Assembly (NCBI GenBank): GCA_946699065.1
Contig: CAMPDV010000210.1
Span: 248,001-312,000 of the forward strand
Direction of reading: 5' to 3'
DNA: 64,000 nucleotides
DNA from: Loxodes magnus
Taxonomy: Eukaryota; Ciliophora; Karyorelictea; Loxodida; Loxodidae
Positions 1 to 64,000 of the stretch are shown piece by piece. The stretch's first letter is position 1, and the number at the start of each line of letters is the position of its first letter. Under the pieces are notes generated by a model. The model had not been told where the DNA came from, ran no database searches, and saw only the letters and a program-made list of their open reading frames with translations. The position numbers and the translations under genes were made by a program.

Positions 1-147
1 TGTGAAGTACCTTTTGAAATAATAAGAACAAGAAATCAAAGAAACTTAGAAGACCTTAGCGAAGATAATTTCATTAGTCCAAGAATGATGAGAAGTGTTG
101 CTGATAAAACTACTTATTTAAAACGGTGTCCAGATTGGCACTGTTGA
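1..147 (+). CDS. 3' end of an ORF, probably of a LINE-like element (partial)
   Basis: Frame 1 is open from the window edge and reads 48 residues ending in RCPDWHC before TGA at 145-147. It has no in-frame TAA or TAG, has a basic/acidic helical start and a Cys-rich tail. The hairpin found at LINE 3' ends begins 32 bases after the stop, so this is most likely the C terminus of a retrotransposon ORF. The family cannot be named from this length. Confidence 0.45.
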   Translation, partial: CEVPFEIIRTRNQRNLEDLSEDNFISPRMMRSVADKTTYLKRCPDWHC

Positions 148-179
148 ACATTTTAATTTAATTTCATATTAATAATGAA

Positions 180-230
180 AGAGCTACATGACAAAGAAGT
201 GTTACTCGCTCTATAATCATATTTATTTAT
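180..230 (+). repeat. LINE 3'-terminal hairpin, copy 1
   Basis: AGAGC at 180 pairs with GCTCT at 208-212. It is followed by ATAATC and an ATTTATTTAT tail. It is a divergent member of the eight-copy hairpin family in this window and lies just after an ORF end. Confidence 0.7.
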
Positions 231-859
231 AATCTATATTATATAAATTGGATAATTAAATAAATCAACTTAATAAAAAGCTATTGAATGAAGATTCTGA
301 TTTAAATCCAATATTTCATTTTATTAAAGTTTATTAATGTCATGCCTCTTTCTCATCGATTAATGGAACTCTCTTATTGAAATTTATTCCCTAGAAGCTG
401 CAAACAAAAAACTGTAACATTCATTCTAAGATTTAAATTAACGAATCAATTCTCTAATTTATACTATATAATAACTAAAAAATGAAAGACAGTATTAAAA
501 ATGGAAATTAGCGCCAAGACTTCAATGTCTCGATTTAGATAAGAACTGGAAGGAACGGAATAAAAAATAATAGAAATTAATAAACCAAATAATTCCGCAA
601 AAATTCTTTCCCTAACGAGATTATAATAATCTTATGGTAAAAAAATAACTGAACTAAAAAAATTTTGTAAGCGGAAAATATTCTAAAATATTAAAAAGGC
701 CTAAAATGTCTGAAAATAGGACAAGGTACAAAGGACTAAAAAAATTGCTTCTACTGTTAAAAGAATGGACATAAATTAAGAAGATGTAAGTGTTTTCAGA
801 AGAAGCAAGAACTAATAATCCAAAAACTATACTAAATTATATTACTCTCCAGAAAAAAG
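231..859. other. AT-rich stretch without a recognisable gene
   Basis: Mixed AT-rich sequence with short purine-rich patches. No motif, RNA gene or repeat could be supported. Possibly decayed retrotransposon DNA, judging by its neighbours. Confidence 0.4.
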
Positions 860-1110
860 CTCTAACAAAAGTCATAATGTGGAGACTAATTACTATTAGA
901 CATAGTAAAAGCTTAAAAAGAAGAAAAATATAAATTTTTTAGCTGAAGTGAGATTGGAGATAGTTCCTATGGTAAAGAAGAGTTAAATTTGTTCTAGATG
1001 CTATATAATAGAAGAAGTTTGTCTTGATGAAGATTGGAATGATCCTATGATCTTTAAAAAAATTCGTAAATTAACCAGTGATAAGCCTATAATGGTGATA
1101 TCACTTTAAT
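860..1110 (+). pseudogene. Possible ORF C-terminal remnant with a CxxC pair
   Basis: One frame reads a basic stretch, then ICSRCYIIEEV and an acidic segment with DEDWNDP, then a K/R-rich end (about 65 residues). Composition is protein-like and drops to plain AT sequence after 1110. No family recognised; start and stop are not visible. Confidence 0.3.
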
Positions 1111-2190
1111 AAATCATATTATTTTTTGTTATGTTATAGAATTTTATTTATATGCTAAAAATTTTGACTTATATTATATATTATCCATACTATTTAAATT
1201 TAATTTTCCATTAATAAAAATGTTTGCAACTACCAATTATAGCGAGAATAGGATCTCGGGTTTCTCCAGATTTTCCTTCATATCCAATCCAGCCTAGTTT
1301 TATGGCCTCTTTCTAGATTTTGTAACTATCTCCATTGGAGCTGCAATATATTCAATTCAATCTTTCCTTTTTTATGTTTTTCTAGAGAAAAGAAGTTCTT
1401 TTGCTCTTATAATTATTTTATCTAATCTTTTTTAATAAGAAGAAGATCTCAATATCTGTTTATAAATTTGATTTTTCCTTAGAATTTCTATTATTTAGTA
1501 ATATTTGAGTTATACTTCATTAATAGTTCGAATGATTATTTTATTCCCTATTGGTATCTAGATTGTTCTATTTATATACTAACTAAAAATGTATTCCAAT
1601 TTTTTAAAAAAGGTTATATACAGAAGGCAAAAATAAGAAAACTAAGAATGGTAAGATTTTCATTCAATTTTAGTAAATCTAACATTAAAAAAAGCAGCAC
1701 AATCAAGCTTGATTTTGGTAAAAGTCTATGATTTAAAAAAGATAAAAATAGTAATGGTCTAAAACTAGAATTAGCTTAACTTATTCTAATCTACAGATCG
1801 ATATAATAAGAGCTAATTCAAACTTTTGTTCATAATATTAAACTTATAGTATTTAAATTTCTTTAAGGCTAAGTCTGAACATCTTTTTTGTACTTGTAGT
1901 TTTATAATTTGAATGTCAAGCAAAAGTTAACTAAATTAAAAAATTAAATAGCACTACATTAGATAATGAATTACGATAGTAAACCTTAAGTGTGTTAGTT
2001 TATATAATGTTCTAATAGTAAGTTAGTGAGTTATGAAAAAAGTGATAAAAATAAGCTTAGAGAGAGTTTAATTTACTTAAATAAATGTTTGCTTCGTTTT
2101 TCTTTAGTAAGCTATTTTTCATTAATTCCATCGGAATATTTTATTAGAATAATCTTCTTTAGATAATTGGATGCTTTTATCGATTACATA
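1111..2190. other. AT-rich stretch without a recognisable gene
   Basis: No motif or repeat that I can support. It precedes the conserved ORF1 start at 2196, so part may be the 5' untranslated region of that element. Confidence 0.4.
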
Positions 2191-2195
2191 AAAAA

Positions 2196-2790
2196 ATGGC
2201 TTCTAAGAAATAATCAACCTCTCTTAAATAATATCTTAAAAATAGGAATAATAACACACTCAGACGAATAATAGCTTTAGTAATAAGAATAGCATTAATC
2301 TTAAGAGCTGTTTGCGAAATTTGGTGTACCAAAGTAAAGCAAATCTTTAATAAGAACTAAATAATAAAAATTAAAGATGAAAAAATAGAATAAATACTAG
2401 ATCAAATGAAAGAAGAATTAAACCTTTAATTTTCATCCATAATGAGACTATAAATAAGAGCTAATTCAAAAGTCTAATTTTAAATTAAAAAACTGTAGGA
2501 AAAGCAGACGTTATAATAGGAAATTATTTAAGAATCTAGGAATAATAAGGATGTGTGTCAATGGACTAGAACAAAACGAAGTGTAATAATATATAAGAAG
2601 AAAAATTCGTTACCACATATGTTAAAAGCAACATAATTACAAAGATGCTGAAAAAACCCAGAAATTTATAGCAAAAATAAGAAGGCCAATTTGAAGGATT
2701 TATTTAAAATTTGACCAACAAAAACTGGACTAATTAATAAGAAAATATTCTACAAAAGGGGTTAAAAATAGCCTAAAAATAGTTTATTTC
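2196..2790 (+). pseudogene. LINE ORF1 remnant (MASKKQ start, coiled coil, decayed zinc knuckle)
   Basis: Starts MASKKQ, and the same bases open the ORF1 at 7260, so this is a shared element start. A Q/K-rich coiled-coil stretch follows near 2340-2440, but two frames must be combined to follow it. Around 2600-2645 a decayed CCHC knuckle can be aligned: RYHIC, then H, with the first and last Cys lost. Frame breaks and lost ligands make it a pseudogene. It lies directly upstream of the RT remnant in the same direction, the expected ORF1-ORF2 order. Confidence 0.55.
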
Positions 2791-2799
2791 AAAAACTTG

Positions 2800-4660
2800 A
2801 TTACACTTAATAGACTAGGATTTCAAAAAGTATGGCGGATTAACGAAGTCCTTAGTTACCCTCTTTTTTGGAGAGAACATATTCAAGATTTAGTATTTTC
2901 AAGGCCCTCTTCCAAAACTATAAGCTTAATTTTACTTTCTTTTATCTTTATCATTTTTGCATGAATAATAGTGACAGAAAAACAGCTTCAGTTTTATATT
3001 ATCCTACTAGTTAATATTTTTAATTTTCTCTTAATTGAATTTGCTTGACAACTCAAAAAAAAAGTTAAACATGCAAATCCATTAAAATTTGTCAAAAGAC
3101 ATGAGTTAATTATTTTTATGACTATATTGTTTTACTATAAACTTTAACTCATTTGATAAAAGTAAAATCTTAAACGAGTTTTATTTCATTTTTTAATTGA
3201 GTTTTAAAATTAGTTGATCTCTTAAATTTACAACAAAGATAAACATTTACTAGTTACACTTAGGGATATAGAAAAAATATTTGATTTATCAATCATTACT
3301 TATTATTTACACAAAGGCAAAGACTCAAAATACCATACTAATTAATTTCGACCTTCTAGTCTATCTATAGATAAGTTCAAGTTCGCTTCGTCATTGACAA
3401 TCAAATCTCACGACAAATAAACTATAGAAATGGAATTTTATAAGGAACGTCTTCAGGACCTATATTAGCAATTATCTTTTATGATATTGTTCTCAAATAA
3501 CTTGAAAAGCACGAATTAATGGGATTTTAAATTTAAAATTAATTTCATACTACAATGACTTGAGCAGACGATTTGATTTGCATATCTTCAGGAATTAAAA
3601 AAATGCAGAAATTAATCCTAAAAACAGATAAAATCCTTTAAACTATATTGATGACAAATAATCTATTAAAAACTGAATTTCTAAGAATTTAAAAAAATAA
3701 AAATTAGGAAATATAAGAAATAACTCTAACCCTAAAAAATGAAAAAATTTAGTAAAAGCAAGAGGTTACATGTTTAGGATATACTATAAACTAACTAAAC
3801 ACCACTACATCACATGTTAAGTTAATTTAAAACTAAAATAGAAAAACACAACCCATTAACTTCAAAACCTTATTTAAATTATTTATATTACCAAAAGTTG
3901 AATACTGTTCCGAGATTATTCCTTTTTCTACCTAACGTGATATAATAAAATAAAAAAATAGAATAAAAATAGTTTAAAAATAAGCAATCAGAAAATTTTT
4001 GAACATAGCATAATGTAATGAAATGAACTACAATATATAGACTTTAACTGATTACCTTTTGAAGATATAGCTGCAAAAAGATGAAATATATAAGGAAATT
4101 ACTAAGAAATGATAGAGACAAAAATAATTTAACAGAAAAGAAATATTACCAGAAATAACAAATTTTAAACTAAATAAATGAAATATACAAGAATCAAAAT
4201 CAATATATAAGCTAAGTTCTTAACAAATATTTTTCAAAAAGGAGCTTTAAGAAAGACATATAGACTAAGAAAAGATAAAGCGCATATGTGGTGATATGGA
4301 TACTTATCAACACATTTACATTTTTCCATAATATGTAAAAATAATTAAGGAATTTGAATAAAGAATTGAATTTTAAATAAAGAAAATGAATGAAAATATA
4401 ATTAAAAAAGATAGAATTATATTAAATAAATTTAATTTAAATCTGAGAGAAACTATTAAACAAATACTTTAATATAACTAAATATTAATTGGTTCTATAG
4501 CAAAAAACAATTACGAATCAAAACGAAAAATAGATAAATTAATAAAAATAATGTGAAAAATATAAAAATAGAATGAAAAGAAACACAATAATAGATAATA
4601 CTATAAGAAGAGGACATATAAAATTAAGCTGAGTTGAAGATAGTAAAACACTAAAAAAAG
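2800..4660 (+). pseudogene. LINE-like reverse transcriptase (ORF2) remnant
   Basis: Reverse transcriptase of a non-LTR retrotransposon. Visible in order: motif A near 3250-3290 (LRDIEKIFDLS for the usual LIDVEKAFDSI), motif B near 3430-3480 (LQGTSSGPILAIIFYDIV), and the catalytic box WADDLICIS with the aromatic residue written TGA at 3561-3563. The thumb region near 3860-3910 reads FKLFILPKVEYCSE, and a C-terminal remnant near 4275-4325 reads ICGDMDTYQHIY, matching the C-x-C...H motif of the minus-strand copy at 16.2 kb. Frame changes and lost Cys residues show decay. Confidence 0.8.
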
Positions 4661-5440
4661 TTTTTAGCAAACTTATATTTTCATAATTTAATTTAATTGA
4701 TCTCTTAGTATCTAAGTAGCTTAATCATTGTTATCCTTAATGAATTCTTTATGACCTTGCGTTAACACATAAAGTTTGATAAAGTCTAATGAAAACATTT
4801 CTATGTAAATTGAAGAAAAATAAGAAAAAGAGTTAGAAAATTTGTTTTAAAGAAGCCTTTACAGCCTTGCGCAAAAACAAAAGAGTCTTTAGTATAAAAG
4901 TTTCTTAATTCTTATCTTTTTACTTCATGTTAACTTTATATTTTAGTTCTTAAAATGCTACTACATAACTAAATATTAATTGATTACTTAATCATTAACG
5001 AAATTTAAAATATGAAACTAATTAATTTTTTAAAACTCAAATTTAGCTTAAATTATCTATAAAAATGTATTTTAATTATTCATGAAATTAAGTCTAATTA
5101 TAATGGAATTTCATGAATAGATTATGAAAGTAAAATTTATCTAGTTTAGTCTCTCTTCCATTTACTAGAAAATGCGAAATCTTCACGAAAAAAATAAAAT
5201 TAAGTAAATTCTTTTTTTAGTTGCAATTTTATTTAATTTTATATCACTAAACATGAATCATACAATCTACTCTTTCATTTTTTTATATTGTTAGAGATTT
5301 CAATTTAAGTCCCTCTATTTTATAGTCTTATTAAAATTAAGCCTTAAATGGGTTTTATATTTTTCAGGTATTTCTAAAATTATTCATTTTATTAACGAAA
5401 TAGTTACACTATTTTATTATTATATAATTTAATTTAAATA
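4661..5440. other. AT-rich stretch, nothing recognised
   Basis: No protein-like frame, motif, tRNA or repeat that I can support. GC content is very low. Confidence 0.4.
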
Positions 5441-5441
5441 G

Positions 5442-5737
5442 GGTGGAAAACCCTCTCCTTCGGATACTGCTCGAAGGCCTAGTAAGGCAACAAAAAAATG
5501 AGTGCAGATGTAGAATAAATCGGAAGAAGAGAAACCAATAACAAGAGAAGGAAGATGCGACAAGCTGGAGCACTCCGAATGCCAGGAGGAAACTTTCTTC
5601 ATCATAGATCGGGGAAATGTACCCGTAATCGCGTATTGCATTCTATGCTTTGGAAGGAAAAATTACAGAGACGTACTGCAGGAGGAGGAAGCAAGGAAAG
5701 AGAGAAAAGAGAAACTTATAAAAAAAAGTTTCGGCAT
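5442..5737 (+). CDS. C-terminal ORF fragment with Cys/His cluster, at a LINE 3' end
   Basis: One frame reads GGKPSPSDTARRPSK, then GRCDKLEHSECQEETFF, then YCILCFG and a charged E/K-rich tail ending SFGMK. The C-x5-H-x2-C and C-x2-C pattern suggests a zinc site. The locally high GC content and the hairpin starting at 5756 indicate the 3' end of a retrotransposon ORF. The other two frames are also free of TGA for some distance, so the frame choice rests on composition. Confidence 0.4.
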
Positions 5738-5755
5738 GAAATAAAATTAATTTAA

Positions 5756-5815
5756 AGAGCTGCGCACCAACGAGAGTGCTACGCGCTCTATAATCGAATT
5801 TATTTATTTATTATT
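5756..5815 (+). repeat. LINE 3'-terminal hairpin, copy 2 (best preserved)
   Basis: AGAGC (5756-5760) pairs with GCTCT (5785-5789), GCG pairs with CGC and CAC with GTG inside. The loop is CAACGAGA. It is followed by ATAATC and three to four ATTT units. Confidence 0.85.
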
Positions 5816-5989
5816 TATATCAATTCAAAATTTTTATGTTCGACTATTCTTAAAAATATAAATAAAAAGTATCAACTTTCCTATCCTCAGCTAAGAGAAT
5901 TTATTAGACCAATATATATTAAAATATTAACTTTTGATATCTTGATTTATATAACTTATAACCTTTAAAAGTTATTTAAGATATTGAAA

Positions 5990-6700
5990 AAGAAACTCAG
6001 AATAGTCATAGAAATTTAAATCATTTAAATTTGATGGGATTTCAGGAAATTAAATAAGTAATTTAGAGATTAGGGTGATCTAATAAATCATTGATGCCAT
6101 CCTCAAGCAATATAAGAAAATACTAAGAAAATAGCAACTTTGATTGATGTGGAGAAAATGTTTAGTTCCATAGAAAAATCATCGCTATTTGAATAACTAA
6201 TAAGAGTTAAGCTAGCATTAAGTTTCATAATTGAATTAGAATCTTTCTACAGTACTATAAGCTAATTTTTTTAATAAAATTAGAAAAGAAAACATTCATT
6301 TTCCTTAATCAAATACTGGTATTTTATTAGGAAATAATTGGAAAAGGATACCTATATAATGATATTGCTTAAGAGATATCAGCGATTATAATATTGAAAT
6401 AGATAGTTAAGAACACGACTAAAGCATAAAGAATTTTAACAGATAAGTAAAGACAAAAGTTCAGATTTTAGAGATATAATAGAAAGCCAACTGGAAAATA
6501 TTACTCACTAATTTCAAAATATCTGAAATTTTCTTATATTATAGATACGACATTTAATAAGCAATTTAGAAGACAAATTATTAGTATATATAAAATAAAG
6601 ACACAATCTTAAGCTTTGTAAAAATCTCAAGGATAGTAATTATTCTGTTAAGAATATTTTTAAATTTAAAGAGAATTTAAAATTTTAAACATATTAAGAC
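5990..6700 (+). pseudogene. Reverse transcriptase remnant (fragment)
   Basis: Around 6130-6200 the translation reads IATLIDVEKMFSSIEKSSLF, which is RT motif A plus the following helix. It is nearly the same as the minus-strand RT at 17.5 kb, where the same block reads IATLIDVEKMFDSIERRLLF. The stretch EQLIRVKLALSFIIELESFY follows. Downstream motifs B and C are not recognisable, so this is a decayed fragment. Confidence 0.7.
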
Positions 6701-7259
6701 GTGCAATTTCTAAATAATCATAAGGAAATGGCTAAAGCAAAAGGGGTGCGAAATTATGATTTAAGGTGGCTCGTATCGTACGAAAAAATTTAAAATTACT
6801 AATTCCCAAGCTATAAATTATAATTATAGATTTACAAATAAAAACTTCAAAAAATGTTACATGATAAATAAGAGAATTTTCATAGAAAAGCTGACTAGGA
6901 AGATATTGATAAGAACAGTTGAGAAAAGAAGAGTACCGTGATGTACATTTCAAAATTAATTTCTTTAATTTGAAGAAATCATTTTAGCATTTAAAGATGC
7001 CAATAAATCTTTTTGGCTACAACTAAGTATTTTAATTTTTAATTGTTTTAAAGTTAAAAAATTTCCGATTAGAAAAAGTCCTTTTTCGTATCTTTTCTTT
7101 AAATATTTTAATTTTAATTAAAGATAAATAATAACTTAAAAAAGAAAAATAGAAAATTAATAGTTTTATTTTATAGGGAAATAATAAGCTACTAAGTATA
7201 GAACTATAAACTAGCAATAAATATTAATTATTTCTCTTATTATTATTATATTATATAAA
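6701..7259. other. AT-rich stretch upstream of ORF1
   Basis: No supported gene. Ends at the conserved ATGGCTTCTAAGAAATAA start of an ORF1, so it probably contains the 5' leader of that element. Confidence 0.4.
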
Positions 7260-7742
7260 ATGGCTTCTAAGAAATAACAGAACTTTGAACAAAATATTTA
7301 AACAGGAAAATTCTCAAAAAAATAAAAAAACGAAATAATTAGAATGAGTGAAAGTGAGAAATATGATTGATATGACGAACATTAACCACTTGGAAATCCA
7401 GAACTAAGAAAACTTCCGACACAAACTCAAATAGAAATATTATCTAAGTCATTAAAAGAGTTTATGTTTAAAAATAGATACCTTACTGATAAAGTAGAAA
7501 AATTAGAAAAATTAATAACGTCTTTACTTGAGAAACAATATTAATAATCATAAGAAATAGAAAACATACTGGAACAAAGAATTCTTTAAATTTAATAATA
7601 AATTCAGGTAACGCTATTTTCGTTTTAACTGAATTAATCAGATCCTATGGAAATAGAAAATGAAGCCTCAAATTAAAATAAACAGTAAACATTAATTTAA
7701 AATAACTAGTAAATTTAAATTAAATAAATGTTACAGGGAAAA

Positions 7743-8027
7743 ATGGTTGAAGGTTTCAAGTCAGGCTTCTATACCACCTCTTCCTAAGCCAAAAAGGAAG
7801 GGAGGAAGCAAGAAGCCAACTCTTAATAATCTTAACAATCTTCTCTATCGCAACCTTAACCAACACTGAATTAACAACTTGGAATCTAACAAAACGAACG
7901 AAAGCCAACTTTGAAGAATATACACACGGAAACTCCAACCTCAAGCGAGAAACCGAGGAAACCGAGGAAATCGAGGAAGTCTGTTCTCCACCAGAAATAT
8001 CAGAATTCAACCCTTCTGGCCAGATGA
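7743..8027 (+). CDS. ORF-A of the small retroelement: Gln/Ser-rich protein
   Basis: 94 residues from ATG 7743 to TGA 8025-8027. Begins MVEGFKSGFYTTSSQAKK and continues Q/S/P-rich, then basic. The copy at 53618 gives 88 residues with the same start and stop; the length difference is six whole codons, which supports coding. The stop overlaps the next start as ATGA. Function unknown; a disordered RNA-binding or multimerisation segment is an inference. Confidence 0.6.
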
Positions 8028-8690
8028 GCATGAAGTAGCTCATCAAAGTGGTACTGAACCTCCAGGAAGATATCAAGAGATTGAAGAAGGACAATGATAT
8101 GCTGATGGCAAAGCTAGACCTAGCAGAAGGAATTGAGTCAAGACTTATGACCTAGGAAGGAGATCTTAACGTCTTTTGGAATATCTCACAAAGTCAGACT
8201 AACGAATCCTAAAATTAGCTTTAGAAAAAGACTGAACTGGATAACAGACTCGGAAAAGTAGAAGAGAAATTGTAAACTTTTAAGAAAGAGTAAGCGAAAC
8301 TGGAGCTATACAAAAGGAAATCGAAGCCTAGAAAGAGCAAACAAATCAAGGAAAATAATTCAAAATAAAAAAGAAATGTTTCTGCTGTGGAAGTCTATGA
8401 CATTTTTATCGGAAGTGTTAGAACTTCTAATAGAAATAAAGAAACTATTGAATAAAGAAGAAAAAAGAAGAAGCAAGAATGAAAGAATATATTGCAACCC
8501 GAATGGTTCAATATACAAGATCAAGATGGAACCATATCAAGTAAAAGGAAGGAAATCTGGAGAAACCCGAGTTCCCAATCTCGCTAAAATTGGACGTTCC
8601 AAACATTTATATTTAACAGCAGGGAGCATGAACTGCTGTCCTCCTGACGAGGTTGGAAATCCCTAAAACGGAAAACTCAAAATTAATATT
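8024..8690 (+). pseudogene. ORF-B of the small retroelement: coiled coil plus CCHC knuckle
   Basis: Starts MSMKQLIKVVLNLQEDIKR at 8024. A coiled coil spans about the first 80 residues. Compared with the copy at 53881 one base is missing near 8290, and another near 8485, so this copy is frameshifted. The zinc knuckle at 8377-8418 reads CFCCGSLWHFYRKC (CX2CX4HX4C) with Trp written TGA. Downstream the frame YCNPNGSIYKIKM is the C-terminal motif also seen as ITENGVY in other ORF1 copies. Probably an RNA-binding Gag-like protein. Confidence 0.75.
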
Positions 8691-9060
8691 ACTATTATAA
8701 ATGTTACAGGAATAATATACTAAAAGAAGAATAAAATGTTACGTGTGCAATAAATAACACTAAGGAAAATACTGTTACTAACTTAGCGAAATTTAAAGGA
8801 AGAATAAATGAGATATTTTTAAAAAACTACTTAGGATATATCCAACATAAAGCGGAAAAATTTATAGAAAAAAATTCTTTAATTAAAATCTTAATCCTTG
8901 GAGAAATAATTAGGAACTCCACATGCAAGACTATAACTATTCAGAATATTAAAGAATGGCTCACTAACGAAGTGTTATACCGCCATACTAAGCCTATTAG
9001 GAATTCATGACAAACTAATGGAGAAAAGCTGATAGAATAGGTCAGATGGCTGACTACTAA

Positions 9061-10879
9061 GGCTTAACAAAGCTTTTTAACTTTTTTTGAATCATAATTA
9101 ACATTTATAATTATTTCAAAAATAAAAAATACTATAAATTAAAAATATTGAACTTTAAATATTTTACATATGAACAAAGTTCTAATCTTTAATATATAAA
9201 ATTCAAAAAAAAAATTTAAAAGTCAGCAAAACTTAATTGCTATATAAATAGTATTATTTATATGATTAAGAAATTAAATTACCAAATTTAAAGATTTAGA
9301 ATAATTTAATTTCAAGGTTCTATTATAAGTTTTGATCAAGCACTTATAAGTCAAATTTATATAAAAATATAACTAAATTTTGAATTTATAATTATTAAAA
9401 AATAATTAGTTATATTGTAAAATAGATGCATCTATAGGTATTTGCAAATTTTAATGACTAATTATGTTTTATTTATTACTACTATCTTACAAATTAGATT
9501 TATATTATTTATTAATTAAAAAAAATAGAGTAGATTAACTTTAATTTAGATAGCAAAATTATTTATTTTACTTTTTAAATTAAAATGTTTAATGATTTTA
9601 AGTAGATATTTAGCATTATTTTATTTACTTTTTAGAGTTTTTTTTTTAGTTTGATTGCTTTAATAAATTAAAATTTTTAAATCTTAGTCTGTTTTAATAC
9701 AATAACCAAGAATCACTTAAGAATACTTCTTTCTTTTCTTCTTTATACATTTTATTTGTTTTAAGAATATTAAGTCTTGAAAATTTCTGGATGTTGTCAC
9801 TTGATAAAATTCCCTAAATTTCAGAAAAGTTCTAAAATAACTCCAGCAAATATTTCCATATATTTAAGTTAGCTTAATTATATTTTTATTTATTTATAAT
9901 GATATTATAAAATAATGGAGAAGTTAATAAACCTTATTAGAAATTACAGAACTTTAATTGCTAATTAATTCAATAATCTAAAACAATCAATTTAACATTG
10001 GAGTATAGTTATGTTATTAATAATCTACCTATTCTAAGAATCCTATTTATTAGATAGCATAGTTTTTCATTAAAAATCAAATCAATTTCTTTTTTTATAT
10101 TTTTTATTTTATTACTAGAATTTAAAATTATTCCTATAAATAATGCTTTTTTCCCTTATTTTTGTCTATAGCCTTTAAAATTTTTATATTTATCTAACAA
10201 AAAGTATTTTATATTATTTCTGTAAAAATCGTTTATTTGAAAAAGATATTTTGATACTATTCATATAAATATAGTTTTTTTCTCAAATTGGGATTCTTTT
10301 ATACCCCACTAATTTTTACTCTTTTTCTGCAATAAAATTATAAATTAAAATAACCTTAATTTAATCTTTTTTGGATTTGAATATCTTATAGTCACTGATA
10401 GTTGTAATTTAAAGCAATTAAATATTTTTTATTTTTCAAAATTTAACACATTTTTAACTAATAAAGCTTAAGCAATGTCTAAATTGTTTTTAATGTCAGA
10501 AGCATAGATATTGGTTCTGTTATTTTTACCAAATTATTTTAGAAGTAAATTAAAATAAGTTTATACTTTAAAAAAAAGTTGCTAAATCCATTTTTCTGAT
10601 TGTTATATTTTAAATATCTTTAAGTTCGAGCTATTTAGGTATATTTATGTGCTAAACGTAAATAATAATGGATGAATTTTTAAGTTCTTTAACCAAATTT
10701 TTATAACTAAATCTTAGTTATGCTGATAATTAGAAGCATTATTTCTTTTACATTTTACCAAAGTGTTAGCATTTACTTACTTAATATATGTATTTTTTAA
10801 ATAAACTTACAAATTTAAATTTATATTTCGATTCTTAAATAAAGTGATATTTAAGCATTTCTTTAATTTAAGGTTATTT
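9061..10879. other. T-rich AT stretch, no gene supported
   Basis: Long T- and A-rich sequence without motif, repeat array or RNA gene that I can identify. Confidence 0.4.
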
Positions 10880-11265
10880 TTTATTCTTATAATTTAACAA
10901 GTATAAACATTAAGGAATTTGGTTTTATTTATTTTGATCTATAAAATTAAGTTTGAAGCTATTAATTTTCTCAGCTTATTCTTTCATTTTTTACTTTTTA
11001 TTAATCTCATTTCTCTCTTTTATTAGAGTCGCTTTTCTTTCATTAACCTTCTGGAAGTAAAACTTAAAATTTTCGATGATTTTTGAGAAATCAATTTTTT
11101 GGAAACTTTTTCCAGATTTAAAAATGTAGGGATTCAATTAAGATATGGAACAGTTGAGTTTAAGATTTCAAAAGTTGTAAAAACTTGAAGAAATGACTTC
11201 TTAAATTATCGTCTCTAAGTTAAGGTATTATACAAGATAGTTTACTCTTATCATATTGTAATATT
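10880..11265 (-). CDS. Coding-like block, Lys/Glu-rich helix (partial)
   Basis: On the minus strand one frame reads SISQLNPYIFKSGKSFQK, then DFSKIIENFKFYFQKVNERK, then a charged helix KERNEINKKQKMKEQAEK. This is coiled-coil-like, with TAA as Gln. Composition on both sides returns to plain AT sequence. Could be an ORF1 coil or an exon of a host gene. No start, stop or family is visible. Confidence 0.4.
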
Positions 11266-13784
11266 ATTAGCAGCAATGGTTTAATCATTTGGATTAGCTT
11301 AAATAACTATTCGATTTTAATTTTTACCTTAGTATATAGAAATGACAATTCCCTTAAATTTCCATATTTCCGAGTAAAAAGGAATTTTTTCTGATAGCAG
11401 TAGTAAATATATCTATTTGTTAAATGCTTTAAAGAAGCATAGATAATTGTTAACATATTTAAAATGATATAATTATTGAGAAAAATAAGTATTCGCGATC
11501 TAATTGCTTTTAATTTGAAAATCAACAATGAAATAAAGAATATAATGAAAGTATCATTAAGAAAAATAAGAAACCACAAGAAACAATGAGGAAAAATTGG
11601 AAGATGGAAAGAACGAAGCTTGAACTTTTTGAACATAATTAAAATGAAGTATCTGATTTAAGTCGGTAACTTCATTTCGTTAACATTTTTATTAAAGTGA
11701 TTTCTTCTTCTGAAAATATCATTAGAATGTAAGCAGACGCAAACATATAAAAATACTAATTTTAGTACTTTAAAACATTTTTAAAACTTAGGAAATCTAA
11801 GGAAGTGCTGAAATATAGAAAATTTTCTTTAAACAAGTAAATTTATGAAGATCATATGAATGTCCCGGCGATTTTTGCTTAACTTTGTAAAAAAGGATTA
11901 AAACTTAAAATTTATAAATTATGCAAAAATATAGAAAATTAATAAAGCATTTTAATAGATAAAAAAAGCAATACTTTTCTTAATTGCTTAGACTAAAAAA
12001 GCTTTAAGATTTAAAAATAAAATAATGTATTATGAATTGAAAAAATTCAAATCTATAAATTAGATAATTCATTCCTTTTTATAGAGATTTACTATATAAA
12101 AATAAAGTTACGCTAGCTATTAGAATAAATCATTATTGATATACATTTTATTATAATTTTGCTAATCATAAAATATTTAAAGTTCAATTAGTTTAATTCA
12201 TTAAAGACTTTTTTAGAAATAACTAGAATTTTTCATTATGATAAGAATATTAACAAGAGAAATATTTAATATCTGATTTAAGTTTTTTGTTATATACTAA
12301 ATAGCATTTTACTTCCTTATAAGTATATATTAATTTTAAATAATTCCTTCTTTTTCAAACTATTTTTTTATTATGAAGAGTAAAGTTAATGTTTAAAAAT
12401 AGTCAAAGGCAAGATACTCATAAAGCTTTTTTTTTCCGATTGGAAATTTTTAGTTTTTAAAATAAAAGAAAAAATGATGAAAAATAATGAAAAATTAGTC
12501 CTAATTATTATAATTAAGTAAATGCAACTTTTTATTCTATTAACTTTATTTAATTAATATTAAAAATAATTTCTTAGAGCAATATAAGTAAAATGAATCT
12601 AGAGATGCTTAATCAATATTTTGTTATATCTTAATATAGATAAAGTAGTTAGCTGAAGATAAGGTAGTTGATACTTTGCATTTGTAATTTTAGTGATTAT
12701 TGAGAAAGAAAAGCTTTTAAGACTTTATATGTATTGGATAATATATCAGAATTATACATAAGCTTTAAGATTTCATTACAGCTCTAATTAGAAAAAAATG
12801 TGTAGAATTTGAAATAATTGAAAAATTATTTTTTAGTACTTAATCTATCTTTCGACCAAAAATCAAAATAATGAAGTAAGTTAAAAATTGAAATTGAAAT
12901 TGAAATTGAAATTCTTGACTAAGGGGAATATTGCTAATAATCAAATTTACAGAAAAGTTATAGTTTATTTTATTTTGGTAGCATTTCAAATTTCTGAAAT
13001 AAATAGATATTTTATAAGCTGAAACATCAGAACTTGTGTAATACATAGTAAAGCAGTTTTGTTAGCTTAAGGTTATATTTAACTCGTTATCTTCAAAAAT
13101 TTTATCTTTCAATGTTTAAAATAAAAAAGTTTACAACATGAAAATTTAAATAAATTTAAGTAGATAAACTAAATAATTTCTAAAGATCAAAACAAACTAG
13201 TGTAAGTGAATGAGATTTATTAAACTATAAATAAATAAAATTTACCTTCCTTTTTAATTTTCTCATTCTTAGTTGTGTATAAAATATCTCAGAACTTTAA
13301 TTTCTTCAGTCTTATTTTGGTTATTCAGTATTAATTTTTTATTTTATTCTAGCTTTTGAAACTTTTTATTCTAGCTGAAAATATTTTTACATTATGCTAT
13401 ATGAAAAAACCATATTACTATTAAGGATAAAAATGTGTGAATACCAATCATCTAGAATATAAAATTAAAAGGATAGCAATAAATACAAAATTTAGCTGTA
13501 TATAAAAAATTTAAATTTATTTTTAGCTTAGTTCTTTGTACTCGAAAAAAGAAAGGTGTAGGTAAAACTTGAAGTTCTTAAACTTTTAATGCAAATCTTT
13601 TTACTACTAAATAAGTTTATGAGGAAAAAAGCAAAATTTTTTCTGAAGAAATGATTCTTCAAATTATTTTAATATCATCGGAGTTAAATTTTGAAACTAC
13701 TACTGATAATGATAAAAATTTATGTTTGAAGTAAGAGATAAATCTACTATATTATAAGAAGGTAACTTAGTTATCATTTCACTT
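11266..13784. other. AT-rich stretch, no gene supported
   Basis: Contains a short GAAATT tandem tract near 12888-12915. A plus-strand coding-like block, EEKSKIFSEEMILQIILISS, lies near 13620-13700 but is too short to call. Confidence 0.35.
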
Positions 13785-14410
13785 TATTATTTTTTTTGTC
13801 AATTCCTTCAATTAAAACAAAATTTTTGGATAGATTTGATTAAATAATTCCTTCAAACTCTCGTTAAATGGTGTTATTAGCAGCTTATCTCTATGAGAAT
13901 TTTCGAATATGTAAATTTCATATAGCTTTAGATATTTGAATAGATTAATAAACCTTTCCGATTACTTTGTTTTGCTTTCATTAAGATTATCAATGATGTT
14001 GGATAAATTTTTTATTTTAAGTTTATTTTTTGAAAGGTTCTATATCAGAGGCTTGAATTATTTCGATCTTAAAGTCATGAGATTTTAATTTTTTACATTT
14101 GAGATTCAATTTAATTCCAATTATTTTGCTCAATTTCCAAAATAGCTTTGCAGCCTATTTCTCTCTTCAATCAAAAGAATATTTATTTCTCGTTTCGAAA
14201 TAATTGGAAATAGTGCTATTATATGTCAAAGTAGTGAATCAGCTAAAATGTTTTTACGCATTTCTCAATAAAGCAGATCCTAGAAAAGGATTGCTTATAT
14301 CTATCCAATTTATTAGTTCCTAATTCTATTCCAAATCTATATACTATCACAAATCTACATCCAATTGTGTTAAAATTTATAGAGAAGTAGGACTTTAATA
14401 AGTATCACTT
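13785..14410 (-). CDS. Coding-like block of unknown function (partial)
   Basis: The minus strand reads IELGTNKLDRYKQSFSRICF and later LKREIGCKAILEIEQNNWNQ. After a frame change near 14030 it reads NIIDNLNESKTKQSERFIN and ENSHRDKLLITPFNESLKEL. Balanced composition over about 200 residues supports coding. The frame change may be a small intron or a decay event. No family recognised. Confidence 0.45.
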
Positions 14411-15049
14411 TCAAAATCATTAAATCAAAAACATATTCTTTTGTATTTTTTATTATAAACAAAAAACGACTAGAACATAAATTAAAGTATCTTTTGAATT
14501 AATTTAATCAAAACTTAAAAAATGAAATAAATTTGAAACTTAATTGAAAAAAGGAAATTCAATGTACTTTTTTGAAAAAAAATCCGTATATCTGAGAAGA
14601 AATGATTCAGCTTTTTTTTTTAGTATGTAGAATAATAATCAAAAATAATCAAAAATTAAAACAAAATTTAAAATTTTAGCAGCTTAAAACAAAGTTAACG
14701 ATTATAATTGCTTTTTAGTTAGAAATTTTTTGTCTATGTTGTTTTATTTCAGTATTTTAAAGACTTTTTTTAAATTATTTAAATTATAAAAAATTCTTAA
14801 TATGCATAATTTAAGAGTTCTTTGAACCCATAATTTTTTCCATTCAGTTCTATTTTTACAGTAATGATATGAAATATTGCTATTAAGTTTTAAATTTTAT
14901 AGATAGTTTTTAAAACTTATTTGCTACAAAAGGAAAAAAGTTAGCAATTTTTTTAAGATGAAAATACTAAAATTAAAAGTTACAATTCATCTATTAACAT
15001 TTTAGAACACTAAGTAAGCTTAAGTGGATTATTTATGTATTTTGAAAAT
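14411..15049. other. AT-rich stretch, nothing recognised
   Basis: No motif or repeat supported. Leads into the trinucleotide tract. Confidence 0.4.
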
Positions 15050-15865
15050 GTTTTATTATAAATAAAAACTCTTTTACTAAACATCTTTATATTATAATTA
15101 GTGAAAATAGCAAATAATATCTATTTCATAATAACTATAAATATTAAAATATCTATTAATTTTTTTTCTAAAATGGTAAATATAATATTATTACCAATAG
15201 TAGAATCATTTTAATAATATTATTTTTATTTCTACTATTATTGATATAATCGTTATTATAATTATTATTACCGTAATATAAATAGTAATAATATCTATAA
15301 TAGTGATAATAATGAAAACTATTATATTTATATATTTTGGTGAACCTATGGTGGTATCTCATTAATCTATTATTATTATTATATTTATATTTATATTTTA
15401 TAATTATCATTCTTTATTATTATATTGATATTACTTTAATTATTATTGTTACTATAATTATTAATAATATTATTATTATAAACTAAACTATTTTAATTAT
15501 TATTATTATTTTAATTTTTAATTATTACTACTATTATTTTTACTATTATTATTGCTATTATTATTACTGTTATTATTACTATTATTATTATTATTGCTAT
15601 TACTATTATTAATAATATTATTATTATTATTATTAATATTATTATTATAAACTATACTATTATTATTATTATTACTATTACTATTATTTTAATTATTATT
15701 ACTATTACTTTTATTATTATTAATATTATTATTACTATTATTATTACTATTATTATTATTACTTTTATTATTATTAATATTATTATTATTATTAGTATTA
15801 TTTTTATTATTATACTATTATTATTACTATTATTTTTATTATTATTATTATTATTAATATTACTT
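15050..15865. repeat. Long imperfect ATT/TTA trinucleotide tract
   Basis: About 0.8 kb dominated by TTA/ATT units with single-base variants (ACT, GCT, AAT). The densest part is 15420-15860. It lies exactly at the 3' side of the minus-strand RT ORF, so it is probably an expanded A/T tail of that element. Short peptides of Asn or Ile read from it are artefacts. Confidence 0.9.
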
Positions 15866-15869
15866 AATA

Positions 15870-18200
15870 AATTTAAACTAAAAGAGTTTTTTGACGTCTT
15901 TAATTGCAAGAATTGCTTTTTTCAATTATAGATGTTTTAGCAAATGTTTTTAATCTTGTTTACATTTCATAATTTTTCTTTAATTAGTTCTTCTTTCTAT
16001 TCATCTTTAGCTTCTTCCTTTTTTGCTTTCTCCATTTCTAGAATCTCAAGTCTCCTTGTCATTAGCTTCTTGTGAAATATTTTGATCTATAAGTCTAAAT
16101 ACTCCAATTTAGACCTTGAAAATGAGTTAAGATATTCTTGATCGTATAGTATAAGGCACCTTAATCATAATTTCCGATCTTTTCCGATAATCAATTCATT
16201 ATATTAGAATAGTACACACATTTAAAGATATGCTCGAAAGTTTCATACTCTCCACACATACAATAGGGATTATCAATGGGATAATGACGATCTTAAAGAT
16301 CCTTACGGAAATTATAAGTTTAGGTTCCAAGTCTATATATACTGATAATTTCTCGTCTATACTATTTGTTTAATTTCGTATAAGTAATTTGTGGAAATTG
16401 TTAAAGACTACCAAATTATTCAGTATATACTTTAGCTGTTTTCATTCTCATAAATTTTTTAGTAGCTATTTTGTAGAAATCTTGCTGCATTTTTTCTCTT
16501 ATATGGTTAGTAAAAGTTTTAAGATTGGTATTATTCTATCAATTCTGCAGATCGATATTATAAAGGTCTGATAATTGTTACACTTAATCATAGTATTGAA
16601 ATCCTTTTTTCCATATATTAATGAAAAGAGAGCCTATTGTTGATCTTGGAAAATCAGTACTTTCTTATTTAATTTTATGGTAGAATCTGAAGAATTTTAT
16701 AGCCATAATGTGTTTAAAGGGTAATCAATTCAGGTCTATATAACATGATTCATTAGATGTTGAAGTTGCTACTTAAAAAGCTTTTCTTGAAATTAATCTC
16801 ATGCTTGATTCTATTCTGTTCAGAACTCCAGTTACTCCTTTTTGAATACTTCATGTTACAAAGTCTCCTCCATATTCTGCTTTAGGTAAAGTAAAAAGTC
16901 TACATAAAGTTTTAAAATGTCAAGGAGTTACATTCTTATATCTCATCAGTTAAAAAACAGCTTACTTCATTGCAGCTATATATTTAAATGCAACTTCTTT
17001 GCAATGGGGATTTAAGTTCTTCTTCTAATGTAGAATAACTCCTAAATATGTTGCTTGTTCTTTTTAAGCAATTGGTTAATTTCCTAATCATAAATTTAAA
17101 ATTTATTATTTCTGATTCTTCTTTAGAAATTAGATGCATTCAGATTTGGTAACATTGATCTTTAAATGTGTTCATGCAAAAACTTTATTTGTTTCATTTA
17201 TTAAATTCTACATCTACTTTGAAGATTTGGAAAAAAGAATAAGATCATCTCCTCATCCTCTACAAGCGAAGCTAATATTTTAAATCCCAATTAGGTACTT
17301 TTACTTTCCAAATATCTAATTACTATGTCATAATACAACAATGCTAAAACTGGTCCATGCGAACTTCCTTATATAACTCCATTGTTGTATTATAAAGTTC
17401 TAGTGCTCTTTCCATCAATGATAAATGAAGAATTTAGGTTTTTATAAAAGGTTTCTAAGGCTATTATTACTATTATTATTCCAAGTGGTATTTTAACTTT
17501 CTTAAGTTAATCAAACAAAAGTCTTCTTTCTATTGAGTCAAACATTTTTTCAACATCTATCAGTGTTGCTATCAATTTAGTCTTACCTTTAGCACATTTC
17601 CGATAGTTATCAATTATTTGTTATATTATTCAAATTTATTAAGTTGTTTATCCGTTTTTCATAAATCCCATTTAAGAAGGGTGAATCAACTTTCTCTAAT
17701 AAATCAGATTGTATAGTCTTTTTGTTAAAGCTTTACCATATAGTTTTAGAATAGTATTAATAAGAGAAATAGGTTGTCAGTTTTTTCAATCATCTTTATT
17801 TCCTTTTTTAAATATTAGAATTATCACCGATGTATTTAATTCCTAAGGGGATTCTTCCAAGTCTTAGCATATTATTCAGAAAAGAATGAAGAATTACTAA
17901 TAAATATTAATATTACTTTAGATTAGGAAATCGTTTAATGCTTCTCTTCTCCAGATTACTTTGCTAGTTTACTTTTTATTTTGTCTTGTTCTGCTGTCTT
18001 ACCGTTTGTACTATAATGGATAATATTAGTTTCTTAATAAATAAAAACTAAAAAGTTTATAAGTGAGAGATTAATAATTAATGTGCTATGGATCTTTATA
18101 AAAATAGACCAACTTTTGTTTATTTTGCTCAATTTACTTAGGTACCAAGTATTTAATAAATAGTTTCTTTTAATTAAATTTCTTAGCTAAGCTATTCTAT
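15870..18200 (-). pseudogene. LINE-like reverse transcriptase ORF2, long minus-strand copy
   Basis: Most complete RT in the window. In order on the minus strand: KKGNKDDWKNWQPISL near 17770-17810 (usual DDWKNYRPISL; both Trp written TGA), motif A TLIDVEKMFDSI at about 17530-17570, motif B with QGSSHGPVLALLYYDIV near 17310-17370, and catalytic WGDDLILFSKS at about 17230-17255, again with TGA as the aromatic residue. The thumb follows (FKTLCRLFTLPKAEYGG near 16900). The C-terminal motif CMCGEYETFEHIFKC lies near 16213-16266. A frame change separates motif B from motif C, so it is decayed. An endonuclease domain was not recognised upstream. Confidence 0.85.
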
Positions 18201-18699
18201 TTGTAGCATATATATCTTTATCTAACTACTGTTAATCTAAAAGGACTAAATCAATTATTTATTTTTATTAGATGAAGAATGTCTTTCATTTAAAATAAAC
18301 CTTTTAACTTATTTAATGATATTAACATATCAATAGCTGAGTTTATCCCTTTTTTTCCTTCTAATTATTTTAGTATCTCGTTAGACAACTTTGTTTATCA
18401 ACTACTACATAACCACCATTTTACAGTTGATAGCGTCTTTAAAAAAAGTTTCAGTATGTATCTAAATCACGAATTTTGATTAGCGAAACTTTCTTTTCTC
18501 TTTTATTCACTAAAATATCTAAAGCAGATGTTTATTTTATTTGAATTTAAGACTGAAAGTCTAATAATTTTTAATATGCTTATTTAAAATAAAAATGCTA
18601 CTAATATTTAATAAATCTAAGATAGAAGTCAAAAAAGCCTAGCAGTGACATTCTGAATTTCTCACTATCTATACTTAGCTTTCCTCTCTTTTTCTTGTT
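18201..18699. other. Junction between RT element and decayed host locus
   Basis: T-rich; could hold the degraded N terminus of the RT ORF or the 3' end of the next locus. No motif supported. Confidence 0.35.
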
Positions 18700-19482
18700 A
18701 AGAGTTATTAAAGATCCTTTTTTAAATCCTATTAGGTCATTTATGTATTTTATTTTAGGATTGCCTCAACAAAATTTTTCAAACTTATTTACTTAATTCT
18801 ATCTTTCTAAGAATAATAAAAAACCAGAAATGATCTCTCCTCCTTTTTAACTTTCTAAAATATTTTAATTTTTCTTCGCTCAAATTTTATACAAAGTCCT
18901 AGTAAGTTTTTCTTATCTAATAATCTTACTCAATTGAAGGATTATAGATTCAATACTAGAAAGTTATAGCATCTCCAAAATATTTTCCATCTGCTTCGAG
19001 TTTGAAATTATGTTAGTACTTTCCTGATTCTTTCTCCTTTATGATTTCTAGTTCTACTGTATAGATTTGCATTGGATTTAAATTTCTTACTTGACATTTT
19101 TGCTCTAAATTTCCTAAACTTTTTATCGAAACATTTTCAGGTCATTAACCCTTTCATATTTTAGACTTCTAATTAGATTTAAACAACTTCTTCATTTAGA
19201 TAATCTTAAAGCTCTTTAATTAACTTGATAATTCCTTGCAATGTAGGTATTACTTCGAAATAGACTTTGCATTCCTTTGAAATATCTTCCTCGTCACTTC
19301 TCTACACAACAAACTTCTGAACTATTTTAGATTGCTCGTAGTTTTAAATGTTTATCTTTACTTTCTTAGTGTTAATTTCTTTTGGATTTAATAAGTTTTC
19401 AATTTTAAAATATAATTCTAAATCTTTAAAGAACAGACAATAAGGTTTATTTCACTTTTTGGTCCCGATATTTTAAATTTTA

Positions 19483-19500
19483 CTAATTTATAAAACTTAC
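19483..19500 (-). other. 18-nt intron preserved in the pseudogene
   Basis: GTAAGTTTTATAAATTAG on the minus strand, identical to the third intron of the plus-strand paralog at 40677-40694. Confidence 0.8.
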
Positions 19501-19905
19501 AATTCTAGCTCAATTTGTTATCCACTACATGCTTTTAAATTATTATGGTAATTATTGTATTTCGTTTTCTTTTTTATCTTTAATATGTAGTTGACTCTAT
19601 CTTAACTCTTCAGCTTTATCCTACAACTTTTTAGTTAGTTCTTAAATTTGGCTTTCATAACTTAACTGCATATCACGAAATTTGATTAAAACTAGCTATT
19701 TATATCTTCTTTAGCTTTTAGATATTTTCTTAGCCGATTTAAAGTCTGCTTACGCTATTAACATTCTAAACATTTTTTTCATCTAACTGGAAGTCTTAAG
19801 AAGAGCTGATATCTTGACTATATCTTTGAGAACTAGAACGTGATTGTTATTGAGGTAGATGCTATTCTTTATCTAACTTATTGTAATTTTCTAAAGTATC
19901 TAATG

Positions 19906-19926
19906 CTATTATATAATACAACTTAC
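19906..19926 (-). other. 21-nt intron-like sequence in the pseudogene
   Basis: Starts GTAAGTTG and ends AATAG on the minus strand, at the place corresponding to the first intron (20 nt) of the paralog. Confidence 0.55.
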
Positions 19927-20729
19927 CTTAACTTTCATCATGAACTTCAATATTATTATCAGCTATTAACTCTTTCTACTCAGTCTCCTGATTTTATTAC
20001 AGGCTTAGTTGTTACTACCATTCTCGTTTAAAAATTTGTAAGAAATTGGCTATTCTGCGTCTTAAATATTTCTTCTTAGTATTCAATCTTTAGCTAGTAT
20101 ATAATTTGGATTTTTCCCGATAAATAATGCTATTTTACTTTCTTAGGATCATGCCCATATATTTAAGCTATTTTTTCCAAAACTGCAACTTCATTATTAC
20201 TAATTTAGCTTTATGACCAGAAGCTTTTATTTATATTAGCAAAGGCTAATAATTATAGACTTTAAGATTATAACCTTCCATTTAATCGATTGCTTCGATC
20301 ATTTAATCCATTTAGTCTATACTTTATCTGTATTTTGAATATCTTTTTTATATTCCTAATAATAAGTCTATTTAATCGAATTCTCATTGTATCTATTTTA
20401 TCTGCTCATAATCATTTCAAGGCTCTAATATTTTTCTACCTTTTCTCTTTCTCTAAATACCTAAATTAATCCAGCAAATATTTCAGTTTTTTAATTGAAA
20501 TTCATGAGATTCCTTCTGGTTATTTTAATAAGCTCTTTTAAGCTCTTCGTAGCATTATTGATGATATTCTAGTATCTCTATTACATTAAGTTATAGATAT
20601 GATACTTGATGATAGCCTTTTAGCATAGCTCTATATCTTCTTTCAGCTTTTTTATCCCCTCGCTAATTTTTTCTTCCTTGGTAAAATCCTCTGCATATGA
20701 TTAAAAGCTTGGTTTCATTATTAAAATTT

Positions 20730-21541
20730 TAAAGACTTTGTTAATAGAAGATAATAAGAAGCAAATACTCCAAAGCTTATTGTTTCGTGTATAACTAAGC
20801 ATAATATAGATAAATAATGTGACTCTATCTTTACTATATTTCGATTCTAAAGTCTCACTAAAAATCATTTTAGCTCTCTAATCTTGAATTATCTTACCTA
20901 TACTCAATTTCTGCTTTCTATAGAGAATAAGGCTGTCGTTTATCTCTTCTATATCTCTCTGCTTAACATATCTAAATTATATCATTGCATGAGCTAAATA
21001 TTTTACGAGAGTTTAGGAGCGTATTTTGCTGATTTTCGAGTAGCTTAATGATCTCTTCATATAAATAGCTAAGTTTTAAGTGTTGGATAGTTAATCATTT
21101 TTAACCCTGAACTTGCAAACTTTTGTATCCTATTTGAAAGAAAAAAATTCAATATAAGCTGCTTAATTACTTTTAAATAAAGCTAAAAAGGCTTCATTTA
21201 CAGCTTTATCATATAGGTTGAATCTTCAACTTCCATCCTTTAAACTAAAAAAAAACCCAAACTTGTCTCTTTCTCAAATAGAGTACAATAGACATATGCT
21301 TATTTACGATTTCATAAGCTTGAATGATGTATAAATTAACTTGAGTAAGCATTTAAAAAGCTTAACTGATATAAATGAGCTCCATTTTATAATTAATCTA
21401 AATGATACTAAGACAATCATTTTCTATCTACTTAGCTTTAGTTTGCCTAATATATTTCTCATTTATACGATTAGCACTCTGACTTTTTACCTGAACCAAA
21501 CCTACACAATCAGCTGTTAATTTTCCCTCCCTGGTTTACAT
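20730..21541 (-). pseudogene. ORF with a possible WWE-like segment, one homopolymer frameshift
   Basis: ATG at 21541 (minus) gives MQTREGKLTADCVGLVQVKS, and about 270 residues follow. A segment near residues 95-150 reads VWVFF...KDGSWRFNLYDKAVNEAF; the spacing of Trp and acidic residues resembles a WWE domain, but this is tentative. The best frame needs one base removed from the A9 run at 21247-21255. After that the frame stays open into the downstream pseudogene with no TGA between. It may be a fused or adjacent gene in a decaying locus. Confidence 0.55.
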
Positions 21542-21844
21542 CTAAATACATCCTTATAAAATTAGCAAAATATCACAGAAATTAGATGAACACAAAAAAA
21601 GAAAATTTGTAGAATAAAAACTAAAAATTTTCCTTTTCATCTAAATTGAAAATTTTGTTTTTAATAGATCAGATAAAAAATACAAAAATAACTATTTTAT
21701 TGTAGATAAATTTTTGAATTTTTTAACTAGAAGTAATAAAATGACTTTCTTGGATTGTTTAAGTTTGAATCATTTTAGTTTATCTTAGATCTCAGAAAAA
21801 TAGTACTACCAACTTTAAGAATTCAATTCAATAAATATGATTAT

Positions 21845-21875
21845 AGAGCGCGAAGCATCTCGTTGGCGAGTAGCT
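21845..21875 (-). repeat. LINE 3'-terminal hairpin, copy 3
   Basis: Minus-strand copy with loop CAACGAGATGC and GCGCTCT arm, followed on the minus strand by ATAATCATATTTATT. The 5' arm is partly decayed. Confidence 0.75.
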
Positions 21876-21944
21876 ATTTCAATATTAATATTTAAAAAAG
21901 TGTTCTCAACTTCTTTTTGTCATTCTAACTGTCATGAGTCATGT

Positions 21945-22230
21945 CAGCTTCTCCAAATGGGAAATCTGCTTATTAAAATTATTCTTGAAACTTGAACCAA
22001 ATGTACTAGTCTTTTGAATAAGATCCAAATAAGAATTAGTAATTAAGTCATTCGTAGGCCAGTCAGTAAAACGTTCATACTGCTAGTGAGGTCCTTCGGA
22101 AAGTTAGACTTGTCTCTTCCGAGCTTTTTACTATTTCTCGTGGTGGCATCTAGTGCGAGGTTACTCGCAATGAAGTATAAACTATACCAGATTACCTACT
22201 AGTTCTCCTGACCACGTCCGACTTCCTTAT
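21945..22230 (-). repeat. Conserved repeat, minus copy (LINE 3' region)
   Basis: Read on the minus strand this matches the plus-strand block at 35598-35862 over about 260 bases. Shared blocks include TTGCGAGTAA, AAGCTCGGAAGAG, GGTTCAAG and GCAGATTTCCCATTTGGA. A related 45-base piece lies at 45246-45292. In two of three cases a terminal hairpin follows within about 100 bases, so it is the 3' part of a LINE subfamily. Indels between copies are not multiples of three. Confidence 0.75.
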
Positions 22231-22404
22231 TTTTATTTAATAACAAAATGGACTTTGTTTTATTTTTTTAGATAAAAAGATAGGCAAACTCTCCATTTCT
22301 TATTTTTCTTATGTTCTCAATAAATTTTATGGATCATCAAAAGAGACTAAAACTTAATCAACCAAATAATTTAATTTTGCTTAAAATCTAATTTTTTCGA
22401 TTGA

Positions 22405-22437
22405 AGTACGTGCAGCACCTTAATGGTATGCAGTACT
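22405..22437 (-). repeat. LINE 3'-terminal hairpin, copy 4 (covarying stem)
   Basis: The outer stem is AGTAC/GTACT, where other copies have AGAGC/GCTCT. Both arms changed together, keeping the pairing. Confidence 0.7.
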
Positions 22438-22439
22438 GT

Positions 22440-22940
22440 TTAAAAGTAAATTATAAAAGTCTCAATAAATCATATTATTCATGGAGATCCCTCTTCTAAT
22501 TGCAGTCAAAATTTTGTCTCTTAATCTCAAAACATAGAATGTCTATAGTAGATTACAGGTTCATTTACCAACCTTTGAACAGGTGACTAATCCGGTCCAG
22601 AATTAAGAATCAGTGTTCCTCGTTCAAGTTCGTCATTGGAAGATTCTTCTTAGTCGCCTAAAAGGTAAAATCCCCTCTATTTAAGCTATACTAATAATTT
22701 CTAGGTAGCATAGCTTAATAATACCAAAATTGATATTTAGTTTCAAACGTTTATTCATTTAACAAGCACTAATTAACTACTTCTTCCTATTTTTTCTTTG
22801 ATAAGCAATCTTTATTTTTATCTTTTTCTCTCTTTCAATTTTAGCTTTGAAGATGTTCTATTACTCCCATTCCAAAACCCCTTTCTTACATCTCCGCTAT
22901 CCATCCAATAGATCTTCTATAATATAAAGTTCTAAACATA
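22440..22940 (-). CDS. ORF C-terminal fragment upstream of a LINE hairpin
   Basis: The minus strand reads LDGQRRCKKGVLEWEQQN, a K/R-rich helix, then RLRRIFQWRTWTRN and LRLRDKILTAIRRGISMNN, up to the hairpin at 22437. Basic composition and position fit the end of a retrotransposon ORF. Family unknown; a 5'-truncated copy is likely. Confidence 0.4.
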
Positions 22941-23029
22941 AAAGTTAAAGTAATAGAATCCTCTTCTTTTGGGTATCCTATTAAACCTTTTTATCTAAGA
23001 GTATTTAGAAACATTCTACAGTTTAAATA

Positions 23030-23240
23030 AAATATTGAAGTTGTCATAAACCACCAGGAAGAGGTAAGGGTAGTTCATAAGGAGAATGAGAAGCTTGTTG
23101 AATAAAACTAGCAAGGGAGAGAGAGGTAGATGCTCTTTGGAATTTGTAAAGAGGGTAATTTAACCAGACGAACTCCCAGGCTAAGAAGAAACATTATGCT
23201 TAGTTGGGTGAACTCCTTAAGTCAACAAAATTAAACTGAT
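23030..23240 (+). pseudogene. Fragment of small-retroelement ORF-B
   Basis: Bases near 23047-23110 match the coiled-coil start of ORF-B (reading NHQEEVRVVHKENEKLVEQN against NLQEEAKKFRKDNEKLMHQL at 53.9 kb). The match continues as DALWNL against the DLNVFWNI region. Both ends are truncated. Confidence 0.6.
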
Positions 23241-23261
23241 AAAATTATATTTATTGACAAA

Positions 23262-23790
23262 ATGGAAAGAAAAAAGACTCCACAGGAAAGGAAGAAATCA
23301 TAGTAAATACCTAAAGTAAGGAAATTGAGATACTACAACATAAGTAAACTGTATCTATGGAAATTGCGATTCCTTTAGGAAGATCAAAGAGTAGTCAAGA
23401 AAGAGACAAATAGAGAAATCAATAAGGAAAAGAAGGAATCAGATACGATTAAGAGAAAATGGAGCAGTCTATAGGATGAAGATTGGCTATAAACTTAAAT
23501 ACTGGTAAATTTGACTAATAGTGAATACAGTGGAAGAAGAAAGAACAGCAAAGCAAAATTCACAAGTTCTAGAGTTCGTTAAAAATAAGGAGTAACTAAT
23601 TTAAGAAATATTATAAGAAGTTACCTTAATAGAAGCCGCAAATTACAATTAATATAAAAAAATAAAAGTTGATTTGACAAGAAAAATAAAGGATTATTAA
23701 GAAAACGATAAGAAATAGAATTCCTTTATTGAACTAAAAAAGGATTTAATTAAAGATAGAAGTTAACTAAATCATATCTCTTTTATAGTT
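23262..23790 (+). pseudogene. ORF1 C-terminal remnant followed by a coiled-coil stretch
   Basis: Around 23450-23490 the translation reads RLRENGAVYRMKIG, the NGVY-type motif that follows the knuckle in other ORF1 copies. A decayed knuckle (YYNISKLYLW region) precedes it near 23325. The same frame continues into a clear coil, LEFVKNKEQLIQEILQEV, near 23570-23625. It ends just before the membrane-protein gene. Confidence 0.45.
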
Positions 23791-23797
23791 GATAGAA

Positions 23798-25690
23798 ATG
23801 TTGCTTATTGAGTGTAATCAGAATGAAGAAACTTAATAATTGACTTTTTTATAATCTGACTTAGAGATAAGAAATAGTAGGATGTTATAGGATGGGAATA
23901 GTTGTAATAGTAAGATGTAATAATCGAACTTTATAACTAAATTGAAGGCTAGCAATCATCTTATTAATCCTAATTTAATTAAGCAAGGATAATCTCAATA
24001 AGAAAACTTAAAAAGGATCGGATTTATGATCACTTTAGTGCTATTTTCCTAATTACTATCTTATTACATCTAGTTATTCAAGTTATTTGATAATCAAACT
24101 AACTAAAATGTAGTAATTCTTAGATAATAAAAGAGCAGCCTTTTTTATTCAGATTTGACTAGCATCAATTCTAACTTCCTAACTTTCCTCTCTCTAAAAA
24201 ATGATTTTAGCAAAGAAACCTAATTAGGACTCTCTTAACAGATTGCTAATGCTAATAGAACCTATGTTGGTTAAGTAGTAAATCTAATTTTCTTGAAGGA
24301 TTTGGGAGAATGCTATATTGAAGTTATTACTATAGAAGAAGCTAAAAAATAATTTTACACTTGAAACTCAAATAAATTTATAAGGGACACTTGAATATTG
24401 AGAGCGAGCAAAATCAGTCTATACTATAATCAGAAAATTTATTAGGATATAGATATGGCAAGAGAAAAAGAAACCTGGTAGGGTAATGTAAACGGCTAAA
24501 CATTAAGCAAAGAATAGAGGAAAAAATACTTTGGAGTAAACTTAGTCGAATATAGTGATAGTGCATGTAAGAAAGTTAGATATATAGAAGAAAGTTGTAC
24601 CAAGGAATGGAATTACATGAATCAATAACGGAATCAAACACTATAATAAAGAGGAAAATGATAAAAGGAACTGTAGAACACATAATACTAAAAAATAAGA
24701 AAATCACTGTTTATCAGAGCAAGATAAAACTGAACCGAAGAAAAGAATAAGAAGAAAGTTATCAACAATTTAGAAAGCAGTAAAGAAGTTTTTATAAACA
24801 ATAATACAGCTAGAATTAACTAAACCTTGATGATTCTATTAAAGAAGAAATCGCGTTATTCTATTATCATCCTGATTACTATTATATATATTATAAAATG
24901 TCGTTGTAAAATGGATAAAAATATGGAAAAGCTATTTTAGTGGGTGTAAAAATAAGATACTTTTAATTTCTAAGATTAAAAAGAGAAGACTAAATGAATA
25001 TAAATCATCCACTAACATATTTTGAAGTACTTTAAAGTTAAATCCATAAATTGCATACTTTGTGTTCAATCTTCTGAGAAAATAAGGGAAGATTCATGAA
25101 AAATGAAATCAGTCATCGAGCATGTAATCCTATTTTTGTTATTTTAACCCTTTATTATTAAGAAATGGAACATAAATTAAATTGGCACTTTAAAAAAAGA
25201 ACTTAATTCGTAACATAAGTTAGGTAGCGAACTGGTTTGAATTTGTTAAATTAATATTGAAAAAGCTGAATTTATTCTAAAAATAATCTAAGCAAAATCA
25301 ATTAAACTTTTAAGACTTCTATCATAAAGATTTGCTAGCAAAATTATAAGCATATGATGCCTTTTAAATCTACTAGAAAAACGTAAGTCTCATAATTATG
25401 AAGCCCTTATATGCAAGATATATAACAACTATAAAAAAGCTTTTAACTTCAGAGAGAGATACAAGAATTAGAGAATTATATAGATCCTAAGATATTGCAA
25501 TTTTAAATTGAAAATGATGTATAAATATGAGTTCGAGATAGAAATTTATAAACTGGTGTCTAAAATGATTTAAATAAGATTTGACCATTATTAATTGTAT
25601 TTTTAATATTACCTGATTAGGAAGATTTACTCCATCAGTTTATAATTAGATTTGTAAAAAGCTTCTTTCTTATCTTTTATATATAATTGA
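23798..25690 (+). CDS. Predicted multi-pass membrane protein, unknown function
   Basis: One frame runs from ATG 23798 to TGA 25688-25690, 630 residues, with TAA/TAG as Gln and TGA as Trp. A polar N terminus of about 75 residues is followed by a first membrane helix (GFMITLVLFSQLLSYYI, near residue 85). About 230 residues come next, probably outside or lumenal, with several Cys. A second helix (YSIIILITIIYIIKC) near residue 355 is flanked by KKK and KCRCK. A third hydrophobic stretch, VILFLLFQPFII, lies near residue 445. The rest is basic and helical, e.g. CKIYNNYKKAFNFRERYKNQ. It could be a receptor or channel accessory protein; no family is recognised. A TGA at 24995 may be Trp or the true stop; coding texture continues past it. 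Confidence 0.6.
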
Positions 25691-25849
25691 CTTTAAGTTT
25701 TTTAGAATCTGGGTGATGCTATAGTATCTCAATTAAATTTACAGATAGTCAAATCTAAAACACTTAGTAGTGATTTTTTTCTTTCAATATAAAAAATACT
25801 AATATTATCCTTCTAAACCTTCTTATCACATTTATCTTATCTATCTATA

Positions 25850-26640
25850 ATATAAACTGAGAGTATGAAGCTTTCTTCAGCTTTTAGTTATTTTTAAATT
25901 TTCTATCTTCCTTCACATTTTATTTAAATTACTTATCTTTTACTTTTTATTAATAACTCTACTTTTATATTAAAAAGCAAAAATTATTTTGAAGAATCTT
26001 CATTTATTTTTCTTACTTCACTCCATTTATGACTTTTTAATTATTTTTACATTTCTTGTAGCTTATACTGTGCTCATCCTACTTATTCCCTTTCTTTCTA
26101 TTTCTAATTACATTAATTAAAGTTAATTTATCTATTTTTCTTTAGTTCGAACATCTCTTTATCTTCATTTCTACCTTTACTTTCTTAACCATTAGAATAT
26201 ATGAATCAATATTGTATTTTCACTTTTATTATTTACTAATACATAACATATCCTTATTAACTTTTCTCTAAAGCTTTATAATTATTGACTAATTGAGCTC
26301 ACTACTTATAAAGTAAGTTTTATTTGAATTTTTTATAATATCAGTATATTCACTTTAACTCTCATTCTAATATCTATTTTTAGTTTTAATAATATGAACA
26401 TTCCAAAGCCTGTTCTTTTGTCATCTTACCATCTCCTTTATAAATATCTCCTTTAGTCCAATAATAAGTTCCTTTGCTTTATCTCTTTCCATTTACTATT
26501 TATCCTCTATATTTATCATTATTCTCATACTTTATTTCTTCTGCTTGCTTTTACATATATCCAGGTTAATTTTCATTTTTATTCTTTTCACTTTCTTATA
26601 AATTGACTAAGTAAGGCTTTGATCCTGCCATTATTCTCTA
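25850..26640 (-). pseudogene. Decayed copy of the kinase-MORN gene (MORN part)
   Basis: Minus-strand bases 26400-26560 align with the first MORN repeats and the linker of the intact gene (corresponding to 48650-48780), including the GKGTYYW and GDIYKGD motifs. Below 26400 the sequence is C/T-rich and only traces of the 138-nt period remain. The kinase part is not recognisable upstream. Confidence 0.6.
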
Positions 26641-26849
26641 TCTTCCAGAAGCTAAATCTAGGTTTCCTTTTGCATAAATAAATTAGTTGAGACTCACTTA
26701 ACTTTTTCTCTTCAGCATAGTAAGATTTACACTATGAGCAGCTTTCTAAATTAAAGCTAGATTTATCATATTTTAATGTTGATAAGTATGACTTTAAGCT
26801 TATTAATACTGCACATACAGATGGCTTAAAGTTATTAATTAATTAATTA

Positions 26850-28150
26850 ATTTTAACTAAAAGGGTTTTGGGCTATCTTTAATTAGAGGAAATATTTCCG
26901 ACAATGAAAGTTTTTATATTCACTTTCAACTGTACATATCTTCATCTGAGTCTATTTCAACTGGGATAATTCTTCTTTCTCTTCAAGGAACTCTTAGAAT
27001 TGTTCTTCCATCTTCTTGTTATTTATCTCGAGCTTCTCTAAATAAATTCGAAGTTCGTCTTGGTCCTTTTGAAGCTGTTTATTTTATTACTATTAGTTAT
27101 CAAGATTCTGCTTAAGTAACGTCAAGCTTGAGTTAATTAATGCTGTTTTCTTTCTAATGACACCTCCATAGTAGTTGCAATATAACCTTATCGATGCTCC
27201 AGATTTTATTCTAATTTGACAGATTTGGAAGTTTAGGCTTCAATTTAAGTCTAAATTGAACTTATTTACTCTTGATCTTCCTTTTATTTATCTTAGAAAA
27301 GAAGTCGAAGATTCTAATTTTCTTCCTTCAGTATCTAAACTTCTTCATTCATTTTCTCAATTAATGAATAAAGCTAAACGATATCCTGTTCATGGGGTTT
27401 CTCAAGTTTCTTAATTTTGCTTGGAAACTCATCTTTCCCAAATCCTTAGCATGTATAAATTTATCTTTTTTAAATTCTCGGTTCTCGTTATTTAATTGAT
27501 TCATAGGATTGATCTATTAGGTCAAACTTTAAACTTTAGATTACCGAGTTTTTTTTATTTAGCTTAACTTCCAATTTTCTAATATTAACCCAAACTATTC
27601 ATATCATCAGAAAATTGACATTTAGTAAAAGGTTATGAAATCAGCTTTGTAGCTTAGCTTATCTTTAACAACTCTAGCAATAAGCATTTTTCAAAGCATA
27701 TTCGATTATATAAACTTAGCTTTCCATGGTTTAAAGAAATTCAGAATGATTAAGTTATTCCTTTACGCATTTTCGAGAAACCTACTGATTGAAATGAGCA
27801 AGTCATTCTCATCTCTGGTGCTTCGCTATCTGAATTATAGATTATCCTTAAAGTTGTTTCTGTAAGGAACTATTTAAGAATCATATATAGCTATGGAGTT
27901 CAGCTCTCTGGTATATAGATTAGTGTAGAACACTTAGATAAGAAGTGATTGCTAGTATCGTTTAATATCGCTCTTATGAGAAAATTCTATTGACAAATAT
28001 TAAAGTCAAAACATATGATTAAATAGTATCCGCTCAAGCACTTGTCAATTATGAGTTTGATAGAATCTAAAATACCGGGACTTAAAACTATGAGGAATGA
28101 ATAAGAGTTGAACTATAGAAATAAATAAGAAACATAAGTTAAAGGAAAAA
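26850..28150 (-). CDS. Long coding-like region ending in a strong coiled coil
   Basis: From about 28150 down, the minus strand reads KSRYFRFYQTHNWQVLER and NFKDNLQFRQRSTRDENDLL, then NFFKPWKAKFIQSNMLWKM. From 27490 down it is coiled coil (SLIEKMNEEVQILKEEN; KDQDELRIYLEKLEINNKKM) to about 26930. Frame changes near 27400 and 27125 are needed. The plus strand also gives protein-like text over part of this region, so strand choice rests on the coil. May be a retroelement ORF or a decayed host gene. Confidence 0.4.
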
Positions 28151-28345
28151 AGCAAATTAGGTACTGATTGTGGCTTAATTTTCTAATTATCTAAGAGCTT
28201 TCTTACAGAAGGGAAAAAAAGGCAGGCTTTATAACTTTTATTTTTACATTCATTAAATCCCTTTCGTAAGCTCTATTTAGAGCATTCAATTAAACATAGT
28301 TCTTATTAAAAAAGCTTTCTTTAAATCTATAAATAAAATGTAGAA

Positions 28346-29590
28346 ATGAAAAGAAAGCACTCTTAAGAAAGTACTGATATTAAGAAAAATCTTAAGGGAA
28401 TAAAATTATTTGAAAGGAAGTTAAATTTTGGCTAAGTTTGGGATTGGAGTAATAAAGTATGAAATATGTGTTAATTTAAAGGAAGCTAGACAGTTTAAGC
28501 TAATATCAACTATTAGCTAAAACTCTTATTAACAACTTACTTATTTAACGTAATCGAGGAACTTTACTCGGACTGATAAAAGTATAGAACCTACTAGTTT
28601 TAGTTGTACTTAGATAGAGTAAATTTAAGAAGAAACTCTGCTGATATCAGGAGGGTTGGATTTTAACTAATGAAGGTTTACTATCCACTCTTAGAATAGA
28701 ACCTTCAACTAAAAAATGAAATTTTAAAGATTTTATCATAAAACAAGCTTTAATAAGAGACACACTGTTTTCATAATTTCAGGGTAGATAAAATAAAATG
28801 AGTAGTTAGCGATGTAAGCTTAATGTGAAATTTATAGAATGAATTTTGAGTAATTTATGGCTATTTAATCAATTTCTACACCTGCTAGTTAATTCGGGTG
28901 TGATTAGTCCAGTTGAAAAACCTTTGCTATTGGAGGACATAATCGAAAGTTAAAAGGCTACTTAGATATTATACAGTTCTATGATTTTAAGAGAAATGAA
29001 TGACTGAAAAGTGATCTAACATTACCAATAAAAGCAATGGCTTCTATGATTTACATTCTTCCATTGAACAGCTTTTTTATCTATGCTAATGGCTCTTAAT
29101 TGCAAACATAATTTTACGATTAGAAAGGATTTGCAGTGTATGGATAACTCTATCCAACTTAATAGGGTTTCTGTGATTTTACTCAGCCAATTTGAAGTTA
29201 AAATTGCGTTTGATAATTTAACTACTAAAACGAGCTACTTTGCTTTGATTTGAGCATTAAAAAATGGGAAAAACTCAATTAAAAGAATTTGACTTAGTTA
29301 ATCATTTATTTATATAAATTTTAACTCTAAATACGTTAAATTAACAAAATGGTAACGTTTCAGCCTACTTTGTTCATTATGTCTTGATTAGATTCTATCA
29401 AGCTTTACCAAAGATTTTATAGTATTTCATGAAGATGTAAATGCTTCATTGACTTCCGCATAATTTTATAGGGTTATAATATATTTAAGTAACTCAATTT
29501 TTTATTTATCTCCAAAAGGAAAAATTTGTTTGAGAATATAATATCTAATAATCCAGATATTTAGTATTAAGATAATGACTAGTTGATGTT
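28346..29590 (+). repeat. Duplicated unit, reference copy
   Basis: 28346-28675 matches 53280-53592, and 29232-29590 matches 55080-55455, same order and strand, roughly 85-90 percent identical by eye and nearly free of indels in the left part. The middle 550 bases are absent from the second copy. A 300-residue frame from ATG 28346 to TGA 29248 can be drawn (starts MKRKHSQESTDIKKNLKG), but it holds far more Trp than usual, so coding is doubtful. Confidence 0.7.
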
Positions 29591-30652
29591 AATTGTCTAT
29601 TGACATGCTTTTTTCTTGTAGATTAAGATATAAATTAAACTTTTAAAGTTTACCCTTCCTCTAATATCATTCATAATCCAAATCTTGTCTTTATCTTTTC
29701 AGAGTACATTAAATATTAAAAAGGCATTTCATAATTATTGTCAACCTTATAAATTTAACTTTCTTAGGTTAACCATTTATAGAACTATAATGCCTTCCAA
29801 AATCCTACCTGTATGCTAACCTTGCATTTTACTCCTTGATAGTAAGTTGAAACTTCAATTAGTTAATCATTAACATACTAATTTCCCTTATTAGTCATTA
29901 TTAGCAACTTCAATCCATTTCTAAGTATAAGCAATATATTCAACTATAGGATTTAGCTTTAATGCTTTTACTTTTGGCTTGAGTAATTTGCTACTTCTAT
30001 TTCTAATTATTATTTTTAGCTTTATTTTAGAGAGGATTTAGCTCTTAGCTAATGATTACATTCTTAAAGTTAGACCTTATTAGCTCGAATAAAAATAAGC
30101 TAATTAAGAGTTAAGTTGAAGTCTAAGAAATAGCCCAGTAGTGTTAAATGAGTCATGCATGGATTTTTATTCCCTCTAAAGTAGTTTTTTCATACTTTAA
30201 ATTTTTACCTCCATATCAATGCTACTTTTATACCATCTGAATTTATAGCTTAGTCTTTATTATTTCTTCAATGGTAGATTATTCAATGAGAAATAAGAGA
30301 AAAAGGATTTTTAGAATAAGTAATATGAGATTATATTAGCAACGAGCTCCTATCGTAATAAAGATGTCCATACGAAGTGAAGAATTAACGGAAATATTAA
30401 AAGGAATTAAAAGTAAGAACTATGGACATATCTTTTAGCAGTTCTTTGTTTATATCTATCACAAATGTGCTTTACATTATTGAAGTCACTTTTTTGGTAG
30501 ATAGTTAACTATACACTTGAACTTAATAATGAGAATGAAACTAAAAGGTGTTTCTATGCTTGCTTCATTTTCTGTTTGAACGTAATCTAAGAAATTTTAC
30601 ACTTGCTCTCTATATGTCTAACATATTTATATTGTTGTTTTATTAGAGTAAA
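29591..30652. other. AT-rich stretch, no gene supported
   Basis: No motif, repeat or RNA gene that I can support. Confidence 0.35.
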
Positions 30653-31117
30653 ATGCGCTGAGAGATATTCTGGATATCATGATGTTGAAATTTTAAAAAA
30701 GTAAATGAGATGAGAAATGACTTGGCTGCAGGAAATTCTGATTATTTTGTTTCAAAGGCAACATATAAATATAGATTAAAGGAAAACTAGCCACAAAAAG
30801 AAAAAAGCTCTTGTCTAGTAATTGAAAACATCAAAACTAACGATTCGAAGTCAATAGAAATGAGAATAATTAGAACATGAAAAGCATCAAGAAGCCCGAG
30901 ATATATTTACAATCTATCAGAGATATTACCTTTTGGTAAATCTTCTGATCAAGAGTGTTGTTACAATGGATTAAATATTTGAGTTCTCATTTTGACTTAA
31001 AATTTTATGTTAAACTGTGATAAGAGAAAAAGCAATTAAACTTAGTTGAGTATAAAAACTTTGAGTAGTTTTAGAATTAGATACTTATAGTATAGTAGCT
31101 ATAAAAATGTCAGATGA
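30653..31117 (+). CDS. Possible small ORF, unknown
   Basis: ATG 30653 to TGA 31115-31117, 154 residues. The middle part looks protein-like (NDLAAGNSDYFVSKATYKYR; EKSSCLVIENIKTNDSK), but the first 20 residues contain four Trp, all but one from TGA, so the start is uncertain. It overlaps the next ORF by 11 bases. Confidence 0.3.
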
Positions 31118-31697
31118 TTCTATGAATTCTTCTGATAGTTTTCTAAATAAAAGTTTTACTAAACTGCTTGCTATAAGAGTTAAAGAACAAACTAGAATAC
31201 TAGTAATGCATCATTTTGATAGTCCACCTTTTAAAATATATCTATATAATTGATGAAGGTTATATTATAGAGAATAGATCATTTGAAAAGTTAAAATGAA
31301 AAATCATTATATAAACTAACTTATCAATGAAAAAGATATGGCTAGATTCTAAAAAAAATGAAGGCAGAAAAATCATATAATGATATACTAAAAATCCAAA
31401 AATCAAAGCTTAAAGGAGAATATTCTGCAGAAATAAGTTTTTAAGTTTATAGGACTATTTCAAATATGTTAGAGGTTAAATTTTTTGGAGTTGTAATTAT
31501 TGCTTTTACCAGTTGAAATTTGTCCGAAGTTTATCAAGTTTTATCTCTAATCTATATATAAGTAAAAAAAGATGTCAGAATTCAAAACAGATTCTTCGCG
31601 ACTCCAAAAAAGGAGGAGTTAACCATATTCTAGAGAGGCTAGGATCAGGAAAAGGGTAGCAAAAAGGTAACCCATCAGGATGGGTCCCATTTTCTGA
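31107..31697 (+). CDS. Small basic protein, unknown
   Basis: ATG 31107 gives MSDDSMNSSDSFLNKSFTKL, then a middle part with NWWRLYYREQ and KKWRQKN (Trp from TGA). The C-terminal part is Arg/Lys-rich (SRLQKRRSQPYSREARIRK) and ends ...MGPIF before TGA 31695-31697; 196 residues. The basic end suggests nucleic-acid binding, an inference only. A perfect 16-base palindrome lies inside at about 31668. Confidence 0.4.
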
Positions 31698-31789
31698 AGA
31701 AAAGTCAAAGGCAATAAATATATAAAAACAATTGATTTTTTATAATTTTGTTTATTTGAAAAACTTTCTGTTATATAATATTTGGACAA

Positions 31790-33480
31790 AAACAATTTAT
31801 TTTCTCATATTATCTTTTAAACTAATTTATTAACTATTCCGTCATTACTATTTTCTTAGATATTTAATGTTGATTCTTTAGTTTCTTATTTGCTTTCAAA
31901 ATTAGATTAACGAATAAAAATTGAGTTTAAAGACTATTATTTAAGAAATTTTTATCATATTTTATTTTGACCGTCCGGAAATTCTATCATAGTATCAAAA
32001 TCTAAATATAAAGCTTTAATAAAAACTTCCCTATTTTGATCTCTAACTGTCCATCTTTCTTATTGTCAACTTTAAAATTTCATATTTTTAAATTGTCACT
32101 CATCTCAAATTTCTATCGATATATACTATCTCTTTAAATAAACTTCATATGAAATGATTTATAAAATCCACTTCTTTTCACATATAATTCATAAGCCTTT
32201 CATTTTTTTTATTCTTTGTACGTCCAAAAATTCTCCTATTGTGTATAACTTCGAGAAAGATTTTTTTTCTAATTTATGTCTTTAGATCATTTCTTTATTT
32301 AATACTTCTTATCTTTCTTTCTTTAATTAGCTCCTTTTTATTGATTTTTTTCATATTAAATAATTTTATAATAATTCTTATAAAACAATATTCTAAGTAT
32401 TCAATGAGAAATATTTTTTCTTTAATCATATTCTAAGTTTAAAAAAATAGTTCCTTTTTTATCACTTAAAAACTCTTAAAGCATTCATACTAAAATTTTC
32501 TATTGTAAAAATTTCTAAACTAAAGCATTTTTAATTTTTATGAACCTTCTTTCACTTTTTTATTTTCCTTTTGCATATAATTTATAAATTTTCTTTCAAT
32601 CATAATTTCTTTATTTAGGTAAAAATTTACTTTTGCACTTTCTATTATCTTCCTTTTTTAACACATACTCTCATATTTGTTAACCCTTTTATTATCCTTC
32701 TTTTTATCCTTTTTATAAGCTTTTATTAATTTCTTTTTTACATAGTATAAATTACTGAGCAAAAATTCCTTGAAATAACTTATTCTTTAACTTTTTTTAA
32801 ACTTTTTTAATTTTTACTCCTCCTACTTTCATTCTTTACTCTTATTCTTCTCTTTTTTTCACTTCACTACTACTGGCTTATTCGATTCTCCTTAAATTTT
32901 ATTTTTTCATGTGTCTTTTGAATTCTCAATTTAACTTCCTTGTTTTTCAATCTCAACATTATCTTCAAATTTAGTAGCTCTCTTTTTAAAACTTTTTTGC
33001 TTTCTTCTATCAATGATTACTTTTTTTATTATTATTCGCATATATTTATGAATCCTAGTATACTTTGTTTTCACTTTGAAACTTCACTTACTTTATGCAT
33101 ATTTTTATATTTCAACATTTTATTTCCCTTTTATTATTTATAAATACATCTCATATCCTTGTTTATTTACCTTTTAGCTCCTACAATATATCTTTTTTCC
33201 ATAATATATTAAAAACCTTCTACTATTTCTAAACTTATTTAATGTCTTCTATTTCAATACATTCTTATCCACTACGAAGCAAATTGAGTAATAATTATTA
33301 CATCAGTTCGATAGACAACTAGCAAGAGAAAGACAACATCCATGAAGCATAACTACATTTGGATGTCTCGTTTACGACTTTATTTAAAGTGATTTTCTAT
33401 AGACAACTCTAAAGCCTCCATTTCCTAATTTTTTAATCTTTTATAACTTTAATGAGGAATTATAATTCTCTACTAAGATG
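31790..33480 (-). pseudogene. Decayed kinase-MORN gene copy
   Basis: Minus-strand 33440-33210 aligns with the N-terminal kinase lobe of the intact gene: KIKKLGNGGFRVVY, then [18 protein letters not shown]. About 75 bases, which include the VAIK lysine, are deleted. Below 33200 the DNA is C/T-rich with traces of degenerate MORN units. No continuous frame remains. Same strand as the intact gene 14 kb away. Confidence 0.75.
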
Positions 33481-33563
33481 CTTTTAATACTATAAAATAG
33501 AACATATATATAGAAAAGGCAGATAATTCCAGAAAAAATTCTAAAATAAGAAAATGGGTAAAA

Positions 33564-34202
33564 ATGATTAAAATATACTGCATTACAAACGGAGAAATAA
33601 TTAGGAGAAAGCCATACAATGGAGATTTGATTCTAGAAGATATTGCTAATGCTTAAGAGAGAAGCACAAGACTTATGTTCAGGAAAGACTGAGACTGAAG
33701 CAAGATTCTAAAAGTTAAGAAGTGTTAAGTCGCAACAAACATGTTTGTAATTGAAGAAATTACTGCTACAGAAGAAAATTATGAATAAGGAAATGATTAT
33801 TAACAACTTATGAATTAACCGTGATCAACCAAATAAAGAAAGACATCACGTTAATAACTTATCAAAATATCAATTTTCAATTTTAAGAGTATTTCTCATA
33901 AATCTTTACTTAGAATGATAAAAAACATTTATTTAGATACTTAATCATCATAAAGGAAGATATCATCATTATTTGAAATATAAATAAAGAGTGAATTTCT
34001 TAATAGTAGAAATACGGTATCTCTAAATAATTTAGATGCACAATTGTATAGCGATTGTAGTTTAGGCTACTGTTATTAATGCTTAACATATAAATCAGAA
34101 ACACTACTCATTTTTTCTTTTTTAAGCTTACTTATTTTAGTAGTTTTTTGTTAATTTTTCCTATAAATTTTAGAAAAAGAAAGAAGCGAAGAAAAATTTT
34201 GA
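33564..34202 (+). CDS. Predicted tail-anchored membrane protein
   Basis: Complete frame from ATG 33564 to TGA 34200-34202, 212 residues, no intron needed. The N terminus is compact and mixed (MIKIYCITNGEIIRRKPYNG, then LEDIANAQERSTRLMF), a possible small beta-rich domain. The middle is polar with many Gln from TAA. Near the end KSETLLIFSFLSLLILVVFC is a single strong membrane helix, followed by a short charged tail ending EEKF. No signal peptide is seen, so it should insert by its C terminus. It starts 80 bases after a decayed kinase copy on the other strand. Family unknown. Confidence 0.65.
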
Positions 34203-34749
34203 GTTTCAGATTGCATTAAATGAAGTTAATAAATTCAAAAAGGTTAATTCTAAAGAGAGCTAAAACGTGATTGGTATAAAGATAAGGAATATAACTTATG
34301 CATTAAAAATGTGGATAGGTAGATTTTTTATTTTAATGATTAGTTTAAAAATAAAAGGTTGCTATACAGAAGAATATATATTGAATATTAGTTCTGAGTA
34401 TAAGTTCCTTAAGTACTTTGAAGATACGAATATATCAGAACATAAGATCAAAGCTTTAATAATTTTGCTTCATATGAAAATTATAAACCTAAATTTCTAA
34501 AAAATTTATATTTCTTTATAGTTATGAACAAGTTGTTTCCTTAGATACGGTTTTTCTAAATTTAGCTTTTCAATCTGCTCATGAGTTCTCAAAGTTTCTA
34601 TGAAGGATTGTAGATTGGTTCATTCTGCTTACTGAGAATTTTCTTCGTTTTGTAATATTACTCATATACAGTTATGTTTTCCTATCTGATAATATAATAA
34701 TAATATAATATACTTAAAGTTCAAAAGTGTTTATCTTTGACAGAATCTG
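34203..34749. other. Spacer with a doubtful short ORF
   Basis: A 77-codon frame at 34267-34500 is open even in the standard code and lacks Gln codons altogether, unlike the neighbouring genes. I see no motif and do not call it. Confidence 0.35.
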
Positions 34750-35540
34750 CAACCTGCTTCCGATGACCACTATTTTTTTATGTGGTTGGGTTCCACAAGC
34801 TTTTTTTGTTGGAAGCTTAACCTAAAAGTTCATGCACAGAATCTTTTGACTGAAAAAATTTTCTTTTATAAACTCCATTTTTAGTTATAAATAGTCTTGT
34901 GATCTCTTTTCCTGTTTTTTATTCATTATTTCTTTTGAGCATTTAAAAGTTTCAACATTTTCTTAATAAGTGATTTTGAGATTAACAAAATAAGCATTTT
35001 TTTCTTTAGATTTTCGTTTAAGTTTTTAAATTCAAAAATTTTTCAATTTAATCAATTCTTGTTTTCATTTAAATTGTTTAAATTCTATTTCCTTCTTCAA
35101 CTTATTGTACTTCAGATTGAGAGATTATTTAATTTTCTTATTCAATTTCGACCTGGATTGCTACACTTGATGATGGAGGTTATTAAGATTAAGATCAAAT
35201 TTATTATCTAGTAATTTGCTTGTTATTTACCAATATAGTCTTGAGTTAATCTATTTCATTGTTTAGTTGATCATAGTTGGTTAAAATTTCTCTAAGTTAA
35301 ATCGAAAGATATAAATTGTTTCCTCTTGTTTCTTGATAACTGATTTAAGTTACTCTATTTGTTCTGCGTCAATTCCGTAAGTTTCAGAATCAACCATACG
35401 CTTACCTTAATAAGGAGATGAGTAGCTTGAGTTCTCAGTGGCCTGCTCTTTTTATTTTTAAATAAGAAGAGCTTTTTATTTCGCCTTCTTTTTCTCGCCT
35501 TTACTAAGATGTTGCCCGATATGAAATTCCATTTTTTTTA
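34750..35540 (-). pseudogene. LINE ORF1: coiled coil, CCHC knuckle, NGVY motif
   Basis: The minus strand reads EFHIGQHLSKGEKKKAKQKA at about 35525, then GIDAEQIEQLKSVIKKQEET and a long K/N/L-rich helix. The knuckle is KCLFCQSQNHLLRKC, Cys codons 34996 to 34955, CX2CX4HX4C. Next come EQKTGKEITRLF and ITKNGVYKRKFF near 34880-34840, the conserved C-terminal motif. A one-base frame change separates coil and knuckle. Gag-like RNA-binding protein of a LINE. Confidence 0.8.
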
Positions 35541-35597
35541 GGTTTTCCTATCTGATTATCAAAAACTATCTTAGTTATAAAAAATGCCTCATACAAA

Positions 35598-35862
35598 ATT
35601 ATCTGGTACAATGTTTTACTGTATTGCGAGTAATCTCACACTAAATGTCACCACAGGGAAGATTGGAAAAGCTCGGAAGAGAAAACCTTATTTGCCTGAA
35701 GTTCTCGCTAGCAGTATGAGCGTTTGACTTACGGGCCATCTAATATCCTTAATTACTAATTCTTTTTCGGACCTTTTTCAATAAGACTGGAGCGTTTGGT
35801 TCAAGCTTCAAGAATAAATTTTAATAAGCAGATTTCCCATTTGGATAAGCTGACGTGACCTA
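35598..35862 (+). repeat. Conserved repeat, plus copy (LINE 3' region)
   Basis: Matches 21945-22230 in inverted orientation (shared blocks listed there). No terminal hairpin of the usual type follows within 100 bases, so this copy may be truncated at its 3' end. Confidence 0.75.
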
Positions 35863-36185
35863 CCTTTTATCCAACTTACTTTGTATGCTGATTAGCAATT
35901 GAGATAGCAAGTTGGATTTTGATATTAAGTTATGTATAAAACGCTTAAACCGAAGTCTAGTAATAGTCTAATAACTCACTATTAAAGCTTATTATATACT
36001 AAGCTTATAGAAACTGAGCTTATCAGTATAAGATAATTAATAGCATAATAGAGGATATTAAAGGAGGGATCGTTTTAAAAAGGTGTGGTCTAACCTAGAA
36101 GCAAGCTTTCATATACAATATTTAATCCTTTAGTTAATTAAATGAGCTTTACTTTGAGCGAAAGGTAGAAAAGCTAAGCTTTAAT

Positions 36186-37536
36186 ATGCTTATCAATTCA
36201 ATAGAAATAGTAATTTATAAGGCTAATTAAACTCTCAATTACTAATAGTAATAATTCCATTTTCAATAGAAAACGTTACAAGAAGCAGGGCTTTTATCTT
36301 TTAGCTGTAGAAGATATAGATATTAATTCAAATATCATAAGGTTGATATTAGTTAGGAGAGAAGAAAGGGTTGAGGCATCCTAAAACTTGGGAAAATAAT
36401 TTATAAATTCCTCAAATTTTTAGTTAGAAGATCTAGAGTTAATTCACTTACAGTGCATCGAGAAGAAACATCAGTATCATTAAGTTAGACATCTAGATAA
36501 ATCTGAAAATTAGTCCCTCAATTTTTTCAGTAAAAAGTTTAGAATCTCTCAAAGATAAAAAAACATAGAAAAAGTAGTTTAAAAAACCAAAAGAGAAATA
36601 AAAGTAATTTCAAAACTGAGTATAGTTAACTAGAATAGAATTAAAGAAGAGATTAAAAATCATAAAAAAGTAAAGAAAAAACTAACTTAAAATTTTTAAT
36701 TACTGTGAAGCTATTTGACCCATTTGAGCTCAATTTTGAAAGAACTATCATCTATTAGGAAAAATATATAAAGTAAATCCAGGTGAATGTGTATGAAAAT
36801 GACCATTGATGTTCGAAGTCTTAAATCAATCAAAAAATTGGTCAAGGAAAAAATGAAAAAAATTGATTCTTTTTTAAAATTTGATTTCAGTAAGTGACTT
36901 GATTATATAGAAGCATATTTCAGTTAATCGAAAAAAAAAACGGATCAATTTCTCAGATTTAAGGTATTATACCTGCAAAAGTAAAAGCCATATTCTGTTT
37001 TTTAGCACAGCCTTAATTGTGTGATTATAATTGAAAAATTATAGGGTGTAAGATGGTGGAAGATATAAACTAGTAGTTTCACTCAGTAATATAGAGTTTT
37101 ATAGATAAATCATCAAGATATAGAAGTATCAGGAGTGAAAATCAACTGAAAAATTAACTCTTGCAGGTTATTAAAACTCATAAAATTTTTAGTTTCTTTA
37201 TAAAAGATGAAATTCGGGATAAGCAATCACTTAAATAGAATAATATACATTATAGATGGATAATCATCTGACAAGAAAAGTGAAATATTCGATCTTAGTA
37301 GCAAAAAGCAAAAAGAGATTATAGAATGTCCTATTATATCTTAAGACCACAATAACTATTTTTGGAAGATTTAGTCTATATTTTGGGTAAATATTCAAAA
37401 AGTAGTATCATAAATTATGTTTATTAATACTCACAAGTATAAGTCTGAAGATTTGAAGACAAACAAATATTTCCTGAAGTTTCAAGAATTTACTGTGACC
37501 AAATATCTAAATAAGTTTTAATTATATAAAAAATGA
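36186..37536 (+). CDS. Coiled-coil protein with a kelch-like C-terminal part
   Basis: Proposed join of 36186-36247 and 36270-37536, 442 residues, ending at TGA 37534-37536. The 22-nt intron restores the frame from the only upstream ATG. The N-terminal part reads FYLLAVEDIDINSNIIRLIL. Residues about 95-230 are helical and basic (EKVVQKTKREIKVISKL). The C-terminal third has kelch-type spacing, clearest at IIYIIDGQSSDKKSEIFDLS, with an aromatic WW pair upstream; only one repeat is convincing. Possibly a cytoskeletal or ubiquitin-ligase adaptor, by family analogy only. Confidence 0.55.
36248..36269 (+). other. 22-nt intron (predicted)
   Basis: GTAATAATTCC at the 5' end and CAATAG at the 3' end. 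Its removal joins ATG 36186 to the long downstream frame by completing a split TAA (Gln) codon. Confidence 0.5.
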
Positions 37537-39321
37537 AAATAATTAGATGAAAAATATATACCTGCTTAATATAAAATAAATGAAGATAAATGAGAGTATT
37601 TTGATAAAAATTTAAAGCAGGAGCATTCCTTAACATACATAAAGCCAATACATTTTCATTTTTTATAAGCATTATTTATTTATTTTACATAAGAGCCTAA
37701 AGTGTTTTTAACTATCATTAAAACTAAATAAATTTTAATTTTTGAACTTTATTTAAAACTAATTAGATAAAACTAAGCTAACTAAAGTTTATTTGATTGT
37801 AATTTCTCTTTTTTCATTTACTCTATTATGCTTCAGATACCAAACCTATTCTTTTATTTTCTTTTTTTAAATCACTAATATCAAAAAAAGCAAAACTAAC
37901 TTTCTTTGCTTTATATTATCATTTTTTTGTACTTATGTGTCTCTTAAACCATTTTTTTTCTTTCAAAGGAAAACATTTACATACATACTAGATATTGGGA
38001 AAAGTGAAGCTAAAATTTAAGATTTGATTATCTAGATTTTAGAAATGTTTAAATTTATCTAGTTCAGATGAATTTAGTCCTGACTAATTACTCTACACTC
38101 ATCAGGAATTTTCTTCAATACTAAAGCAAAAAACTATTAAGTTTTGCTATTTCGATAATTTAATGATACTTAGGATTTCTATGCATCCTACCTGCTTAAA
38201 TAAAGCTTTCGAGTTTCATATAAGTCTTAAATCTTAGTATGATTTCCTAATAAGATAAAGAAACTAATTTCGAAAGGATTAAAATCAAGGATAAAAGGAA
38301 ACGAATTATCAAGTCTATTATTTGATTGAGATGGAAACTAAAATGCGGTAATGTGTATATTGATGTAATATTAGTGATGATTTGTTAAGCACTCTTAGTT
38401 CTATGGTAAAGATTATGTAAATAGCTTTAAGGAAGAAGAGGTAGAAAAGACTGATGTAGATATGAGATTGATTTAAGAAATCGAAGAGGATTAAGTAGTT
38501 TTCTCTTCCTGTGAGATGAAACTCTTTATAGGTGAATAAAAATAAAGAAGAGATCATTAAATTTCCTTCACAATATTTCGAAAGTTTCATAGCTATCTCT
38601 TAAATAAGGATTTAATCACTTCTAAGAAAGTTTTTGCTAGATAGAACTAACTAAAGCTATTTAAATTTCATACTATATGCTATTATATTTCATCTTCTAC
38701 TTAAGCATCAAAACTCTACTAATGGAAAGCTTTTTTCTTCTATCATTAGTGAAATAAATTTTCATCTATTAATTTTGCTTTCAAGCTTTACTTTTAGATT
38801 TATTAATAAGTTTCAGTTGAATGATAAACTTTAATTGACTTAAACATATTCTATTGTAAATTCATTTCTAAATAATATGGAAAAAATCCTTTCAAACTTT
38901 ATCCTTTTATTCCTTTATAGCTTTTTAGCTTTTCTACTAGTTTTTAATATACTTTTCTTTTACTTTTTGAGAGTATAGTTAGTAGGAGTTCTGGAATAAC
39001 CTTTTGAAATTAGTATATCCAGTTATCCTTTCTTTCCTTCAGTTAATCAAAATGATGCATAAAAACTATCAACTCTATACTGTTCATATAGATCATTTTC
39101 TAGAAGCACATGCTTATCTTATTGCCTCTATAACATATTGAGTCTCTAAATACGTAAGAACCCACTTTCAATACAAATCCTTCTTAATCTTTCCTTTTCT
39201 ATTTGCCTTTTTATTTAAAAGTTGTTCACCCAAAAATTAATTTATATGACAATCATTTAATAAACAAGCATCTATATCGAGTGATTTCAACTTAATTGGT
39301 GTTTTCTTACATTTTAATAAA
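37537..39321. other. Spacer with one coding-like block
   Basis: Around 38330-38640 the plus strand reads FYGKDYVNSFKEEEVEKTDV and SCEMKLFIGEQKQRRDH, acidic and protein-like. No start, stop or family could be fixed. From 38650 to 39250 the sequence is T/C-rich with no supported gene. Confidence 0.35.
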
Positions 39322-41550
39322 ATGTAAACTGATTTCTAAAAGTCTAAGGAGACTAATAAGTTTGATTAAGGGTTATAGTGCCTTAACCAAACTATAGAGC
39401 TATGCTAATAGGCAGATATCAAGTATTCTCTCTATGACTTGGTATCATAGAGGTGCTAGAATATTATCAGTTGGATAATGCAAAACTTAAATATGCTAAG
39501 CAAAATCACTTAATCTCTTCTCGCTGATTTTAATGAAAAAACTGAAAAAATTTTCTAGATAATTTAGGAGTTTAGATATAGAGAAAATCCAGCGAAAATA
39601 TTAGAGCCTAGATAGGATTTTGACTTATTAAAATAGATTCAATGAGATCTAGAAGTATTAGATAGCAATCTTAAAATGAATCAGAGTGATGAAAAATACA
39701 AATAGAGTCTAGCTTAGATGGAATAAATGTGCTAACGAATGAAGCAATTGGATGAGCTTTAGTCTAAATTGCTGCAGTTGCTTGCATTCTTTAATAAAGA
39801 TTAGTCATCATGATCAAGGGAAAACAAAATAAACAGTTAAGAAGAATAAGTTTTGCAAAAAATAGCTTGGGTCTATAAGCATAATCCTGATAAAATAGTA
39901 TAGCATTATTAGTAGAAAAAGCCAGGAATAATGATCTAGTTAAGATAAAAGTATGAAAGTGATATAATTAATGACACAGAATAAAGGAACAACTTTTATT
40001 TGATTTTCAAACAGGAAATCAAAGGTCAAAAACAAGATTTATAAAACTAAATCTACTAAACTGATTTACAATAGTATCAATACTAACCTTACCAGCAGGA
40101 TTACTAGCAGTAGTTTTAGTGTAAGTTTTTACTATTATAGTTAATCAATAAGCTAAGGAAATAAAAAGTGATAATAACCAAGAATATTTATTACTTTAGA
40201 AGGAGACAAAAGGATAACACATAATGTCATCTAATGCTTTTAACTAATAAGTACAATATGAGGGATAAAGAGAAGGCAACTACGGAGTTAATCAATATTA
40301 ATAATACTAAACTTTTCCTATACAAACCTAAGAAAATTATGGCCCTAAAATTATCAATACTTTTTAAGATTAGATCCAAAAGGAATAAGTTGATTTAGTT
40401 AACTAGAATCGAAATCAAATGTAAATATTATCAAAAAGTTATGAAAATCAAATTTAAGAACTAACTAAAAGAATATAAGAGAAAGATGAAGAATCTAGAA
40501 AGATTCAATAGCAACCAATAAAACAAAAAATAAGCGAAAAATAGTAAAAGATATAAAAGGAGGAATAAAGAAGTGAGTAAAGTTCCATATATGAAGTAAG
40601 TATTTATACAGGGGATAATAGAGTGTGCTCAAAGCAGATTAAGAGTATATAGCGGATAAAAAATTGAGCTAGAATTGTAAGTTTTATAAATTAGCCAAAT
40701 TAAGAACGCTGGATTCGAATAATGGAATAAGCCTGTTAGTCTGTTCTAAGTAGATAAGCAATAGTCTTTTAAACTTGATAAAAAGTTGAATTCCTCAGAA
40801 GTTACCATAAAAAAGATATAAATAAGTTTGATTAGTTATGATGAAAATTCCATAGTTCAGACTTTTGTACTTAAGAAAAACGATAAGCTAGAAATTTCAA
40901 ATGAATGCAAAGTCTACTTTGAAGTGATGCAATTACCATAAGGTATAATTAAATCAAAATAAGATTCTAATCATTTTTTAAATGAGGAAGTGGTTAAAAT
41001 ATAGTTAGAAGTATAAAATATTGGAAAAGAGTAATGGCCTCAAAATGTCTCGGTAGAAAGTCTAGATAACTTTACTTAAAAATATTTAGTAGGAATTTTA
41101 AATCCGAACTAAAGCAGAACAGTGGAAATAGAAATTAAAACGGAAAAAGATTCAGGAAAGTATTAGCATAAATTACAACTGGAAGTAGAAGGAAATCGTT
41201 TTGGAGACACTTATACTTATTAATACAAGATTTATAATCCTTAGACTGAGAAAGATCCGTAGTTAAAAAAAAGTTACCAAGACTTTGCATAAAAGTTAGA
41301 TGAAGAAAATTTGAAATAATTCAAAAAACTAAAAAAGAGAAGAGACATTGCCTGGTATTTTCATTATTCTTAGAAAGAAAGATTTAAATAAATAAGCTTG
41401 AAAATTTTTGTCGAGGCAATCCTAAAACAGAATTCATAGATGACCTAATAAGATTTGAAAAAATGTTTATAATAAATCTCACCAAGAAAAATTGAGGGAG
41501 GCTAAGTATAGATAGTGAGAAAATCAGGATGTAATTGTTAGATTTTATGA
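39322..41550 (+). CDS. Coiled-coil protein with Ig-like (NBR1 FW-like) repeats, three tiny introns
   Basis: Join of 39322-40120, 40141-40595, 40612-40676 and 40695-41550; 724 residues, stop TGA 41548-41550. The N-terminal 250 residues are helical (QTIELCQQADIKYSLYDLV; KIAWVYKHNPDKIVQHYQ). A Q/Y-rich linker and a coiled coil (NQIQELTKRIQEKDEESRK) follow. Two beta-rich segments begin EFQIKNAGFEQWNKPVSLF and LEVQNIGKEQWPQNVSVES; the second continues to VEGNRFGDTYTYQYKIY. The N-x-G-x-x-x-W-P start and G-x-x-FGD end match the layout of NBR1/ILRUN four-tryptophan domains, a tentative assignment. The C terminus has a helical module (FVEAILKQNSQMTQQDLKK). A decayed inverted paralog lies at 18.7-20.7 kb. 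Confidence 0.75.
40121..40140 (+). other. 20-nt intron
   Basis: GTAAGTTTTTACTATTATAG. Its removal joins the Q/Y-rich linker to the coiled coil in frame. Confidence 0.85.
40596..40611 (+). other. 16-nt intron
   Basis: GTAAGTATTTATACAG. Its removal joins the coil frame to the first beta-rich repeat. Confidence 0.8.
40677..40694 (+). other. 18-nt intron
   Basis: GTAAGTTTTATAAATTAG, a multiple of three. Splicing gives ELEFQIKNAGFEQW, a better strand than the unspliced reading, and the identical sequence is kept in the pseudogene at 19483-19500. Confidence 0.8.
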
Positions 41551-42699
41551 ATTACAAATCATATAAGTATAATTTTAATTTTTAAATAAAGAAATAATAA
41601 ATCTATCTAATCTCAGAATTTCTAAATTAATTAATTTAACTTTATGTTTTTAAATTTTATTAAAGAAAGATAATGAAAAGATATTCATAAAGAGGATTAT
41701 GAATATAAAAATAATACTCTAGATAAAAAATGAAAATTTACTAGTGATGATGTATAAACTGTAAAATAATAAAAAAGAAGTAATTTAAAATAAAAAAATT
41801 AAAGCGAAACTAAGAAGATTAAAAGGATAGAAAGAGCATAGACAAAAAAGGATTGGATGATCCTATTATAAAATACTTTTAAAGACATATGAAAATGTTT
41901 ATTTCGTATTATAGAGATTTCATCAATAAGTGAATAAAACATATTGGCATTATATTTATATCTAAACAAAATTAGAATAAAAAAATTTAGCTTTAAATAG
42001 AACAACTTGATTTATAAATTAACTTAAAAGAAGTATTTATAAAGTGCAATAATTTTAGTCGATGATATGTCAACTACTATACAAAAGAAAAGTGAAAAAT
42101 GATGCTAAAAAGAATAAAATTTATAGTAGAACTAAAATTAAGATTTTTAAAAGGAAATAAAGCAATTTAATTTAAATATTTTATTTCTAAATTAAAAATC
42201 TTAATTTATATATAAAATTTGATTTATCATTAATTTAACTAACTCATGTATAGTATATAATTATATCTTCATGTAATTTTTATCATGCTTTTAAATAAAT
42301 TTTATTTTCATTAAGCAATAAAATTATAAATAATACTATCGTTTTGTTAGATTCAAAAAGGATGGGAAAATATTTTAGTGAATAAGCATGATTTTTTCTT
42401 AATGGATCTTTTTATTCAAAAGGTAAATTTATTTCTTTATATTAAAAGCTGCATTTTTTATATTTTTATTTTATGAAGCTTAAATATTTTACATCCTGTT
42501 ATTAACTTACTAAGAAGCTAACCAAAAAGTCCAATGATTTAGTCTTTTATAGCAATAGTAATAATTACAATTTTTTATTTTTATTATATATTTTATTCTA
42601 CTTTATGAAATAGCTTTAATTCATGTATTTAGAAATAAAATTATTAGAATGATATTAAAATTTAATCTTTAAATAGTGATGAATATTTAAATACTAAGA
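41551..42699. other. AT-rich intergenic stretch
   Basis: No gene, motif or repeat supported. Confidence 0.4.
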
Positions 42700-43170
42700 T
42701 ATAGCTTCTCCTGGATTTTAAACTAGGTACTTGCTGCCATTTCTTTTACGTGGATGAATACCGTGACCTTTGCTTATTTGTGGTGAGTTATTACTAATAA
42801 TTATTTTCAGTTTTAAAAAGAAATTTCTATGACATTTTCTCAGTTATTCATAAGTAATTCAGTATTCTTCACGTTCTTGTTGTTCTCTTCACTTTATTTT
42901 TTTTAGGTTGTCAATGTTATAAAATATGGCTCACTTTTTGCCATACCATCAGCTTTCGGACTATTTTTCTTTCATTTTTTCTGAAATATTTTATTATCCC
43001 ATTATCTCTATTCTCTTTTATAAATCCGAATCATTACTTTCATCTTGTCTTATTTCTTAATAATTAATTTATCTAACTTTGGAGTTTCAAATCAGCTTCA
43101 TTCTTAGGTTTTTAAATCTCAACAGATCCAATCATAATTTTACCTTCAGATGAAGAGCCTAATTCTAGGC
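42700..43170 (-). pseudogene. LINE ORF1 fragment (linker, decayed knuckle, C-terminal motif)
   Basis: The minus strand reads LGSSSEGKIMIGSVE near 43130-43170, matching SSPEGKIIIGPAES of the plus-strand ORF1 at 51.9 kb. At about 42865-42830 it reads RTWRILNYLWITEN, matching KTWRALNKLWITEN there. The region between lacks recognisable Cys ligands, and frames must be combined, so it is decayed. Confidence 0.65.
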
Positions 43171-43310
43171 TAAATTTTAAATTTATAACTCAATTTGCTA
43201 TTTTTAAGTCAAAGCTTTCACAAAATAACGCTAATTCTTTTGATTATAGTTTAGATTAAAAGTCTCGAAACTCTTTTTTTTATTAAATCACTAAACCAAT
43301 CTAAGAAGAA

Positions 43311-45060
43311 ATGCAAAGGGTAAGAAAAATGGTGGAATATCTAGAACGTTCACTAAAAGGAATAAAGAAAGCAAAATTTAGTAAAAAGGGCAAGGAATAA
43401 TGAAAAATAGAAGAATCTCACTAATAAATACAAAAATTGAAACTGGAAATGAATGACTTGAAAAACATCTTCGATAGAGTTAGAAAATTAATCGTTTATA
43501 TTGAAGTCTTCGATAAAATAGCGATATGTTTTACAAATGTAAATTAAGACAGAGTAGTAGCAGAAAAATAAATTTAGTAGTAAAGCAATTTAAATAAGAG
43601 TTGCTAAATGTAAATAAATAAAAAATACTATTGAAGCAAAATTTGCAAACTAAATATATCAACTATCCAATATCCGTTCTTAATGTAAACTGAAAAAAAG
43701 AGAAAAAAGCAAACTGTAATAATATAGATAAAAAAGAAAAAAGTAAACAATAATGTAATTAAATCAACATTTTCTGAAATATTACAAAGATTCTACTATT
43801 TTGGTGAAATTTAAAAATAATCACGCTTGCAGAAGATGAGAAGATTTGAAAATTTAGCAATCGAGATATTTTTAAATTCAATGAAAAAATTTAATTTATA
43901 CACTAGATATCTATAGAAGAGAAATTGAATAATCCATCTTTCTCAATCTTGTTGAAACCGATACATATCCCAGCAAAGAGGTAATTAGATAGATTAAAAC
44001 AAAATGGGATTATAAGCTTCAGGAAAGTAAGCTTAATTATATTGCATTTAATTTTATATAAATAAGAAAAAATTAAAATAAAAAAAGGAAAATTGAATCT
44101 TCTAATCTTTTTCCCGGTCTTTTATTATGTAAGACAGAAAGGAACAATAGAGAAGTAGAAAATTAAACAAAAAACAATTAGAAACTCTTCTCCTCATTAA
44201 TAAGCATAAATAAGAACCCTTCAATTTCAACAAACGCTATCAAAATTGATAAAAAGAAAAGAATCTAATGTTTAATAAGAAAAAGAAACTTCATAAAATT
44301 TTAAGAAGGAAGAGAATATTCTGTAACTGGTAGTTATGGTTTTGAACTTTTAAGAAGTGATATTAGAACTAAGGGAGGAAAAATTAAAATTAAAAGATTA
44401 ATTATAAAATGGATAAGAAGGGTAAATGAAAAGAATGATCAACTATGAGAAAGAACTCCAAGCTTATAGGAATATTTAAACAGAGCATAAATAAGAAAGT
44501 ATAAAACGGAGACTTATTATAAAAGCAAGTAATTTAAGCCTAAAAACTGAATAGCAACCCAATGAAATGGAATATGTAAATGGACAAGATGGCGGTAGAA
44601 TTAGAAGAGGCTAATGATTAGCATCAATTTAAATATGTAAGGAAGAAGTCTACTATTGTTAAAGCTAGGGACATTTAATCAAGTGATGTTAAGAGTTAGG
44701 AAATTTTCGATTAAATATTAATTATTAATTATTGACAAAAAGACTAAAAAAAATTAAAAGAACTTCACTGATATTAAAAAGGTAATGCTTACAGAAAGAA
44801 ATGAAATGAAGCTTCTTTTGGAATATTCTCAAAAACGAGAAGCTAGTAAAGAAATTTATTTGAATCCAGAGAATAGAGACCTATGAAAAAGACAAAAAAA
44901 GCAATAGAGGTAAATATGAAACTATTTATTTTAAACGATAACTGAGCTAATACTGTTAAATAATTTTAATTTGAATCGATAAGAAATTATTTATTAAATA
45001 TTGTGTATATTAATTAAGACACCAAAGGAAAAATGATACAAGGAACCTAAGTCCAAATTA
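43311..45060 (+). pseudogene. ORF1-like coiled-coil region of a LINE
   Basis: ATG 43311 opens MQRVRKMVEYLERSLKGIKK, then a coil (HQQIQKLKLEMNDLKNIFDR) to about 43560. A second coil reads FQEVILELREEKLKLKDQLQ and MINYEKELQAYRNIQTEHKQ near 44340-44510. Frame changes lie between the two blocks. The region leads to a LINE 3' end with hairpin at 45352, so at least the second block belongs to that element; the first could be a separate gene. Confidence 0.45.
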
Positions 45061-45245
45061 TTATTTTAGCTAATTATATTCTTTGGATCCTTTCGTGAGT
45101 TGATGTACCTTTCTAATTATTCCGGAAAAATGAGATTTCGATAAAAACGATTTGAGTCTAACTTTTCGCAAAATCTCACAATTAGTTTGAACTTTCAACT
45201 AACAGGTTGCTAATTAATTAACTACTAATTTTTATTTGGTAACAA

Positions 45246-45410
45246 TAATTTTAATAAGTAGATTCTCTATTCGGATAAGCTTACGCGACTCATTGGGTGG
45301 CTACAATATCAACAAGAAGAAAGAGAAACATTTATTTAGTTTTAAATTGAAAGAGTTGCGTTCCAACAAGATTCTACACGCTCTATAATCATATTAATTA
45401 TAACTATTTA
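45246..45410 (+). repeat. LINE 3' end: conserved 45-base block plus hairpin copy 5
   Basis: 45246-45292 matches the end of the conserved repeat at 35819-35862. About 60 bases later AGAGT (45352) pairs with GCTCT (45380-45384) using one G-T pair. ATAATCATATTAATTA follows. Confidence 0.75.
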
Positions 45411-47023
45411 TTTATATTAGTATTTTAACATAAGATATTGAAATAAATTTAATCCTATTAAATTTTTCTTTCATTTCTAGATTATTTTGTATAAGATATT
45501 CAAGATAAAAAAATAATATAACGTAACTTTCTAGTTATACAATAATTAAAAAAGAAAGTAATTTTATCTATTTTAAATAGCGGCGAGAAAATAAAAAAAA
45601 GTAAAAGAAATGTAAATGTTTTATTTGGTTTCGTCTGATATTTCAATTTTACTTATTCATCAAAAATAAATTTATTTAAACTTTTAGTCAAAAAACTTAA
45701 TAAAAAAAGAAAATATAAATATGGCTTAAATTATATGAATTAGAATAAGAAATAAATTATTTATATAAATGTAAAGTAAAACGGATAAGGTAGCATGATT
45801 TTATTTTGTTAAAAGGCTTTTAGTCAAAAAGAAGAAAAAATCGAAACTAAATGATGTAACATAATCAACTTAAGTTGTATAATTTTGACATGGGAAAAAT
45901 AAAACGTCTAAGGCTGAAGCATTAACTACTTATAAATAAAACTTTAATATTTAATATAAGAAATTAATAATCGTGGAGTATTAAAGAGAAAGATATACCA
46001 AGATATTATTATATAGAGAAGCAAGATAATTTAATAGTTTAACTAGAATTAAAATAAAAATTGATAAATGGGAATGAAATTATTTATTGCTCCTTTTTAA
46101 AACGATCGTGGTGACTTTTAATATAACTCTATTTGTTTAAGAAAAAAATAATCTAAATCTGGGAGAAATTTAGTTTTCTCAAAATGTCTTTTTTCTAAAT
46201 CAAAAATCAAATTTAATAATACTTGAAATATTTCTTACACTCAGTTTTATATCTGCTGATTCTAGTTATTTTTTATACAGCTATATATCCATATTTCATT
46301 TGAATTAAAAGTATGGTTGCATTGTCTTTTATAACAGTCCATTATCATTCTACAGACTTTTGAAGCTCTTTCTAATTTATATCTTATACTTTTTCAAATC
46401 AAAACATTTGTAATCCTTAGCAAAGTTCTATGTCAAGTCGAAGTGATATCCTTTTTGTAGAACTTTAATTATTTTATTTTTATTCTTTCTAATGTATCCC
46501 TTTTCTTGCTTATTATTTAAAAGTTCTATTTTTTCTTTCTATACTCCAAATTTAACTCTACTTACTTTAGATTATATATAATATACATTTATTTTATATT
46601 AACTCTCTTTATTTTCTATCTTATTATCTTTTACTCTATTTAATTTATTTTATCTACTTTTACTAATATCAAGCATTCTAACTTCACTTCTATCTTTACT
46701 TCCTATATATATAAATTATTTTTCTTGTACCTTACTTTAATATTTACTGTTATACTTTATATTCTTGCCACTTATCTATTAAACCTAGTAATCGATTACT
46801 CATAGAACTACTTTATTATAAACCAAATTTTCTTAGATTTGCATATTAATTAAAGCATACTAGCTTAAATAAGTCCATATGAAACTAGTTACATAGTTAC
46901 TAGTTAGTATATACATTTAATTGATTAGTGTTAATTTAATTGTTAATCTCTAAATCAAGTATATAAGCCAATATCCATAGTAAGTATATTTTTCTTATAA
47001 AAAGATTGTAAAAATAGGCTTAA
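45411..47023. other. AT-rich stretch downstream of the kinase gene
   Basis: 46150-46980 is C/T-rich on the plus strand, as expected for decayed minus-strand coding DNA, but no motif can be followed. The first bases after the kinase stop are its 3' untranslated region. Confidence 0.35.
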
Positions 47024-49702
47024 TCATTAATTATAAAAAACTCCCTTAATAAATTGCCCCTTCAGTACTTTGCCATTTGAGGATTTATATACTCCATATC
47101 CTGTTCTCTTGTTTTCTATCCAATCTCCTTCGTAAATATCTCCATTGGTCCAAAAATAAGTTCCTTTGCCCCATTTTCTACTGTTTAATCATTATCCTTC
47201 GTATCTGTCTCCATTTTAGTATTTATATACTCCATTTCCAGTCATATTATCCTCTAATCAATCTCCTTCGTAGGAATCTCCATTAGCTCAATTGTAAATT
47301 CCTTTGCCTTGCTTTTTACCGTTTAAATAATTTCCTTCATATCTATTACCATTAGAAAATTTGAAAAGCCCATGTCCTGTTCTTTATTCTTCTTATCAAT
47401 CTCCTTCATAAATATCTCCATTGGTCCAAAAATAAGTTCCTTTACCTTAAAATTTACTATTCAAGAATTATCCTTCGTATTTATCTCCATTTTAGAATTT
47501 TTTAATTCCATATCCTGTCATTTTGTCTTCTTGCCAATTTCCTTCATAAGCATCTCCATTAACCCAGTTTTAAATTCCTTTTCCTTGTCTATTATTGTTT
47601 AATCACTATCCTTCGTATTTATTACCATTTCAAAATTTAATAACTCCATGTCCTGTTTTCTTGTCTTGCTACCAATCTCCTTTGTAAATATCTCCATTAG
47701 CTCAATAGTAAGTCCCTTTGCCTTAAAATTTACCTTTTAAGAATTATCCTTCGTATCTGTTTCCATTTTAAAATTTTTCAATACCATATCCTGTTATAAT
47801 GTTTTCTTATCATTCTCCTTCGTAAATATTCCCATTTGCTCAATAAAAAGTTCCTTTACCTTATTTTTTATTATTTAATCAATTTCCTTCATATCTGTTT
47901 CCGTTTTAAAATTTGTCAACTCCATAGCCAGTTCTCTTGTTTTCTTACCAATTGCCTTCATAATAATCTCCATTAATTCAATAATAAGTTCCTTTTCCTT
48001 AAAAGTTATTATTCTAGAATTAGCCTTCGTATCTATCTCCGCTTTTATATTTTCTAACTCCAAATCCTGTTCTTTTATCTTATAACCAATCTCCTTCGTA
48101 AATATCTCCATTAGTCCAATAAAAGGTTCCTTTGCCTCATTTTTTACCATTTAGTCATTATCCTTCGTATCTTTCTCCGTTTGAAAATTAAATAATTCCA
48201 TATCCAGTACTCTTGTCTTCTAGCCAGTCTCCTTCGTAAATATCTCCGTTAGCCCAGTAGTAAGTTCCTTTGCCTTAAAATTTACCATTTAGAAATTATC
48301 CTTCATATCTATCTCCTGTCCAAGGACTTTACTATCATTTATAAACTCCAAGTCCTATTCTCTACTCTTCTTATCAATCTCCTTCGTAAATATCTCCATT
48401 AACCCAATAGAAAGTTCCTTTACCTTGTAGTTTATTATTTTAAAATTGTCCTTAATATCTATCACCATTTTTCAATTTTCAGACTCCATATCCTGTCCTG
48501 TTGTCTTCTGACCATTCTCCTTCGTAAATATCTCCGTTATTGTAATAATAAGTTCCTTTGCCTTATTTTTTATCATTTAAAAATTATCCTTCGTATCTGT
48601 TTCCTGTCCAAGGACTTTCTTGTCATTTAAAAACTCCGTATCCTGTTATATAGTCTTAATGCCAATCTCCTTCATATATATTTCCATTGATATAATAATA
48701 AGTTCCTATGCCTTGTCTCTTCCCATTTACTATTTATCCTATATACCTATCCCCATTCTGATACTTTATTTCTTCTTCAACTGCTTACATAGATCGATTT
48801 CTCTTTTGTGTTTTATCTTCTTCTCTTATAAAAATCTATTCTATCTTCCTTTCACTAATTACTTATTCTTGATTAAAATACTTTCTTTTTCCTTCTAGCA
48901 ATTTTTTCTGCAACTCTTATATATTAATTCTCTACTAGGCTTCACTTTTCCAGCATTCCTATATACACTCTCTATAGTCTTAAGGACAGTTGGCACTTAT
49001 TTATTCCCTTTCACCTCTCTTTACTCCCTCTATTAACACACTCTCTATCACATTCTCAAATGGCATTCTTCTTTCAGCTATCTCTCACATAGTCATTCCT
49101 AGCGCATATATATCAGATTGAAAGCTGTATTCAGGTCTCATTTAAAATAATTCTGGTGCCATTCAGCATAAAGTTCCTTTTTATTAATTGCTTTCCTAAA
49201 AAGAGCTTTTTTATCTGGAAGCTACTTTTTATTTAGTATATCCAAAATCACATATTTTAGCTCTGCATTTTTCATCCAATAAAACATTAAGACTTTTCAA
49301 GTCTCTATGAATTATTCCTTTTCCATGGATATAATTCAAGCCTTCCGCTATTTCTAAACTTATTTAGTATCTTCTACTTCAATTTATTTCTTACTCACTG
49401 TGAAGTAAATTGAATAGCGATTAATACATTAGTTCCATTACTAAACTGGCAGGAGAAAGACAGTATCCATATAGCATAACTACGTTTGGATGTCTCATTT
49501 ATGACATTATTTAAAGCTCAGTTTCGAGTTCTTTTTAAGCATTTTATGTTAGATTCTCTTCATAAAACTATTTTATAGCCACTTCATTCACTTCACTCCA
49601 TTTACCAGCATATACTTTTCCAAAGCTTCCCTTTCCTAATTTTTTAATCTTCTTTAAGCTTGTATTAAGAATGATTAATCCCTATTAAGCACTGCCTAGC
49701 AT
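47024..49702 (-). CDS. Protein kinase (TKL-like) fused to 24 MORN repeats
   Basis: Complete single-exon frame, ATG 49702 to TGA 47026-47024, 892 residues. Kinase domain, residues about 17-285: [14 protein letters not shown] glycine loop, VAIK lysine, [13 protein letters not shown] catalytic loop, [27 protein letters not shown]. The HRDLKxxN loop and MAPE motif fit tyrosine-kinase-like Ser/Thr kinases. A charged linker of about 60 residues follows, then 24 MORN motifs in 12 dimers of 46 residues (e.g. [28 protein letters not shown]) and a partial one ending FYN. MORN arrays usually bind membranes or proteins, so cortical or membrane targeting is likely. All catalytic residues are present, so it should be active. 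TAA/TAG are Gln throughout and about 20 TGA codons are Trp. The final TAA-TGA is read as Gln then stop. Confidence 0.95.
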
Positions 49703-49949
49703 TTTATAACATATAGAGAATATTTAAATAAACCAGTAGAAAATACCAGAATCGAACTGAAATAGATTACTGTCATTTTATTAATTAACTAAATATTATG
49801 AAAATAAGGCAAATGCTTATTAATTATTTGTATGGTTTATTTTATTATGCTTACTCTAAATTACTCTATTAGTTTCTTTTTAAGATTTATACACTCGATA
49901 TAATAAAATTAGGTTCACTTTTTTTAATAGGATCAATGAGTTTTTCTCC
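49703..49949. other. Upstream region of the kinase gene
   Basis: AT-rich leader and promoter region by position. No specific element recognised. Confidence 0.4.
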
Positions 49950-51100
49950 TGCCTAATGTATTAATCAAAATTGGGATTTAATTCAGATTTTATTGCTTTC
50001 TAGTTAAATTTCTTAGGGTTTTTATAATCTTTTAATATCAGATAATATGTTTATAATTTGTCGAAATTGGAAAGATTTCTCACTTTAAAGCTTTTTGCTT
50101 ACAAGATAAATTAAATGCTTGGCGTTCTTGGAGGTTTTTCTACCTCTTTCCAGCATTTTCTAGATTGTTCTAGAGGCTAAATATAAAAGTTTTTAAATCT
50201 TTGAAACTTTCTCCTTTTTTATGCATAAGGTCCTTGAATTATTTTTTTGCCTAAATAATTTTTTTTCTTGCTTATTTTCTGAAATTGTTTTAATATTAAT
50301 ATTCTATTTCTTTTTTTATTTTTATCTGATGTTGCTTCTTCTTTTTATTCTCCCACATCTTCTAAGAGTTTCCGTACTCTTACTGAAGTTGTAAAATTTC
50401 TAACATCCTTTTCACAGATTCATTTGAGAGTTACAATAGATGTATCTTTTTTCTTGCTTAGGCTAGGATCTTTGCTTTTACTTCTTCAATTATCATTGAT
50501 AATTTCCTTATTTTCTTAGCTACAGTTAACATTGAAACTTTTGTAGTTTATAATTGAATTTTAGTTTTAGTGAAATATTCCAGAATCTGTTATGTTCTTT
50601 TCTTAGTTCATTAGTTTCGATTCTTTTTCCTCTGCTATATCAAGTTTTTTATGATCTTTCTTCAACTTTATGGTTATTTCCTGGAAATCCAGCACCACTT
50701 TAAGCAGCTAATCATAACTTATTAACTTTTTGGTGACGAAATCAGAAAATTCTGTGTAATTTATAATTTTAATCTATTCTAGATTTTTCTTCCTAGTTAG
50801 AATCTCGATTTGGTGGATTTTTTTTGACTACCTTTACCGGTTCTAGTCTCTCTATGATTTCATTAACTATGCTTTATTGGATTGAAAATATTAATCTAAA
50901 TCCTGACGTCTTTTTTACTTATTTTCTCGTATTAAATGAAAATTTATTTTATCTTCCTTTTATATTTGACGTCACATTCACTTTTCGTGACATAGAATCT
51001 GTATTCTTCTCTTATCAAATCTTATGCTTATTCAATATTAAAATAATATTTATCTTGCTTGATTCCCCTATTTTCCATTTTCTTTTAGCCGCTCTTTATA
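49950..51100 (-). pseudogene. ORF1 remnant: coiled coil and decayed zinc knuckle
   Basis: The minus strand near 50700-50560 reads LLKVVLDFQEITIKLKKDHK, then AEEKESKLMNQEK, matching the ORF-B coil of the small retroelement (IKVVLNLQEDIKRLKKDN; AEGIESRLMTQE). Near 50430-50390 the knuckle reads YIYCNSQMNLWKGC: the second and fourth ligands remain, the first Cys is Tyr and His is Asn. Clearly decayed. Confidence 0.65.
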
Positions 51101-51880
51101 AGTTCAAAATTTCTCGAAAGATCTAGTTATAAAAATTAAAATTTGAATAAACTGAATAAATTAAAATCTTCACTTTTGTCAAATTTCCTTCTGTTATTTA
51201 TCAGATATTTTGAATATTTATACTTAGCATCATGCAGTTACTGTGGATTATTTGATTACTTAAGAACTAATCAATTTATTCGTGATTGAACCTTGGAAAT
51301 ATATTTTCTTTTTTTAAATCAGATGCTTAACTTCTTTTGACACTATTCAACCTTCGTTATGCAACAGTAGGAGGATTTTATCTATCTCATTCTCACCACA
51401 TAATTACTACATCTATCAACATAATTACTATAAAAAAATATTGCCTTTCTTGCTGAATATACATAAACTGGAGTAAAAGTCAGTTGACTTTATTTTTAAA
51501 AATTGTAGATTGGCATTATAAGCGATATTTTTAAATATCAGCTGTATTTATAAAGTTTTAATTTTGACAAGTATAGCAATATAACTTTATCATGCTAATT
51601 TATATGCAGCTAAAGATTATTGGAACTTAACTTTCAACTTTCTACTTCTTATCCATCCTATTAGATCATCAGTAACTACATAATTAGTACTTGCTTTATT
51701 AATATCCGCAACATTCACCAGAGTTCTTTTTACAGTTCTAGGAGAAATATCTTTTCGTAGCAATCTCATTAATATTCACTTAGCTTCCTATAATAAAGCT
51801 AACTAAAATAATGGAATAATAGGTCCGTCTTTCAAAAAACTAAATAAGGAAAGCAAACGACGAAAGAAGAACTAAAAAAA
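51101..51880. other. AT-rich stretch, no gene supported
   Basis: No motif, repeat or RNA gene that I can support. ORF1 of the next element begins near its end, with the start codon uncertain. Confidence 0.35.
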
Positions 51881-51899
51881 TAAAAACAATAATAAGAAT

Positions 51900-52615
51900 T
51901 TAGCTCTTCACCTGAAGGAAAAATAATAATAGGTCCAGCTGAGTCAGTTAATCCACAAGTTTAGAGTAACGACTTTCTTCAAGATTAAATTGAAAAATTG
52001 AAAGCAATGATCACTAAATAAGATGAAATGATATTCAATTACGGAGATCGAATTCGAGAACTTATGGATTGCATCGAAGATTAAAACAACGAATTAAAAA
52101 TATTGAGAAGCTAGCTAATAAAAAGTAGTTTAGTTACAGAATAGTAATTATGAGAAATGTCATAATCAAATTTTAAATAATCTCAATGCATGATTATAGA
52201 AGAAACTCCAACCCAATTTTAGAATACATAATAAAATGAACCTAGTTAAGAATAGGCAAGTACGGATTTAACTAAAAGAATTGAACAACTGGAAAATAAA
52301 ATATTTAAAAAGAAGAACACTGAAAAATAAATAAAAAATTGTTGGTATTGCTACTCACGGAATCACTTACTAAGACACTGCAAAGAATGAAAGCATTTAC
52401 AGATAAGAGAAGAGCAGAAAACATGAAGAGCTTTAAATAAACTATGGATTACTGAAAATGGAGTTTACAGACAAAAACTTTTAATACGCAACAAAGAAAA
52501 TTAACAGTGGTAACCATCCACTTACAAAAAAGATCGGGGAAGACTTACCACGTAAAAAAATTGGTCTGCAGGTACCTGGTTGAAAGCCCAGGGATAGCAA
52601 ACTTTTATTTAACAC
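51900..52615 (+). CDS. LINE ORF1: coiled coil, intact CCHC knuckle, NGVY motif
   Basis: Best-preserved ORF1 here. The frame reads SSPEGKIIIGPAES, then a coil (FLQDQIEKLKAMITKQDEMI; RELMDCIEDQNNELKILR), a Q/T-rich linker, a short second coil (TKRIEQLENKIFKKK), and the knuckle NCWYCYSRNHLLRHC (52340-52381, CX2CX4HX4C). KTWRALNKLWITENGVYR and a basic tail follow to about 52610. Two TGA codons after the knuckle read as Trp and align with residues of other copies. No break in this frame over about 235 residues; the N-terminal start is not fixed. Gag-like RNA-binding protein; an RT partner is not adjacent. Confidence 0.8.
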
Positions 52616-53279
52616 TAAGTTCATTTATTATTATTAATAAAAGCTAACTCAGAAAGACTAATTAAATACTTTATCCTTTTTTCTAGAAATAAAGTATTAA
52701 AGCTACTAGCAGAATACAAAACTACTAGAGCCACTAATGTAATTACTTTTAATATGAAGCAACATTTACCTTATAAATATCTCTCATATTATCTAATTAG
52801 GTATTAATGGGAGATAAATCCTTATTTCTATCCTTCAAGGGTAAAAAATAAACTTAATGCTTATAAAATATTCTTTTGTCATCATTAATTTAAGCTTCAA
52901 AGGTAGCTAAAATTAAAGTATCAGTACGTTTTCCTATCTTTCGTTTAAGTAAAGATGTATAATAGAAATGATTAGTGTTATTTCTATGAGTTTCTCTAGC
53001 TTTTATCTTATTAATTTCATAGCTTAAAGTAAGTTAATAAATCCATGTGTATATATATTGGGTTGTTTGACTCTCAAATATAAAATGTAATATAGAAAAG
53101 AAGATAAAAAATAGAAGATACTATACTTATAGAGACTTTGGCGAAAAGATACAACTTTCAGGTTTTGAGATTTTAAAAAAAAATAGTTTCATCTCAAACG
53201 TTTAGAAATTAAAGAATATGATAGCGACTAAAAATTTTTATAGCATTTGAAAATTAAATGAAAGTAGCTTGAAAAATAA
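52616..53279. other. AT-rich stretch, no gene supported
   Basis: No motif or RNA gene. It separates an ORF1 from the duplicated unit. Confidence 0.35.
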
Positions 53280-53607
53280 GCACTATTAAAAAAGTACTGA
53301 TATTAAGAAAAGTCTTAAGGGAATAAAATTATTTGAAAGGAAGTTAAATTTTCGCTAAGTTTGGGATAGGAGTAATAAAGTATGAAATATGTAATAATTT
53401 AAAGGAAGCTAGACAGTTTAAGCTAATATCAACTATTAGTTAAAACTATTATTAATAAATTATTTATTTAACTAAATCAAGGAACTTTACTCAGACTGAT
53501 AAAAGTATAGAACCTACTAGTTTTAGTTGCAATCAGATAGAATAAATATAAGAAGAAACTCTGCTGATATCAGGAGAGTGGTATTTTAACTAATAAAATA
53601 AGTTACT
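53280..53607 (+). repeat. Duplicated unit, second copy, left part
   Basis: Matches 28350-28675 nearly without indels. It ends in the left target duplication ATAAAATAAGTTACT (53593-53607) of the inserted retroelement. The start codon of the drawn ORF is TTG here. Confidence 0.8.
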
Positions 53608-53617
53608 ATAAAATAAA

Positions 53618-53884
53618 ATGGAAGGCTTCAAAAAGGGTTTCTATACCACCTCCTCGAAGAAGGAGAGGAAACCAGAAGCAAATCTCGGACAGTCTTCTTA
53701 CGCTTAACCTTAACCTTTTTCTTAATAACCTTAACAACCTGGAACATAATAGAACCACGAAGAACGGAAACAGACTCAGAAAAGCACTCATATGCTTACT
53801 CCAACGTGGGAGGAGAAGATTAGAAAACAGGCAAAATCTGCTTTGCACTAGGAGGTCACAGATTTAACCCTTCTGGCCAGATGA
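53618..53884 (+). CDS. ORF-A of the long retroelement
   Basis: 88 residues from ATG 53618 to TGA 53882-53884. Begins MEGFKKGFYTTSSKKERK, then Q/P-rich (SYAQPQPFSQQPQQP). Same start, stop and ATGA overlap as the copy at 7743; six codons shorter. Confidence 0.6.
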
Positions 53885-54540
53885 GCATGGAACAGTTCAT
53901 TAAAGTTGTACTAAACCTCCAGGAAGAGGCCAAAAAGTTTAGGAAGGACAATGAGAAGCTAATGCATTAACTTAACCTAGCAGAAGGAATAGAGTCAAGA
54001 CTCATGTCCTAGGAAAGAGAACTAAGCGCCTTTTGAAACATATCGCAAAGTCAGAATAGTTAATCCTAAAATTAGCTTCAGTAACAGACTGAACTGGATA
54101 ACAGACTCATAAAAATAGAAGAGAAATTTTAAACATTTAAGAAAGATCAAAGCGAAACTGGAGCTATACAAATGGAAATCGAAGCCTAAAAAGAGCAAAT
54201 CCATCAAGAAAAATAATTAAAAATCAAAAAAAAATGTTTCTGCTGTGGAAGCGTATGACATCTTTATCGGAAGTGTTGGAAATTTTAAAAGAAATAAAGA
54301 AACTATTGGATAAAAGAGCAAAAAAAGAAGAAGCAAGAATGAAAAGAATGTATTGTAATCCGGATGGTTCAATATACAAGATTAAGATGAAACCAAGGCA
54401 AGTTAAAGGAGGAAAAACCGTGAAAAATCCGAGTTCGCTAAAATTGGGCGACCCGAACTTTTATATTTAACAGCAGGGAGCATGAACTGCTGTCTTCCTG
54501 ATGGGGGTTGAAAATCCCTAAAACGGAAAACATAAATTAA
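53881..54540 (+). pseudogene. ORF-B of the long retroelement
   Basis: Starts MSMEQFIKVVLNLQEEAKK at 53881. The coil runs to about residue 110 (ELDNRLIKIEEKFQTFKK), then the knuckle CFCCGSVWHLYRKC at 54235-54276 with Trp from TGA. After the knuckle two extra bases relative to the 8-kb copy shift the frame before YCNPDGSIYKIKM, the conserved C-terminal motif. Frameshifted but otherwise well preserved. Confidence 0.75.
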
Positions 54541-54593
54541 TATTATTATATTTTTTAAAACCGCCATAGTTGTTCGAAGGTGAACAGCAAGGT

Positions 54594-54824
54594 CATCTTC
54601 GTCAGAGGTTGGGGAAGTTAAGTACCCATAACCGACTTTATGTCTTCCTCTGCTTTGGTTTGGCCTCAAGACATAAGATTCTTAGACCTTCGACACTGGC
54701 TTGGCTTGGCTTGGCTTCGTTTATTTTTAATTCTGGAACTAAAAAGAAATAATATTGCGAGCTTCATCAGAGGTGGGGAATTTAAGTACCCATAATTGAC
54801 ACATGTCGTCCTCTGCTTTGGTGA
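54594..54824 (+). repeat. Pair of about 62-base direct repeats with a conserved hairpin
   Basis: Copies at about 54594-54655 and 54760-54824. Each has CAGAGG pairing with CCTCTG, with an inner GGG/CCC pair around TTAAGTACCC. Both stems are kept while loop bases differ. Between them lies GGCTTGGCTTGGCTTGGCTT near 54691. Lies in the 3' region of the retroelement. Confidence 0.7.
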
Positions 54825-54889
54825 TGCAATGAGACACAATCCTGCCATGCCCTTGGACCTCCAGCAAGTATTAAAGATTACGAGTATTC

Positions 54890-55012
54890 TGAAATTATAT
54901 CAGTATTGAACATTTTTATCAGTACTGAATAATTATACCAGTATTGAACAAGATTTATCAGTATCTGATAATTTTATCAGTAACAAACATTCTTGTCAGT
55001 ACGAAACATTTT
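54890..55012 (+). repeat. Short tandem repeat, TATCAGTA-type units
   Basis: Five to six imperfect units of about 21 bases with core TATCAGTACTGAACA, directly before the terminal hairpin of the retroelement. Confidence 0.75.
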
Positions 55013-55019
55013 TTTTTAA

Positions 55020-55076
55020 AGAGCTGAGCACCAACGAGAGTGCTACGTGTTATATAATCAAATTTATTTATTTATT
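55020..55076 (+). repeat. LINE 3'-terminal hairpin, copy 6
   Basis: Loop CAACGAGAGTGC as in copy 2; the 3' arm is partly changed (GTGTTAT). ATAATC and ATTT units end exactly at the right target duplication, proving that the hairpin plus tail is the element terminus. Confidence 0.85.
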
Positions 55077-55455
55077 ATAAAATAAGTTACTTTGCTTTGA
55101 CTTGAGTAACAAAAATGGGAAAAGCTCAATTAAAAGAATTTAAACTTAGTATATAATTTATTTATATAAATTTTAACTCAAATTACGCTAATTTATTATA
55201 ATTTTAATACTTCACCTACTTTGCTCATTATATCTTGATTAAATTCTATCAAGTTTAACCAAAGATTTCATAGTATTTCAAAAAGATGTAAATGCTTCAT
55301 TTACCTCCACTTAATTTTATTAGGGTTATAATAGTTTTAAATAACTCAATCTGCTATTTTTTTAATTTAGCTTCAATAGGAAAAATTCGTTTGAAAATAA
55401 ATTATCTAATAAGGCAGATATTTAGTTTTAAGATAATGACTAGTTGATAATATCA
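55077..55455 (+). repeat. Duplicated unit, second copy, right part
   Basis: Matches 29232-29590. The 550 bases between left and right parts of the 28-kb copy are missing here, a deletion older than the retroelement insertion. Confidence 0.8.
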
Positions 55456-55470
55456 AATAAATGAGATTAT

Positions 55471-55503
55471 AGAACGCGTAGCACCTCAATGATGTGCAGC
55501 TCT
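55471..55503 (-). repeat. LINE 3'-terminal hairpin, copy 7
   Basis: Minus-strand copy, AGAGC pairing with GTTCT by one G-T pair, followed on the minus strand by ATAATCTCATTTATT. It faces copy 6 tail to tail across the duplicated unit. Confidence 0.75.
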
Positions 55504-56032
55504 TTAATAAAGATTTTTAAAGTTAAAAATTCTTTGCTGAAGTCTTCTAAAGACCATTATTCCCCTGTGAGTTTTGTCTTTTATAGGGCCGCAATCAGAA
55601 TGCTACCCTAAGAGACCTTAGTATCTAGCATCTTTCATCATTAATCCTACTTGATGCCACTTCGATTCTGTCTTGTCTTCTCTTGGCTCCTACCAAAATT
55701 TTTGTTTGGTTCTTCACCTATGGGGTACTGGAGGATTGTTTTTCCCTATTTATTTATATGATATAATCTAAAAACCTATTTTCATCAGAAAAAATTACTA
55801 GAGGTTTAGCATCACTTTAACTAACTATTGGAAATGTATCTGATTCTCAGTGAGTAATTCTGATACTTCATATTTCAAGATATTCTTAGCCTATTTCCTA
55901 GACTTTTCCTTATATATTAGGATTTCAACCTTTCGCGTTTTTTAATTGACTTTTCCCTAATTCTAGAGATTCTAGGATACTACTTCTCCTATATTTTTAA
56001 GATGCTAAAAGCTTTATTTTTTTACCTTCCAT
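55504..56032 (-). CDS. ORF of a minus-strand element ending at a LINE hairpin
   Basis: ATG 56032 gives MEGKKIKLLASQKYRRSS, then EIGQEYLEIWSIRITHWESD and IFSDENRFLDYII. After a frame change near 55760 it reads PHRWRTKQKFWQEPREDK, then CGPIKDKTHRGIMVFRRL, ending at the hairpin. Basic end and position suggest a retroelement protein; family unknown. Confidence 0.45.
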
Positions 56033-56391
56033 CTTAGATTTTTTAAAGATAGTTAAAATTAAATGAAAGTTCTTTCAGACCCTTTTACTAATCTAAGATA
56101 AAATGCTCTCAAGTAAAATAAATTCCAATATTTTATGTTTATATAGTAATATAAAAAAAATGCAAAGCGGCTTTCCTTTTTCAATGGACAAGTAGGCATT
56201 GAAATAAAAAATTCCTTACAAAAAAGTTAATAGAACACTCAATACCTGCATTGAAAACTGAAAAAAGTGACAACTTGATTGAATCTCTGAAAGTGATAAT
56301 TAAGAAATAAAAATAAATAAAGAAGGCATAGTAAGGTAATTCAATATAGACTTGTATATTTTAGATTTGATAATGCTGAAATAGAAAAAAT

Positions 56392-57540
56392 GAATTCTTA
56401 ATAGATGATACAGATTTTGATGAATTTGATCACATTTTAAATTGCTTTTATTACACAGATATTCTTTAGGAATTTAATAGCATCACATTTCTATTCGATA
56501 AGATTCCAAAAGACTAATATTATATGATTAAAACTATAAATTTCAATTTCACTAAAGCCAAATTCCTAAAGTAGATAAATTTATTAAAATCTTTATAAGG
56601 ATCTAAGACAGAAAATGATGGAAATTTCTAAGTTACAAGATGAAAATTAAATAAATCTCTTTAATCAAAAATAAGAAAATTAGTAGGATGAGTTAGAATG
56701 AGAGATTTTATCTAAGCTTAGGAACTTTTTATTTAGACTATTGAATGATTTATATAACATAATTAGGCTTAATGCTGAAGCACTTATAGTTTATTTATTT
56801 AATAGATAATATAGTTAATATATCAACTTTAAAAAATAAAGATATTCGAAGAGGACTTAAACTCATTAGAAGAAAGAAATATTCGAAATAAGTAAACCAT
56901 CATAAAGTATGATGATGAGGTTCATATAGTAGACCGAAGAACTAAAACCGAAGTCTATGAAGAATGATAGAGTTAGAGTATGAGAATTCAATAAGGAACA
57001 AAACGATAAAATTTGAGTAAAATTAGATTCAAGATTCCAAACAAATTGAAGGAAATTTGTAGAAATATTGAAAAAACATTCACTAAAATAGAAAAAAAAT
57101 TTCATATAACAAGGAAAATGAGCTAAATTTGCAACAGTAATAGATATTATGATGGAAACATCCAAGAAAAAAAAGTAACATCTGTCGAGATATTAGCTTC
57201 TAGGAATTTAAAGAAAGAAATATTGAATCTTATCTTTCAGAAATTGAAAAACACTGGAGAAAAAAATTTAAAATACAAGATATAAAATAGCGAATAACTA
57301 GAGATTAAATGCAGGACTAAAAGAAGTTCAATAGTAAATTACTAAACAAAAAAAATCAACATGTACTTTTAAGCCGAAAGGTTAATTATATTAATAATTA
57401 AAGATTAATTTAGTTATAAAAACCAGGAAAAAGGTACATATCTAAATAAATGTATAATTGAAGAATTTACTCTTCTCTTAAAATTTTCCTACTTTATCAT
57501 TTTAAGAAAAATGTGTTTAATAATGAAATTTGAAAGAAGA
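56392..57540 (+). CDS. Host-like gene of unknown function (5' end not fixed)
   Basis: One frame without shift reads EFLIDDTDFDEFDHILNCFY, then FNSITFLFDKIPKDQYYMIK, later FEEDLNSLEERNIRNKQT and KYDDEVHIVDRRTKTEVYEE, and KKVTSVEILASRNLKKEI. Composition is consistent for over 350 residues. Upstream bases near 56338 contain GTAATTC...TATAG and may hold a short intron and first exon. The stop is uncertain. No family is recognised. Confidence 0.5.
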
Positions 57541-57844
57541 AGTTCGTAAGATAGAAATATCTTAAAATAAATATTAAAGTTATTAATAATTTTTATCTAT
57601 TATTCCTATTTAAAGTAGCTTCTTCGTTTTAAAGATCCTTTTTTAAGTGCTTTCTAAACATAATTATTTATAAATTATGCTAATATTGTATGTCTTTTCT
57701 AGAAATGCTTTTTTAATAAAGCAATTTAAATACAAATATTTAAAATGAATTTACTTTTTTAATTACATATATAACAACAAACAAATAATTAATAAAATAA
57801 TAAAAATTAATTATAGATTTAGAATGCAATTGATATCTTTTAGA

Positions 57845-58331
57845 GTTGATCTCTCAGAAAGATACATTGATAAAGAGTAAATATTATGTATTTATAACAA
57901 AAAGAAAAATTTTAGCACGTCTTTGATTGCTAATGTTACAGATAAATTATATAAGAAAACAGTCTTCAGATTCAAGAAACATTATAAAATCTAAGCACAA
58001 ACATAAGTCTGAAAAGAAGGAAAGAATAAATATCAAATAAAAATGAAATTATTAAAAATTGAAAGAGATGTAGAATATAATCAACTTTTAATAAATTAAG
58101 AAACAAAAAAAAGTATTAGAAGAAATTGATCTTAAGATTAAAAAATTGGTCTAGAATGAAACAAAAACATTAACAAATAACTTGATTTTAAGAATAATTG
58201 AGCGAAAATTTAATCCATTAGTAATATGTGAATAAAGAAGACTTAAAATAATTATTTTTAATATGAACAAAGATTAAAGAAGAAGAGAAGCAAATCAATA
58301 AAAAATTAAAGTCAAATCAAAACACTAATGA
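57845..58331 (+). CDS. Basic coiled-coil-like ORF, unknown
   Basis: Reads LELISQKDTLIKSKYYVF, then SKHKHKSEKKERINIKQK, then KKVLEEIDLKIKKLVQNETK and IIERKFNPLVICEQRRLK, ending at TGA 58329-58331. Very rich in Lys. May be a further exon of the preceding gene. Confidence 0.4.
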
Positions 58332-60900
58332 AGGCCAAAGAGTTTAAGAAGGAGAGTGATATCATAAAAAATTATTTTATTAAGCTGAAAGGCAGACATT
58401 ATATAATATAATTTAATAATTTACTTTTTTTAAGATTTATGGATAATTTTTTGACAAAAAAGTGTTATAGAATTATTAGTTTTCACTTGATAAAAGTTTG
58501 ATTTATTTTAAGTTAAAATAAAATATTTTTAATAATAAATTTTATTCTAATAATATAAATAAAAATAGAATTAAATTATAAATAAAAAGAAATTCTAAAT
58601 TTTTTAAACCAAAAAAACAAAGAAAGGAAAAAATAAATTGAATAAAACTAAAAAGATAAAATATAATTAGATAAAAAGAGAGTAATAATAAAATAAAAAA
58701 AGTATTAAAATAATTAAGTTTTAAAGTAAAGGTTAAGATAAAATAAACGAATAAAAAAATTATAAAAAAGTGAAAATTAATTAATGAAAACTAAAACATT
58801 AAAATTGAAATTAAAATTAAAAAAAATAATAGTTTATGTTACAATTTAAAAATAAAAAAGCAAAATATCTAATTAAACAAAAGTAAATTAAAATGATGTT
58901 AAATAATTATAATTTAAAATTAAAGTAGAATTGAAATATATGTAATTATAAAAAATATGAATTGAATATATTAAAAGAAAAAGAAAATATTATTTTGAAA
59001 GAAATGGAATATTTATATGTAATCAAGTTAATTGAAATTTAAAATTTAAAATACTAAAAGAATTATTATTTAACTAATTAAAATTTAAATATCTTAAAAG
59101 TAGCAATAAAGAAATAATAAATTTTTTCTTAAAAATAAAAAAATTAAATTTTAAGCATTGTGTTATCTTTTGAATTTTTAATTCTTCATTTATTTTTGTT
59201 AATTTTAACTAGAAACTAAATACTTAAAAATAAAAAAATTGAAATATAAAATAAAAATCATAAGATATGCATAAAGAATATAAGTTCAATTTATAATCTA
59301 TATATTTAAGTTTTTATATTCAAACATAAGAAAACTGAATCATTTCTAAATTTAATGAAATATTTCTAATGCTTTAAAAAAATAACAATTTTTTTTTTAA
59401 TTTTAAGTTAATATGCATGAAAACAAAAAGAAAAAACGTCAAAAAACCGGTAAAACTTATTCAAAAAAAAGTTTAAAAAGTTCAAATTAAAAATTTTTTA
59501 AATTAAAACGAAAATTAAACTTGAGATGATAAATTTTAGGTTAATTTTTTAAAAGTAATTAAATAAAAAAACAAAAATTTTAAATTTTGAAAAAAATAAT
59601 AAAGTTTTTTATCTTAAAACTTAGAATTTTAATATGAAAACATTAAAAGAGAATAATTAATTTTTAATTGGAAAGCTTAAAAATATGATTTACCTTTAAA
59701 CGCGAGCTTAAAATAAACCGTTTTATTGAAATCTATAAAATTATTTAAAAAAGATTATTAAAAAATTTAATTAGATTAACTATTATTAGAGTTTATTATA
59801 AAAAGAATAATATCGAAAACATATTATCTAAAAATAAATATAATTTAAAAATAAATTCTTTTTGAATCTTTTTATATAAATGGATCTAAGATAAATAAAA
59901 AATAAAAATGCTTCAAAAAGATTTTATTTAATTTTAAATGTTCTCAAAACATTTAAAAATGATGAAATTTTATAATTACAATAAAAATGAAAAATTTGTT
60001 TCATACAATAAGAAATAAAAATTTACTTTTATGTTAATAAAATCATTTTGCAAACTAAAAAAGTTACTAATTTGCGTTAAAAAATATTAAATAAATTTAA
60101 TATTTATATACTATATTTTCCTAATAAATATTTTGCCTAATTTTTTATCACATTTTAATAATTTAAATCTAAGATAAAAATCAATATCTCAAGCTATTAA
60201 TAATACTTGTTTAGAGCCTATTTTCTATTCGTTAACTCTCTTGCATCATCATTATAAAATATTAATGCTATATTTATTCTTTTTATCCTTTATTTATTTT
60301 AGCATTCTCTTTTTTTATTTAATTTAATAGTTTATATTTTATTTATTTACTTTTTCATGCATTTTTAATTTTCAAAAAATATTAAAAAAATTGAAATTAA
60401 ATTGAAAAATCAAACAAAATTTGTATTTTATAAGTGTAGTATCATTTTAATATTTCATCAATTTTAGTTCTTAAATAATTCACTTTTTGTATTCCTTTTA
60501 ATTTTTAATTTTTAAAGCATCATTTTAAATAATTTTAGAGTTTTAAAAATAATTTATCTAAGCAAAAAAATTTAAAAGTAGAAGCGAACTAAACAAATGG
60601 AAAAATGTTTTCTAATATAATCTATCATGAAGCTTAATTTTGAAAAAAATCTATCAGTTGATCTTATTTAAATTATGTAATAATAGTATTTATGCTAATA
60701 AGGATCTAACTAAATTAAATACAAAACTGAAAAAATTATATTAATCATCTAATCATTGCTTTTGCAAAACATTATAACAAAAAAGGATTATATCTCTAAT
60801 ATTAAAATAATATAAAATAGTTATCATCAAGAAAGATTTTTAAATATTTCCTTAGAGTATGAGAGAAAGCTAGAAGCATTTTCTTTTATTACGTCTTAAA
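58332..60900. other. Extremely AT-rich gene-free stretch
   Basis: Almost only A and T in short runs with very few C or G. No frame with protein-like composition and no tandem period. Candidate spacer, origin or attachment region by composition only. Confidence 0.5.
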
Positions 60901-60929
60901 TTTAAATAAATCAATCTTCATAGTTAATT

Positions 60930-61720
60930 CAAGAAAAGAAGATAAAGAACGGAAAAGATATTAGACAAGCAACTCTTTCATCCACTATTCCAAGACAGGC
61001 TTGGAAAAATTATAAAACTGAAATATCTTTGGAATTCCAAAAATCAAAGGAGGAAGGGACCAGCATAAGAAAATTCACTAAAGCAAAGACTGGAGTGGTC
61101 TAACCACAGAAATAGTTCTTGGAATAGACTAGAAGTAGATTTGAATATGATTTTTCACTAAATAGATTTTCATAGAATTGTAAAGGGAATTAGAAAAACT
61201 CCAACATAAATCGATTTTTACGATACAGGTTAGATATACATGTACCCTTCAATAAATCAAAGAAGTAGTAGTATAAAGTTAAAATGGAAGTACTAATCCA
61301 AGATTTATAAATGATGCCAATATAAAGCGAAAAATACTTTATTAAACTAGAAAAGAAAAAAGAGTGAAGAAAATGGAATCAGTCTTACATTAAATGGAAT
61401 AATAATACCATAATGAGCAAGTAAACAATTTCAATGGAAATAGAAATAGTGTAAACGGGAGCAAATATTTTCAAGAAGAAATGTTACATCTGTAGTAGTA
61501 TACAACATCTTTAGAGAAACTGCAAACAAAGTAAGATAATCGGCAAGAAAATTTGGAAAAATCTTACTACCTTTTACCTAACAAACGATGGAAAATTAAG
61601 AAATTAGAAAAGTAAACAATAGATCTAGAGTAAACTTAGTGCTGAACTGGTTTTAAACTAGGGAATTAAGAGGCCTAATTGCTACTATGAAGAAAGAATT
61701 TTTTAATAGACATTTTTCCC
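60930..61720 (+). pseudogene. LINE ORF1 with intact CCHC knuckle
   Basis: Upstream part reads TSNSFIHYSKTGLEKLQN and KIKGGRDQHKKIHQSKDW. The knuckle KCYICSSIQHLQRNC lies at 61482-61523 with TAG as Gln. TFYLTNDGKLRNQKSKQ follows, the counterpart of the ITENGVY motif. A frame change lies upstream of the knuckle. Confidence 0.7.
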
Positions 61721-61869
61721 ATATAAAATATTTTAATTTGATTGGATAGTTACACTAAGCTAATCTTTCAGAATATTTAAATAATATAAAAAATTATATT
61801 ATTTATTTAGAATAAAATAGTCTTTATTTAAATTTAAAAGCATTATATTAAATAAATAAATTTGATTAT

Positions 61870-61902
61870 AGAGCGCGTAGCACCTCGTTGGTGCGCAGTT
61901 CT
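61870..61902 (-). repeat. LINE 3'-terminal hairpin, copy 8
   Basis: Minus-strand copy with GCGCACCAACGAGGTGC loop region and GCGCTCT arm, followed on the minus strand by ATAATCAAATTTATTTATTT. Its element body, if any, lies above 61905 and is not recognisable. Confidence 0.8.
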
Positions 61903-61905
61903 TTG

Positions 61906-63530
61906 TAATGAAATAGCATAAAACTATATTTTATAGATTGATTTCCTATTAAATAGAATTATTTAGCAAAATTATAATAAAATCTTCAAAAAATTAAAAT
62001 TTTAGAATGAATATTTTTTTTGAAATTAATAAATTTTTATATTCCTGTATAAACTTTTTATTTTTATAGTATCAGATGGTAATTTCTGAAAATCTTTTAT
62101 TTTAGATAACTTTTATTTTAGTATTTTTTTAACAGCATAAAATGCAAAATTAATATGTTAAAAATTAGGATATTATTTATTTTGCAGCGAATATATATTT
62201 TAATTACATTTAAATTTAAATCATATTAAAAATAATTTTGTAAAGCTATCTATAATCTTTTTTCCGTATTTTTAAAAGTAAAAAAAATTAATTTTAGATT
62301 TTTTGAGTTTCTAAATTGATAGAACTAGATTGAAGCTACATATACTTTTTATAATTTTTTAACTAAATTAATTTTTCTTTTTCTATATTCAAAAAAACTG
62401 TTCAGACATATAATAAAAATTGATTAAAGATGAATGAAAAAAAGTGATGTTTATTAAAGAATAACTTAACGCATTAAAAAATTTAATTTCTATTATTACG
62501 AATTCTTTTTAATTAAAAGCAAAAATTAATTTAACTATTAGTTATGCTAAAAAGCTAGCAAATCTTTTTCCGATTTTAAGTACTTAATTAGGAAATATAG
62601 ATTTTATAAAATATTTTATTATTAATAAAGATTTATTTCTATTTTCACTCAATCTCTTCAATTATTAGAATACAATTTTCACTAAAGTATACAATTTAAA
62701 ATTATCAAAATTAAATATAAAAAATATAATCCAATATTTTTTCTTACTCACATGTTTTATTTAAATCTTACCTTCCTTTATGCTTCTTAAAATTATATCT
62801 TCATTTTGATATTTAATTATAATTTTTTTATTTCCAAAATTCTATTAATTTGTATTCAATTAATTTATAATATTTTACTTAAATATTATTTCCTTTTTAG
62901 CATCTTTATTTATAAATTATAAAAATAATAATAAATTATAGTAGTTTCATTTCCAATAGGCTTGTCATTTTTTCATTTTTATCAACAATAAATTTTACTT
63001 TTTCTTTGATTTTCAATTTTAATGTTTTACTATACTCGAATTTTTTTCAATTTAACATCAATATAATTATTAATGCTAAGAAATCTTCTAGTCCTGCTTT
63101 AAACTTCTCTTTTTGCAAACTACTGCTTTTCCTTACATAAATTTAGATTGTCATAAGAATTTTTACAAATTTATATTCTTACCCTATTTGGATGTTTTTT
63201 CAGAATAGTGTTCAAGACATAGGTAAAAACTCGATAAAATGTCAATTGAAATCAGAAATTAAGAGCTTAAATCTAGCTTTTCCATATAATTATTTCCAAT
63301 GTTCAGAGCAAGCAAAAGGTTAAGTGAGTAGGAACTTAGGTTTTCTTTTTTGAGAACCATAATAATAAAAAAATATTAAAGCAAAAACTGTTTAGAATTT
63401 TACATTAATATAATACTTGGATGCAAAATATCTGAAGTTTAGCAATTAGTTAATAACTTTAAAGTTTAAATAATTATTATTAATTTACGTGGTGCCACTA
63501 TAGTAGAATCACCAAAATCAAACAGTTTTT
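61906..63530. other. AT-rich stretch, no gene supported
   Basis: No motif or repeat recognised; may contain the decayed body of the element ending at 61870. Confidence 0.35.
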
Positions 63531-64000
63531 TAAATATGCATTTCGAAAAAACTTGGATCTTCACTATTATGAGACTTAAATATTTTGAGATTTCTTTTCT
63601 TGATTAAATCTTATAGATCTAATACCAGTCATTTTCTGTTGAATTCATTAATTGTTTATAAGATATATGGAGCTTCTTTCCTTGCTTGAAGTATTTTTTC
63701 CATAAGGTAAATCTTCTTATATGCAATAATTCTTGAATAATTTTCCCATTATCTTTCTATTAATTTCTTTTTTTGTCTAAATTGGTAGTAACTCCTTTCT
63801 TTATGTCCTAACCACTTTTAATATCAGAATTTCGTTATTCTTTGGTAATAAATATATTTTGTATAAGCTGTTTTCTATTTCCTTTGGGTTTTTAAGTATT
63901 TAGGTTTGTTTCTTGTTCACAGATTCAAATATTTTAAACTTTCCTACGATTATCTATCTATAAAAATCTCCCTTAAATTGGCTACATTAATGGATTTAGA
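63531..64000 (-). CDS. Coding-like region cut by the window edge
   Basis: The minus strand reads KKGVTTNLDKKRNQQKDN, then ELLHIRRFTLWKKYFKQGKK and NSTENDWYQIYKIQSRKE. Balanced, basic composition over about 150 residues. No family recognised; the 5' end lies outside the window. Confidence 0.4.

Follow-up and report, generated by a model that had tools for sequence, protein, structure and literature searches.

A kinase-MORN gene of Loxodes magnus read through TAA, TAG and TGA, consistent with the published table 27 code

The code of Condylostoma is listed as NCBI table 28, and in codes of the Blepharisma type TGA is read as Trp while TAA and TAG act as stops. For the karyorelicts, the genome study of Loxodes magnus describes, in its passages on the genetic code, the use of table 27, in which UGA is the only stop and also encodes Trp (PMC11441545). 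Excerpts of an earlier study report that every stop inspected in Parduczia was UGA and, for Condylostoma, that all three codons serve as sense and all three terminate (PMC4967479; Cell 2016). Condylostoma magnum is therefore like Loxodes in that all three codons are sense, but unlike it in that TAA and TAG also terminate there. Blastocrithidia likewise has all three codons reassigned, with UGA as Trp and a tRNA-Trp(CCA) with a 4-bp anticodon stem; unlike in Loxodes, UAR encodes Glu and UAA is the stop. The locus described here has the properties listed under table 27 for Loxodes and Parduczia, namely TAA and TAG as Gln, internal TGA as Trp, TGA as stop and a lower GC content past the stop, and no departures from that table were found. 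Its code is thus one that had been described before in Loxodes and related ciliates, and no new code is added. The initial annotation of this DNA had read TAA and TAG as Gln and TGA as Trp and had called this known for karyorelicts, which matches the published code of L. magnus.

The kinase-MORN gene and its in-frame stop codons

Throughout, the window denotes the whole 64-kb stretch of DNA that was analysed. With ATG, GTG or TTG as start and under table 11, the window contains no closed open reading frame of 150 codons or more. When TAA and TAG are translated as Gln and TGA as Trp, the minus-strand frame from 49702 to 47024 gives a single unbroken protein in which a kinase domain is followed by a MORN array (Table 1). 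Its 893 codons include 49 TAA, 12 TAG and 21 TGA, together with 19 TGG, 12 CAA and 2 CAG as the standard codons for Trp and Gln. Segmentation of the window by codon usage recovers this gene, and with the stops masked the closest solved structures to the kinase domain are EGFR, B-Raf and CTR1. The count of 24 MORN repeats given initially agrees with the array, which holds 24 full units of 23 residues and then a partial 25th.

Table 1. Features of the kinase-MORN gene, in positions of the window
Feature	Position	Strand	Remark
Protein kinase-MORN gene	47024..49702	-	ATG at 49700-49702; open for 893 codons only with TAA, TAG and TGA as sense
Protein kinase domain, TKL/Tyr-like, residues 17-268	48899..49654	-	PF07714, E=3.9e-60
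24 MORN units, 23 residues each	47078..48757	-	PF02493, E=6e-116
DNA repeat with 138-bp period (two MORN units)	47078..48757	-	TRF
TGA as Trp, codon 108	49379..49381	-	W in 47% of aligned homologues
TGA as Trp, codon 180, directly before MAPE	49163..49165	-	W 71%, Y 21%
TGA as Trp, codon 206, subdomain IX	49085..49087	-	W 60%, Y 21%
Last coding TGA	47189..47191	-	55 codons upstream of frame end
TAA, penultimate codon, Gln by table 27	47027..47029	-	
Inferred true stop TGA	47024..47026	-	GC drop after frame end

For the kinase domain, every stop was masked as X in the search to keep the assumed code from influencing the outcome, and the alignment consisted of the 120 listed of 128 homologues. 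Trp was the commonest residue at all three TGA codons (47%, 71% and 60%), including the TGA before MAPE and that of subdomain IX, which the initial annotation had singled out and which are both in place. The log-likelihood for TGA was highest for Trp (10.3, followed by Tyr at 3.3), and that for TAA, over 15 columns, was highest for Gln (6.5, followed by Thr at 1.4). TAG alone, with five columns, returned Glu (3.1), Thr (2.5) and Gln (2.4) in this order, and the pooled TAA and TAG columns returned Gln (9.0), with Thr next at 3.9. Among the control sets, those for K, E, D, L, N, Y, G, R and S, as well as TGG, returned their own residue; both CAA/CAG columns failed to return Gln.

A second test compared the 24 MORN units within the gene, excluding two 4-codon inserts that carry two more coding TGA. 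Here TGA scored +23.4 for Trp (n=15; next Phe, -1.8) and TAA +34.4 for Gln (n=30; next Trp, -3.4), while the four TAG gave Leu (+2.1) above Gln (+1.1). Of the control codons, four out of 11 were assigned correctly (TAT, ACT, AAT and GGA) and seven failed, including TGG and CAA, because the tested codon is omitted from small columns. Ten of the 15 TGA share their column with TGG in another unit of the same parity, as expected from the earlier remark that the same Trp column is written TGG in some units and TGA in others; four of the others lie in an aromatic (F/Y/I) column and one in a column without Trp. This coincidence of TGA and TGG, together with the kinase test against outside homologues, is the firmer evidence and carries the argument, not the within-gene scores. 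The codon-versus-profile prediction that had been proposed as a check thus finds the TGA columns of the kinase and MORN domains enriched for Trp and predicts Gln for TAA. The claim that this frame shows the code directly stands for TGA as Trp and TAA as Gln, and is not confirmed for TAG as Gln, since Leu comes first for TAG in the MORN units (n=4) and Glu in the kinase domain (n=5).

Codon meanings in the rest of the window and in the genome

The initial annotation had also stated that reverse transcriptase, zinc-knuckle and host reading frames of the window agree with this code, and this was not borne out. By Pfam, no reverse transcriptase was found in all three plus-strand frames over 1-9999, 22001-25602, 28000-47702 and 52001-64000, nor in all three minus-strand frames over 15999-22000, 24999-37998 and 49700-52102. 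Two matches to reverse transcriptase motifs, obtained in the window by regular expression, were unconvincing. Six CCHC zinc-knuckle motifs are present, at 746, 8377, 52340, 54235 and 61482 on the plus strand and at 34996 on the minus strand. At least two of them, at 8377 and 54235, are related to each other and have a decayed appearance, and the exchange of stop codons between them is similar in all three frames; codon-by-codon comparison of the copies gives no frame signal, and they were set aside as support for the code. Matches resembling host genes stayed below threshold: an NBR1 Ig-like domain at 40984-41211 on the plus strand (PF16158, E 1.1e-5, scoring 26.4 bits where the cut-off is 28), whose frame contains several TAA and TAG, and a CHDNT match by Pfam. 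Outside the kinase-MORN gene, codon-usage segmentation gave no trustworthy gene models; ten of the segments had no Pfam match save for one weak MORN unit, which stands alone at about 26430 on the minus strand and is below the cut-off (E 0.00055).

We then turned to the whole genome (705,730,643 bases in 7843 contigs). Of 461 MORN matches, 301 were kept (ungapped, at least 8 bits and at least 15 columns), giving 260 distinct units from 28 other loci; some of these loci (L009-L028) were picked partly for their internal stops, which biases the frequency of TGA upward but does not set its distribution over columns. Columns 9 and 22 hold 105 of the 113 TGA and 132 of the 139 TGG. TGA scored highest for Trp (214.1; next Phe, 156.2) and TAA for Gln (227.7; next Glu, -0.8), and the column counts of CAA/CAG correlated with those of TAA (Pearson 0.89) and TAG (0.52). 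The 25 TAG are scattered, with Met (9.2) above Gln (3.9). All seven printed controls (TGG, CAA, AAA, GAA, TAT, AGA and GAT) gave another residue first, partly by design, because the tested codon is omitted from its own column.

A set of conserved genes was obtained with ten conserved proteins, nine ribosomal proteins and LC8, used in one joint search, which returned 44 loci (L059-L102). These were aligned with stops masked, and paralogues among them are not independent. TAG stood opposite Gln in 34 of 48 cases and TAA in 34 of 75, and the control codons CAA and CAG did so in 25 of 51 and 13 of 20, respectively. The sole aligned coding TGA faces Trp.

Where the proteins end and which code applies

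In 33 of the 44 conserved loci TGA stands exactly at the expected stop, and in the other 11 it lies one codon before it (three loci) or one to six codons after it (eight loci). In 41 of the 44, TGA is the earliest of the stop-type codons to appear at the end; the exceptions are L087, where TAG precedes the first end TGA, and L091 and L096, where TAA does. L087 and L091 are copies of RPS27, whose four paralogues have in common a tail of six codons that runs to one shared TGA; in L087, two codons ahead of this TGA, a TAG aligns with a CAA of L086. L096 is a divergent LC8-like gene, and its TAA may be its stop. In the four RPS16 loci the same Gln, five codons before TGA, is written CAG in one and TAG in three. 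Only a few codons away from the expected ends, TAA and TAG are still used for Gln. Since TGA lies at or near the end in all 44 loci, and TAA and TAG keep the meaning Gln even close to the ends, these data point to table 27, in which TGA alone is ambiguous. The earlier conclusion that the stop must be set by context for all three codons accordingly holds for TGA, and has to be given up for TAA and TAG.

The 3′ end of the kinase-MORN gene can be compared with the published genome, for which the sections of PMC11441545 on gene structure give 3′ UTRs with a median of 41 bp, a GC content of 33.5% in coding sequence versus 18.6% in 3′ UTRs, and a depletion of coding UGA and UAA over about 20 codons upstream of the stop. 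The GC content of the kinase-MORN frame is 0.31-0.35 in its last 300 nt and 0.25-0.31 in the preceding 300 nt; past 47024 on the minus strand it is 0.20 in the first 100 nt and 0.17-0.26 over the next 700. The distance of the last coding TGA from the end of the frame (Table 1) is consistent with a choice of the stop by closeness to the poly-A tail.

Taken together, the locus is almost certainly an ordinary kinase-MORN gene in the macronuclear DNA of L. magnus that follows table 27, with TAA and TAG as Gln and with TGA as Trp inside the gene and as stop near its 3′ end. Under a code of the Condylostoma type, which reads all three codons as sense within genes and lets any of them act as a stop near the 3′ end, the TAA of the terminal TAA TGA could be the stop of this gene, and the TAA of L091 and L096 and the TAG of L087, which lie near the end ahead of TGA, could be taken in the same way. 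We regard this as very improbable, given that TGA falls at the expected stop or within -1 to +6 codons of it in 44 of 44 loci, that the Gln of RPS16 alternates between CAG and TAG so close to the end, that the TAG of RPS27 faces a CAA in its paralogue, and that PMC11441545, where it treats termination, gives UGA as the sole stop in L. magnus. The gene itself does not tell which codon of TAA TGA ends the kinase-MORN protein; the code of the whole genome does.

It is harder still to see the frame as a decayed pseudogene or a relic of a mobile element that carries in-frame stops under the ordinary code. The macronuclear assembly of 706 Mbp is described as repeat-rich in the relevant part of PMC11441545, and zinc-knuckle copies in other parts of the window have a decayed appearance, but the frame runs for 893 codons without a frameshift, both domains are full-length, TGA and TAA concentrate in the Trp and Gln columns, and TAA and TAG also occur inside ribosomal-protein and eRF1 genes. 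A Blepharisma-type code, in which TGA is Trp and TAA and TAG are stops, shares the reading of TGA and is the least credible of these alternatives, as TAA (34/75) and TAG (34/48) stand opposite Gln inside conserved ribosomal-protein genes and tRNAs with UUA and CUA anticodons are present.

tRNA genes, eRF1 and the reading of TGA

A search for tRNAs with UUA and CUA anticodons had been proposed from the outset, and both kinds were found, with similarity to tRNA-Gln. A tRNA pattern with YYA anticodons gave 261 matches in the genome versus 26 for the reversed control, and ARAGORN identified 17 tRNA(UUA) and 12 tRNA(CUA) among 30 fetched matches, the remaining one being without a tRNA. Compared with four human tRNAs, the UUA and CUA tRNAs are closest to tRNA-Gln, with 59 and 54 of 72 positions, against 42-49 for Glu, Lys and Trp; the UUA tRNA is identical in 26 of 28 letters to the listed match of a canonical Loxodes tRNA-Gln. 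The pattern for canonical tRNA-Gln has 223 matches in the genome and none in the control. The UUA and CUA tRNA genes and the canonical tRNA-Gln matches occur in tandem arrays (C130:557669-566516, C214:232620-237069, C154:588970-616806 and C341). Because canonical tRNA-Gln genes are amplified too, such arrays are not peculiar to the reassigned codons. Within the 64-kb window itself, ARAGORN and Rfam (at the gathering threshold) found no tRNA and no RNA family.

A second pattern, for tRNA-Trp(CCA), had 132 matches versus 14 in the control, and 100 of the 132 were listed. Two arrays stand out among the matches listed, one with at least 48 copies at a period of about 187 bp (C67:482323-491172) and one with at least 46 copies at a spacing of mostly about 241 bp (C148:155464-167931). 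In all seven array members that were fetched (L107-L113) the anticodon stem is reduced to 4 bp, its top pair 27:43 being broken (A.C or T.C), and a separate tRNA-Trp(CCA) gene on C110 (L114) has the full 5-bp stem; two further matches to the pattern (L115 and L116) contained no tRNA. For tRNA-Trp(UCA), a YCA pattern gave no matches (four in the control) with the Gln-type spacing, which is off by one base and overlooked tRNA-Trp(CCA) as well. Among the 100 of 132 tRNA-Trp-pattern matches listed, three have a TCA anticodon, and the one fetched contained no tRNA. A DNA search of the genome with human tRNA-Trp gave no match, which is uninformative since tRNA-Trp genes exist. The Loxodes genome study does not use the word 'tRNA' in its main text (PMC11441545). 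A later article, in the passages bearing on this point, cites Swart et al. 2024 for a 4-bp tRNA-Trp(CCA) in Loxodes and reports that tRNA-Trp(CCA) with a 4-bp stem raises UGA readthrough in reporters (PMC13092985; NAR 2026). From this literature, the 4-bp tRNA-Trp is most likely the reader of UGA in Loxodes.

Three matches to PF03463 were found in the genome. Two of them, both on C196 (19713-20081 and 54613-54981; L104-L106), are eRF1, and the Loxodes N domain has ribosome-bound eRF1 as its best match (1.4e-40); the third, on C2 (L103), presumably belongs with Dom34/pelota, which it resembles. Both eRF1 copies carry E55->A and Y125->F, numbered as in the human protein after placement by motif, and retain NIKS as well as a Leu at the site of human residue 126. 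Before NIKS, R-A-Gln replaces T-A-S in both, and this Gln, inside the decoding loop, is itself written TAA. As reported in the excerpted results of PMC4698671, Y125F and E55Q in human eRF1 cut UAG release to 34 and 35% and keep UAA release at 100 and 75% and UGA release at 100 and 80%, respectively. Because the human changes keep UAA release, E55->A and Y125->F alone need not suffice for the loss of UAA reading and do not by themselves explain it. Where UAA and UAG encode Gln, most species have Phe instead of Leu at the residue corresponding to 126, according to the part of PMC4482090 that deals with it. The Loxodes protein would thus fit the idea of an altered N domain, via other residues.

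Around the observations made here, which comprise the codon meanings, the terminal TGA, the tRNA genes with their stems and the eRF1 substitutions, a mechanism may be proposed in which TAA and TAG would be read as Gln by the dedicated tRNAs with UUA and CUA anticodons, and internal TGA would most likely be decoded as Trp by tRNA-Trp(CCA) with the shortened 4-bp anticodon stem. Near the 3′ end of the mRNA eRF1 would win, so that TGA would act as stop there. The loss of UAA and UAG reading by eRF1 and the tipping of TGA toward stop by closeness to the poly-A tail are taken from the literature or from reasoning, and both should be read as conjectural parts of this scheme.

The use of TGA for Trp differs between the genes compared. 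In the kinase-MORN gene, TGA accounts for 20 of the 39 Trp codons, whereas the 44 ribosomal-protein and LC8 loci have one coding TGA (L098, far from the stop) versus 37 TGG, of which 14 lie at most 20 codons from the stop and 23 farther out. When only sites opposite a human Trp are counted, 9 near and 18 far TGG stand against one TGA; two further in-frame TGA (L073 and L080) precede the start codon. Given the shortness of these genes and the lack of independence among copies, the scarcity of TGA in this set is only a lead. It is possible, though we think it unlikely, that the extent to which Loxodes uses UGA for Trp varies by degrees with gene class and tRNA supply, in which case decoding of UGA could be costly and kept from highly expressed genes, and the two types of tRNA-Trp could share the work.

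Codes without a purely-stop codon show that position allows ribosomes to distinguish stop from sense; Loxodes belongs to the organisms that have such a code as well as a published genome. With TGG and TGA within one repeat column, the kinase-MORN gene is a clear teaching example, and the located tRNA and eRF1 genes are concrete objects for testing how the ambiguity of TGA is resolved.
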